Assembly (NCBI GenBank): GCA_963966185.1
Contig: CAWZYM010000434.1
Coordinates: forward strand, 124,001 to 188,000
Source: Rhabditoides inermis
Taxonomy: Eukaryota > Nematoda > Chromadorea > Rhabditida > Rhabditidae
Reading direction: 5' to 3'
DNA: 64,000 nt
Shown here: in pieces, positions 1 through 64,000 of the stretch
Numbering within the stretch: the stretch's first letter is position 1
Layout: each line of letters begins with the position of its first letter
The notes under the pieces: model-generated
What the model saw: the letters and a program-made list of their open reading frames with translations, nothing else
Database searches by the model: none
Told to the model about the DNA's origin: nothing
Program-made: the position numbers and the translations under genes

Positions 1-50
1 CAGGTTCTAGCCGCAGTGATGTGCAGCGAGCCATAGTGATGTGATGGTTA
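1..50 (+). repeat. 30-mer block 0 (3' end only)
   Basis: End of a 30-mer block cut by the window edge. It holds part of the last divergent monomer and the complete tail box (GTGATGTGCAGCGAGCC, then ATAGTGATGTGATGGTTA), in the GGTTA form. Confidence 0.9.
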
Positions 51-540
51 CACACTCTTAACACACTCTTAACACACCGTTAACACACTGTTAACACACT
101 GTTAACACACTGTTAACACACTGTTAACACACTGTTAACACACTGTTAACACACTGTTAACACACTGTTAACACACTCTTAACACACCGTTAACACACTG
201 TTAACACACTGTTAACACACTGTTAACACACTGTTAACACACTGTTAACACACTGTTAACACACTGTTAACACACTGTTAACACACTGTTAACACACTGT
301 TAACACACTGTTAACACACTGTTAACACACTGTTAACACACTGTTAACACACTGTTAACACACTGTTAACACACTGTTAACACACTGTTAACACACTGTT
401 AACACACTGTTAACACACTGTTAACACACTGTTAACACACTGTTAACACACTGTTAACACACTGTTAACACACTGTTAACACACTGTTAACACACTGTTA
501 ACACACTGTTAACACACTGTTAACACACTGTTAACACACG
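51..540 (+). repeat. 11-mer array, 44 units
   Basis: Tandem CACACTGTTAA units. It opens with two CTCTTAA variants and one CCGTTAA variant; the CTCTTAA-CCGTTAA pair recurs at about 175-191. It closes with CACACG at the next block. Length is exactly 44 x 11 plus 6 bases. Confidence 0.97.
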
Positions 541-1368
541 GGGTTCTAGCGCCAGATATCTCAAACCGTCAGGTTCTAGCCGCAGAGATCTCAAACTGTC
601 AGGTTCTGACGGTATTTATCACAAACCGTCAGGTTCTAGGCCCAGAAATCTCAAACCGTCAGGTTCTGTTGGTAGAGATCTCAAACCGTCAGGTTCTGTT
701 GGCAGAGAACTCAAATCGTCAGGTTCTGTCGGTAAATATAAATCCGTCAGGTTCTAGCCGCAGAGATGTCAAACCGTCAGGTTCTAGCCGCAGAGATCTG
801 AAACCGTCAGGTTCTAGCCGCAGAGATCTCAAACCGTCAGGTTCTAGCGCCAGATATCTCAAACCGTCAGGTTCAGCCGGCAGAAATTTCAAACCGTCAG
901 GTTCTAGCCGCAGAGATATCAAACCTGTCAGGTTCTGTTGGTAGAAATCTCAAACCGTCAGGTTCTGTTGACAGAGATCTCAAACCGTCAGGTTCTGTCG
1001 GTAGATATCTCAAACTGTCAGGTTCTAGCGCCAGATATCTCAAACCGTCAGGTTCTGCCGGCAGAATTCTCAAACCGTCAGGTTCTAGCGGCAGAGATCT
1101 CAAACTGTCAGGTTCTAGCGCCAGATATCTCAAACCGTCAGGTTCTGCAGGCAGAAATCTCAAACCGTCAGGTTCTAGCCGCAGAGAAATCGAACCGTCA
1201 GGTTCTGTCGGCAGAGATCTCAAACCGCCAGGTTCTAGGCCCAGAAATCTCAAATTGTCAGGTTCTAGCGCCAGAAAAATAAAAGCGTCAGGTTCAGCCG
1301 GCAGAAATCTCAAACCGTCAGGTTCTAGCCGCAGTGATGTGCAGCGAGCCATAGTGATGTGATGGTTA
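541..1368 (+). repeat. 30-mer block 1 (828 bp, reference type)
   Basis: Twenty-six monomers of nominally 30 bp plus a divergent last monomer that runs into the tail box (about 1333-1368). One monomer (about 720-747, GGTAAATATAAATCC) is 28 bp and one (about 901-931, AAACCTGTC) is 31 bp; these break the 30-bp register. Private markers are TTATCACAAACC near 617 and GATCTGAAACC near 796, shared with the blocks at 5281 and 10101. Confidence 0.97.
1333..1368 (+). other. Tail box of the 30-mer block (representative copy)
   Basis: Non-30-mer sequence at the 3' end of almost every block. It contains the direct repeats AGTGATGTG (about 1333-1341 and 1352-1360) around GCAGCGAGCCAT and ends GGTTA, after which 11-mers begin. 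It is practically invariant across the window except for a GGTTA/GTTTA difference at its end. Function is unknown; it could be a protein-binding box or simply the founder junction carried along by amplification. Confidence 0.85.
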
Positions 1369-2100
1369 CACACTCTTAACACACTCTTAACACACCGTTA
1401 ACACACTGTTAACACACTGTTAACACACTGTTAACACACTGTTAACACACTGTTAACACACTGTTAACACACTGTTAACACACTGTTAACACACTGTTAA
1501 CACACTGTTAACACACTGTTAACACACTGTTAACACACTGTTAACACACTGTTAACACACTGTTAACACACTGTTAACACACTGTTAACACACTGTTAAC
1601 ACACTGTTAACACACTGTTAACACACTGTTAACACACTGTTAACACACTGTTAACACACTGTTAACACAATGTTAACACACTGTTAACACACTGTTAACA
1701 CACTGTTAACACACTGTTAACACACTGTTAACACACTGTTAACACACTATTAACACACTGTTAAGACACTGTTAAGACACTGTTAAGACACTGTTAACAC
1801 ACTGTTAACACACTGTTAGCACACTGTTAACACACTGTTAACACACTGTTAACACACTGTTAGCACACTGTTAACACACTGTTAACACACTGTTAACACA
1901 CTGTTAGCACACTGTTAACACACTGTTAACACACTGTTAACACACTGTTAACACACTGTTAACACACTGTTAACACACTGTTAACACACTGTTAACACAC
2001 TGTTAACACACTGTTAACACACTGTTAACACACTGTTAACACACTGTTAACACACTGTTAACACACTGTTAACACACTGTTAACACACTGTTAACACACG
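1369..2100 (+). repeat. 11-mer array, 66 units, with variant island
   Basis: Standard units interrupted near 1747-1910 by an ordered set of variants: one CTATTAA, three TTAAGAC units, then spaced TTAGCAC units. The same ordered island recurs in many later arrays. Confidence 0.97.
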
Positions 2101-2928
2101 GGGTTCTAGCGCCAGATATCTCAAACCGTCAGGTTCTAGCCGCAGAGATCTCAAACTGTCAGGTTCTGACGGTATTTATCTCAAACCGTCAGGTTCTAGG
2201 CCCAGAAATCTCAAACCGTCAGGTTCTGTTGGTAGAGATCTCAAACCGTCAGGTTCTGTTGGCAGAGAACTCAAATCGTCAGGTTCTGTCGGTAAATATA
2301 AAACCGTCAGGTTCTAGCCGCAGAGATGTCAAACCGTCAGGTTCTAGCCGCAGAGATCTCAAACCGTCAGGTTCTAGCGCCAGATATCTCAAACCGTCAG
2401 GTTCTAGCGCCAGATATCTCAAACCGTCAGGTTCAGCCGGCAAAAATTTCAAACCGTCAGGTTCTAGCCGCAGAGATATCAAACCTGTCAGGTTCTGTTG
2501 GTAGAAATCTCAAACCGTCAGGTTCTGTTGACAGAGATCTCAAACCGTCAGGTTCTGTCGGTAGATATCTCAAACTGTCAGGTTCTAGCGCCAGATATCT
2601 CAAACCGTCAGGTTCTGCCGGCAGAATTCTCAAACCGTCAGGTTCTAGCGGCAGAGATCTCAAACTGTCAGGTTCTAGCGCCAGATATCTCAAACCGTCA
2701 GGTTCTGCAGGCAGAAATCTCAAACCGTCAGGTTCTAGCCGCAGAGAAATCGAACCGTCAGGTTCTGTCGGCAGAGATCTCAAACCGCCAGGTTCTAGGC
2801 CCAGAAATCTCAAATTGTCAGGTTCTAGCGCCAGAAAAATAAAAGCGTCAGGTTCAGCCGGCAGAAATCTCAAACCGTCAGGTTCTAGCCGCAGTGATGT
2901 GCAGCGAGCCATAGTGATGTGATGGTTA
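2101..2928 (+). repeat. 30-mer block 2 (828 bp)
   Basis: Same architecture as block 1. It differs by TTATCTCAAACC near 2177, two consecutive GCGCCAGATATC monomers (about 2370-2425) and GGCAAAAATTTC near 2440. These markers recur only at 6844 and 11672. Confidence 0.97.
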
Positions 2929-4105
2929 CACACTCTTAACACACTCTTAACACACCGTTAACACACTGTTAACACACTGTTAACACACTGTTAACACACT
3001 GTTAACACACTGTTAACACACTGTTAACACACTGTTAACACACTGTTAACACACTGTTAACACACTGTTAACACACTGTTAACACACTGTTAACACACTG
3101 TTAACACACTGTTAACACACTGTTAACACACTGTTAACACACTGTTAACACACTGTTAACACACTGTTAACACACTGTTAACACACTGTAAACACACTGT
3201 TAACACACTGTAAACTAAACACACTGTTAACACACTGTTAACACACTGTTAACACACTGTTAACACACTGTTAACACACTGTTAACACACTGTTAACACA
3301 CTGTTAACACACTGTTAACACACTGTTAACACACTGTTAACACACTGTTAACACACTGTTAACACACTGTTAACACACTGTTAACACACTGTTAACACAC
3401 TGTTAACACACTGTTAACACACTGTTAACACACTGTTAACACACTGTTAACACACTGTTAACACACTGTTAACACACTGTTAACACACTGTTAACACACT
3501 GTTAACACACTGTTAACACACTGTTAACACACTGTTAACACACTGTTAACACACTGTTAACACACTGTTAACACACTGTTAACACACTGTTAACACACTG
3601 TTAACACACTATTAACACACTGTTAACACACTGTTAACACACTGTTAACACACTGTTAACACACTGTTAACACACTGTTAGCACACTGTTAACACACTGT
3701 TAACACACTGTTAGCACACTGTTAACACACTGTTAGCACACTGTTAACACACTGTTAGCACACTGTTAACACACTGTTAACACACTGTTAACACACTGTT
3801 AACACACTGTTAACACACTGTTAACACACTGTTAACACACTGTTAACACACTGTTAACACACTGTTAACACACTGTTAACACACTGTTAACACACTGTTA
3901 ACACACTGTTAACACACTGTTAACACACTGTTAACACACTGTTAACACACTGTTAACACACTGTTAACACACTGTTAACACACTGTTAACACACTGTTAA
4001 CACACTGTTAACACACTGTTAACACACTGTTAACACACTGTTAACACACTGTTAACACACTGTTAACACACTGTTAACACACTGTTAACACACTGTTAAC
4101 ACACG
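2929..4105 (+). repeat. 11-mer array, 106 units plus 5-bp insertion
   Basis: Second-longest 11-mer run in the window. It carries CTGTAAACAC (3187-3195) and, two units on, CTGTAAACTAAACAC, a 5-bp tandem duplication of TAAAC. Near 3609 is a CTATTAA unit followed by several TTAGCAC units but no TTAAGAC units. Confidence 0.97.
3188..3195 (+). other. Empty hAT target site (GTAAACAC)
   Basis: This octamer and the following bases (two units, then TAAACTAAAC) match the sequence flanking the right end of the hAT-like element at 43536 and 49246, without any element. It represents the pre-insertion allele, or less likely a precise excision. Confidence 0.8.
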
Positions 4106-4933
4106 GGGTTCTAGCGCCAGATATCTCAAACCGTCAGGTTCTAGCCGCAGAGATCTCAAACTGTCAGGTTCTGACGGTATTCATCTCAAACCGTCAGGTT
4201 CTAGGCCCAGAAATCTCAAACCGTCAGGTTCTGTTGGTAGAGATCTCAAACCGTCAGGTTCTGTTGGCAGAGAACTCAAATCGTCAGGTTCTGTCGGTAA
4301 ATATAAAACCGTCAGGTTCTAGCCGCAGAGATGTCAAACCGTCAGGTTCTAGCCGCAGAGATCTCAAACCGTCAGGTTCTAGCCGCAGAGATCTCAAACC
4401 GTCAGGTTCTAGCGCCAGCTATCTCAAACCGTCAGGTTCAGCCGGCAGAAATTTCAAACCGTCAGGTTCTAGCCGCAGAGATATCAAACCTGTCAGGTTC
4501 TGTTGGTAGAAATCTCAAACCGTCAGGTTCTGTTGACAGAGATCTCAAACCGTCAGGTTCTGTCGGTAGATATCTCAAACTGTCAGGTTCTAGCGCCAGA
4601 TATCTCAAACCGTCAGGTTCTGCCGGCAGAATTCTCAAACCGTCAGGTTCTAGCGGCAGAGATCTCAAACTGTCAGGTTCTAGCGCCAGATATCTCAAAC
4701 CGTCAGGTTCTGCAGGCAGAAATCTCAAACCGTCAGGTTCTAGCCGCAGAGAAATCGAACCGTCAGGTTCTGTCGGCAGAGATCTCAAACCGCCAGGTTC
4801 TAGGCCCAGAAATCTCAAATTGTCAGGTTCTAGCGCCAGAAAAATAAAAGCGTCAGGTTCAGCCGGCAGAAATCTCAAACCGTCAGGTTCTAGCCGCAGT
4901 GATGTGCAGCGAGCCATAGTGATGTGATGGTTA
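4106..4933 (+). repeat. 30-mer block 3 (828 bp)
   Basis: Marked by GGTATTCATCTC near 4177 and GCGCCAGCTATC near 4415. The second marker is shared only with the block at 8926. Confidence 0.97.
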
Positions 4934-5280
4934 CACACTCTTAACACACGCTTAACACACCGTTAACACACTGTTAACACACTGTTAACACACTGTTAAC
5001 ACACTGTTAACACACTGTTAACACACTGTTAACACACTGTTAACACACTGTTAACACACTGTTAACGCACTGTTAACACACTGTTAACACACTGTTAACA
5101 CACTGTTAACACACTGTTAACACACTGTTAACACACTGTTAACACACTGTTAACACACTGTTAACACACTGTTAACACACTGTTAACACACTGTTAACAC
5201 ACTGTTAACACACTGTTAACACACTGTTAACACACTGTTAACACACTGTTAACACACTGTTAACACACTGTTAACACACG
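4934..5280 (+). repeat. 11-mer array, 31 units
   Basis: Opens with CTCTTAA then CGCTTAA in place of the usual second CTCTTAA. It has one TTAACGCAC unit near 5065. Same length and variants as the array at 9754. Confidence 0.97.
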
Positions 5281-6078
5281 GGGTTCTAGCGCCAGATATC
5301 TCAAACCGTCAGGTTCTAGCCGCAGAGATCTCAAACTGTCAGGTTCTGACGGTATTTATCACAAACCGTCAGGTTCTAGGCCCAGAAATCTCAAACCGTC
5401 AGGTTCTGTTGGTAGAGATCTCAAACCGTCAGGTTCTGTTGGCAGAGAACTCAAATCGTCAGGTTCTGTCGGTAAATATAAATCCGTCAGGTTCTAGCCG
5501 CAGAGATGTCAAACCGTCAGGTTCTAGCCGCAGAGATCTGAAACCGTCAGGTTCTAGCCGCAGAGATCTCAAACCGTCAGGTTCTAGCGCCAGATATCTC
5601 AAACCGTCAGGTTCAGCCGGCAGAAATTTCAAACCGTCAGGTTCTAGCCGCAGAGATATCAAACCTGTCAGGTTCTGTTGGTAGAAATCTCAAACCGTCA
5701 GGTTCTGTTGACAGAGATCTCAAACCGTCAGGTTCTGTCGGTAGATATCTCAAACTGTCAGGTTCTAGCGCCAGATATCTCAAACCGTCAGGTTCTGCCG
5801 GCAGAATTCTCAAACCGTCAGGTTCTAGCGGCAGAGATCTCAAACTGTCAGGTTCTAGCGCCAGATATCTCAAACCGTCAGGTTCTGCAGGCAGAAATCT
5901 CAAACCGTCAGGTTCTAGCCGCAGAGAAATCGAACCGTCAGGTTCTGTCGGCAGAGATCTCAAACCGCCAGGTTCTAGGCCCAGAAATCTCAAATTGTCA
6001 GGTTCTAGCGCCAGAAAAATAAAAGCGTCAGGTTCTAGCCGCAGTGATGTGCAGCGAGCCATAGTGATGTGATGGTTA
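5281..6078 (+). repeat. 30-mer block 4 (798 bp, one monomer short)
   Basis: Carries the TTATCACAAACC and GATCTGAAACC markers of block 1, but lacks the GCCGGCAGAAATC monomer that normally sits just before the tail monomer: an in-register 30-bp deletion near 6030. Confidence 0.97.
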
Positions 6079-6843
6079 CACACTCTTAACACACTCTTAA
6101 CACACCGTTAACACACTGTTAACACACTGTTAACACACTGTTAACACACTGTTAACACACTGTTAACACACTGTTAACACACTGTTAACACACTGTTAAC
6201 ACACTGTTAACACACTGTTAACACACTGTTAACACACTGTTAACACACTGTTAACACACTGTTAACACACTGTTAACACACTGTTAACACACTGTTAACA
6301 CACTGTTAACACACTGTTAACACACTGTTAACACACTGTTAACACACTGTTAACACACTGTTAACACACTGTTAACACACTGTTAACACACTGTTAACAC
6401 ACTGTTAACACACTGTTAACACACTGTTAACACACTGTTAACACACTGTTAACACACTGTTAACACACTGTTAACACACTGTTAACACACTATTAACACA
6501 CTGTTAAGACACTGTTAAGACACTGTTAAGACACTGTTAACACACTGTTAACACACTGTTAGCACACTGTTAACACACTGTTAACACACTGTTAACACAC
6601 TGTTAGCACACTGTTAACACACTGTTAACACACTGTTAACACACTGTTAGCACACTGTTAACACACTGTTAACACACTGTTAACACACTGTTAACACACT
6701 GTTAACACACTGTTAACACACTGTTAACACACTGTTAACACACTGTTAACACACTGTTAACACACTGTTAACACACTGTTAACACACTGTTAACACACTG
6801 TTAACACACTGTTAACACACTGTTAACACACTGTTAACACACG
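6079..6843 (+). repeat. 11-mer array, 69 units, with variant island
   Basis: Counterpart of the array at 1369 with three more standard units. The CTATTAA / three TTAAGAC / TTAGCAC island lies near 6488-6655. Confidence 0.97.
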
Positions 6844-7671
6844 GGGTTCTAGCGCCAGATATCTCAAACCGTCAGGTTCTAGCCGCAGAGATCTCAAACT
6901 GTCAGGTTCTGACGGTATTTATCTCAAACCGTCAGGTTCTAGGCCCAGAAATCTCAAACCGTCAGGTTCTGTTGGTAGAGATCTCAAACCGTCAGGTTCT
7001 GTTGGCAGAGAACTCAAATCGTCAGGTTCTGTCGGTAAATATAAAACCGTCAGGTTCTAGCCGCAGAGATGTCAAACCGTCAGGTTCTAGCCGCAGAGAT
7101 CTCAAACCGTCAGGTTCTAGCGCCAGATATCTCAAACCGTCAGGTTCTAGCGCCAGATATCTCAAACCGTCAGGTTCAGCCGGCAAAAATTTCAAACCGT
7201 CAGGTTCTAGCCGCAGAGATATCAAACCTGTCAGGTTCTGTTGGTAGAAATCTCAAACCGTCAGGTTCTGTTGACAGAGATCTCAAACCGTCAGGTTCTG
7301 TCGGTAGATATCTCAAACTGTCAGGTTCTAGCGCCAGATATCTCAAACCGTCAGGTTCTGCCGGCAGAATTCTCAAACCGTCAGGTTCTAGCGGCAGAGA
7401 TCTCAAACTGTCAGGTTCTAGCGCCAGATATCTCAAACCGTCAGGTTCTGCAGGCAGAAATCTCAAACCGTCAGGTTCTAGCCGCAGAGAAATCGAACCG
7501 TCAGGTTCTGTCGGCAGAGATCTCAAACCGCCAGGTTCTAGGCCCAGAAATCTCAAATTGTCAGGTTCTAGCGCCAGAAAAATAAAAGCGTCAGGTTCAG
7601 CCGGCAGAAATCTCAAACCGTCAGGTTCTAGCCGCAGTGATGTGCAGCGAGCCATAGTGATGTGATGGTTA
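6844..7671 (+). repeat. 30-mer block 5 (828 bp)
   Basis: Copy of block 2: two adjacent GCGCCAGATATC monomers and GGCAAAAATTTC. Confidence 0.97.
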
Positions 7672-8925
7672 CACACTCTTAACACACTCTTAACACACCG
7701 TTAACACACTGTTAACACACTGTTAACACACTGTTAACACACTGTTAACACACTGTTAACACACTGTTAACACACTGTTAACACACTGTTAACACACTGT
7801 TAACACACTGTTAACACACTGTTAACACACTGTTAACACACTGTTAACACACTGTTAACACACTGTTAACACACTGTTAACACACTGTTAACACACTGTT
7901 AACACACTGTTAACACACTGTTAACACACTGTTAACACACTGTTAACACACTGTTAACACACTGTTAACACACTGTAAACACACTGTTAACACACTGTAA
8001 ACTAAACACACTGTTAACACACTGTTAACACACTGTTAACACACTGTTAACACACTGTTAACACACTGTTAACACACTGTTAACACACTGTTAACACACT
8101 GTTAACACACTGTTAACACACTGTTAACACACTGTTAACACACTGTTAACACACTGTTAACACACTGTTAACACACTGTTAACACACTGTTAACACACTG
8201 TTAACACACTGTTAACACACTGTTAACACACTGTTAACACACTGTTAACACACTGTTAACACACTGTTAACACACTGTTAACACACTGTTAACACACTGT
8301 TAACACACTGTTAACACACTGTTAACACACTGTTAACACACTGTTAACACACTGTTAACACACTGTTAACACACTGTTAACACACTGTTAACACACTGTT
8401 AACACACTGTTAACACACTATTAACACACTGTTAACACACTGTTAACACACTGTTAACACACTGTTAACACACTGTTAACACACTGTTAGCACACTGTTA
8501 ACACACTGTTAACACACTGTTAGCACACTGTTAACACACTGTTAGCACACTGTTAACACACTGTTAGCACACTGTTAACACACTGTTAACACACTGTTAA
8601 CACACTGTTAACACACTGTTAACACACTGTTAACACACTGTTAACACACTGTTAACACACTGTTAACACACTGTTAACACACTGTTAACACACTGTTAAC
8701 ACACTGTTAACACACTGTTAACACACTGTTAACACACTGTTAACACACTGTTAACACACTGTTAACACACTGTTAACACACTGTTAACACACTGTTAACA
8801 CACTGTTAACACACTGTTAACACACTGTTAACACACTGTTAACACACTGTTAACACACTGTTAACACACTGTTAACACACTGTTAACACACTGTTAACAC
8901 ACTGTTAACACACTGTTAACACACG
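7672..8925 (+). repeat. 11-mer array, 113 units plus 5-bp insertion
   Basis: Counterpart of the array at 2929, seven units longer. It has the CTGTAAACAC unit, the TAAACTAAAC duplication near 7997, CTATTAA near 8417 and TTAGCAC units after it. Confidence 0.97.
7975..7982 (+). other. Empty hAT target site, second copy
   Basis: GTAAACAC followed two units later by the TAAACTAAAC marker, as at 3188. It was copied with the 4.8-kb unit. Confidence 0.8.
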
Positions 8926-9753
8926 GGGTTCTAGCGCCAGATATCTCAAACCGTCAGGTTCTAGCCGCAGAGATCTCAAACTGTCAGGTTCTGACGGTAT
9001 TCATCTCAAACCGTCAGGTTCTAGGCCCAGAAATCTCAAACCGTCAGGTTCTGTTGGTAGAGATCTCAAACCGTCAGGTTCTGTTGGCAGAGAACTCAAA
9101 TCGTCAGGTTCTGTCGGTAAATATAAAACCGTCAGGTTCTAGCCGCAGAGATGTCAAACCGTCAGGTTCTAGCCGCAGAGATCTCAAACCGTCAGGTTCT
9201 AGCCGCAGAGATCTCAAACCGTCAGGTTCTAGCGCCAGCTATCTCAAACCGTCAGGTTCAGCCGGCAGAAATTTCAAACCGTCAGGTTCTAGCCGCAGAG
9301 ATATCAAACCTGTCAGGTTCTGTTGGTAGAAATCTCAAACCGTCAGGTTCTGTTGACAGAGATCTCAAACCGTCAGGTTCTGTCGGTAGATATCTCAAAC
9401 TGTCAGGTTCTAGCGCCAGATATCTCAAACCGTCAGGTTCTGCCGGCAGAATTCTCAAACCGTCAGGTTCTAGCGGCAGAGATCTCAAACTGTCAGGTTC
9501 TAGCGCCAGATATCTCAAACCGTCAGGTTCTGCAGGCAGAAATCTCAAACCGTCAGGTTCTAGCCGCAGAGAAATCGAACCGTCAGGTTCTGTCGGCAGA
9601 GATCTCAAACCGCCAGGTTCTAGGCCCAGAAATCTCAAATTGTCAGGTTCTAGCGCCAGAAAAATAAAAGCGTCAGGTTCAGCCGGCAGAAATCTCAAAC
9701 CGTCAGGTTCTAGCCGCAGTGATGTGCAGCGAGCCATAGTGATGTGATGGTTA
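8926..9753 (+). repeat. 30-mer block 6 (828 bp)
   Basis: Copy of block 3, with GGTATTCATC and GCGCCAGCTATC. Confidence 0.97.
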
Positions 9754-10100
9754 CACACTCTTAACACACGCTTAACACACCGTTAACACACTGTTAACAC
9801 ACTGTTAACACACTGTTAACACACTGTTAACACACTGTTAACACACTGTTAACACACTGTTAACACACTGTTAACACACTGTTAACGCACTGTTAACACA
9901 CTGTTAACACACTGTTAACACACTGTTAACACACTGTTAACACACTGTTAACACACTGTTAACACACTGTTAACACACTGTTAACACACTGTTAACACAC
10001 TGTTAACACACTGTTAACACACTGTTAACACACTGTTAACACACTGTTAACACACTGTTAACACACTGTTAACACACTGTTAACACACTGTTAACACACG
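9754..10100 (+). repeat. 11-mer array, 31 units
   Basis: Same length and variant order (CGCTTAA second, one TTAACGCAC) as 4934-5280, placed 4820 bp further on. Confidence 0.97.
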
Positions 10101-10928
10101 GGGTTCTAGCGCCAGATATCTCAAACCGTCAGGTTCTAGCCGCAGAGATCTCAAACTGTCAGGTTCTGACGGTATTTATCACAAACCGTCAGGTTCTAGG
10201 CCCAGAAATCTCAAACCGTCAGGTTCTGTTGGTAGAGATCTCAAACCGTCAGGTTCTGTTGGCAGAGAACTCAAATCGTCAGGTTCTGTCGGTAAATATA
10301 AATCCGTCAGGTTCTAGCCGCAGAGATGTCAAACCGTCAGGTTCTAGCCGCAGAGATCTGAAACCGTCAGGTTCTAGCCGCAGAGATCTCAAACCGTCAG
10401 GTTCTAGCGCCAGATATCTCAAACCGTCAGGTTCAGCCGGCAGAAATTTCAAACCGTCAGGTTCTAGCCGCAGAGATATCAAACCTGTCAGGTTCTGTTG
10501 GTAGAAATCTCAAACCGTCAGGTTCTGTTGACAGAGATCTCAAACCGTCAGGTTCTGTCGGTAGATATCTCAAACTGTCAGGTTCTAGCGCCAGATATCT
10601 CAAACCGTCAGGTTCTGCCGGCAGAATTCTCAAACCGTCAGGTTCTAGCGGCAGAGATCTCAAACTGTCAGGTTCTAGCGCCAGATATCTCAAACCGTCA
10701 GGTTCTGCAGGCAGAAATCTCAAACCGTCAGGTTCTAGCCGCAGAGAAATCGAACCGTCAGGTTCTGTCGGCAGAGATCTCAAACCGCCAGGTTCTAGGC
10801 CCAGAAATCTCAAATTGTCAGGTTCTAGCGCCAGAAAAATAAAAGCGTCAGGTTCAGCCGGCAGAAATCTCAAACCGTCAGGTTCTAGCCGCAGTGATGT
10901 GCAGCGAGCCATAGTGATGTGATGGTTA
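10101..10928 (+). repeat. 30-mer block 7 (828 bp)
   Basis: Third copy of the block 1 type (TTATCACAAACC, GATCTGAAACC), without the 30-bp deletion of block 4. Confidence 0.97.
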
Positions 10929-11671
10929 CACACTCTTAACACACTCTTAACACACCGTTAACACACTGTTAACACACTGTTAACACACTGTTAACACACT
11001 GTTAACACACTGTTAACACACTGTTAACACACTGTTAACACACTGTTAACACACTGTTAACACACTGTTAACACACTGTTAACACACTGTTAACACACTG
11101 TTAACACACTGTTAACACACTGTTAACACACTGTTAACACACTGTTAACACACTGTTAACACACTGTTAACACACTGTTAACACACTGTTAACACACTGT
11201 TAACACACTGTTAACACACTGTTAACACACTGTTAACACACTGTTAACACACTGTTAACACACTGTTAACACACTGTTAACACACTGTTAACACACTGTT
11301 AACACACTGTTAACACACTGTTAACACACTGTTAACACACTATTAACACACTGTTAAGACACTGTTAAGACACTGTTAAGACACTGTTAACACACTGTTA
11401 ACACACTGTTAGCACACTGTTAACACACTGTTAACACACTGTTAACACACTGTTAGCACACTGTTAACACACTGTTAACACACTGTTAACACACTGTTAG
11501 CACACTGTTAACACACTGTTAACACACTGTTAACACACTGTTAACACACTGTTAACACACTGTTAACACACTGTTAACACACTGTTAACACACTGTTAAC
11601 ACACTGTTAACACACTGTTAACACACTGTTAACACACTGTTAACACACTGTTAACACACTGTTAACACACG
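10929..11671 (+). repeat. 11-mer array, 67 units, with variant island
   Basis: Third copy of the array type at 1369, one unit longer. The island is near 11339-11505. Confidence 0.97.
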
Positions 11672-12499
11672 GGGTTCTAGCGCCAGATATCTCAAACCGT
11701 CAGGTTCTAGCCGCAGAGATCTCAAACTGTCAGGTTCTGACGGTATTTATCTCAAACCGTCAGGTTCTAGGCCCAGAAATCTCAAACCGTCAGGTTCTGT
11801 TGGTAGAGATCTCAAACCGTCAGGTTCTGTTGGCAGAGAACTCAAATCGTCAGGTTCTGTCGGTAAATATAAAACCGTCAGGTTCTAGCCGCAGAGATGT
11901 CAAACCGTCAGGTTCTAGCCGCAGAGATCTCAAACCGTCAGGTTCTAGCGCCAGATATCTCAAACCGTCAGGTTCTAGCGCCAGATATCTCAAACCGTCA
12001 GGTTCAGCCGGCAAAAATTTCAAACCGTCAGGTTCTAGCCGCAGAGATATCAAACCTGTCAGGTTCTGTTGGTAGAAATCTCAAACCGTCAGGTTCTGTT
12101 GACAGAGATCTCAAACCGTCAGGTTCTGTCGGTAGATATCTCAAACTGTCAGGTTCTAGCGCCAGATATCTCAAACCGTCAGGTTCTGCCGGCAGAATTC
12201 TCAAACCGTCAGGTTCTAGCGGCAGAGATCTCAAACTGTCAGGTTCTAGCGCCAGATATCTCAAACCGTCAGGTTCTGCAGGCAGAAATCTCAAACCGTC
12301 AGGTTCTAGCCGCAGAGAAATCGAACCGTCAGGTTCTGTCGGCAGAGATCTCAAACCGCCAGGTTCTAGGCCCAGAAATCTCAAATTGTCAGGTTCTAGC
12401 GCCAGAAAAATAAAAGCGTCAGGTTCAGCCGGCAGAAATCTCAAACCGTCAGGTTCTAGCCGCAGTGATGTGCAGCGAGCCATAGTGATGTGATGGTTA
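11672..12499 (+). repeat. 30-mer block 8 (828 bp)
   Basis: Third copy of the block 2 type (GGCAAAAATTTC near 12010). The three-cassette unit stops here; the next array is not of the 2929 type. Confidence 0.97.
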
Positions 12500-13165
12500 C
12501 ACACTCTTAACACACTCTTAACACACTGTTAACACACTGTTAACACACTGTTAACACACTGTTAACACACTGTTAACACACTGTTAACACACTGTTAACA
12601 CACTGTTAACACACTGTTAACACACTGTTAACACACTGTTAACACACTGTTAACACACTGTTAACACACTGTTAACACACTGTTAACACACTGTTAACAC
12701 ACTGTTAACACACTGTTAACGCACTGTTAACACACTGTTAACACACTGTTAACACACTGTTAACACACTGTTAACACACTGTTAACACACTGTTAACACA
12801 CTGTTAACACACTGTTAACACACTGTTAACACACTGTTAACACACTATTAACACACTGTTAAGACACTGTTAAGACACTGTTAACACACTGTTAACACAC
12901 TGTTAGCACACTGTTAACACACTGTTAACACACTGTTAACACACTGTTAGCACACTGTTAACACACTGTTAACACACTGTTAACACACTGTTAACACACT
13001 GTTAACACACTGTTAACACACTGTTAACACACTGTTAACACACTGTTAACACACTGTTAACACACTGTTAACACACTGTTAACACACTGTTAACACACTG
13101 TTAACACACTGTTAACACACTGTTAACACACTGTTAACACACTGTTAACACACTGTTAACACACG
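12500..13165 (+). repeat. 11-mer array, 60 units, with variant island
   Basis: Opens with two CTCTTAA but no CCGTTAA unit. It has one TTAACGCAC near 12717. The island near 12845 has only two TTAAGAC units. Same length and pattern as 37328-37993. Confidence 0.97.
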
Positions 13166-13993
13166 GGGTTCTAGCGCCAGATATCTCAAACCGTCAGGTT
13201 CTAGCCGCAGAGATCTCAAACTGTCAGGTTCTGACGGTATTTATCTCAAACCGTCAGGTTCTAGGCCCAGAAATCTCAAACCGTCAGGTTCTGTTGGTAG
13301 AGATCTCAAACCGTCAGGTTCTGTTGGCAGAGAACTCAAATCGTCAGGTTCTGTCGGTAAATATAAAACCGTCAGGTTCTAGCCGCAGAGATGTCAAACC
13401 GTCAGGTTCTAGCCGCAGAGATCTCAAACCGTCAGGTTCTAGCCGCAGAGATCTCAAACCGTCAGGTTCTAGCGCCAGATATCTCAAACCGTCAGGTTCA
13501 GCCGGCAGAAATTTCAAACCGTCAGGTTCTAGCCGCAGAGATATCAAACCTGTCAGGTTCTGTTGGTAGAAATCTCAAACCGTCAGGTTCTGTTGACAGA
13601 GATCTCAAACCGTCAGGTTCTGTCGGTAGATATCTCAAACTGTCAGGTTCTAGCGCCAGATATCTCAAACCGTCAGGTTCTGCCGGCAGAATTCTCAAAC
13701 CGTCAGGTTCTAGCGGCAAAGATCTCAAACTGTCAGGTTCTAGCGCCAGATATCTCAAACCGTCAGGTTCTGCAGGCAGAAATCTCAAACCGTCAGGTTC
13801 TAGCCGCAGAGAAATCGAACCGTCAGGTTCTGTTGGCAGAGATCTCAAACCGCCAGGTTCTAGGCCCAGAAATCTCAAATTGTCAGGTTCTAGCGCCAGA
13901 AAAATAAAAGCGTCAGGTTCAGCCGGCAGAAATCTCAAACCGTCAGGTTATAGCCGCAGTGATGTGCAGCGAGCCATAGTGATGTGATGGTTA
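13166..13993 (+). repeat. 30-mer block 9 (828 bp)
   Basis: Markers are GGCAAAGATCTC near 13716 and GTTGGCAGAG near 13832, shared with the blocks at 36500 and 37994. A private GGTTATAGCC near 13946 distinguishes it. Confidence 0.97.
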
Positions 13994-14458
13994 CACACTC
14001 TTAACACACTCTTAACACACCGTTAACACACTGTTAACACACTGTTAACACACTCTTAACACACCGTTAACACACTGTTAACACACTGTTAACACACTGT
14101 TAACACACTGTTAACACACTGTTAACACACTGTTAACACACTGTTAACACACTGTTAACACACTGTTAACACACTGTTAACACACTGTTAACACACTGTT
14201 AACACACTGTTAACACACTGTTAACACACTGTTAACACACTGTTAACACACTGTTAACACACTGTTAACACACTGTTAACACACTGTTAACACACTGTTA
14301 ACGCACTGTTAACACACTGTTAACACACTGTTAACGCACTGTTAACACACTGTTAACGCACTGTTAACACACTGTTAACACACTGTTAACACACTGTTAA
14401 CACACTGTTAACACACTGTTAACACACTGTTAACACACTGTTAACACACTGTAAACAC
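13994..14458 (+). repeat. 11-mer array, about 42 units, ending in hAT target
   Basis: Includes a second CTCTTAA-CCGTTAA pair near 14052 and several TTAACGCAC units near 14300-14360. It ends at GTAAACAC (14451-14458), directly against the transposon left end. Confidence 0.95.
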
Positions 14459-14647
14459 TAGTGTTGGGCAAAATCCTAATCCGAGTTGGATTTTGGATTT
14501 TGGATTAATCAAAATCCCAGATATTCAGGGTTTTGGATTTTGGATTAATCCGTAATCCAAAATTGTGGATTTCGGGTTTTGGATTAACCCAAAACCAAAA
14601 TTTTTGGATTTTGGTTTTCAGATTAATCCAAACTTGTTTCTGTAAAG
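14459..14647 (+). mobile_element. hAT-like non-autonomous element, left-end fragment 1
   Basis: Starts with TAGTGTTGGGCA, the reverse complement of the right terminus at 43524-43535. It fits the YARNG start known for hAT ends. The subterminal region is rich in GGATTTTGGATTAATCC motifs, common near hAT termini. The fragment stops at CTGTAAAG and passes directly into a 30-mer (GCAGAAATTTC). There is no transposase frame. The 8 bp before it (14451-14458) are the target-duplication sequence. Confidence 0.82.
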
Positions 14648-15136
14648 GCAGAAATTTCAAACCGTCAGGTTCCAGCCGCAGAGATATCAAACCTGTCAGG
14701 TTCTGTTGGTAGAAATCTCAAACCGTCAGGTTCTGTTGACAGAGATCTCAAACCGTCAGGTTCTGTCGGTAGATATCTCAAACTGTCAGGTTCTAGCGCC
14801 AGATATCTCAAACCGTCAGGTTCTGCCGGCAGAATTCTCAAACCGTCAGGTTCTAGCGGCAGAGATCTCAAACTGTCAGGTTCTAGCGCCAGATATCTCA
14901 AACCGTCAGGTTCTGCAGGCAGAAATCTCAAACCGTCAGGTTCTAGCCGCAGAGAAATCGAACCGTCAGGTTCTGTCGGCAGAGATCTCAAACCGCCAGG
15001 TTCTAGGCCCAGAAATCTCAAATTGTCAGGTTCTAGCGCCAGAAAAATAAAAGCGTCAGGTTCAGCCGGCAGAAATCTCAAACCGTCAGGTTCTAGCCGC
15101 AGTGATGTGCAGCGAGCCATAGTGATGTGATGGTTA
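14648..15136 (+). repeat. 30-mer block 10 (489 bp, 5'-truncated)
   Basis: Begins inside a GGCAGAAATTTC monomer at the transposon junction. The first 12 or so monomers and the CGGGG head are absent. The next monomer has GGTTCCAGCC, shared with the truncated blocks at 20198 and 39499. The tail box is intact. Confidence 0.95.
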
Positions 15137-15538
15137 CACACTCTTAACACACGCTTAACACACCGTTAACACACTGTTAACACACTGTTAACACACTGTT
15201 AACACACTGTTAACACACTGTTAACACACTGTTAACACACTGTTAACACACTGTTAACACACTGTTAACGCACTGTTAACACACTGTTAACACACTGTTA
15301 ACACACTGTTAACACACTGTTAACACACTGTTAACACACTGTTAACACACTGTTAACACACTGTTAACACACTGTTAACACACTGTTAACACACTGTTAA
15401 CACACTGTTAACACACTGTTAACACACTGTTAACACACTGTTAACACACTGTTAACACACTGTTAACACACTGTTAACACACTGTTAACACACTGTTAAC
15501 ACACTGTTAACACACTGTTAACACACTGTTAACACACG
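15137..15538 (+). repeat. 11-mer array, 36 units
   Basis: CTCTTAA then CGCTTAA opening, one TTAACGCAC near 15268. Same type as arrays at 20687, 21917 and 26214. Confidence 0.97.
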
Positions 15539-16366
15539 GGGTTCTAGCGCCAGATATCTCAAACCGTCAGGTTCTAGCCGCAGAGATCTCAAACTGTCAG
15601 GTTCTGACGGTATTTATCACAAACCGTCAGGTTCTAGGCCCAGAAATCTCAAACCGTCAGGTTCTGTTGGTAGAGATCTCAAACCGTCAGGTTCTGTTGG
15701 CAGAGAACTCAAATCGTCAGGTTCTGTCGGTAAATATAAATCCGTCAGGTTCTAGCCGCAGAGATGTCAAACCGTCAGGTTCTAGCCGCAGAGATCTCAA
15801 ACCGTCAGGTTCTAGCCGCAGAGATCTCAAACCGTCAGGTTCTAGCGCCAGATATCTCAAACCGTCAGGTTCAGCTGGCAGAAATTTCAAACCGTCAGGT
15901 TCTAGCCGCAGAGATATCAAACCTGTCAGGTTCTGTTGGTAGAAATCTCAAACCGTCAGGTTCTGTTGACAGAGATCTCAAACCGTCAGGTTCTGTCGGT
16001 AGATATCTCAAACTGTCAGGTTCTAGCGCCAGATATCTCAAACCGTCAGGTTCTGCCGGCAGAATTCTCAAACCGTCAGGTTCTAGCGGCAGAGATCTCA
16101 AACTGTCAGGTTCTAGCGCCAGATATCTCAAACCGTCAGGTTCTGCAGGCAGAAATCTCAAACCGTCAGGTTCTAGCCGCAGAGAAATCGAACCGTCAGG
16201 TTCTGTCGGCAGAGATCTCAAACCGCCAGGTTCTAGGCCCAGAAATCTCAAATTGTCAGGTTCTAGCGCCAGAAAAATAAAAGCGTCAGGTTCAGCCGGC
16301 AGAAATCTCAAACCGTCAGGTTCTAGCCGCAGTGATGTGCAGCGAGCCATAGTGATGTGATGGTTA
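15539..16366 (+). repeat. 30-mer block 11 (828 bp)
   Basis: Marker TCAGCTGGCAG (about 15873) replaces TCAGCCGGCAG; shared with blocks at 21089 and 22319. It also has TTATCACAAACC. Confidence 0.97.
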
Positions 16367-17197
16367 CACACTCTTAACACACTCTTAACACACCGTTAAC
16401 ACACTGTTAACACACTGTTAACACACTGTTAACACACTGTTAACACACTGTTAACACACTGTTAACACACTGTTAACACACTGTTAACACACTGTTAACA
16501 CACTGTTAACACACTGTTAACACACTGTTAACACACTGTTAACACACTGTTAACACACTGTTAACACACTGTTAACACACTGTTAACACACTGTTAACAC
16601 ACTGTTAACACACTGTTAACACACTGTTAACACACTGTTAACACACTGTTAACACACTGTTAACACACTGTTAACACACTGTTAACACACTGTTAACACA
16701 CTGTTAACACACTGTTAACACACTGTTAACACACTGTTAACACACTGTTAACACACTATTAACACACTGTTAAGACACTGTTAAGACACTGTTAAGACAC
16801 TGTTAACACACTGTTAACACACTGTTAAGACACTGTTAAGACACTGTTAACACACTGTTAACACACTGTTAGCACACTGTTAACACACTGTTAACACACT
16901 GTTAACACACTGTTAGCACACTGTTAACACACTGTTAACACACTGTTAACACACTGTTAGCACACTGTTAACACACTGTTAACACACTGTTAACACACTG
17001 TTAGCACACTGTTAACACACTGTTAACACACTGTTAACACACTGTTAACACACTGTTAACACACTGTTAACACACTGTTAACACACTGTTAACACACTGT
17101 TAACACACTGTTAACACACTGTTAACACACTGTTAACACACTGTTAACACACTGTTAACACACTGTTAACACACTGTTAACACACTGTTAACACACG
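16367..17197 (+). repeat. 11-mer array, 75 units, extended variant island
   Basis: The island near 16754-16870 has three TTAAGAC units, two standard units, then two more TTAAGAC units: a local duplication inside the island. TTAGCAC units follow. Confidence 0.97.
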
Positions 17198-17995
17198 GGG
17201 TTCTAGCGCCAGATATCTCAAACCGTCAGGTTCTAGCCGCAGAGATCTCAAACTGTCAGGTTCTGACGGTATTTATCTCAAACCGTCAGGTTCTAGGCCC
17301 AGAAATCTCAAACCGTCAGGTTCTGTTGGTAGAGATCTCAAACCGTCAGGTTCTGTTGGCAGAGAACTCAAATCGTCAGGTTCTGTCGGTAAATATAAAA
17401 CCGTCAGGTTCTAGCCGCAGAGATGTCAAACCGTCAGGTTCTAGTCGCAGAGATCTCAAACCGTCAGGTTCTAGCGCCAGATATCTCAAACCGTCAGGTT
17501 CAGCCGGCAGAAATTTCAAACCGTCAGGTTCTAGCCGCAGAGATATCAAACCTGTCAGGTTCTGTTGGTAGAAATCTCAAACCGTCAGGTTCTGTTGACA
17601 GAGATCTCAAACCGTCAGGTTCTGTCGGTAGATATCTCAAACTGTCAGGTTCTAGCGCAAGATATCTCAAACCGTCAGGTTCTGCCGGCAGAATTCTCAA
17701 ACCGTCAGGTTCTAGCGGCAGAGATCTCAAACTGTCAGGTTCTAGCGCCAGATATCTCAAACCGTCAGGTTCTGCAGGCAGAAATCTCAAACCGTCAGGT
17801 TCTAGCCGCAGAGAAATCGAACCGTCAGGTTCTGTTGGCAGAGATCTCAAACCGCCAGGTTCTAGGCCCAGAAATCTCAAATTGTCAGGTTCTAGCGCCA
17901 GAAAAATAAAAGCGTCAGGTTCAGCCGGCAGAAATCTCAAACCGTCAGGTTCTAGCCGCAGTGATGTGCAGCGAGCCATAGTGATGTGATGGTTA
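17198..17995 (+). repeat. 30-mer block 12 (798 bp)
   Basis: Lacks one AGCCGCAGAGATCTC monomer in the first half. Markers CTAGTCGCAG near 17442 and GCGCAAGATATC near 17655 are shared with the block at 23923 (the second also at 34174). Confidence 0.97.
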
Positions 17996-18287
17996 CACAC
18001 TCTTAACACACTCTTAACACACCGTTAACACACTGTTAACACACTGTTAACACACTGTTAACACACTGTTAACACACTGTTAACACACTGTTAACACACT
18101 GTTAACACACTGTTAACACACTGTTAACACACTGTTAACACACTGTTAACACACTGTTAACACACTGTTAACACACTGTTAACACACTGTTAACACACTG
18201 TTAACACACTGTTAACACACTGTTAACACACTGTTAACACACTGTTAACACACTGTTAACACACTGTTAACACACTGTTAACACACG
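17996..18287 (+). repeat. 11-mer array, 26 units
   Basis: Standard opening variants, then uniform CACACTGTTAA units without an island. Confidence 0.97.
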
Positions 18288-18456
18288 GGGTTCTAGCGCC
18301 AGATATCTCAAACCGTCAGGTTCTAGCCGCAGAGATCTCAAACTGTCAGGTTCTAGCGCCAGAAAAATAAAAGCGTCAGGTTCAGCCGGCTGAAATCTCA
18401 AACCGTCAGGTTCTAGCCGCAGTGATGTGCAGCGAGCCATAGTGATGTGATGGTTA
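18288..18456 (+). repeat. 30-mer block 13 (169 bp mini-block)
   Basis: Internal deletion derivative. The CGGGG head and first two monomers are joined directly to the last monomers (GCCAGAAAAATAAAAGC, then GCCGGCTGAAATC) and the complete tail box. Both ends of the cassette are kept while about 660 bp is lost. Its copy is at 25002. Confidence 0.95.
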
Positions 18457-18671
18457 CACACTCTTAACACACTCTTAACACACCGTTAACACACTGTTAA
18501 CACACTGTTAACACACTGTTAACACACTGTTAACACACTGTTAACACACTGTTAACACACTGTTAACACACTGTTAACACACTGTTAACACACTGTTAAC
18601 ACACTGTTAACACACTGTTAACACACTGTTAACACACTGTTAACACACTGTTAACACACTGTTAACACACG
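18457..18671 (+). repeat. 11-mer array, 19 units
   Basis: Among the shortest 11-mer runs in the window; same length as the array at 25171. Confidence 0.97.
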
Positions 18672-19499
18672 GGGTTCTAGCGCCAGATATCTCAAACCGT
18701 CAGGTTCTAGCCGCAGAGATCTCAAACTGTCAGATTCTGACGGTATTCATCTCAAACCGTCAGGTTCTAGGCCCAGAAATCTCAAACCGTCAGGTTCTGT
18801 TGGTAGAGATCTCAAACCGTCAGGTTCTGTTGGCAGAGAACTCAAATCGTCAGGTTCTGTCGGTAAATATAAAACCGTCAGGTTCTAGCCGCAGAGATGT
18901 CAAACCGTCAGGTTCTAGCCGCAGAGATCTCAAACCGTCAGGTTCTAGCCGCAGAGATCTCAAACCGTCAGGTTCTAGCGCCAGATATCTCAAACCGTCA
19001 GGTTCAGCCGGCAGAAATTTCAAACCGTCAGGTTCTAGCCGCAGAGATATCAAACCTGTCAGGTTCTGTTGGTAGAAATCTCAAACCGTCAGGTTCTGTT
19101 GACAGAGATCTCAAACCGTCAGGTTCTGTCGGTAGATATCTCAAACTGTCAGGTTCTAGCGCCAGATATCTCAAACCGTCAGGTTCTGCCGGCAGAATTC
19201 TCAAACCGTCAGGTTCTAGCGGCAGAGATCTCAAACTGTCAGGTTCTAGCGCCAGATATCTCAAACCGTCAGGTTCTGCAGGCAGAAATCTCAAACCGTC
19301 AGGTTCTAGCCGCAGAGAAATCGAACCGTCAGGTTCTGTCGGCAGAGATCTCAAACCGCCAGGTTCTAGGCCCAGAAATCTCAAATTGTCAGGTTCTAGC
19401 GCCAGAAAAATAAAAGCGTCAGGTTCAGCCGGCAGAAATCTCAAACCGTCAGGTTCTAGCCGCAGTGATGTGCAGCGAGCCATAGTGATGTGATGGTTA
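18672..19499 (+). repeat. 30-mer block 14 (828 bp)
   Basis: GGTATTCATC marker near 18743 and a private GTCAGATTCTGACG near 18730. Otherwise matches the block at 25386. Confidence 0.97.
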
Positions 19500-20008
19500 C
19501 ACACTCTTAACACACTCTTAACACACTGTTAACACACTGTTAACACACTGTTAACACACTGTTAACACACTCTTAACACACCGTTAACACACTGTTAACA
19601 CACTGTTAACACACTGTTAACACACTGTTAACACACTGTTAACACACTGTTAACACACTGTTAACACACTGTTAACACACTGTTAACACACTGTTAACAC
19701 ACTGTTAACACACTGTTAACACACTGTTAACACACTGTTAACACACTGTTAACACACTGTTAACACACTGTTAACACACTGTTAACACACTGTTAACACA
19801 CTGTTAACACACTGTTAACACACTGTTAACACACTGTTAACACACTGTTAACACACTGTTAACACACTGTTAACGCACTGTTAACACACTGTTAACACAC
19901 TGTTAACGCACTGTTAACACACTGTTAACACACTGTTAACACACTGTTAACACACTGTTAACACACTGTTAACACACTGTTAACACACTGTTAACACACT
20001 GTAAACAC
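19500..20008 (+). repeat. 11-mer array, about 46 units, ending in hAT target
   Basis: Resembles the array at 13994: an internal CTCTTAA-CCGTTAA pair near 19570 and TTAACGCAC units near 19873-19907. It ends in GTAAACAC (20001-20008). Confidence 0.95.
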
Positions 20009-20197
20009 TAGTGTTGGGCAAAATCCTAATCCGAGTTGGATTTTGGATTTTGGATTAATCAAAATCCCAGATATTCAGGGTTTTGGATTTTGGATTAATC
20101 CGTAATCCAAAATTGTGGATTTCGGGTTTTGGATTAACCCAAAACCAAAATTTTTGGATTTTGGTTTTCAGATTAATCCAAACTTGTTTCTGTAAAG
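20009..20197 (+). mobile_element. hAT-like element, left-end fragment 2
   Basis: Same 189 bp and same CTGTAAAG/GCAGAAATTTC breakpoint as the fragment at 14459, 5550 bp downstream. A copy made by satellite duplication, not by a new transposition. Confidence 0.82.
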
Positions 20198-20686
20198 GCA
20201 GAAATTTCAAACCGTCAGGTTCCAGCCGCAGAGATATCAAACCTGTCAGGTTCTGTTGGTAGAAATCTCAAACCGTCAGGTTCTGTTGACAGAGATCTCA
20301 AACCGTCAGGTTCTGTCGGTAGATATCTCAAACTGTCAGGTTCTAGCGCCAGATATCTCAAACCGTCAGGTTCTGCCGGCAGAATTCTCAAACCGTCAGG
20401 TTCTAGCGGCAGAGATCTCAAACTGTCAGGTTCTAGCGCCAGATATCTCAAACCGTCAGGTTCTGCAGGCAGAAATCTCAAACCGTCAGGTTCTAGCCGC
20501 AGAGAAATCGAACCGTCAGGTTCTGTCGGCAGAGATCTCAAACCGCCAGGTTCTAGGCCCAGAAATCTCAAATTGTCAGGTTCTAGCGCCAGAAAAATAA
20601 AAGCGTCAGGTTCAGCCGGCAGAAATCTCAAACCGTCAGGTTCTAGCCGCAGTGATGTGCAGCGAGCCATAGTGATGTGATGGTTA
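20198..20686 (+). repeat. 30-mer block 15 (489 bp, 5'-truncated)
   Basis: Copy of the truncated block at 14648, including GGTTCCAGCC. Confidence 0.95.
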
Positions 20687-21088
20687 CACACTCTTAACAC
20701 ACGCTTAACACACCGTTAACACACTGTTAACACACTGTTAACACACTGTTAACACACTGTTAACACACTGTTAACACACTGTTAACACACTGTTAACACA
20801 CTGTTAACACACTGTTAACGCACTGTTAACACACTGTTAACACACTGTTAACACACTGTTAACACACTGTTAACACACTGTTAACACACTGTTAACACAC
20901 TGTTAACACACTGTTAACACACTGTTAACACACTGTTAACACACTGTTAACACACTGTTAACACACTGTTAACACACTGTTAACACACTGTTAACACACT
21001 GTTAACACACTGTTAACACACTGTTAACACACTGTTAACACACTGTTAACACACTGTTAACACACTGTTAACACACTGTTAACACACG
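20687..21088 (+). repeat. 11-mer array, 36 units
   Basis: Copy of the array at 15137 (CGCTTAA in second place, one TTAACGCAC near 20818). Confidence 0.97.
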
Positions 21089-21916
21089 GGGTTCTAGCGC
21101 CAGATATCTCAAACCGTCAGGTTCTAGCCGCAGAGATCTCAAACTGTCAGGTTCTGACGGTATTTATCACAAACCGTCAGGTTCTAGGCCCAGAAATCTC
21201 AAACCGTCAGGTTCTGTTGGTAGAGATCTCAAACCGTCAGGTTCTGTTGGCAGAGAACTCAAATCGTCAGGTTCTGTCGGTAAATATAAATCCGTCAGGT
21301 TCTAGCCGCAGAGATGTCAAACCGTCAGGTTCTAGCCGCAGAGATCTCAAACCGTCAGGTTCTAGCCGCAGAGATCTCAAACCGTCAGGTTCTAGCGCCA
21401 GATATCTCAAACCGTCAGGTTCAGCTGGCAGAAATTTCAAACCGTCAGGTTCTAGCCGCAGAGATATCAAACCTGTCAGGTTCTGTTGGTAGAAATCTCA
21501 AACCGTCAGGTTCTGTTGACAGAGATCTCAAACCGTCAGGTTCTGTCGGTAGATATCTCAAACTGTCAGGTTCTAGCGCCAGATATCTCAAACCGTCAGG
21601 TTCTGCCGGCAGAATTCTCAAACCGTCAGGTTCTAGCGGCAGAGATCTCAAACTGTCAGGTTCTAGCGCCAGATATCTCAAACCGTCAGGTTCTGCAGGC
21701 AGAAATCTCAAACCGTCAGGTTCTAGCCGCAGAGAAATCGAACCGTCAGGTTCTGTCGGCAGAGATCTCAAACCGCCAGGTTCTAGGCCCAGAAATCTCA
21801 AATTGTCAGGTTCTAGCGCCAGAAAAATAAAAGCGTCAGGTTCAGCCGGCAGAAATCTCAAACCGTCAGGTTCTAGCCGCAGTGATGTGCAGCGAGCCAT
21901 AGTGATGTGATGGTTA
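21089..21916 (+). repeat. 30-mer block 16 (828 bp)
   Basis: TCAGCTGGCAG marker; copy of block 11. Confidence 0.97.
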
Positions 21917-22318
21917 CACACTCTTAACACACGCTTAACACACCGTTAACACACTGTTAACACACTGTTAACACACTGTTAACACACTGTTAACACACTG
22001 TTAACACACTGTTAACACACTGTTAACACACTGTTAACACACTGTTAACGCACTGTTAACACACTGTTAACACACTGTTAACACACTGTTAACACACTGT
22101 TAACACACTGTTAACACACTGTTAACACACTGTTAACACACTGTTAACACACTGTTAACACACTGTTAACACACTGTTAACACACTGTTAACACACTGTT
22201 AACACACTGTTAACACACTGTTAACACACTGTTAACACACTGTTAACACACTGTTAACACACTGTTAACACACTGTTAACACACTGTTAACACACTGTTA
22301 ACACACTGTTAACACACG
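21917..22318 (+). repeat. 11-mer array, 36 units
   Basis: Same length and variants as the preceding array, so block plus array is repeated with a 1230-bp period. Confidence 0.97.
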
Positions 22319-23146
22319 GGGTTCTAGCGCCAGATATCTCAAACCGTCAGGTTCTAGCCGCAGAGATCTCAAACTGTCAGGTTCTGACGGTATTTATCAC
22401 AAACCGTCAGGTTCTAGGCCCAGAAATCTCAAACCGTCAGGTTCTGTTGGTAGAGATCTCAAACCGTCAGGTTCTGTTGGCAGAGAACTCAAATCGTCAG
22501 GTTCTGTCGGTAAATATAAATCCGTCAGGTTCTAGCCGCAGAGATGTCAAACCGTCAGGTTCTAGCCGCAGAGATCTCAAACCGTCAGGTTCTAGCCGCA
22601 GAGATCTCAAACCGTCAGGTTCTAGCGCCAGATATCTCAAACCGTCAGGTTCAGCTGGCAGAAATTTCAAACCGTCAGGTTCTAGCCGCAGAGATATCAA
22701 ACCTGTCAGGTTCTGTTGGTAGAAATCTCAAACCGTCAGGTTCTGTTGACAGAGATCTCAAACCGTCAGGTTCTGTCGGTAGATATCTCAAACTGTCAGG
22801 TTCTAGCGCCAGATATCTCAAACCGTCAGGTTCTGCCGGCAGAATTCTCAAACCGTCAGGTTCTAGCGGCAGAGATCTCAAACTGTCAGGTTCTAGCGCC
22901 AGATATCTCAAACCGTCAGGTTCTGCAGGCAGAAATCTCAAACCGTCAGGTTCTAGCCGCAGAGAAATCGAACCGTCAGGTTCTGTCGGCAGAGATCTCA
23001 AACCGCCAGGTTCTAGGCCCAGAAATCTCAAATTGTCAGGTTCTAGCGCCAGAAAAATAAAAGCGTCAGGTTCAGCCGGCAGAAATCTCAAACCGTCAGG
23101 TTCTAGCCGCAGTGATGTGCAGCGAGCCATAGTGATGTGATGGTTA
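22319..23146 (+). repeat. 30-mer block 17 (828 bp)
   Basis: Second tandem copy of the TCAGCTGGCAG type. It is an extra cassette not present in the 15.5-kb counterpart. Confidence 0.97.
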
Positions 23147-23922
23147 CACACTCTTAACACACTCTTAACACACCGTTAACACACTGTTAACACACTGTTA
23201 ACACACTGTTAACACACTGTTAACACACTGTTAACACACTGTTAACACACTGTTAACACACTGTTAACACACTGTTAACACACTGTTAACACACTGTTAA
23301 CACACTGTTAACACACTGTTAACACACTGTTAACACACTGTTAACACACTGTTAACACACTGTTAACACACTGTTAACACACTGTTAACACACTGTTAAC
23401 ACACTGTTAACACACTGTTAACACACTGTTAACACACTGTTAACACACTGTTAACACACTGTTAACACACTGTTAACACACTGTTAACACACTGTTAACA
23501 CACTGTTAACACACTGTTAACACACTGTTAACACACTGTTAACACACTGTTAACACACTGTTAACACACTATTAACACACTGTTAAGACACTGTTAAGAC
23601 ACTGTTAAGACACTGTTAACACACTGTTAACACACTGTTAGCACACTGTTAACACACTGTTAACACACTGTTAACACACTGTTAGCACACTGTTAACACA
23701 CTGTTAACACACTGTTAACACACTGTTAGCACACTGTTAACACACTGTTAACACACTGTTAACACACTGTTAACACACTGTTAACACACTGTTAACACAC
23801 TGTTAACACACTGTTAACACACTGTTAACACACTGTTAACACACTGTTAACACACTGTTAACACACTGTTAACACACTGTTAACACACTGTTAACACACT
23901 GTTAACACACTGTTAACACACG
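23147..23922 (+). repeat. 11-mer array, 70 units, with variant island
   Basis: Counterpart of the array at 16367, but the island near 23569-23730 has only the first three TTAAGAC units. Confidence 0.97.
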
Positions 23923-24720
23923 GGGTTCTAGCGCCAGATATCTCAAACCGTCAGGTTCTAGCCGCAGAGATCTCAAACTGTCAGGTTCTGACGGTATTTA
24001 TCTCAAACCGTCAGGTTCTAGGCCCAGAAATCTCAAACCGTCAGGTTCTGTTGGTAGAGATCTCAAACCGTCAGGTTCTGTTGGCAGAGAACTCAAATCG
24101 TCAGGTTCTGTCGGTAAATATAAAACCGTCAGGTTCTAGCCGCAGAGATGTCAAACCGTCAGGTTCTAGTCGCAGAGATCTCAAACCGTCAGGTTCTAGC
24201 GCCAGATATCTCAAACCGTCAGGTTCAGCCGGCAGAAATTTCAAACCGTCAGGTTCTAGCCGCAGAGATATCAAACCTGTCAGGTTCTGTTGGTAGAAAT
24301 CTCAAACCGTCAGGTTCTGTTGACAGAGATCTCAAACCGTCAGGTTCTGTCGGTAGATATCTCAAACTGTCAGGTTCTAGCGCAAGATATCGCAAACCGT
24401 CAGGTTCTGCCGGCAGAATTCTCAAACCGTCAGGTTCTAGCGGCAGAGATCTCAAACTGTCAGGTTCTAGCGCCAGATATCTCAAACCGTCAGGTTCTGC
24501 AGGCAGAAATCTCAAACCGTCAGGTTCTAGCCGCAGAGAAATCGAACCGTCAGGTTCTGTTGGCAGAGATCTCAAACCGCCAGGTTCTAGGCCCAGAAAT
24601 CTCAAATTGTCAGGTTCTAGCGCCAGAAAAATAAAAGCGTCAGGTTCAGCCGGCAGAAATCTCAAACCGTCAGGTTCTAGCCGCAGTGATGTGCAGCGAG
24701 CCATAGTGATGTGATGGTTA
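23923..24720 (+). repeat. 30-mer block 18 (798 bp)
   Basis: Copy of block 12 (CTAGTCGCAG, GCGCAAGATATC) with one private change, GATATCGCAAACC near 24388. Confidence 0.97.
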
Positions 24721-25001
24721 CACACTCTTAACACACTCTTAACACACCGTTAACACACTGTTAACACACTGTTAACACACTGTTAACACACTGTTAACAC
24801 ACTGTTAACACACTGTTAACACACTGTTAACACACTGTTAACACACTGTTAACACACTGTTAACACACTGTTAACACACTGTTAACACACTGTTAACACA
24901 CTGTTAACACACTGTTAACACACTGTTAACACACTGTTAACACACTGTTAACACACTGTTAACACACTGTTAACACACTGTTAACACACTGTTAACACAC
25001 G
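24721..25001 (+). repeat. 11-mer array, 25 units
   Basis: Counterpart of the array at 17996, one unit shorter. Confidence 0.97.
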
Positions 25002-25170
25002 GGGTTCTAGCGCCAGATATCTCAAACCGTCAGGTTCTAGCCGCAGAGATCTCAAACTGTCAGGTTCTAGCGCCAGAAAAATAAAAGCGTCAGGTTCAGC
25101 CGGCTGAAATCTCAAACCGTCAGGTTCTAGCCGCAGTGATGTGCAGCGAGCCATAGTGATGTGATGGTTA
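25002..25170 (+). repeat. 30-mer block 19 (169 bp mini-block)
   Basis: Copy of the mini-block at 18288, with the same internal deletion and the GGCTGAAATC variant. Confidence 0.95.
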
Positions 25171-25385
25171 CACACTCTTAACACACTCTTAACACACCGT
25201 TAACACACTGTTAACACACTGTTAACACACTGTTAACACACTGTTAACACACTGTTAACACACTGTTAACACACTGTTAACACACTGTTAACACACTGTT
25301 AACACACTGTTAACACACTGTTAACACACTGTTAACACACTGTTAACACACTGTTAACACACTGTTAACACACTGTTAACACACG
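25171..25385 (+). repeat. 11-mer array, 19 units
   Basis: Same length as 18457-18671. Confidence 0.97.
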
Positions 25386-26213
25386 GGGTTCTAGCGCCAG
25401 ATATCTCAAACCGTCAGGTTCTAGCCGCAGAGATCTCAAACTGTCAGGTTCTGACGGTATTCATCTCAAACCGTCAGGTTCTAGGCCCAGAAATCTCAAA
25501 CCGTCAGGTTCTGTTGGTAGAGATCTCAAACCGTCAGGTTCTGTTGGCAGAGAACTCAAATCGTCAGGTTCTGTCGGTAAATATAAAACCGTCAGGTTCT
25601 AGCCGCAGAGATGTCAAACCGTCAGGTTCTAGCCGCAGAGATCTCAAACCGTCAGGTTCTAGCCGCAGAGATCTCAAACCGTCAGGTTCTAGCGCCAGAT
25701 ATCTCAAACCGTCAGGTTCAGCCGGCAGAAATTTCAAACCGTCAGGTTCTAGCCGCAGAGATATCAAACCTGTCAGGTTCTGTTGGTAGAAATCTCAAAC
25801 CGTCAGGTTCTGTTGACAGAGATCTCAAACCGTCAGGTTCTGTCGGTAGATATCTCAAACTGTCAGGTTCTAGCGCCAGATATCTCAAACCGTCAGGTTC
25901 TGCCGGCAGAATTCTCAAACCGTCAGGTTCTAGCGGCAGAGATCTCAAACTGTCAGGTTCTAGCGCCAGATATCTCAAACCGTCAGGTTCTGCAGGCAGA
26001 AATCTCAAACCGTCAGGTTCTAGCCGCAGAGAAATCGAACCGTCAGGTTCTGTCGGCAGAGATCTCAAACCGCCAGGTTCTAGGCCCAGAAATCTCAAAT
26101 TGTCAGGTTCTAGCGCCAGAAAAATAAAAGCGTCAGGTTCAGCCGGCAGAAATCTCAAACCGTCAGGTTCTAGCCGCAGTGATGTGCAGCGAGCCATAGT
26201 GATGTGATGGTTA
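25386..26213 (+). repeat. 30-mer block 20 (828 bp)
   Basis: GGTATTCATC marker; copy of block 14 without its private GTCAGATTC change. Confidence 0.97.
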
Positions 26214-26615
26214 CACACTCTTAACACACGCTTAACACACCGTTAACACACTGTTAACACACTGTTAACACACTGTTAACACACTGTTAACACACTGTTA
26301 ACACACTGTTAACACACTGTTAACACACTGTTAACACACTGTTAACGCACTGTTAACACACTGTTAACACACTGTTAACACACTGTTAACACACTGTTAA
26401 CACACTGTTAACACACTGTTAACACACTGTTAACACACTGTTAACACACTGTTAACACACTGTTAACACACTGTTAACACACTGTTAACACACTGTTAAC
26501 ACACTGTTAACACACTGTTAACACACTGTTAACACACTGTTAACACACTGTTAACACACTGTTAACACACTGTTAACACACTGTTAACACACTGTTAACA
26601 CACTGTTAACACACG
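26214..26615 (+). repeat. 11-mer array, 36 units
   Basis: CGCTTAA-type opening and one TTAACGCAC near 26345; same type as 15137. Confidence 0.97.
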
Positions 26616-27443
26616 GGGTTCTAGCGCCAGATATCTCAAACCGTCAGGTTCTAGCCGCAGAGATCTCAAACTGTCAGGTTCTGACGGTATTTATCACAAA
26701 CCGTCAGGTTCTAGGCCCAGAAATCTCAAACCGTCAGGTTCTGTTGGTAGAGATCTCAAACCGTCAGGTTCTGTTGGCAGAGAACTCAAATCGTCAGGTT
26801 CTGTCGGTAAATATAAATCCGTCAGGTTCTAGCCGCAGAGATGTCAAACCGTCAGGTTCTAGCCGCAGAGATCTCAAACCGTCAGGTTCTAGCCGCAGAG
26901 ATCTCAAACCGTCAGGTTCTAGCGCCAGATATCTCAAACCGTCAGGTTCAGCCGGCAGAAATTTCAAACCGTCAGGTTCTAGCCGCAGAGATATCAAACC
27001 TGTCAGGTTCTGTTGGTAGAAATCTCAAACCGTCAGGTTCTGTTGACAGAGATCTCAAACCGTCAGGTTCTGTCGGTAGATATCTCAAACTGTCAGGTTC
27101 TAGCGCCAGATATCTCAAACCGTCAGGTTCTGCCGGCAGAATTCTCAAACCGTCAGGTTCTAGCGGCAGAGATCTCAAACTGTCAGGTTCTAGCGCCAGA
27201 TATCTCAAACCGTCAGGTTCTGCAGGCAGAAGTCTCAAACCGTCAGGTTCTAGCCGCAGAGAAATCGAACCGTCAGGTTCTGTCGGCAGAGATCTCAAAC
27301 CGCCAGGTTCTAGGCCCAGAAATCTCAAATTGTCAGGTTCTAGCGCCAGAAAAATAAAAGCGTCAGGTTCAGCCGGCAGAAATCTCAAACCGTCAGGTTC
27401 TAGCCGCAGTGATGTGCAGCGAGCCATAGTGATGTGATGGTTA
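26616..27443 (+). repeat. 30-mer block 21 (828 bp)
   Basis: First of five consecutive blocks with GGCAGAAGTCTC (near 27228) instead of GGCAGAAATCTC. It also has TTATCACAAACC. Confidence 0.97.
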
Positions 27444-28153
27444 CACACTCTTAACACACTCTTAACACACCGTTAACACACTGTTAACACACTGTTAACA
27501 CACTGTTAACACACTGTTAACACACTGTTAACACACTGTTAACACACTGTTAACACACTGTTAACACACTGTTAACACACTGTTAACACACTGTTAACAC
27601 ACTGTTAACACACTGTTAACACACTGTTAACACACTGTTAACACACTGTTAACACACTGTTAACACACTGTTAACACACTGTTAACACACTGTTAACACA
27701 CTGTTAACACACTGTTAACACACTGTTAACACACTGTTAACACACTGTTAACACACTGTTAACACACTGTTAACACACTATTAACACACTGTTAAGACAC
27801 TGTTAAGACACTGTTAACACACTGTTAACACACTATTAACACACTGTTAAGACACTGTTAAGACACTGTTAACACACTGTTAACACACTGTTAACATACT
27901 GTTAGCACACTGTTAACACACTGTTAACACACTGTTAACACACTGTTAGCACACTGTTAACACACTGTTAACACACTGTTAACACACTGTTAGCACACTG
28001 TTAACACACTGTTAACACACTGTTAACACACTGTTAACACACTGTTAACACACTGTTAACACACTGTTAACACACTGTTAACACACTGTTAACACACTGT
28101 TAACACACTGTTAACACACTGTTAACACACTGTTAACACACTGTTAACACACG
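27444..28153 (+). repeat. 11-mer array, 64 units, island partly duplicated
   Basis: CTATTAA followed by two TTAAGAC units occurs twice (near 27779 and 27833). Then come a private TTAACATAC unit near 27894 and TTAGCAC units. Confidence 0.97.
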
Positions 28154-28981
28154 GGGTTCTAGCGCCAGATATCTCAAACCGTCAGGTTCTAGCCGCAGAG
28201 ATCTCAAACTGTCAGGTTCTGACGGTATTTATCACAAACCGTCAGGTTCTAGGCCCAGAAATCTCAAACCGTCAGGTTCTGTTGGTAGAGATCTCAAACC
28301 GTCAGGTTCTGTTGGCAGAGAACTCAAATCGTCAGGTTCTGTCGGTAAATATAAATCCGTCAGGTTCTAGCCGCAGAGATGTCAAACCGTCAGGTTCTAG
28401 CCGCAGAGATCTCAAACCGTCAGGTTCTAGCCGCAGAGATCTCAAACCGTCAGGTTCTAGCGCCAGATATCTCAAACCGTCAGGTTCAGCCGGCAGAAAT
28501 TTCAAACCGTCAGGTTCTAGCCGCAGAGATATCAAACCTGTCAGGTTCTGTTGGTAGAAATCTCAAACCGTCAGGTTCTGTTGACAGAGATCTCAAACCG
28601 TCAGGTTCTGTCGGTAGATATCTCAAACTGTCAGGTTCTAGCGCCAGATATCTCAAACCGTCAGGTTCTGCCGGCAGAATTCTCAAACCGTCAGGTTCTA
28701 GCGGCAGAGATCTCAAACTGTCAGGTTCTAGCGCCAGATATCTCAAACCGTCAGGTTCTGCAGGCAGAAGTCTCAAACCGTCAGGTTCTAGCCGCAGAGA
28801 AATCGAACCGTCAGGTTCTGTCGGCAGAGATCTCAAACCGCCAGGTTCTAGGCCCAGAAATCTCAAATTGTCAGGTTCTAGCGCCAGAAAAATAAAAGCG
28901 TCAGGTTCAGCCGGCAGAAATCTCAAACCGTCAGGTTCTAGCCGCAGTGATGTGCAGCGAGCCATAGTGATGTGATGGTTA
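28154..28981 (+). repeat. 30-mer block 22 (828 bp)
   Basis: GGCAGAAGTCTC family, 1538 bp after block 21. Confidence 0.97.
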
Positions 28982-29570
28982 CACACTCTTAACACACTCT
29001 TAACACACCGTTAACACACTGTTAACACACTGTTAACACACTGTTAACACACTGTTAACACACTGTTAACACACTGTTAACACACTGTTAACACACTGTT
29101 AACACACTGTTAACACACTGTTAACACACTGTTAACACACTGTTAACACACTGTTAACACACTGTTAACACACTGTTAACACACTGTTAACACACTGTTA
29201 ACACACTGTTAACACACTATTAACACACTGTTAAGACACTGTTAAGACACTGTTAAGACACTGTTAACACACTGTTAACATACTGTTAGCACACTGTTAA
29301 CACACTGTTAACACACTGTTAACACACTGTTAGCACACTGTTAACACACTGTTAACACACTGTTAACACACTGTTAGCACACTGTTAACACACTGTTAAC
29401 ACACTGTTAACACACTGTTAACACACTGTTAACACACTGTTAACACACTGTTAACACACTGTTAACACACTGTTAACACACTGTTAACACACTGTTAACA
29501 CACTGTTAACACACTGTTAACACACTGTTAACACACTGTTAACACACTGTTAACACACTGTTAACACACG
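28982..29570 (+). repeat. 11-mer array, 53 units, with variant island
   Basis: One CTATTAA, three TTAAGAC, TTAACATAC, then TTAGCAC units near 29218-29375. Confidence 0.97.
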
Positions 29571-30398
29571 GGGTTCTAGCGCCAGATATCTCAAACCGTC
29601 AGGTTCTAGCCGCAGAGATCTCAAACTGTCAGGTTCTGACGGTATTTATCACAAACCGTCAGGTTCTAGGCCCAGAAATCTCAAACCGTCAGGTTCTGTT
29701 GGTAGAGATCTCAAACCGTCAGGTTCTGTTGGCAGAGAACTCAAATCGTCAGGTTCTGTCGGTAAATATAAATCCGTCAGGTTCTAGCCGCAGAGATGTC
29801 AAACCGTCAGGTTCTAGCCGCAGAGATCTCAAACCGTCAGGTTCTAGCCGCAGAGATCTCAAACCGTCAGGTTCTAGCGCCAGATATCTCAAACCGTCAG
29901 GTTCAGCCGGCAGAAATTTCAAACCGTCAGGTTCTAGCCGCAGAGATATCAAACCTGTCAGGTTCTGTTGGTAGAAATCTCAAACCGTCAGGTTCTGTTG
30001 ACAGAGATCTCAAACCGTCAGGTTCTGTCGGTAGATATCTCAAACTGTCAGGTTCTAGCGCCAGATATCTCAAACCGTCAGGTTCTGCCGGCAGAATTCT
30101 CAAACCGTCAGGTTCTAGCGGCAGAGATCTCAAACTGTCAGGTTCTAGCGCCAGATATCTCAAACCGTCAGGTTCTGCAGGCAGAAGTCTCAAACCGTCA
30201 GGTTCTAGCCGCAGAGAAATCGAACCGTCAGGTTCTGTCGGCAGAGATCTCAAACCGCCAGGTTCTAGGCCCAGAAATCTCAAATTGTCAGGTTCTAGCG
30301 CCAGAAAAATAAAAGCGTCAGGTTCAGCCGGCAGAAATCTCAAACCGTCAGGTTCTAGCCGCAGTGATGTGCAGCGAGCCATAGTGATGTGATGGTTA
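29571..30398 (+). repeat. 30-mer block 23 (828 bp)
   Basis: GGCAGAAGTCTC family, 1417 bp after block 22. Confidence 0.97.
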
Positions 30399-31075
30399 CA
30401 CACTCTTAACACACTCTTAACACACCGTTAACACACTGTTAACACACTGTTAACACACTGTTAACACACTGTTAACACACTGTTAACACACTGTTAACAC
30501 ACTGTTAACACACTGTTAACACACTGTTAACACACTGTTAACACACTGTTAACACACTGTTAACACACTGTTAACACACTGTTAACACACTGTTAACACA
30601 CTGTTAACACACTGTTAACACACTGTTAACACACTGTTAACACACTGTTAACACACTGTTAACACACTGTTAACACACTGTTAACACACTGTTAACACAC
30701 TGTTAACACACTGTTAACACACTGTTAACACACTGTTAACACACTGTTAACACACTATTAACACACTGTTAAGACACTGTTAAGACACTGTTAAGACACT
30801 GTTAACACACTGTTAACATACTGTTAGCACACTGTTAACACACTGTTAACACACTGTTAACACACTGTTAGCACACTGTTAACACACTGTTAACACACTG
30901 TTAACACACTGTTAGCACACTGTTAACACACTGTTAACACACTGTTAACACACTGTTAACACACTGTTAACACACTGTTAACACACTGTTAACACACTGT
31001 TAACACACTGTTAACACACTGTTAACACACTGTTAACACACTGTTAACACACTGTTAACACACTGTTAACACACG
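30399..31075 (+). repeat. 11-mer array, 61 units, with variant island
   Basis: Same island order as at 29218, near 30754-30920. The difference lies in the number of standard units before it. Confidence 0.97.
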
Positions 31076-31903
31076 GGGTTCTAGCGCCAGATATCTCAAA
31101 CCGTCAGGTTCTAGCCGCAGAGATCTCAAACTGTCAGGTTCTGACGGTATTTATCACAAACCGTCAGGTTCTAGGCCCAGAAATCTCAAACCGTCAGGTT
31201 CTGTTGGTAGAGATCTCAAACCGTCAGGTTCTGTTGGCAGAGAACTCAAATCGTCAGGTTCTGTCGGTAAATATAAATCCGTCAGGTTCTAGCCGCAGAG
31301 ATGTCAAACCGTCAGGTTCTAGCCGCAGAGATCTCAAACCGTCAGGTTCTAGCCGCAGAGATCTCAAACCGTCAGGTTCTAGCGCCAGATATCTCAAACC
31401 GTCAGGTTCAGCCGGCAGAAATTTCAAACCGTCAGGTTCTAGCCGCAGAGATATCAAACCTGTCAGGTTCTGTTGGTAGAAATCTCAAACCGTCAGGTTC
31501 TGTTGACAGAGATCTCAAACCGTCAGGTTCTGTCGGTAGATATCTCAAACTGTCAGGTTCTAGCGCCAGATATCTCAAACCGTCAGGTTCTGCCGGCAGA
31601 ATTCTCAAACCGTCAGGTTCTAGCGGCAGAGATCTCAAACTGTCAGGTTCTAGCGCCAGATATCTCAAACCGTCAGGTTCTGCAGGCAGAAGTCTCAAAC
31701 CGTCAGGTTCTAGCCGCAGAGAAATCGAACCGTCAGGTTCTGTCGGCAGAGATCTCAAACCGCCAGGTTCTAGGCCCAGAAATCTCAAATTGTCAGGTTC
31801 TAGCGCCAGAAAAATAAAAGCGTCAGGTTCAGCCGGCAGAAATCTCAAACCGTCAGGTTCTAGCCGCAGTGATGTGCAGCGAGCCATAGTGATGTGATGG
31901 TTA
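31076..31903 (+). repeat. 30-mer block 24 (828 bp)
   Basis: GGCAGAAGTCTC family, 1505 bp after block 23. Confidence 0.97.
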
Positions 31904-32613
31904 CACACTCTTAACACACTCTTAACACACCGTTAACACACTGTTAACACACTGTTAACACACTGTTAACACACTGTTAACACACTGTTAACACACTGTT
32001 AACACACTGTTAACACACTGTTAACACACTGTTAACACACTGTTAACACACTGTTAACACACTGTTAACACACTGTTAACACACTGTTAACACACTGTTA
32101 ACACACTGTTAACACACTGTTAACACACTGTTAACACACTGTTAACACACTGTTAACACACTGTTAACACACTGTTAACACACTGTTAACACACTGTTAA
32201 CACACTGTTAACACACTGTTAACACACTGTTAACACACTGTTAACACACTGTTAACACACTGTTAACACACTGTTAACACACTATTAACACACTGTTAAG
32301 ACACTGTTAAGACACTGTTAAGACACTGTTAACACACTGTTAACATACTGTTAGCACACTGTTAACACACTGTTAACACACTGTTAACACACTGTTAGCA
32401 CACTGTTAACACACTGTTAACACACTGTTAACACACTGTTAGCACACTGTTAACACACTGTTAACACACTGTTAACACACTGTTAACACACTGTTAACAC
32501 ACTGTTAACACACTGTTAACACACTGTTAACACACTGTTAACACACTGTTAACACACTGTTAACACACTGTTAACACACTGTTAACACACTGTTAACACA
32601 CTGTTAACACACG
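31904..32613 (+). repeat. 11-mer array, 64 units, with variant island
   Basis: Island near 32281-32445, including TTAACATAC. Confidence 0.97.
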
Positions 32614-33441
32614 GGGTTCTAGCGCCAGATATCTCAAACCGTCAGGTTCTAGCCGCAGAGATCTCAAACTGTCAGGTTCTGACGGTATTTATCACAAACC
32701 GTCAGGTTCTAGGCCCAGAAATCTCAAACCGTCAGGTTCTGTTGGTAGAGATCTCAAACCGTCAGGTTCTGTTGGCAGAGAACTCAAATCGTCAGGTTCT
32801 GTCGGTAAATATAAATCCGTCAGGTTCTAGCCGCAGAGATGTCAAACCGTCAGGTTCTAGCCGCAGAGATCTCAAACCGTCAGGTTCTAGCCGCAGAGAT
32901 CTCAAACCGTCAGGTTCTAGCGCCAGATATCTCAAACCGTCAGGTTCAGCCGGCAGAAATTTCAAACCGTCAGGTTCTAGCCGCAGAGATATCAAACCTG
33001 TCAGGTTCTGTTGGTAGAAATCTCAAACCGTCAGGTTCTGTTGACAGAGATCTCAAACCGTCAGGTTCTGTCGGTAGATATCTCAAACTGTCAGGTTCTA
33101 GCGCCAGATATCTCAAACCGTCAGGTTCTGCCGGCAGAATTCTCAAACCGTCAGGTTCTAGCGGCAGAGATCTCAAACTGTCAGGTTCTAGCGCCAGATA
33201 TCTCAAACCGTCAGGTTCTGCAGGCAGAAGTCTCAAACCGTCAGGTTCTAGCCGCAGAGAAATCGAACCGTCAGGTTCTGTCGGCAGAGATCTCAAACCG
33301 CCAGGTTCTAGGCCCAGAAATCTCAAATTGTCAGGTTCTAGCGCCAGAAAAATAAAAGCGTCAGGTTCAGCCGGCAGAAATCTCAAACCGTCAGGTTCTA
33401 GCCGCAGTGATGTGCAGCGAGCCATAGTGATGTGATGGTTA
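32614..33441 (+). repeat. 30-mer block 25 (828 bp)
   Basis: Last member of the GGCAGAAGTCTC family, 1538 bp after block 24. Confidence 0.97.
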
Positions 33442-34173
33442 CACACTCTTAACACACTCTTAACACACCGTTAACACACTGTTAACACACTGTTAACACA
33501 CTGTTAACACACTGTTAACACACTGTTAACACACTGTTAACACACTGTTAACACACTGTTAACACACTGTTAACACACTGTTAACACACTGTTAACACAC
33601 TGTTAACACACTGTTAACACACTGTTAACACACTGTTAACACACTGTTAACACACTGTTAACACACTGTTAACACACTGTTAACACACTGTTAACACACT
33701 GTTAACACACTGTTAACACACTGTTAACACACTGTTAACACACTGTTAACACACTGTTAACACACTGTTAACACACTGTTAACACACTGTTAACACACTA
33801 TTAACACACTGTTAAGACACTGTTAAGACACTGTTAAGACACTGTTAACACACTGTTAACATACTGTTAGCACACTGTTAACACACTGTTAACACACTGT
33901 TAACACACTGTTAGCACACTGTTAACACACTGTTAACACACTGTTAACACACTGTTAACACACTGTTAACACACTGTTAACACACTGTTAACACACTGTT
34001 AACACACTGTTAACACACTGTTAACACACTGTTAACACACTGTTAACACACTGTTAACACACTGTTAACACACTGTTAACACACTGTTAACACACTGTTA
34101 ACACACTGTTAACACACTGTTAACACACTGTTAACACACTGTTAACACACTGTTAACACACTGTTAACACACG
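33442..34173 (+). repeat. 11-mer array, 66 units, with variant island
   Basis: Island near 33797-33915 with TTAACATAC but one TTAGCAC unit fewer than its neighbours. Confidence 0.97.
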
Positions 34174-34971
34174 GGGTTCTAGCGCCAGATATCTCAAACC
34201 GTCAGGTTCTAGCCGCAGAGATCTCAAACTGTCAGGTTCTGACGGTATTTATCTCAAACCGTCAGGTTCTAGGCCCAGAAATCTCAAACCGTCAGGTTCT
34301 GTTGGTAGAGATCTCAAACCGTCAGGTTCTGTTGGCAGAGAACTCAAATCGTCAGGTTCTGTCGGTAAATATAAAACCGTCAGGTTCTAGCCGCAGAGAT
34401 GTCAAACCGTCAGGTTCTAGCCGCAGAGATCTCAAACCGTCAGGTTCTAGCGCCAGATATCTCAAACCGTCAGGTTCAGCCGGCAGAAATTTCAAACCGT
34501 CAGGTTCTAGCCGCAGAGATATCAAACCTGTCAGGTTCTGTTGGTAGAAATCTCAAACCGTCAGGTTCTGTTGACAGAGATCTCAAACCGTCAGGTTCTG
34601 TCGGTAGATATCTCAAACTGTCAGGTTCTAGCGCAAGATATCTCAAACCGTCAGGTTCTGCCGGCAGAATTCTCAAACCGTCAGGTTCTAGCGGCAGAGA
34701 TCTCAAACTGTCAGGTTCTAGCGCCAGATATCTCAAACCGTCAGGTTCTGCAGGCAGAAATCTCAAACCGTCAGGTTCTAGCCGCAGAGAAATCGAACCG
34801 TCAGGTTCTGTTGGCAGAGATCTCAAACCGCCAGGTTCTAGGCCCAGAAATCTCAAATTGTCAGGTTCTAGCGCCAGAAAAATAAAAGCGTCAGGTTCAG
34901 CCGGCAGAAATCTCAAACCGTCAGGTTCTAGCCGCAGTGATGTGCAGCGAGCCATAGTGATGTGATGGTTA
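34174..34971 (+). repeat. 30-mer block 26 (798 bp)
   Basis: One monomer short, with GCGCAAGATATC like blocks 12 and 18, but CTAGCCGCAG where those have CTAGTCGCAG. Confidence 0.97.
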
Positions 34972-35414
34972 CACACTCTTAACACACTCTTAACACACCG
35001 TTAACACACTGTTAACACACTGTTAACACACTGTTAACACACTGTTAACACACTGTTAACACACTGTTAACACACTGTTAACACACTGTTAACACACTGT
35101 TAACACACTGTTAACACACTGTTAACACACTGTTAACACACTGTTAACACACTGTTAACACACTGTTAACACACTGTTAACACACTGTTAACACACTGTT
35201 AACACACTGTTAACACACTGTTAACACACTGTTAACACACTGTTAACACACTGTTAACACACTGTTAACGCACTGTTAACACACTGTTAACACACTGTTA
35301 ACACACTGTTAACACACTGTTAACACACTGTTAACACACTGTTAACACACTGTTAACACACTGTTAACACACTGTTAACACACTGTTAACACACTGTTAA
35401 CACACTGTAAACAC
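34972..35414 (+). repeat. 11-mer array, about 40 units, ending in hAT target
   Basis: One TTAACGCAC near 35267. Ends in GTAAACAC (35407-35414). Confidence 0.95.
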
Positions 35415-35540
35415 TAGTGTTGGGCAAAATCCTAATCCGAGTTGGATTTTGGATTTTGGATTAATCAAAATCCCAGATATTCAGGGTTTTGGATTTTGGA
35501 TTAATCCGTAATCTTTATCCGATTTTGGATTAATCCGTAA
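35415..35540 (+). mobile_element. hAT-like element, left-end fragment 3 (short, rearranged)
   Basis: Same TAGTGTTGGGCA start as the other left ends but only 126 bp. After GGATTAATCCGTAATC it carries CTTTATCC and a second GATTTTGGATTAATCCGTAA, i.e. a local duplication. It then joins a 30-mer at GGTTCTAGCGCC. This breakpoint differs from the four longer fragments. Confidence 0.8.
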
Positions 35541-35888
35541 GGTTCTAGCGCCAGATATCTCAAACCGTCAGGTTCTGCCGGCAGAATTCTCAAACCGTCA
35601 GGTTCTAGCGGCAGAGATCTCAAACTGTCAGGTTCTAGCGCCAGATATCTCAAACCGTCAGGTTCTGCAGGCAGAAATCTCAAACCGTCAGGTTCTAGCC
35701 GCAGAGAAATCGAACCGTCAGGTTCTGTCGGCAGAGATCTCAAACCGCCAGGTTCTAGGCCCAGAAATCTCAAATTGTCAGGTTCTAGCGCCAGAAAAAT
35801 AAAAGCGTCAGGTTCAGCCGGCAGAAATCTCAAACCGTCAGGTTCTAGCCGCAGTGATGTGCAGCGAGCCATAGTGATGTGATGGTTA
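35541..35888 (+). repeat. 30-mer block 27 (348 bp, 5'-truncated)
   Basis: Shortest of the transposon-joined blocks. It begins with the monomer GGTTCTAGCGCC and keeps the last monomers and tail box. Confidence 0.95.
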
Positions 35889-36499
35889 CACACTCTTAAC
35901 ACACTCTTAACACACTGTTAACACACTGTTAACACACTGTTAACACACTGTTAACACACTGTTAACACACTGTTAACACACTGTTAACACACTGTTAACA
36001 CACTGTTAACACACTGTTAACACACTGTTAACACACTGTTAACACACTGTTAACACACTGTTAACACACTGTTAACACACTGTTAACACACTGTTAACAC
36101 ACTGTTAACACACTGTTAACGCACTGTTAACACACTGTTAACACACTGTTAACACACTGTTAACACACTGTTAACACACTGTTAACACACTGTTAACACA
36201 CTGTTAACACACTGTTAACACACTATTAACACACTGTTAAGACACTGTTAAGACACTGTTAACACACTGTTAACACACTGTTAGCACACTGTTAACACAC
36301 TGTTAACACACTGTTAACACACTGTTAGCACACTGTTAACACACTGTTAACACACTGTTAACACACTGTTAACACACTGTTAACACACTGTTAACACACT
36401 GTTAACACACTGTTAACACACTGTTAACACACTGTTAACACACTGTTAACACACTGTTAACACACTGTTAACACACTGTTAACACACTGTTAACACACG
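35889..36499 (+). repeat. 11-mer array, 55 units, with variant island
   Basis: Opening lacks CCGTTAA. It has TTAACGCAC near 36118 and an island near 36222 with two TTAAGAC units, as at 12500. Confidence 0.97.
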
Positions 36500-37327
36500 G
36501 GGTTCTAGCGCCAGATATCTCAAACCGTCAGGTTCTAGCCGCAGAGATCTCAAACTGTCAGGTTCTGACGGTATTTATCTCAAACCGTCAGGTTCTAGGC
36601 CCAGAAATCTCAAACCGTCAGGTTCTGTTGGTAGAGATCTCAAACCGTCAGGTTCTGTTGGCAGAGAACTCAAATCGTCAGGTTCTGTCGGTAAATATAA
36701 AACCGTCAGGTTCTAGCCGCAGAGATGTCAAACCGTCAGGTTCTAGCCGCAGAGATCTCAAACCGTCAGGTTCTAGCCGCAGAGATCTCAAACCGTCAGG
36801 TTCTAGCGCCAGATATCTCAAACCGTCAGGTTCAGCCGGCAGAAATTTCAAACCGTCAGGTTCTAGCCGCAGAGATATCAAACCTGTCAGGTTCTGTTGG
36901 TAGAAATCTCAAACCGTCAGGTTCTGTTGACAGAGATCTCAAACCGTCAGGTTCTGTCGGTAGATATCTCAAACTGTCAGGTTCTAGCGCCAGATATCTC
37001 AAACCGTCAGGTTCTGCCGGCAGAATTCTCAAACCGTCAGGTTCTAGCGGCAAAGATCTCAAACTGTCAGGTTCTAGCGCCAGATATCTCAAACCGTCAG
37101 GTTCTGCAGGCAGAAATCTCAAACCGTCAGGTTCTAGCCGCAGAGAAATCGAACCGTCAGGTTCTGTTGGCAGAGATCTCAAACCGCCAGGTTCTAGGCC
37201 CAGAAATCTCAAATTGTCAGGTTCTAGCGCCAGAAAAATAAAAGCGTCAGGTTCAGCCGGCAGAAATCTCAAACCGTCAGGTTCTAGCCGCAGTGATGTG
37301 CAGCGAGCCATAGTGATGTGATGGTTA
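36500..37327 (+). repeat. 30-mer block 28 (828 bp)
   Basis: GGCAAAGATCTC near 37050 and GTTGGCAGAG near 37166, as in block 9. Confidence 0.97.
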
Positions 37328-37993
37328 CACACTCTTAACACACTCTTAACACACTGTTAACACACTGTTAACACACTGTTAACACACTGTTAACACACTG
37401 TTAACACACTGTTAACACACTGTTAACACACTGTTAACACACTGTTAACACACTGTTAACACACTGTTAACACACTGTTAACACACTGTTAACACACTGT
37501 TAACACACTGTTAACACACTGTTAACACACTGTTAACACACTGTTAACACACTGTTAACACACTGTTAACGCACTGTTAACACACTGTTAACACACTGTT
37601 AACACACTGTTAACACACTGTTAACACACTGTTAACACACTGTTAACACACTGTTAACACACTGTTAACACACTATTAACACACTGTTAAGACACTGTTA
37701 AGACACTGTTAACACACTGTTAACACACTGTTAGCACACTGTTAACACACTGTTAACACACTGTTAACACACTGTTAGCACACTGTTAACACACTGTTAA
37801 CACACTGTTAACACACTGTTAACACACTGTTAACACACTGTTAACACACTGTTAACACACTGTTAACACACTGTTAACACACTGTTAACACACTGTTAAC
37901 ACACTGTTAACACACTGTTAACACACTGTTAACACACTGTTAACACACTGTTAACACACTGTTAACACACTGTTAACACACTGTTAACACACG
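37328..37993 (+). repeat. 11-mer array, 60 units, with variant island
   Basis: Same length and variant order as 12500-13165. Confidence 0.97.
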
Positions 37994-38821
37994 GGGTTCT
38001 AGCGCCAGATATCTCAAACCGTCAGGTTCTAGCCGCAGAGATCTCAAACTGTCAGGTTCTGACGGTATTTATCTCAAACCGTCAGGTTCTAGGCCCAGAA
38101 ATCTCAAACCGTCAGGTTCTGTTGGTAGAGATCTCAAACCGTCAGGTTCTGTTGGCAGAGAACTCAAATCGTCAGGTTCTGTCGGTAAATATAAAACCGT
38201 CAGGTTCTAGCCGCAGAGATGTCAAACCGTCAGGTTCTAGCCGCAGAGATCTCAAACCGTCAGGTTCTAGCCGCAGAGATCTCAAACCGTCAGGTTCTAG
38301 CGCCAGATATCTCAAACCGTCAGGTTCAGCCGGCAGAAATTTCAAACCGTCAGGTTCTAGCCGCAGAGATATCAAACCTGTCAGGTTCTGTTGGTAGAAA
38401 TCTCAAACCGTCAGGTTCTGTTGACAGAGATCTCAAACCGTCAGGTTCTGTCGGTAGATATCTCAAACTGTCAGGTTCTAGCGCCAGATATCTCAAACCG
38501 TCAGGTTCTGCCGGCAGAATTCTCAAACCGTCAGGTTCTAGCGGCAAAGATCTCAAACTGTCAGGTTCTAGCGCCAGATATCTCAAACCGTCAGGTTCTG
38601 CAGGCAGAAATCTCAAACCGTCAGGTTCTAGCCGCAGAGAAATCGAACCGTCAGGTTCTGTTGGCAGAGATCTCAAACCGCCAGGTTCTAGGCCCAGAAA
38701 TCTCAAATTGTCAGGTTCTAGCGCCAGAAAAATAAAAGCGTCAGGTTCAGCCGGCAGAAATCTCAAACCGTCAGGTTCTAGCCGCAGTGATGTGCAGCGA
38801 GCCATAGTGATGTGATGGTTA
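37994..38821 (+). repeat. 30-mer block 29 (828 bp)
   Basis: Second copy of the GGCAAAGATCTC type, 1494 bp after block 28. Confidence 0.97.
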
Positions 38822-39308
38822 CACACTCTTAACACACTCTTAACACACCGTTAACACACTGTTAACACACTGTTAACACACTCTTAACACACCGTTAACA
38901 CACTGTTAACACACTGTTAACACACTGTTAACACACTGTTAACACACTGTTAACACACTGTTAACACACTATTAACACACTGTTAACACACTGTTAACAC
39001 ACTGTTAACACACTGTTAACACACTGTTAACACACTGTTAACACACTGTTAACACACTGTTAACACACTGTTAACACACTGTTAACACACTGTTAACACA
39101 CTGTTAACACACTGTTAACACACTGTTAACACACTGTTAACACACTGTTAACGCACTGTTAACACACTGTTAACGCACTGTTAACACACTGTTAACACAC
39201 TGTTAACACACTGTTAACACACTGTTAACACACTGTTAACACACTGTTAACACACTGTTAACACACTGTTAACACACTGTTAACACACTGTTAACACACT
39301 GTAAACAC
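38822..39308 (+). repeat. 11-mer array, about 44 units, ending in hAT target
   Basis: Internal CTCTTAA-CCGTTAA pair near 38883, a lone CTATTAA near 38970, two TTAACGCAC units near 39153-39175, ending GTAAACAC (39301-39308). Related to 13994 and 19500. Confidence 0.95.
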
Positions 39309-39498
39309 TAGTGTTGGGCAAAATCCTAATCCGAGTTGGATTTTGGATTTTGGATTAATCAAAATCCCAGATATTCAGGGTTTTGGATTTCGGATTAATC
39401 CGTAATCCAAAATTGTGGATTTCGGGTTTTGGATTAACCCAAAATCCAAAATTTTTGGATTTTGGTTTTCAGATTAATCCAAACTTGTTTCTGTAAAG
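39309..39498 (+). mobile_element. hAT-like element, left-end fragment 4
   Basis: 190 bp, one base longer than fragments 1 and 2 (CAAAATCCAAAAT instead of CAAAACCAAAAT), with a private GATTTCGG near 39387. Same CTGTAAAG breakpoint into 30-mers. Confidence 0.82.
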
Positions 39499-39987
39499 GC
39501 AGAAATTTCAAACCGTCAGGTTCCAGCCGCAGAGATATCAAACCTGTCAGGTTCTGTTGGTAGAAATCTCAAACCGTCAGGTTCTGTTGACAGAGATCTC
39601 AAACCGTCAGGTTCTGTCGGTAGATATCTCAAACTGTCAGGTTCTAGCGCCAGATATCTCAAACCGTCAGGTTCTGCCGGCAGAATTCTCAAACCGTCAG
39701 GTTCTAGCGGCAGAGATCTCAAACTGTCAGGTTCTAGCGCCAGATATCTCAAACCGTCAGGTTCTGCAGGCAGAAATCTCAAACCGTCAGGTTCTAGCCG
39801 CAGAGAAATCGAACCGTCAGGTTCTGTCGGCAGAGATCTCAAACCGCCAGGTTCTAGGCCCAGAAATCTCAAATTGTCAGGTTCTAGCGCCAGAAAAATA
39901 AAAGCGTCAGGTTCAGCCGGCAGAAATCTCAAACCGTCAGGTTCTAGCCGCAGTGATGTGCAGCGAGCCATAGTGATGTGATGGTTA
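39499..39987 (+). repeat. 30-mer block 30 (489 bp, 5'-truncated)
   Basis: Third copy of the truncated block type with GGTTCCAGCC. Confidence 0.95.
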
Positions 39988-41005
39988 CACACTCTTAACA
40001 CACTCTTAACACACCGTTAACACACTGTTAACACACTGTTAACACACTGTTAACACACTGTTAACACACTGTTAACACACTGTTAACACACTGTTAACAC
40101 ACTGTTAACACACTGTTAACACACTGTTAACACACTGTTAACACACTGTTAACACACTGTTAACACACTGTTAACACACTGTTAACACACTGTTAACACA
40201 CTGTTAACACACTGTTAACACACTGTTAACACACTGTTAACACACTGTTAACACACTGTTAACACACTGTTAACACACTGTTAACACACTGTTAACACAC
40301 TGTTAACACACTGTTAACACACTGTTAACACACTGTTAACACACTGTTAACACACTGTTAACACACTGTTAACACACTGTTAACACACTGTTAACACACT
40401 GTTAACACACTGTTAACGCACTGTTAACACACTGTTAACGCACTGTTAACACACTGTTAACACACTGTTAACACACTGTTAACACACTGTTAACACACTG
40501 TTAACACACTGTTAACACACTGTTAACACACTGTTAACACACTGTTAACGCACTGTTAACACACTGTTAACACACTGTTAACACACTGTTAACACACTGT
40601 TAACACACTGTTAACACACTGTTAACACACTGTTAACACACTGTTAACACACTGTTAACACACTATTAACACACTGTTAAGACACTGTTAACACACTGTT
40701 AACACACTGTTAACACACTGTTAACACACTGTTAGCACACTGTTAACACACTGTTAACACACTGTTAGCACACTGTTAACACACTGTTAACACACTGTTA
40801 ACACACTGTTAACACACTGTTAACACACTGTTAACACACTGTTAACACACTGTTAACACACTGTTAACACACTGTTAACACACTGTTAACACACTGTTAA
40901 CACACTGTTAACACACTGTTAACACACTGTTAACACACTGTTAACACACTGTTAACACACTGTTAACACACTGTTAACACACTGTTAACACACTGTTAAC
41001 ACACG
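39988..41005 (+). repeat. 11-mer array, 92 units, with reduced island
   Basis: Several TTAACGCAC units near 40417-40555. The island near 40664 has a single TTAAGAC unit, followed by two TTAGCAC units. Confidence 0.97.
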
Positions 41006-41833
41006 GGGTTCTAGCGCCAGATATCTCAAACCGTCAGGTTCTAGCCGCAGAGATCTCAAACTGTCAGGTTCTGACGGTATTTATCTCAAACCGTCAGGTT
41101 CTAGGCCCAGAAATCTCAAACCGTCAGGTTCTGTTGGTAGAGATCTCAAACCGTCAGGTTCTGTTGGCAGAGAACTCAAATCGTCAGGTTCTGTCGGTAA
41201 ATATAAAACCGTCAGGTTCTAGCCGCAGAGATGTCAAACCGTCAGGTTCTAGCCGCAGAGATCTCAAACCGTCAGGTTCTAGCCGCAGAGATCTCAAACC
41301 GTCAGGTTCTAGCGCCAGATATCTCAAACCGTCAGGTTCAGCCGGCAGAAATTTCAAACCGTCAGGTTCTAGCCGCAGAGATATCAAACCTGTCAGGTTC
41401 TGTTGGTAGAAATCTCAAACCGTCAGGTTCTGTTGACAGAGATCTCAAACCGTCAGGTTCTGTCGGTAGATATCTCAAACTGTCAGGTTCTAGCGCCAGA
41501 TATCTCAAACCGTCAGGTTCTGCCGGCAGAATTCTCAAACCGTCAGGTTCTAGCGGCAGAGATCTCAAACTGTCAGGTTCTAGCGCCAGATATCTCAAAC
41601 CGTCAGGTTCTGCAGGCAGAAATCTCAAACCGTCAGGTTCTAGCCGCAGAGAAATCGAACCGTCAGGTTCTGTCGGCAGAGATCTCAAACCGCCAGGTTC
41701 TAGGCCCAGAAATCTCAAATTGTCAGGTTCTAGCGCCAGAAAAATAAAAGCGTCAGGTTCAGCCGGCAGAAATCTCAAACCGTCAGGTTCTAGCCGCAGT
41801 GATGTGCAGCGAGCCATAGTGATGTGATGGTTA
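41006..41833 (+). repeat. 30-mer block 31 (828 bp)
   Basis: Plain reference type with TTATCTCAAACC and AAATATAAAACC; no private marker noticed. Confidence 0.97.
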
Positions 41834-42210
41834 CACACTCTTAACACACTCTTAACACACCGTTAACACACCGTTAACACACTGTTAACACACTGTTAAC
41901 ACACTGTTAACACACTGTTAACACACTGTTAACACACTGTTAACACACTGTTAACACACTGTTAACACACTGTTAACACACTGTTAACACACTGTTAACA
42001 CACTGTTAACACACTGTTAACACACTGTTAACACACTGTTAACACACTGTTAACACACTGTTAACGCACTGTTAACACACTGTTAACACACTGTTAACAC
42101 ACTGTTAACACACTGTTAACACACTGTTAACACACTGTTAACACACTGTTAACACACTGTTAACACACTGTTAACACACTGTTAACACACTGTTAACACA
42201 CTGTAAACAC
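41834..42210 (+). repeat. 11-mer array, about 34 units, ending in hAT target
   Basis: Opens with two CTCTTAA and two CCGTTAA units. One TTAACGCAC near 42062. Ends GTAAACAC (42203-42210). Confidence 0.95.
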
Positions 42211-42400
42211 TAGTGTTGGGCAAAATCCTAATCCGAGTTGGATTTTGGATTTTGGATTAATCAAAATCCCAGATATTCAGGGTTTTGGATTTTGGATTAA
42301 TCCGTAATCCAAAATTGTGGATTTCGGGTTTTGGATTAACCCAAAATCCAAAATTTTTGGATTTTGGTTTTCAGATTAATCCAAACTTGTTTCTGTAAAG
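42211..42400 (+). mobile_element. hAT-like element, left-end fragment 5
   Basis: 190-bp form like fragment 4, with the same CTGTAAAG breakpoint; the following 30-mer has GGTTCTAGCC, not GGTTCCAGCC. It is the left end nearest to a right end (43201), but 400 bp of 30-mers and 36 11-mers lie between, so it is not an intact element. Confidence 0.82.
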
Positions 42401-42799
42401 GCAGAAATTTCAAACCGTCAGGTTCTAGCCGCAGAGATATCAAACCTGTCAGGTTCTGTTGGTAGAAATCTCAAACCGTCAGGTTCTGTTGACAGAGATC
42501 TCAAACCGTCAGGTTCTGTCGGTAGATATCTCAAACTGTCAGGTTCTAGCGCCAGATATCTCAAACCGTCAGGTTCTGCCGGCAGAATTCTCAAACCGTC
42601 AGGTTCTAGCGGCAGAGATCTCAAACTGTCAGGTTCTAGCGCCAGATATCTCAAACCGTCAGGTTCTGCAGGCAGAAATCTCAAATTGTCAGGTTCTAGC
42701 GCCAGAAAAATAAAAGCGTCAGGTTCAGCCGGCAGAAATCTCAAACCGTCAGGTTCTAGCCGCAGTGATGTGCAGCGAGCCATAGTGATGTGATGGTTA
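42401..42799 (+). repeat. 30-mer block 32 (399 bp, truncated and deleted)
   Basis: 5'-truncated at the transposon and lacking three consecutive monomers near 42684, where GCAGGCAGAAATC runs directly into the CAAATTGTC monomer end. Confidence 0.95.
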
Positions 42800-43200
42800 C
42801 ACACTCTTAACACACTCTTAACACACTCTTAACACACTGTTAACACACTGTTAACACACTGTTAACACACTGTTAACACACTGTTAACACACTGTTAACA
42901 CACTGTTAACACACTGTTAACACACTGTTAACACACTGTTAACACACTGTTAACACACTGTTAACACACTGTTAACACACTGTTAACACACTGTTAACAC
43001 ACTGTTAACACACTGTTAACACACTGTTAACACACTGTTAACACACTGTTAACACACTGTTAACACACTGTTAACACACTGTTAACACACTGTTAACACA
43101 CTGTTAACGCACTGTTAACACACTGTTAACACACTGTTAACACACTGTTAACACACTGTTAACACACTGTTAACACACTGTTAACACACTGTTAACACAC
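42800..43200 (+). repeat. 11-mer array, 36 units
   Basis: Three CTCTTAA units at the start and no CCGTTAA. One TTAACGCAC near 43107. Ends abruptly in TTAACACAC against transposon DNA, without the target octamer. Confidence 0.95.
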
Positions 43201-43535
43201 AGAAACAAGTTTGGATTAATCTGAAAACCAAAAATGTTTCTGTAAAGTTACAAAGGCGCCGTTATAGATTAAAAGCTCAAATAAAGTGAAATTTCATCAT
43301 TTAAAACAACATTATTTTAACAATTTGTAAACGAGTAGATTAATCCAAAATCCAAAACCCGGATTTCTGGATTTTGGATTTTGGATTAATCCAAATCCCC
43401 AAAAAACTGGATTTTGGATTTCGGATTAATCTGAAATCCGAAATTTCTAAGATTTTGGATTAAGATTCGGATTAATCCGATTAATCCGATTAATCCACGA
43501 TTAATCCAAATTTGGATTAATCCTGCCCAACACTA
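43201..43535 (+). mobile_element. hAT-like element, right-end fragment 1
   Basis: Ends in TGCCCAACACTA (43524-43535), the inverted repeat of the left terminus, followed by GTAAACAC. The interior (about 43248-43330) is AT-rich and does not occur in the left fragments. The first 34 bp (43201-43234) are an inverted copy of the left-fragment end (compare about 14614-14641). CTGTAAAG at 43240-43247 is where left fragments stop. Joining a 189-bp left piece to 43248-43535 would give an ancestral element of about 477 bp, the size of a MITE, with no coding capacity. Confidence 0.82.
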
Positions 43536-43543
43536 GTAAACAC
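43536..43543 (+). repeat. 8-bp target site duplication of the hAT-like element
   Basis: GTAAACAC, identical to the octamer before every left end. Eight bases is the duplication length known for hAT transposition. The next two units and TAAACTAAAC match the empty sites at 3188 and 7975. Confidence 0.85.
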
Positions 43544-44134
43544 ACTGTTAACACACTGTAAACTAAACACACTGTTAACACACTGTTAACACACTGTTAA
43601 CACACTGTTAACACACTGTTAACACACTGTTAACACACTGTTAACACACTGTTAACACACTGTTAACACACTGTTAACACACTGTTAACACACTGTTAAC
43701 ACACTGTTAACACACTGTTAACACACTGTTAACACACTGTTAACACACTGTTAACACACTGTTAACACACTGTTAACACACTGTTAACACACTGTTAACA
43801 CACTGTTAACACACTGTTAACACACTGTTAACACACTGTTAACACACTGTTAACACACTGTTAACACACTGTTAACACACTGTTAACACACTGTTAACAC
43901 ACTGTTAACACACTGTTAACACACTGTTAACACACTGTTAACACACTGTTAACACACTGTTAACACACTGTTAACACACTGTTAACACACTGTTAACACA
44001 CTGTTAACACACTGTTAACACACTGTTAACACACTGTTAACACACTGTTATCACACTGTTAACACACTGTTAACACACTGTTAACACACTGTTAACACAT
44101 TGTTAACACACTGTTAACACACTGTTAACACACG
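43544..44134 (+). repeat. 11-mer array, about 53 units
   Basis: Begins two units before the TAAACTAAAC marker. It has one TTATCAC unit near 44050 and one CACATTG near 44097. No CTCTTAA opening, because it starts at a transposon and not at a tail box. Confidence 0.95.
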
Positions 44135-45262
44135 GGGTTCTAGCGCCAGATATCTCAAACCGTCAGGTTCTAGCCGCAGAGATCTCAAACCGTCAGGTTC
44201 TAGCCGCAGAGATTTCAAACCGTCAGGTTCTAGCCGCAGAGATCTCAAACCGTCAGGTTCAAGCGCCAGATATCTCAAACCGTCAGGTTCAGCCGGCAGA
44301 AATCTCAAACCGTCAGGTTCTAGCCGCAGAGATATCAAACCGTCAGGTTCTGTTGGCAGAAATCTCAAACCGTCAGGTTCTGTTGACAGAGATCTCAAAC
44401 CGTCAGGTTCTGTCGGTAGATATCTCAAACTGTCAGGTTCTAGCGCCAGATATCTCAAACCGTCAGGTTCTGCCGGCAGAATTCTCAAACCGTCAGGTTC
44501 TAGCGGCAGAGGTCTCAAACTGTCAGGTTCTAGCGCCAGATATCTCAAACCGTCAGGTTCTGCAGGCAGAAATCTCAAACCGTCAGGTTCTAGCCGCAGA
44601 GATATCAAACCGTCAGGTTCTGTTGGCAGAGACCTCAAACCGTCAGGTTCTGTTGGCAGAGATCTCAAACCGTCATGTTCTGTCGGTAGATATCTCAAAC
44701 TGTCAGGTTCTAGCGCCAGATATCTCAAACCGTCAGGTTCTGCAGGCAGAAATCTCAAACCGTCAGGTTCTAGCCGCAGAGAAATCAAACCGTCAGGTTC
44801 TGTCGGCAGAGATCTCAATCCGTCAGGTTCTTTTGACAGAGATCTCAAACCGTTAGGTTCTGTCGGTAGATATCTCAAACTGTCAGGTTCTAGCCCCAGA
44901 AATCTCAAACCGTCAGGCTCCAGCCCCAGAATTCTCAAACCGTCAGGTTCTGCCGGCAGAATTCTCAAACCGTCAGGTTCTAGCGGCAGAGATCTCAAAC
45001 TGTCAGGTTCTAGCGCCAGATATCTCAACCGTCAGGTTCTGCAGGCAGAAATCTCAAACCGTCAGGTTCTAGCCGCAGAGAAATCGAACCGTCAGGTTCT
45101 GTCGGCAGAGATCTCAAACCGCCAGGTTCTAGGCCCAGAAATCTCAAATTGTCAGGTTCTAGCGCCAGAAAAATAAAAGCGTCAGGTTCAGCCGGCAGAA
45201 ATCTCAAACCGTCAGGTTCTAGCCGCAGTGATGTGCAGCGAGCCATAGTGATGTGATGTTTA
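44135..45262 (+). repeat. 30-mer block 33 (1128 bp, long type)
   Basis: Different monomer order from the 828-bp type: no GGTATTTATC monomer near the head, a second run of GTTGGCAGAG and GTCGGTAGATATC monomers, and the variants CATGTTCTG, TTTTGACAG and GGCTCCAGCCCC. One 29-bp monomer (CTCAACCGTC near 45026) shifts the register. The tail box ends in GTTTA. Confidence 0.96.
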
Positions 45263-45565
45263 CACACTCTTAACACACTCTTAACACACCGTTAACACAC
45301 TGTTAACACACTGTTAACACACTCTTAACACACCGTTAACACACTGTTAACACACTGTTAACACACTGTTAACACACTGTTAACACACTGTTAACACACT
45401 CTTAACACACCGTTAACACACTGTTAACACACTGTTAACACACTGTTAACACACTGTTAACACACTGTTAACACATTGTTAACACACTGTTAACACACTG
45501 TTAACACACTGTTAACACACTGTTAACACATTGTTAACACACTGTTAACACACTGTTAACACACG
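45263..45565 (+). repeat. 11-mer array, 27 units
   Basis: CTCTTAA-CCGTTAA pairs recur three times (start, near 45325 and near 45400). Two CACATTG units. Confidence 0.96.
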
Positions 45566-46693
45566 GGGTTCTAGCGCCAGATATCTCAAACCGTCAGGTT
45601 CTAGCCGCAGAGATCTCAAACCGTCAGGTTCTAGCCGCAGAGATTTCAAACCGTCAGGTTCTAGCCGCAGAGATCTCAAACCGTCAGGTTCAAGCGCCAG
45701 ATATCTCAAACCGTCAGGTTCAGCCGGCAGAAATCTCAAACCGTCAGGTTCTAGCCGCAGAGATATCAAACCGTCAGGTTCTGTTGGCAGAAATCTCAAA
45801 CCGTCAGGTTCTGTTGACAGAGATCTCAAACCGTCAGGTTCTGTCGGTAGATATCTCAAACTGTCAGGTTCTAGCGCCAGATATCTCAAACCGTCAGGTT
45901 CTGCCGGCAGAATTCTCAAACCGTCAGGTTCTAGCGGCAGAGGTCTCAAACTGTCAGGTTCTAGCGCCAGATATCTCAAACCGTCAGGTTCTGCAGGCAG
46001 AAATCTCAAACCGTCAGGTTCTAGCCGCAGAGATATCAAACCGTCAGGTTCTGTTGGCAGAGACCTCAAACCGTCAGGTTCTGTTGGCAGAGATCTCAAA
46101 CCGTCATGTTCTGTCGGTAGATATCTCAAACTGTCAGGTTCTAGCGCCAGATATCTCAAACCGTCAGGTTCTGCAGGCAGAAATCTCAAACCGTCAGGTT
46201 CTAGCCGCAGAGAAATCAAACCGTCAGGTTCTGTCGGCAGAGATCTCAATCCGTCAGGTTCTTTTGACAGAGATCTCAAACCGTTAGGTTCTGTCGGTAG
46301 ATATCTCAAACTGTCAGGTTCTAGCCCCAGAAATCTCAAACCGTCAGGCTCCAGCCCCAGAATTCTCAAACCGTCAGGTTCTGCCGGCAGAATTCTCAAA
46401 CCGTCAGGTTCTAGCGGCAGAGATCTCAAACTGTCAGGTTCTAGCGCCAGATATCTCAACCGTCAGGTTCTGCAGGCAGAAATCTCAAACCGTCAGGTTC
46501 TAGCCGCAGAGAAATCGAACCGTCAGGTTCTGTCGGCAGAGATCTCAAACCGCCAGGTTCTAGGCCCAGAAATCTCAAATTGTCAGGTTCTAGCGCCAGA
46601 AAAATAAAAGCGTCAGGTTCAGCCGGCAGAAATCTCAAACCGTCAGGTTCTAGCCGCAGTGATGTGCAGCGAGCCATAGTGATGTGATGTTTA
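45566..46693 (+). repeat. 30-mer block 34 (1128 bp, long type)
   Basis: I see no difference from block 33 in the positions compared; repeat distance 1431 bp. Confidence 0.96.
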
Positions 46694-47370
46694 CACACTC
46701 TTAACACACTCTTAACACACCGTTAACACACTGTTAACACACTGTTAACACACTCTTAACACACCGTTAACACACTGTTAACACACTGTTAACACACTGT
46801 TAACACACTGTTAACACACTGTTCACACACTCTTAACACACCGTTAACACACTGTTAACACACTGTTAACACACTGTTAACACACTGTTAACACACTGTT
46901 AACACACTGTTAACACACTGTTAACACACTGTTAACACACTGTTAACACACTGTTAACACACTGTTAACACACTGTTAACACACTGTTAACACACTGTTA
47001 ACACACTGTTAACACACTGTTAACACACTGTTAACACACTGTTAACACACTGTTAACACACTGTTAACACACTGTTAACACACTGTTAACACACTGTTAA
47101 CACACTGTTAACACACTGTTAACACACTGTTAACACACTGTTAACACACTGTTAACACACTGTTAACACACTGTTAACACACTGTTAACACACTGTTAAC
47201 ACACTGTTAACACACTGTTAACACACTGTTAACACACTGTTAACACACTGTTAACACACTGTTAACACACTGTTAACACACTGTTAACACACTGTTAACA
47301 CACTGTTAACACACTATTAACACACTGTTAACACACTGTTAACACACTGTTAACACACTGTTAACACACG
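46694..47370 (+). repeat. 11-mer array, 61 units
   Basis: Contains a rare GTTCACACACTC variant (near 46821) followed by CTTAACACACCG. The same variant flanks the inversion centre. One CTATTAA near 47313. Confidence 0.96.
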
Positions 47371-48498
47371 GGGTTCTAGCGCCAGATATCTCAAACCGTC
47401 AGGTTCTAGCCGCAGAGATCTCAAACCGTCAGGTTCTAGCCGCAGAGATTTCAAACCGTCAGGTTCTAGCCGCAGAGATCTCAAACCGTCAGGTTCTAGC
47501 GCCAGATATCTCAAACCGTCAGGTTCAGCCGGCAGAAATCTCAAACCGTCAGGTTCTAGCCGCAGAGATATCAAACCGTCAGGTTCTGTTGGCAGAAATC
47601 TCAAACCGTCAGGTTCTGTTGACAGAGATCTCAAACCGTCAGGTTCTGTCGGTAGATATCTCAAACTGTCAGGTTCTAGCGCCAGATATCTCAAACCGTC
47701 AGGTTCTGCCGGCAGAATTCTCAAACCGTCAGGTTCTAGCGGCAGAGGTCTCAAACTGTCAGGTTCTAGCGCCAGATATCTCAAACCGTCAGGTTCTGCA
47801 GGCAGAAATCTCAAACCGTCAGGTTCTAGCCGCAGAGATATCAAACCGTCAGGTTCTGTTGGCAGAGACCTCAAACCGTCAGGTTCTGTTGGCAGAGATC
47901 TCAAACCGTCATGTTCTGTCGGTAGATATCTCAAACTGTCAGGTTCTAGCGCCAGATATCTCAAACCGTCAGGTTCTGCAGGCAGAAATCTCAAACCGTC
48001 AGGTTCTAGCCGCAGAGAAATCAAACCGTCAGGTTCTGTCGGCAAAGATCTCAATCCGTCAGGTTCTTTTGACAGAGATCTCAAACCGTTAGGTTCTGTC
48101 GGTAGATATCTCAAACTGTCAGGTTCTAGCCCCAGAAATCTCAAACCGTCAGGCTCCAGCCCCAGAATTCTCAAACCGTCAGGTTCTGCCGGCAGAATTC
48201 TCAAACCGTCAGGTTCTAGCGGCAGAGATCTCAAACTGTCAGGTTCTAGCGCCAGATATCTCAACCGTCAGGTTCTGCAGGCAGAAATCTCAAACCGTCA
48301 GGTTCTAGCCGCAGAGAAATCGAACCGTCAGGTTCTGTCGGCAGAGATCTCAAACCGCCAGGTTCTAGGCCCAGAAATCTCAAATTGTCAGGTTCTAGCG
48401 CCAGAAAAATAAAAGCGTCAGGTTCAGCCGGCAGAAATCTCAAACCGTCAGGTTCTAGCCGCAGTGATGTGCAGCGAGCCATAGTGATGTGATGTTTA
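47371..48498 (+). repeat. 30-mer block 35 (1128 bp, long type)
   Basis: As block 33 apart from AGGTTCTAGCGCC (not AGGTTCAAGCGCC) near 47490 and GGCAAAGATCTC near 48042. Last block in the + orientation. Confidence 0.96.
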
Positions 48499-48910
48499 CA
48501 CACTCTTAACACACTCTTAACACACCGTTAACACACTGTTAACACACTCTTAACACACTCTTAACACACCGTTAACACACTGTTAACACACTGTTAACAC
48601 ACTGTTAACACACTGTTAACACACTGTTAACACACTGTTAACACACTGTTAACACACTGTTAACACACTGTTAACACACTGTTAACACACTGTTAACACA
48701 CTGTTAACACACTGTTAACACACTGTTAACACACTGTTAACACACTGTTAACACACTGTTAACACACTGTTAACACACTGTTAACACACTGTTAACACAC
48801 TGTTAACACACTGTTAACACACTGTTAACACACTGTTAACACACTGTTAACACACTGTTAACACACTGTTAACACACTGTTAACACACTGTTAACACACT
48901 GTTAACACAC
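48499..48910 (+). repeat. 11-mer array, 37 units
   Basis: Opening variants repeated twice, then uniform units, ending in TTAACACAC against the transposon exactly as at 43200. Confidence 0.95.
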
Positions 48911-49245
48911 AGAAACAAGTTTGGATTATTCTGAAAACCAAAAATGTTTCTGTAAAGTTACAAAGGCGCCGTTATAGATTAAAAGCTCAAATAAAGTGAA
49001 ATTTCATCATTTAAAACAACATTATTTTAACAATTTGTAAACGAGTAGATTAATCCAAAATCCAAAACCCGGATTTCTGGATTTTGGATTTTGGATTAAT
49101 CCAAATCCCCAAAAAACTGGATTTTGGATTTCGGATTAATCTGAAATCCGAAATTTCTAAGATTTTGGATTAAGATTCGGATTAATCCGATTAATCCGAT
49201 TAATCCACGATTAATCCAAATTTGGATTAATCCTGCCCAACACTA
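48911..49245 (+). mobile_element. hAT-like element, right-end fragment 2
   Basis: Same 335 bp and same inverted 5' piece as 43201-43535, one difference noted (GGATTATTC for GGATTAATC near 48926). Ends TGCCCAACACTA. A duplicate carried by satellite amplification 5710 bp downstream. Confidence 0.82.
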
Positions 49246-49253
49246 GTAAACAC
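49246..49253 (+). repeat. Target site duplication beside right-end fragment 2
   Basis: GTAAACAC, followed by the same two units and TAAACTAAAC marker as at 43536. Confidence 0.85.
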
Positions 49254-49473
49254 ACTGTTAACACACTGTAAACTAAACACACTGTTAACACACTGTTAAC
49301 ACACTCTTAACACACCGTTAACACACTGTTAACACACTGTTAACACACTGTTAACACACTGTTAACACACTGTTCACACACTCTTAACACACCGTTAACA
49401 CACTGTTAACACACTGTTAACACACTGTTAACACACTGTTAACACACTGTTAACACACTGTTAACACACTGTT
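49254..49473 (+). repeat. 11-mer array, about 20 units, up to the inversion centre
   Basis: Contains CTCTTAA-CCGTTAA near 49304 and the rare GTTCACACACTC variant at about 49372, then CCGTTAA and seven standard units before the centre. The variant order copies part of the array at 46694. Confidence 0.95.
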
Positions 49474-49509
49474 AACAGTGTGTTAACAGTGTGTTAACAG
49501 TGTGTTAAC
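49438..49509. repeat. Perfect 72-bp palindrome; orientation switch of the whole array
   Basis: The axis lies between 49473 and 49474 inside GTTAAC; the centre reads CACACTGTTAACAGTGTG. Each arm is 36 bp of 11-mers. Left of it all cassettes read CACACTGTTAA, right of it TTAACAGTGTG. Beyond 49509 the right arm has the complement of CCGTTAA and GTTCACACACTC, found four units farther out on the left, so the arms are homologous but asymmetric. Confidence 0.95.
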
Positions 49510-50500
49510 GGTGTGTTAAGAGTGTGTGAACAGTGTGTTAATGTGTTAACACTGTTAACAGTGTGTTAACAGTGTGTTAACAGTGTGTTAACAGTGTGTT
49601 AACAGTGTGTTAACAGTGTGTTAACAGTGTGTTAACAGTGTGTTAACAGTGTGCTAACAGTGTGTTAACAGTGTGTTAACAGTGTGTTAACAGTGTGTTA
49701 ACAGTGTGTTAACAGTGTGTTAACAGTGTGTTAACAGTGTGTTAACAGTGTGTTAACAGTGTGTTAACAGTGTGTTAACAGTGTGTTAACAGTGTGTTAA
49801 CAGTGTGTTAACAGTGTGTTAACAGTGTGTTAACAGTGTGTTAACAGTGTGTTAACAGTGTGTTAACAGTGTGTTAACAGTGTGTTAACAGTGTGTTAAC
49901 AGTGTGTTAACAGTGTGTTAACAGTGTGTTAACAGTGTGTTAACAGTGTGTTAACAGTGTGTTAACAGTGTGTTAACAGTGTGTTAACAGTGTGTTAACA
50001 GTGTGTTAACAGTGTGTTAACAGTGTGTTAACAGTGTGTTAACAGTGTGTTAACAGTGTGTTAACAGTGTGTTAACAGTGTGTTAACAGTGTGTTTACAG
50101 TGTGTTAACAGTGTGTTAACAGTGTGTTAACAGTGTGTTAACAGTGTGTTAACAGTGTGTTAACAGTGTGTTAACAGTGTGTTAACAGTGTGTTAACAGT
50201 GTGTTAACAGTGTGTTAACAGTGTGTTAACAGTGTGTTAACAGTGTGTTAACAGTGTGTTAACAATGTGTTAACAGTGTGTTAACAGTGTGTTAACAGTG
50301 TGTTAACAATGTGTTAACAGTGTGTTAACAGTGTGTTAACAGTGTGTTAACAGTGTGTTAACAGTGTGTTAACAGTGTGTTAACAGTGTGTTAACGGTGT
50401 GTTAAGAGTGTGTTAACAGTGTGTTAACAGTGTGTTAACAGTGTGTTAACAGTGTGTTAACAGTGTGTTAACGGTGTGTTAAGAGTGTGTTAAGAGTGTG
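49474..50500 (-). repeat. 11-mer array, about 93 units, reversed
   Basis: First array in the - orientation. An irregular patch at about 49533-49566 includes GTGTTAATGTGTTAACAC and a second small palindrome, CACTGTTAACAGTG (49550-49563). Other variants are GTGTGTTTACAG near 50090, one CTAACAG near 49653 and two AACAATG. It ends with reversed CCGTTAA and CTCTTAA units before the tail box. Confidence 0.95.
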
Positions 50501-52108
50501 TAACCATCACATCACTATGGCTCGCTGCACATCACTGCGGCTAGAACCTGACGGTTTGAGATTTCTGCCGGCTGAACCTGACGCTTTTATTTTTCTGGCG
50601 CTAGAACCTGACAATTTGAGATTTCTGGGCCTAGAACCTGGCGGTTTGAGATCTCTGCCGACAGAACCTGACGGTTCGATTTCTCTGCGGCTAGAACCTG
50701 ACGGTTTGAGATTTCTGCCTGCAGAACCTGACGGTTTGAGATATCTGGCGCTAGAACCTGACAGTTTGAGATCTCTGCCGCTAGAACCTGACGGTTTGAG
50801 AATTCTGCCGGCAGAACCTGACGGTTTGAGATATCTGGCGCTAGAACCTGACAGTTTGAGATATCTACCGACAGAACCTGACGGTTTGAGATCTCTGTCA
50901 ACAGAACCTGACGGTTTGAGATTTCTACCAACAGAACCTGACAGGTTTGATATCTCTGCGGCTAGAACCTGACGGTTTGAAATTTCTGCCGGCTGAACCT
51001 GACGGTTTGAGATATCTGGCGCTAGAACCTGACGGTTTGAGATCTCTGCGGCTAGAACCTGACGGTTTGAGATCTCTGCGGCTAGAACCTGACGGTTTGA
51101 CATCTCTGCGGCTAGAACCTGACGGTTTTATATTTACCGACAGAACCTGACGATTTGAGTTCTCTGCCAACAGAACCTGACGGTTTGAGATCTCTACCAA
51201 CAGAACCTGACGGTTTGAGATTTCTGGGCTTAGAACCTGACGGTTTGAGATAAATACCGTCAGAACCTGACAGTTTGAGGTTTCTGCGGCTAGAACCTGA
51301 CGGTTTGAGATTTCTGCCTGCAAAACCTGACGGTTTGAGATATCTGGCGCTAGAACCTGACAGTTTGAGATATCTACCGACAGAACATGACGGTTTGAGA
51401 TCTCTGCCAACAGAACCTGACGGTTTGAGGTCTCTGCCAACAGAACCTGACGGTTTGATATCTCTGCGGCTAGAACCTGACGGTTTGAGATTTCTGCCTG
51501 CAGAACCTGACGGTTTGAGATATCTGGCGCTAGAACCTTACAGTTTGAGACCTCTGCCGCTAGAACCTGACGGTTTGAGAATTCTGCCGGCAGAACCTGA
51601 CGGTTTGAGATATCTGGCGCTAGAACCTGAGAGTTTGAGATATCTACCGACAGAACCTGACGGTTTGAGATCTCTGTCAACAGAACCTGACGGTTTGAGA
51701 TTTCTGCCAACAGAACCTGACGGTTTGATATCTCTGCGGCTAGAACCTGACGGTTTGAGATTTCTGCCGGCTGAACCTGACGGTTTGAGATATCTGGCGC
51801 TAGAACCTGACGGTTTGAGATCTCTGCGGCTAGAACCTGACGGTTTGAAATCTCTGCGGCTAGAACCTGACGGTTTGAGATCTCTGCGGCTAGAACCTGA
51901 CGGTTTTAGATAATTACCAACAGAACCTGACGATTTGAGTTCTCTGCCAACAGAACTTGACGGTTTGAGATCTCTACCAACAGAACCTGACGGTTTGAGA
52001 TTTCTGGGCCTAGAACCTGACGGTTTGAGATAAATACCGTCAGAACCTGACAGTTTGAGATCTCTGCGGCTAGAACCTGACGGTTTGAGATATCTGGCGC
52101 TAGAACCC
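50501..52108 (-). repeat. 30-mer block 36 (1608 bp, fusion of two blocks)
   Basis: From the tail box (GGTTA form) it is an 828-type block up to its head marker GATAAATACCGTC (51249-51261). It does not reach the CCCCG head; it continues into a long-type block with a second head marker at 52029-52041 and then ends CTAGAACCCCG. The intervening 11-mers, tail box and part of the second block are missing. Confidence 0.93.
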
Positions 52109-53159
52109 CGTGTGTTAACAGTGTGTTAACAGTGTGTTAACAATGTGTTAACAGTGTGTTAACAGTGTGTTAACAGTGTGTTAACAGTGTGTTAACAGTG
52201 TGTTAACAGTGTGTTAACAGTGTGTTAACAGTGTGTTAACAGTGTGTTAACAGTGTGTTAACAGTGTGTTAACAGTGTGTTAACAGTGTGTTAACAGTGT
52301 GTTAACAGTGTGTTAACAGTGTGTTAACAGTGTGTTAACAGTGTGTTAACAGTGTGTTAACAGTGTGTTAACAGTGTGTTAACAGTGTGTTAACAGTGTG
52401 TTAACAGTGTGTTAACAGTGTGTTAACAGTGTGTTAACAGTGTGTTAACAGTGTGTTAACAGTGTGTTAACAGTGTGTTAACAGTGTGTTAACAGTGTGT
52501 TAACAGTGTGTTAACAGTGTGTTAACAGTGTGTTAACAGTGCGTTAACAGTGTGTTAACAGTGTGTTAACAGTGTGTTAACAGTGCGTTAACAGTGTGTT
52601 AACAGTGTGTTAACAGTGTGTTAACAGTGCGTTAACAGTGTGTTAACAGTGTGTTAACAGTGCGTTAACAGTGTGTTAACAGTGTGTTAACAGTGTGTTA
52701 ACAGTGTGTTAACAGTGTGTTAACAGTGCGTTAACAGTGTGTTAACAGTGTGTTAACAGTGTGTTAACAGTGTGTTAACAGTGTGTTAACAGTGTGTTAA
52801 CAGTGTGTTAACAGTGTGTTAACAGTGTGTTAACAGTGTGTTAACAGTGTGTTAACAGTGTGTTAACAGTGTGTTAACAGTGTGTTAACAGTGTGTTAAC
52901 AGTGTGTTAACAGTGTGTTAACAGTGTGTTAACAGTGTGTTAACAGTGTGTTAACAGTGTGTTAACAGTGTGTTAACAGTGTGTTAACAGTGTGTAAACA
53001 GTGTGTAAACAGTGTGTTAACGGTGTGTTAAGAGTGTGTTAAGAGTGTGTTAACAGTGTGTTAACAGTGTGTAAACAGTGTGTTAACGGTGTGTTAAGAG
53101 TGTGTTAAGAGTGTGTTAACAGTGTGTTAACGGTGTGTTAAGAGTGTGTTAAGAGTGTG
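52109..53159 (-). repeat. 11-mer array, 95 units, reversed
   Basis: Contains a cluster of GTGCGTTAAC units (about 52541-52731). Near the tail (about 52993-53157) GTGTGTAAACAG, CCGTTAA and CTCTTAA complements are repeated three times. Confidence 0.96.
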
Positions 53160-54789
53160 TAAACATCACATCACTATGGCTCGCTGCACATCACTGCGGC
53201 TAGAACCTGACGGTTTGAGATTTCTGCCGGCTGAACCTGACGCTTTTATTTTTCTGGCGCTAGAACCTGACAATTTGAGATTTCTGGGCCTAGAACCTGG
53301 CGGTTTGAGATCTCTGCCGACAGAACCTGACGGTTCGATTTCTCTGCGGCTAGAACCTGACGGTTTGAGATTTCTGCTGCAGAACCTGACGGTTGAGATT
53401 CTGCCTGCAGAACCTGACGTTGAGATATCTGCGCTAGAACCTGACGTTTGAGATTCTGCCGGCAGAACCTGACGGTTTGAGAATTCTGGGGCTGGAGCCT
53501 GACGGTTTGAGATTTCTGGGGCTAGAACCTGACAGTTTGAGATATCTACCGACAGAACCTAACGGTTTGAGATCTCTGTCAAAAAGAACCTGACGGATTG
53601 AGATCTCTGCCGACAGAACCTGACGGTTTGATTTCTCTGCGGCTAGAACCTGACGGTTTGAGATTTCTGCCTGCAGAACCTGACGGTTTGAGATATCTGG
53701 CGCTAAAACCTGACAGTTTGAGATATCTACCGACAGAACATGACGGTTTGAGATCTCTGCCAACAGAACCTGACGGTTTGACATCTCTGCGGCTAGAACC
53801 TGACGGTTTTATATTTACCGACAGAACCTGACGATTTGAGTTCTCTGCCAACAGAACCTGACGGTTTGAGATCTCTACCAACAGAACCTGACGGTTTGAG
53901 ATTTCTGGGCTTAGAACCTGACGGTTTGAGATAAATACCGTCAGAACCTGACAGTTTGAGGTTTCTGCGGCTAGAACCTGACGGTTTGAGATTTCTGCCT
54001 GCAAAACCTGACGGTTTGAGATATCTGGCGCTAGAACCTGACAGTTTGAGATATCTACCGACAGAACATGACGGTTTGAGATCTCTGCCAACAGAACCTG
54101 ACGGTTTGAGGTCTCTGCCAACAGAACCTGACGGTTTGATATCTCTGCGGCTAGAACCTGACGGTTTGAGATTTCTGCCTGCAGAACCTGACGGTTTGAG
54201 ATATCTGGCGCTAGAACCTTACAGTTTGAGACCTCTGCCGCTAGAACCTGACGGTTTGAGAATTCTGCCGGCAGAACCTGACGGTTTGAGATATCTGGCG
54301 CTAGAACCTGAGAGTTTGAGATATCTACCGACAGAACCTGACGGTTTGAGATCTCTGTCAACAGAACCTGACGGTTTGAGATTTCTGCCAACAGAACCTG
54401 ACGGTTTGATATCTCTGCGGCTAGAACCTGACGGTTTGAGATTTCTGCCGGCTGAACCTGACGGTTTGAGATATCTGGCGCTAGAACCTGACGGTTTGAG
54501 ATCTCTGCGGCTAGAACCTGACGGTTTGAAATCTCTGCGGCTAGAACCTGACGGTTTGAGATCTCTGCGGCTAGAACCTGACGGTTTTAGATAATTACCA
54601 ACAGAACCTGACGATTTGAGTTCTCTGCCAACAGAACTTGACGGTTTGAGATCTCTACCAACAGAACCTGACGGTTTGAGATTTCTGGGCCTAGAACCTG
54701 ACGGTTTGAGATAAATACCGTCAGAACCTGACAGTTTGAGATCTCTGCGGCTAGAACCTGACGGTTTGAGATATCTGGCGCTAGAACCC
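53160..54789 (-). repeat. 30-mer block 37 (1630 bp, fusion, with indel cluster)
   Basis: Tail box of the GTTTA form and a K-type first part like block 38, then a second part like block 36, again with two head markers (53930-53942, 54710-54722). Between about 53376 and 53457 several monomers are shortened by single-base losses in short homopolymers. Confidence 0.92.
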
Positions 54790-55840
54790 CGTGTGTTAAC
54801 AGTGTGTTAACAGTGTGTTAACAATGTGTTAACAGTGTGTTAACAGTGTGTTAACAGTGTGTTAACAGTGTGTTAACAGTGTGTTAACAGTGTGTTAACA
54901 GTGTGTTAACAGTGTGTTAACAGTGTGTTAACAGTGTGTTAACAGTGTGTTAACAGTGTGTTAACAGTGTGTTAACAGTGTGTTAACAGTGTGTTAACAG
55001 TGTGTTAACAGTGTGTTAACAGTGTGTTAACAGTGTGTTAACAGTGTGTTAACAGTGTGTTAACAGTGTGTTAACAGTGTGTTAACAGTGTGTTAACAGT
55101 GTGTTAACAGTGTGTTAACAGTGTGTTAACAGTGTGTTAACAGTGTGTTAACAGTGTGTTAACAGTGTGTTAACAGTGTGTTAACAGTGTGTTAACAGTG
55201 TGTTAACAGTGTGTTAACAGTGCGTTAACAGTGTGTTAACAGTGTGTTAACAGTGTGTTAACAGTGCGTTAACAGTGTGTTAACAGTGTGTTAACAGTGT
55301 GTTAACAGTGCGTTAACAGTGTGTTAACAGTGTGTTAACAGTGCGTTAACAGTGTGTTAACAGTGTGTTAACAGTGTGTTAACAGTGTGTTAACAGTGTG
55401 TTAACAGTGCGTTAACAGTGTGTTAACAGTGTGTTAACAGTGTGTTAACAGTGTGTTAACAGTGTGTTAACAGTGTGTTAACAGTGTGTTAACAGTGTGT
55501 TAACAGTGTGTTAACAGTGTGTTAACAGTGTGTTAACAGTGTGTTAACAGTGTGTTAACAGTGTGTTAACAGTGTGTTAACAGTGTGTTAACAGTGTGTT
55601 AACAGTGTGTTAACAGTGTGTTAACAGTGTGTTAACAGTGTGTTAACAGTGTGTTAACAGTGTGTTAACAGTGTGTAAACAGTGTGTAAACAGTGTGTTA
55701 ACGGTGTGTTAAGAGTGTGTTAAGAGTGTGTTAACAGTGTGTTAACAGTGTGTAAACAGTGTGTTAACGGTGTGTTAAGAGTGTGTTAAGAGTGTGTTAA
55801 CAGTGTGTTAACGGTGTGTTAAGAGTGTGTTAAGAGTGTG
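54790..55840 (-). repeat. 11-mer array, 95 units, reversed
   Basis: Same length and same order of GTGCGTTAAC and GTGTGTAAACAG variants as 52109-53159. Confidence 0.96.
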
Positions 55841-56787
55841 TAAACATCACATCACTATGGCTCGCTGCACATCACTGCGGCTAGAACCTGACGGTTTGAG
55901 ATTTCTGCCGGCTGAACCTGACGCTTTTATTTTTCTGGCGCTAGAACCTGACAATTTGAGATTTCTGGGCCTAGAACCTGGCGGTTTGAGATCTCTGCCG
56001 ACAGAACCTGACGGTTCGATTTCTCTGCGGCTAGAACCTGACGGTTTGAGATTTCTGCCTGCAGAACCTGACGGTTGAGATATCTGGCGCTAGAACCTGA
56101 CAGTTTGAGATCTCTGCCGCTAGAACCTGACGGTTTGAGAATTCTGCCGGCAGAACCTGACGGTTTGAGAATTCTGGGGCTGGAGCCTGACGGTTTGAGA
56201 TTTCTGGGGCTAGAACCTGACAGTTTGAGATATCTACCGACAGAACCTAACGGTTTGAGATCTCTGTCAAAAAGAACCTGACGGATTGAGATCTCTGCCG
56301 ACAGAACCTGACGGTTTGATTTCTCTGCGGCTAGAACCTGACGGTTTGAGATTTCTGCCTGCAGAACCTGACGGTTTGAGATATCTGGCGCTAAAACCTG
56401 ACAGTTTGAGATATCTACCGACAGAACATGACGGTTTGAGATCTCTGCCAACAGAACCTGACGGTTTGAGGTCTCTGCCAACAGAACCTGACGGTTTGAT
56501 ATCTCTGCGGCTAGAACCTGACGGTTTGAGATCTCTGCGGCTAGAACCTGACGGTTTGACATCTCTGCGGCTAGAACCTGACGGTTTTATATTTACCGAC
56601 AGAACCTGACGATTTGAGTTCTCTGCCAACAGAACCTGACGGTTTGAGATCTCTACCAACAGAACCTGACGGTTTGAGATTTCTGGGCCTAGAACCTGAC
56701 GGTTTGAGATAAATACCGTCAGAACCTGACAGTTTGAGATCTCTGCGGCTAGAACCTGACGGTTTGAGATATCTGGCGCTAGAACCC
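55841..56787 (-). repeat. 30-mer block 38 (947 bp)
   Basis: Shares the tail-proximal part of the long type (GTTTA tail, 29-bp monomer near 56073, GGGGCTGGAGCC near 56174, TCAAAAAGAACC near 56267) joined to the head-proximal part of the 828-type (GGTTTTATATTTACC near 56583, GATAAATACCGTC). A recombinant of the two types. Confidence 0.95.
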
Positions 56788-57728
56788 CGTGTGTTAACAG
56801 TGTGTTAACAGTGTGTTAACAGTGTGTTAACAGTGTGTTAACAGTGTGTTAACAGTGTGTTAACAGTGTGTTAACAGTGTGTTAACAGTGTGTTAACAGT
56901 GCGTTAACAGTGTGTTAACAGTGTGTTAACAGTGTGTTAACAGTGTGTTAACAGTGTGTTAACAGTGTGTTAACAGTGTGTTAACAGTGTGTTAACAGTG
57001 TGTTAACAGTGTGTTAACAGTGTGTTAACAGTGTGTTAACAGTGTGTTAACAGTGTGTTAACAGTGTGTTAACAGTGTGTTAACAGTGTGTTAACAGTGT
57101 GTTAACAGTGCGTTAACAGTGTGTTAACAGTGTGTTAACAGTGTGTTAACAGTGCGTTAACAGTGTGTTAACAGTGTGTTAACAGTGCGTTAACAGTGTG
57201 TTAACAGTGTGTTAACAGTGTGTTAACAGTGTGTTAACAGTGTGTTAACAGTGTGTTAACAGTGTGTTAACAGTGTGTTAACAGTGTGTTAACAGTGTGT
57301 TAACAGTGTGTTAACAGTGTGTTAACAGTGTGTTAACAGTGTGTTAACAGTGTGTTAACAGTGTGTTAACAGTGTGTTAACAGTGTGTTAACAGTGTGTT
57401 AACAGTGTGTTAACAGTGTGTTAACAGTGTGTTAACAGTGTGTTAACAGTGTGTTAACAGTGTGTTAACAGTGTGTTAACAGTGTGTTAACAGTGTGTTA
57501 ACAGTGTGTTAACAGTGTGTAAACAGTGTGTAAACAGTGTGTTAACGGTGTGTTAAGAGTGTGTTAAGAGTGTGTTAACAGTGTGTTAACGGTGTGTTAA
57601 GAGTGTGTTAAGAGTGTGTTAACAGTGTGTTAACAGTGTGTAAACAGTGTGTTAACGGTGTGTTAAGAGTGTGTTAAGAGTGTGTTAACAGTGTGTTAAC
57701 GGTGTGTTAAGAGTGTGTTAAGAGTGTG
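56788..57728 (-). repeat. 11-mer array, 85 units, reversed
   Basis: Scattered GTGCGTTAAC units (near 56898 and 57107-57190). The CTCTTAA-CCGTTAA complement motif is repeated four times before the tail box. Confidence 0.96.
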
Positions 57729-58675
57729 TAAACATCACATCACTATGGCTCGCTGCACATCACTGCGGCTAGAACCTGACGGTTTGAGATTTCTGCCGGC
57801 TGAACCTGACGCTTTTATTTTTCTGGCGCTAGAACCTGACAATTTGAGATTTCTGGGCCTAGAACCTGGCGGTTTGAGATCTCTGCCGACAGAACCTGAC
57901 GGTTCGATTTCTCTGCGGCTAGAACCTGACGGTTTTAGATTTCTGCCTGCAGAACCTGACGGTTGAGATATCTGGCGCTAGAACCTGACAGTTTGAGATC
58001 TCTGCCGCTAGAACCTGACGGTTTGAGAATTCTGCCGGCAGAACCTGACGGTTTGAGAATTCTGGGGCTGGAGCCTGACGGTTTGAGATTTCTGGGGCTA
58101 GAACCTGACAGTTTGAGATATCTACCGACAGAACCTAACGGTTTGAGATCTCTGTCAAAAAGAACCTGACGGATTGAGATCTCTGCCGACAGAACCTGAC
58201 GGTTTGATTTCTCTGCGGCTAGAACCTGACGGTTTGAGATTTCTGCCTGCAGAACCTGACGGTTTGAGATATCTGGCGCTAAAACCTGACAGTTTGAGAT
58301 ATCTACCGACAGAACATGACGGTTTGAGATCTCTGCCAACAGAACCTGACGGTTTGAGGTCTCTGCCAACAGAACCTGACGGTTTGATATCTCTGCGGCT
58401 AGAACCTGACGGTTTGAGATCTCTGCGGCTAGAACCTGACGGTTTGACATCTCTGCGGCTAGAACCTGACGGTTTTATATTTACCGACAGAACCTGACGA
58501 TTTGAGTTCTCTGCCAACAGAACCTGACGGTTTGAGATCTCTACCAACAGAACCTGACGGTTTGAGATTTCTGGGCCTAGAACCTGACGGTTTGAGATAA
58601 ATACCGTCAGAACCTGACAGTTTGAGATCTCTGCGGCTAGAACCTGACGGTTTGAGATATCTGGCGCTAGAACCC
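57729..58675 (-). repeat. 30-mer block 39 (947 bp)
   Basis: Copy of block 38 with GGTTTTAGATTTC near 57931. Confidence 0.95.
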
Positions 58676-59473
58676 CGTGTGTTAACAGTGTGTTAACAGT
58701 GTGTTAACAGTGTGTTAACAGTGTGTTAACAGTGTGTTAACAGTGTGTTAACAGTGTGTTAACAGTGTGTTAACAGTGTGTTAACAGTGTGTTAACAGTG
58801 TGTTAACAGTGTGTTAACAGTGTGTTAACAGTGTGTTAACAGTGTGTTAACAGTGTGTTAACAGTGTGTTAACAGTGTGTTAACAGTGTGTTAACAGTGT
58901 GTTAACAGTGCGTTAACAGTGTGTTAACAGAGTGTTAACAGTGTGTTAACAGTGTGTTAACAGTGTGTTAACAGTGTGTTAACAGTGTGTTAACAGTGTG
59001 TTAACAGTGTGTTAACAGTGTGTTAACAGTGTGTTAACAGTGTGTTAACAGTGTGTTAACAGTGTGTTAACAGTGTGTTAACAGTGTGTTAACAGTGTGT
59101 TAACAGTGTGTTAACAGTGTGTTAACAGTGTGTTAACAGTGTGTTAACAGTGTGTTAACAGTGTGTTAACAGTGTGTTAACAGTGTGTTAACAGTGTGTT
59201 AACAGTGTGTTAACAGTGTGTTAACAGTGTGTTAACAGTGTGTTAACAGTGTGTAAACAGTGTGTTAACGGTGTGTAAACAGTGTGTTAACGGTGTGTTA
59301 AGAGTGTGTTAAGAGTGTGTTAACAGTGTGTTAACGGTGTGTTAAGAGTGTGTTAAGAGTGTGTTAACAGTGTGTTAACAGTGTGTAAACAGTGTGTTAA
59401 CGGTGTGTTAAGAGTGTGTTAAGAGTGTGTTAACAGTGTGTTAACGGTGTGTTAAGAGTGTGTTAAGAGTGTG
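58676..59473 (-). repeat. 11-mer array, 72 units, reversed
   Basis: One GAGTGTTAAC unit near 58930; the same repeated opening motifs beside the tail box at 59240-59470. Confidence 0.96.
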
Positions 59474-60420
59474 TAAACATCACATCACTATGGCTCGCTG
59501 CACATCACTGCGGCTAGAACCTGACGTTTTGAGATTTCTGCCGGCTGAACCTGACGCTTTTATTTTTCTGGCGCTAGAACCTGACAATTTGAGATTTCTG
59601 GGCCTAGAACCTGGCGGTTTGAGATCTCTGCCGACAGAACCTGACGGTTCGATTTCTCTGCGGCTAGAACCTGACGGTTTGAGATTTCTGCCTGCAGAAC
59701 CTGACGGTTGAGATATCTGGCGCTAGAACCTGACAGTTTGAGATCTCTGCCGCTAGAACCTGACGGTTTGAGAATTCTGCCGGCAGAACCTGACGGTTTG
59801 AGAATTCTGGGGCTGGAGCCTGACGGTTTGAGATTTCTGGGGCTAGAACCTGACAGTTTGAGATATCTACCGACAGAACCTAACGGTTTGAGATCTCTGT
59901 CAAAAAGAACCTGACGGATTGAGATCTCTGCCGACAGAACCTGACGGTTTGATTTCTCTGCGGCTAGAACCTGACGGTTTGAGATTTCTGCCTGCAGAAC
60001 CTGACGGTTTGAGATATCTGGCGCTAGAACCTGACAGTTTGAGATATCTACCGACAGAACATGACGGTTTGAGATCTCTGCCAACAGAACCTGACGGTTT
60101 GAGGTCTCTGCCAACAGAACCTGACGGTTTGATATCTCTGCGGCTAGAACCTGACGGTTTGAGATCTCTGCGGCTAGAACCTGACGGTTTGACATCTCTG
60201 CGGCTAGAACCTGACGGTTTTATTTTTACCGACAGAACCTGACGATTTGAGTTCTCTGCCAACAGAACCTGACGGTTTGAGATCTCTACCAACAGAACCT
60301 GACGGTTTGAGATTTCTGGGCCTAGAACCTGACGGTTTGAGATAAATACCGTCAGAACCTGACAGTTTGAGATCTCTGCGGCTAGAACCTGACGGTTTGA
60401 GATATCTGGCGCTAGAACCC
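59474..60420 (-). repeat. 30-mer block 40 (947 bp)
   Basis: Copy of block 38 with GACGTTTTGAG near 59524, TTTTATTTTTACC near 60220 and GGCGCTAGAACC (not GGCGCTAAAACC) near 60020. Confidence 0.95.
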
Positions 60421-61252
60421 CGTGTGTTAACAGTGTGTTAACAGTGTGTTAACAGTGTGTTAACAGTGTGTTAACAGTGTGTTAACAGTGTGTTAACAGT
60501 GTGTTAACAGTGTGTTAACAGTGTGTTAACAGTGTGTTAACAGTGTGTTAACAGTGTGTTAACAGTGTGTTAACAGTGTGTTAACAGTGTGTTAACAGTG
60601 TGTTAACAGTGTGTTAACAGTGTGTTAACAGTGTGTTAACAGTGTGTTAACAGTGTGCTAACAGTGTGTTAACAGTGTGCTAACAGTGTGTTAACAGTGT
60701 GTTAACAGTGTGCTAACAGTGTGTTAACAGTGTGTTAACAGTGTGTTAACAGTGTGTAACACAGTGTGTTAACAGTGTGTTAACAGTGTGTTAACAGTGT
60801 GTTAACAGTGTGTTAACAGTGTGTTAACAGTGTGTTAACAGTGTGTTTACAGTGTGTTAACAGTGTGTTAACAGTGTGTTAACAGTGTGTTAACAGTGTG
60901 TTAACAGTGTGTTAACAGTGTGTTAACAGTGTGTTAACAGTGTGTTAACAGTGTGTTAACAGTGTGTTAACAGTGTGTTAACAGTGTGTTAACAGTGTGT
61001 TAACAGTGTGTTAACAGTGTGTTAACAGTGTGTTAACAGTGTGTTAACAGTGTGTTAACAGTGTGTTAACAGTGTGTTAACAGTGTGTTAACAGTGTGTT
61101 AACAGTGTGTTAACAGTGTGTTAACAGTGTGTTAACAGTGTGTTAACAGTGTGTTAACAGTGTGTTAACAGTGTGTTAACAGTGTGTTAACAGTGTGCTA
61201 ACAGTGTGTTAACAGTGTGCTAACAGTGTGTTAACAGTGTGTTAAGAGTGTG
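60421..61252 (-). repeat. 11-mer array, 75 units plus 1 base, reversed
   Basis: Spaced CTAACAG units (complement of TTAGCAC) near 60657-60714 and 61197-61220, one GTGTAACACAG unit with an extra base near 60757, and one GTTTACAG near 60845. Confidence 0.96.
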
Positions 61253-62860
61253 TAACCATCACATCACTATGGCTCGCTGCACATCACTGCGGCTAGAACC
61301 TGACGGTTTGAGATTTCTGCCGGCTGAACCTGACGCTTTTATTTTTCTGGCGCTAGAACCTGACAATTTGAGATTTCTGGGCCTAGAACCTGGCGGTTTG
61401 AGATCTCTGCCGACAGAACCTGACGGTTCGATTTCTCTGCGGCTAGAACCTGACGGTTTGAGATTTCTGCCTGCAGAACCTGACGGTTTGAGATATCTGG
61501 CGCTAGAACCTGACAGTTTGAGATCTCTGCCGCTAGAACCTGACGGTTTGAGAATTCTGCCGGCAGAACCTGACGGTTTGAGATATCTGGCGCTAGAACC
61601 TGACAGTTTGAGATATCTACCGACAGAACCTGACGGTTTGAGATCTCTGTCAACAGAACCTGACGGTTTGAGATTTCTACCAACAGAACCTGACAGGTTT
61701 GATATCTCTGCGGCTAGAACCTGACGGTTTGAAATTTCTGCCGGCTGAACCTGACGGTTTGAGATATCTGGCGCTAGAACCTGACGGTTTGAGATCTCTG
61801 CGGCTAGAACCTGACGGTTTGAGATCTCTGCGGCTAGAACCTGACGGTTTGACATCTCTGCGGCTAGAACCTGACGGTTTTATATTTACCGACAGAACCT
61901 GACGATTTGAGTTCTCTGCCAACAGAACCTGACGGTTTGAGATCTCTACCAACAGAACCTGACGGTTTGAGATTTCTGGGCTTAGAACCTGACGGTTTGA
62001 GATAAATACCGTCAGAACCTGACAGTTTGAGATCTCTGCGGCTAGAACCTGACGGTTTGAGATTTCTGCCTGCAAAACCTGACGGTTTGAGATATCTGGC
62101 GCTAGAACCTGACAGTTTGAGATATCTACCGACAGAACATGACGGTTTGAGATCTCTGCCAACAGAACCTGACGGTTTGAGGTCTCTGCCAACAGAACCT
62201 GACGGTTTGATATCTCTGCGGCTAGAACCTGACGGTTTGAGATTTCTGCCTGCAGAACCTGACGGTTTGAGATATCTGGCGCTAGAACCTTACAGTTTGA
62301 GACCTCTGCCGCTAGAACCTGACGGTTTGAGAATTCTGCCGGCAGAACCTGACGGTTTGAGATATCTGGCGCTAGAACCTGACAGTTTGAGATATCTACC
62401 GACAGAACCTGACGGTTTGAGATCTCTGTCAACAGAACCTGACGGTTTGAGATTTCTGCCAACAGAACCTGACGGTTTGATATCTCTGCGGCTAGAACCT
62501 GACGGTTTGAGATTTCTGCCGGCTGAACCTGACGGTTTGAGATATCTGGCGCTAGAACCTGACGGTTTGAGATCTCTGCGGCTAGAACCTGACGGTTTGA
62601 AATCTCTGCGGCTAGAACCTGACGGTTTGAGATCTCTGCGGCTAGAACCTGACGGTTTTAGATAATTACCAACAGAACCTGACGATTTGAGTTCTCTGCC
62701 AACAGAACTTGACGGTTTGAGATCTCTACCAACAGAACCTGACGGTTTGAGATTTCTGGGCCTAGAACCTGACGGTTTGAGATAAATACCGTCAGAACCT
62801 GACAGTTTGAGATCTCTGCGGCTAGAACCTGACGGTTTGAGATATCTGGCGCTAGAACCC
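61253..62860 (-). repeat. 30-mer block 41 (1608 bp, fusion)
   Basis: Same fused structure as block 36 with head markers at 62001-62013 and 62781-62793. It differs at TTTGAGATCTC versus TTTGAGGTTTC just past the first marker. GGTTA tail form. Confidence 0.94.
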
Positions 62861-63737
62861 CGTGTGTTAACAGTGTGTTAACAGTGTGTTAACAATGTGT
62901 TAACAGTGTGTTAACAGTGTGTTAACAGTGTGTTAACAGTGTGTTAACAGTGTGTTAACAGTGTGTTAACAGTGTGTTAACAGTGTGTTAACAGTGTGTT
63001 AACAGTGTGTTAACAGTGTGTTAACAGTGTGTTAACAGTGTGTTAACAGTGTGTTAACAGTGTGTTAACAGTGTGTTAACAGTGTGTTAACAGTGTGTTA
63101 ACAGTGTGTTAACAGTGTGTTAACAGTGTGTTAACAGTGTGCTAACAGTGTGTTAACAGTGTGCTAACAGTGTGTTAACAGTGTGTTAACAGTGTGCTAA
63201 CAGTGTGTTAACAGTGTGTTAACAGTGTGTTAACAGTGTGTAACACAGTGTGTAACACAGTGTGTTAACAGTGTGTTAACAGTGTGTTAACAGTGTGTTA
63301 ACAGTGTGTTAACAGTGTGTTAACAGTGTGTTTACAGTGTGTTAACAGTGTGTTAACAGTGTGTTAACAGTGTGTTAACAGTGTGTTAACAGTGTGTTAA
63401 CAGTGTGTTAACAGTGTGTTAACAGTGTGTTAACAGTGTGTTAACAGTGTGTTAACAGTGTGTTAACAGTGTGTTAACAGTGTGTTAACAGTGTGTTAAC
63501 AGTGTGTTAACAGTGTGTTAACAGTGTGTTAACAGTGTGTTAACAGTGTGTTAACAGTGTGTTAACAGTGTGTTAACAGTGTGTTAACAGTGTGTTAACA
63601 GTGTGTTAACAGTGTGTTAAGAGTGTGTTAACAGTGTGTTAACAGTGTGTAAACAGTGTGTTAACGGTGTGTTAAGAGTGTGTTAAGAGTGTGTTAACAG
63701 TGTGTTAACGGTGTGTTAAGAGTGTGTTAAGAGTGTG
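62861..63737 (-). repeat. 11-mer array, 79 units plus 2 bases, reversed
   Basis: Resembles 60421-61252 but has two GTGTAACACAG units (near 63237-63260), each one base long. Tail-side motifs have GTGTGTAAACAG. Confidence 0.96.
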
Positions 63738-64000
63738 TAAACATCACATCACTATGGCTCGCTGCACATCACTGCGGCTAGAACCTGACGGTTTGAGATT
63801 TCTGCCGGCTGAACCTGACGCTTTTATTTTTCTGGCGCTAGAACCTGACAATTTGAGATTTCTGGGCCTAGAACCTGGCGGTTTGAGATCTCTGCCGACA
63901 GAACCTGACGGTTCGATTTCTCTGCGGCTAGAACCTGACGGTTTGAGATTTCTGCCTGCAGAACCTGACGGTTGAGATATCTGGCGCTAGAACCTGACAG
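63738..64000 (-). repeat. 30-mer block 42 (263 bp, cut by window edge)
   Basis: GTTTA-type tail box and the first monomers of the K type, including the 29-bp monomer near 63973. The array continues beyond the window. Confidence 0.93.

What the first reader, a model, noticed from the sequence alone, without database searches (positions are those of the whole stretch)
49371..49566. Head-to-head inversion of a whole compound satellite at a perfect 72-bp palindrome
All cassettes before 49473 point one way and all after 49474 the other. The axis is a GTTAAC, giving a 72-bp perfect palindrome (49438-49509). The rare GTTCACACACTC plus CCGTTAA variants occur on both sides, seven units from the axis on the left and three on the right. 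That suggests a fold-back or template switch between nearby units, then loss or gain of four units. A further irregular patch (49533-49566) has a second mini-palindrome. It could mark a replication-based inversion, a centre of array growth, or an assembly join between two opposed contigs.
Basis: partly seen in the sequence, partly recalled or inferred. Interest (0 to 1): 0.8.

Follow-up and report, generated by a model that had tools for sequence, protein, structure and literature searches.

The report
Fold-back scar flips a satellite array
In a roundworm genome a long repeat array flips direction at one point, and the letters there show that the DNA end probably folded back and copied 68 bases of itself: a known kind of repair scar, recorded unusually clearly because the repeat unit is almost its own mirror image.

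Summary
The window is part of a 302.5-kb contig (C434) of a 172.6-Mb genome with TTAGGC arrays, so a nematode. In the window all cassettes point one way before 49473 and the other way after; the 72-bp palindrome is exact. GTTCACACACT occurs three times in 302.5 kb, all within 2.7 kb of the axis; CTTAACACACCG is not rare (202 copies). The 68 bases right of the axis (49474-49541) are an exact inverted copy of 49362-49429, offset by 44 bp. The unit is TGTTAACA+CAC: eight of eleven bases are self-complementary, only the 3-nt spacer records direction. A fold-back primed at that core (36-nt loop, 68 bp copied), then capture by an opposed array at the 49542-49564 scar, explains the offset in one step; no four-unit gain or loss is needed. 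Cassette orders on the two sides differ, so the axis is no growth centre. The forward block (C434 97.4-173.5 kb) has a second scarred boundary 76 kb to the left, outside the window. In-place inversion is my best larger reading, but cassette tests are mixed. Without reads a chimera is not excluded. A new example of known processes.

The parts
1..49473 (+). Forward-pointing part of the compound satellite (11-bp arrays, 30-bp arrays, linker, transposon-like blocks); part of the + block C434:97434-173473
48911..49248 (+). 338-bp transposon-like block (GGATTAATCC-rich) inside the last forward 11-bp array
   Evidence: its 23-bp end word is at 36 places in the genome, 15 on C434
49249..49473 (+). Left arm: 11-bp array (TGTTAACA+CAC) up to the axis
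49362..49429 (+). Likely template: 68 bp whose exact reverse complement stands right of the axis (an identical 68-mer also starts at C434:170811, window 46811)
49426..49433 (.). Self-complementary core TGTTAACA at which the fold-back would have paired
   Evidence: pairing inferred
49470..49477 (.). Axis core TGTTAACA (8-bp inverted microhomology), 36 nt from the pairing core
49438..49509 (.). 72-bp perfect palindrome
   Evidence: 49430-49517 folds as one hairpin, -47.6 kcal/mol, z -12.5
49474..49541 (-). Templated inverted copy, 68 bp, including the rare GTTCACACACT variant
49542..49564 (.). Second join: 3-bp deficit and a unit with a 1-nt spacer, ending in the 16-bp mini-palindrome 49549-49564
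49565..50501 (-). Right arm: 11-bp array of the reverse domain
50531..64000 (-). Reverse-pointing cassettes (stretches of 1637, 1659, 976, 976, 976, 1616 and, cut by the window end, 1366 bp between 11-bp arrays), unlike the 1157-bp ones next to the axis on the left

Best explanation
The axis is a breakpoint scar. The end of the forward array folded back on itself, paired at the 8-bp self-complementary core TGTTAACA four units (44 bp) upstream through a 36-nt loop, copied 68 bp of its own strand in reverse, and was then joined to an array pointing the other way (scar 49542-49564). Shown: the direction switch, the exact 68-bp inverted copy with its rare variant, the 44-bp offset, the core at the join, the scar, and different cassette orders on the two sides. 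Inferred: that the copying was intrastrand, and that a double-strand break or stalled fork started it. Inferred with moderate confidence (about 0.5): the whole event was an in-place inversion of about 76 kb whose other end is the also scarred switch at C434:97375-97434.
For: The 68-mer right of the axis occurs on C434 only there and, reverse-complemented, at 170811 and 173362, both in the forward block within 2.7 kb of the axis. Of ten offsets tried (0 to 99 by 11) only 44 gives more than 36 matching bases: it gives 68. GTTCACACACT: 3 copies among about 9980 units. The unit is TGTTAACA plus a 3-nt spacer; the left-arm strand folds into core-core hairpins, none of 200 shuffles folding as well. 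Other switches also favour the core: 5 of 14 (stretches of at least 14 bp) against 9 of 121 for random joins, P 0.0026; without the second copy of a flip duplicated with its cassette, 5 of 12, P 0.0012. The other boundary of the forward block also carries short reversed pieces, though none of its joins is on the core. For the inversion: 338-bp and 712/713-bp TE-bearing cassettes occur in the left reverse domain and the right half of the forward block, not in the right reverse domain; cassettes 116530 and 119108 in the left part of the forward block match the right reverse domain best; best-left minus best-right similarity rises along the block (Spearman 0.62; 0 of 51 circular shifts as high). 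A like event is known in yeast: fold-back at an imperfect 10-bp inverted microhomology with a 41-nt loop; reversed insertions of 2 to about 150 bp, mostly under 14 bp, captured by end joining (PMC11724301, passages).
Against: No reads. The 68-bp template is identical at 170811, so the 44-bp spacing is the nearest choice, not proven. The inversion tests are mixed. In one search the difference is zero for 31 of 52 forward cassettes, so the trend rests on 21 (19 positive, 2 negative), and one cassette in the left part (114416) leans to the left domain. Plain similarity against distance favours the present order on the left side (rho -0.41 as is, -0.24 re-inverted, where 51 of 51 circular shifts do as well or better; near cassettes only: -0.37 as is, 0.03 re-inverted); only the right side improves on re-inversion (0.23 to -0.02; near cassettes 0.22 to -0.32). 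The cassette beside the left break (96433) is the best left-domain match of many forward cassettes, as a mirror duplication would give, though two cassettes of the right reverse domain match them as well. Undoing the inversion would make one 11-bp array of about 1850 bp against a maximum of 1308 among 187. Indel-free inverted matches between the domains reach about 2.5 kb at most.
Confidence: 0.66

Rival explanations
1. Assembly or library chimera: a fold-back chimeric molecule (whole-genome amplification can make inverted chimeras; recalled, no call) or a wrong join of opposed satellite contigs created the switch.
For: The satellite cannot be checked without reads; all 8001 exact 22-mers of the 11-bp array lie on this one contig, and such arrays are hard to assemble.
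Against: A two-strand or missed-adapter read would mirror the arms over kilobases; here the block and cassette orders differ. A plain contig join would not make a 68-bp templated copy. At least one other flip on the contig looks like real DNA: it stands identically in two duplicated cassettes (110139 and 113008).
Confidence: 0.17
2. Inverted duplication instead of inversion (shares the fold-back scar of the best explanation): the reverse array folded back at C434:97.4 kb, made a mirrored forward block that later expanded, and the block's far end was joined to the right-hand reverse array at the axis studied here.
For: The cassette left of that break (96433) is the best left-domain match of many forward 857-bp cassettes, and the 1157-bp cassettes at the block's far end best match 78978; rank correlation -0.46 over the 37 cassettes with a score above 0.97. 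The mirror distance model beats all 51 circular shifts.
Against: The scale is wrong: cassettes at 168-172 kb best match 79 kb, where a mirror about 97.4 kb predicts about 22-27 kb. It does not explain the 1756- and 1637-bp cassettes, which match the right reverse domain. Its rho (-0.13) is weaker than that of the present order (-0.41) and of re-inversion (-0.24).
Confidence: 0.25
3. Zero-spacer template switch on the sister strand, followed by gain or loss of four units.
For: Same final sequence; 11-bp arrays differ widely in length, so unit-number changes happen.
Against: Needs two events where one suffices; the tract is exact at offset 44.
Confidence: 0.12
4. A selected structural element (cruciform or macro-dyad with a role in heterochromatin or centromeres).
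For: Conserved inversion sites in Tribolium satellites have been proposed to have such a role (PMC13081366, abstract and passages); the palindrome folds strongly.
Against: This large switch is single: the 28-mer occurs 3 times in the assembly and at the other two places one spacer only is reversed. Cassette orders on the two sides differ.
Confidence: 0.03

Closest known systems
Fold-back templated inverted insertions at double-strand breaks in yeast (PMC11724301; passages read)
   Same: Short inverted microhomology, loop of about 40 nt, short reversed copy of the broken end, then capture of the other end by end joining.
   Different: There the break is induced and the locus is not a satellite, and most insertions are under 14 bp; here the trace is evolutionary, 68 bp, in a satellite whose every unit carries the microhomology, at a boundary between large opposed domains.
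Fold-back inverted duplications in human genomes (PMC3907307; passages read)
   Same: Unduplicated spacer (the loop) between the two orientations and short inverted microhomology (2-8 bp at 13 junctions).
   Different: Sequenced spacers of 766-70,466 bp and large duplications there; 36 nt and 68 bp here.
Inversions inside primate alpha-satellite arrays (PMC11062924; passages read)
   Same: Reversal of a block inside a satellite array.
   Different: Much larger (3.2 Mb in an orangutan) and validated there with native ultra-long reads; no fold-back insertion is mentioned in the passages I saw.
Macro-dyad symmetries of Tribolium satellites (PMC13081366; abstract and passages)
   Same: Satellite subarrays of opposite direction meeting at defined inversion sites.
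   Different: Thousands of conserved inversion sites and arms that tend to symmetry there; one large unsymmetric switch of this polarity here.
Short-range template switching in great apes (PMC7954356; search listing only)
   Same: By title and abstract start, local template-switch copying.
   Different: Not read further; satellite arrays not assessed.

Membership tests
Fold-back (templated inverted) insertion | Inverted microhomology at the join | tested here: met
   8-bp TGTTAACA at the axis
Fold-back (templated inverted) insertion | Exact inverted copy of nearby sequence beyond the periodic pattern | tested here: met
   68 bp including a variant present three times in 302.5 kb
Fold-back (templated inverted) insertion | Spacer (loop) between the two orientations | tested here: met
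   44-bp offset, 36 nt between cores; a second possible template about 2.6 kb away is identical, so the loop length is the nearest choice
Fold-back (templated inverted) insertion | Dependence on DNA polymerase delta and end joining | not testable with these tools
   genetic requirement
In-place inversion of a satellite block | Two opposed boundaries on one molecule | tested here: met
   97375-97434 and 173473/4 on the assembled contig C434
In-place inversion of a satellite block | Undoing it restores a continuous cassette order | tested here: inconclusive
   difference test for it, distance and best-match tests mixed, one resulting array too long
In-place inversion of a satellite block | Confirmed in native reads or other individuals | not testable with these tools
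   no reads or second genome held
Macro-dyad satellite (Tribolium type) | Recurrent conserved inversion site | tested here: not met
   28-bp axis word at three places, two of them single reversed spacers
Macro-dyad satellite (Tribolium type) | Arms mirror each other over kilobases | tested here: not met
   different block and cassette order on the two sides; inverted matches of about 1.5 kb between the 20-kb arms exist, but the 12 longest of 1714 are not at mirror positions

The most novel reading that the evidence does not exclude
The 11-bp unit (8-bp self-complementary core plus a 3-nt spacer) makes the array flip-prone: each fold-back repair reverses one or many CAC/GTG spacers, so the array keeps a readable record of fold-back repair and generates large direction changes at a raised rate.
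Probability: 0.3. Interest if true: 0.62.

Novelty: new member of a known kind. Interest (0 to 1): 0.42.

Why it matters
How opposed domains arise inside satellites is hard to see, because near-identical units hide the join. Here a variant present only three times, and a unit whose direction lives in three bases, let the join be read to the base. If reads confirm it, the contig (14 switches at the 14-bp cut-off) is a natural record of fold-back repair in repeats, and comparison between individuals would give a flip rate.

Tried and rejected
Rejected: axis as centre of growth. I first leaned on ungapped identity of the arms (71 of 100, then 11-33 of 100 per window), but that measure depends on the phase of the 11-bp repeat, so I rely on block and cassette order instead. 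Rejected: patch 49542-49564 as clear further inversions; it can equally be a 3-bp deletion plus a unit with a 1-nt spacer, so I call it a scar only. Rejected from switch counts: apparent switches made by point variants or short stretches (44 raw; 18, 14, 14 and 10 at cut-offs of 12, 14, 16 and 18 bp, with 7, 5, 5 and 5 on the core). I first read the rise of left-minus-right similarity as decisive for an inversion; weakened that and I lowered the claim. Stretches under 190 bp or of 2300 bp and more were dropped; one search also skipped pairs differing by more than 12% in length. A 9-bp unit shared by the scar and C434:97740 also occurs reverse-complemented at three other places, so I do not use it. 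The P values treat switches as independent, which they are not wholly. Rfam on the window: nothing at gathering scores. Species not identified. Text search for the repeat words gave 12 papers; the 10 listed looked unrelated by title. Searches (15 of 31 listed; 12 of 18 listed) listed no paper recognisable as describing this satellite.

Full report
Setting. The window is C434:124001-188000 of a 172,641,834-base assembly in 599 contigs; C434 is 302,500 bases. The genome holds 3423 + 2209 matches to a four-fold TTAGGC word, the nematode telomere repeat (recalled), so I treat it as a nematode; the species was not identified. I read the whole contig. It is a compound satellite: 11-bp arrays, 30-bp arrays, a linker and transposon-like blocks, with a 32-bp satellite and an insertion inside, ending in about 12 kb of other sequence. 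All 8001 exact 22-mers of the 11-bp array in the genome lie on this contig (2339 forward, 5662 reverse).

Check. The palindrome 49438-49509 is perfect, 72 bp, and the longest on the contig. The direction change is complete in the window. GTTCACACACT occurs three times in 302.5 kb (170821 and 173372 forward, 173521 reverse), while CTTAACACACCG is common (59 + 143).

Anatomy. Written as TGTTAACA+CAC, the unit is an 8-bp self-complementary core and a 3-nt spacer. In the window, left of the axis 1503 of 1507 spacers between perfect cores read CAC; right of it 435 of 441 read GTG. Direction is therefore carried by three of eleven bases, and every unit offers an 8-bp inverted microhomology. The left-arm strand (49362-49476) folds into core-core hairpins (z -4.2); the axis stretch 49430-49517 folds into one long hairpin (z -12.5).

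The copy. The first 68 bases right of the axis equal the reverse complement of 49362-49429. Offsets 0, 11, 22, 33 and 99 match for 36 bases, 55, 66, 77 and 88 for fewer; offset 44 matches for 68. On C434 that 68-mer is found only here and, reversed, at 170811 and 173362. A variant otherwise absent from the reverse domains stands inside it. Fold-back of the forward strand's end onto the core four units upstream (36 nt between cores) gives this in one step. The copy ends at 49541; a 3-base deficit and a unit with a 1-nt spacer follow, with a 16-bp mini-palindrome at 49549-49564. From 49549 the sequence matches C434:56431 for 105 bases, mostly plain units.

Arms. Outward from the axis the left arm is 225 bp of 11-bp array, a 338-bp block, 384 bp of array, then three 1157-bp stretches of 30-bp array with 11-bp arrays between; the right arm is about 1000 bp of 11-bp array, then 1637, 1659 and three of 976 bp. 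Inverted matches of up to about 1.5 kb at 98-99% join the two 20-kb arms (1714 found), but the 12 longest shown are not at mirror positions. The arms are not mirror images. Cassettes of the forward block and of the reverse domains can be 99.5-100% identical (output partly cut).

Wider picture. C434 has three large direction domains: reverse to about 97.37 kb, forward from about 97.43 to 173.47 kb, reverse to about 290 kb. The left boundary also holds short reversed pieces; its joins share 1 and 3 bases or lie in an irregular patch, not on the core. With stretches of at least 14 bp I count 14 switches, 5 of them on the 8-bp core, against 9 of 121 for random joins (P 0.0026); four of the 14 are two copies of one small flip in duplicated cassettes, and with one copy removed it is 5 of 12 (P 0.0012).

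Inversion or not. For: 338-bp and 712/713-bp TE-bearing cassettes occur in the left reverse domain and the right half of the forward block, not in the right reverse domain; the 1756- and 1637-bp cassettes in the forward block's left part match the right reverse domain; best-left minus best-right similarity rises along the block (rho 0.62; 0 of 51 circular shifts as high; 52 forward, 77 left and 51 right cassettes). But that difference is zero for 31 of the 52, and 114416, in the left part, leans to the left domain. Against: similarity to the left domain falls with distance in the present order (rho -0.41) more than after re-inversion (-0.24, for which 51 of 51 circular shifts do as well or better), and among near left cassettes -0.37 becomes 0.03; the right side improves with re-inversion (0.23 to -0.02; near cassettes 0.22 to -0.32). 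The cassette beside the left break is the best left-domain match of many forward cassettes, a mirror-like sign, though 258063 and 268926 in the right reverse domain match them equally. Re-inversion would create an 11-bp array of about 1850 bp against a maximum of 1308 among 187. Indel-free inverted matches between domains reach about 2.5 kb at most. I hold in-place inversion at about one half, inverted duplication at one quarter; both share the fold-back scar at the axis.

Known context. Fold-back insertions at an imperfect 10-bp inverted microhomology with a 41-nt loop are described in yeast (PMC11724301, passages); fold-back duplications with an unduplicated spacer in human (PMC3907307, passages); inversions in primate alpha-satellite arrays, validated with reads (PMC11062924, passages); opposed satellite subarrays in Tribolium, said there to be documented only in that genus (PMC13081366, abstract and passages), while a later paper on Edessa bugs also uses the term (PMC13427858, listing only). 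Palindromes are reported in many Caenorhabditis satellite families (PMC4595182, passages). The process is therefore known; searches listed no paper recognisable as describing this satellite.

Limits. No reads, no second individual, no species. A chimera stays possible (0.17).

Noticed in passing
C434:97375-97434 (outside the window, 26.6 kb left of it; locus L014): Second large direction switch (reverse to forward), with two short reversed pieces inside: possible partner of the axis in the window.
   Followed up: yes
C434:110139-110155 and 113008-113024 (L015): The same small flip in two cassettes 2869 bp apart, so probably inherited through cassette duplication.
   Followed up: partly
C434:204374-222081 (L018-L020): 17.7-kb array of an unrelated 32-bp satellite (about 558 copies, about 30% GC) inside the reverse domain.
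   Followed up: no
C434 from about 290.5 kb to 302500 (L027, L028): Looks like an LTR retroelement: long gag-pol-like frames and the same 115-aa frame near both ends; the BEL/Pao label is from recall, no family search was made.
   Followed up: no
C434 about 252760-254825 (L023): GC-rich insertion inside the satellite whose first few hundred bases recur at its far end.
   Followed up: no
G000:C271:683442 onward: A word of the 30-bp unit also forms an array on at least this other contig (first 100 of 8937 places listed), where no exact 22-mer of the 11-bp array occurs.
   Followed up: partly
window 48911-49248, 43201-43538 and other 338-bp blocks: Transposon-like block rich in GGATTAATCC; its 23-bp end word lies at 36 places in the genome, 21 of them on other contigs, so a dispersed element seems to have been caught and amplified by the satellite.
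   Followed up: partly
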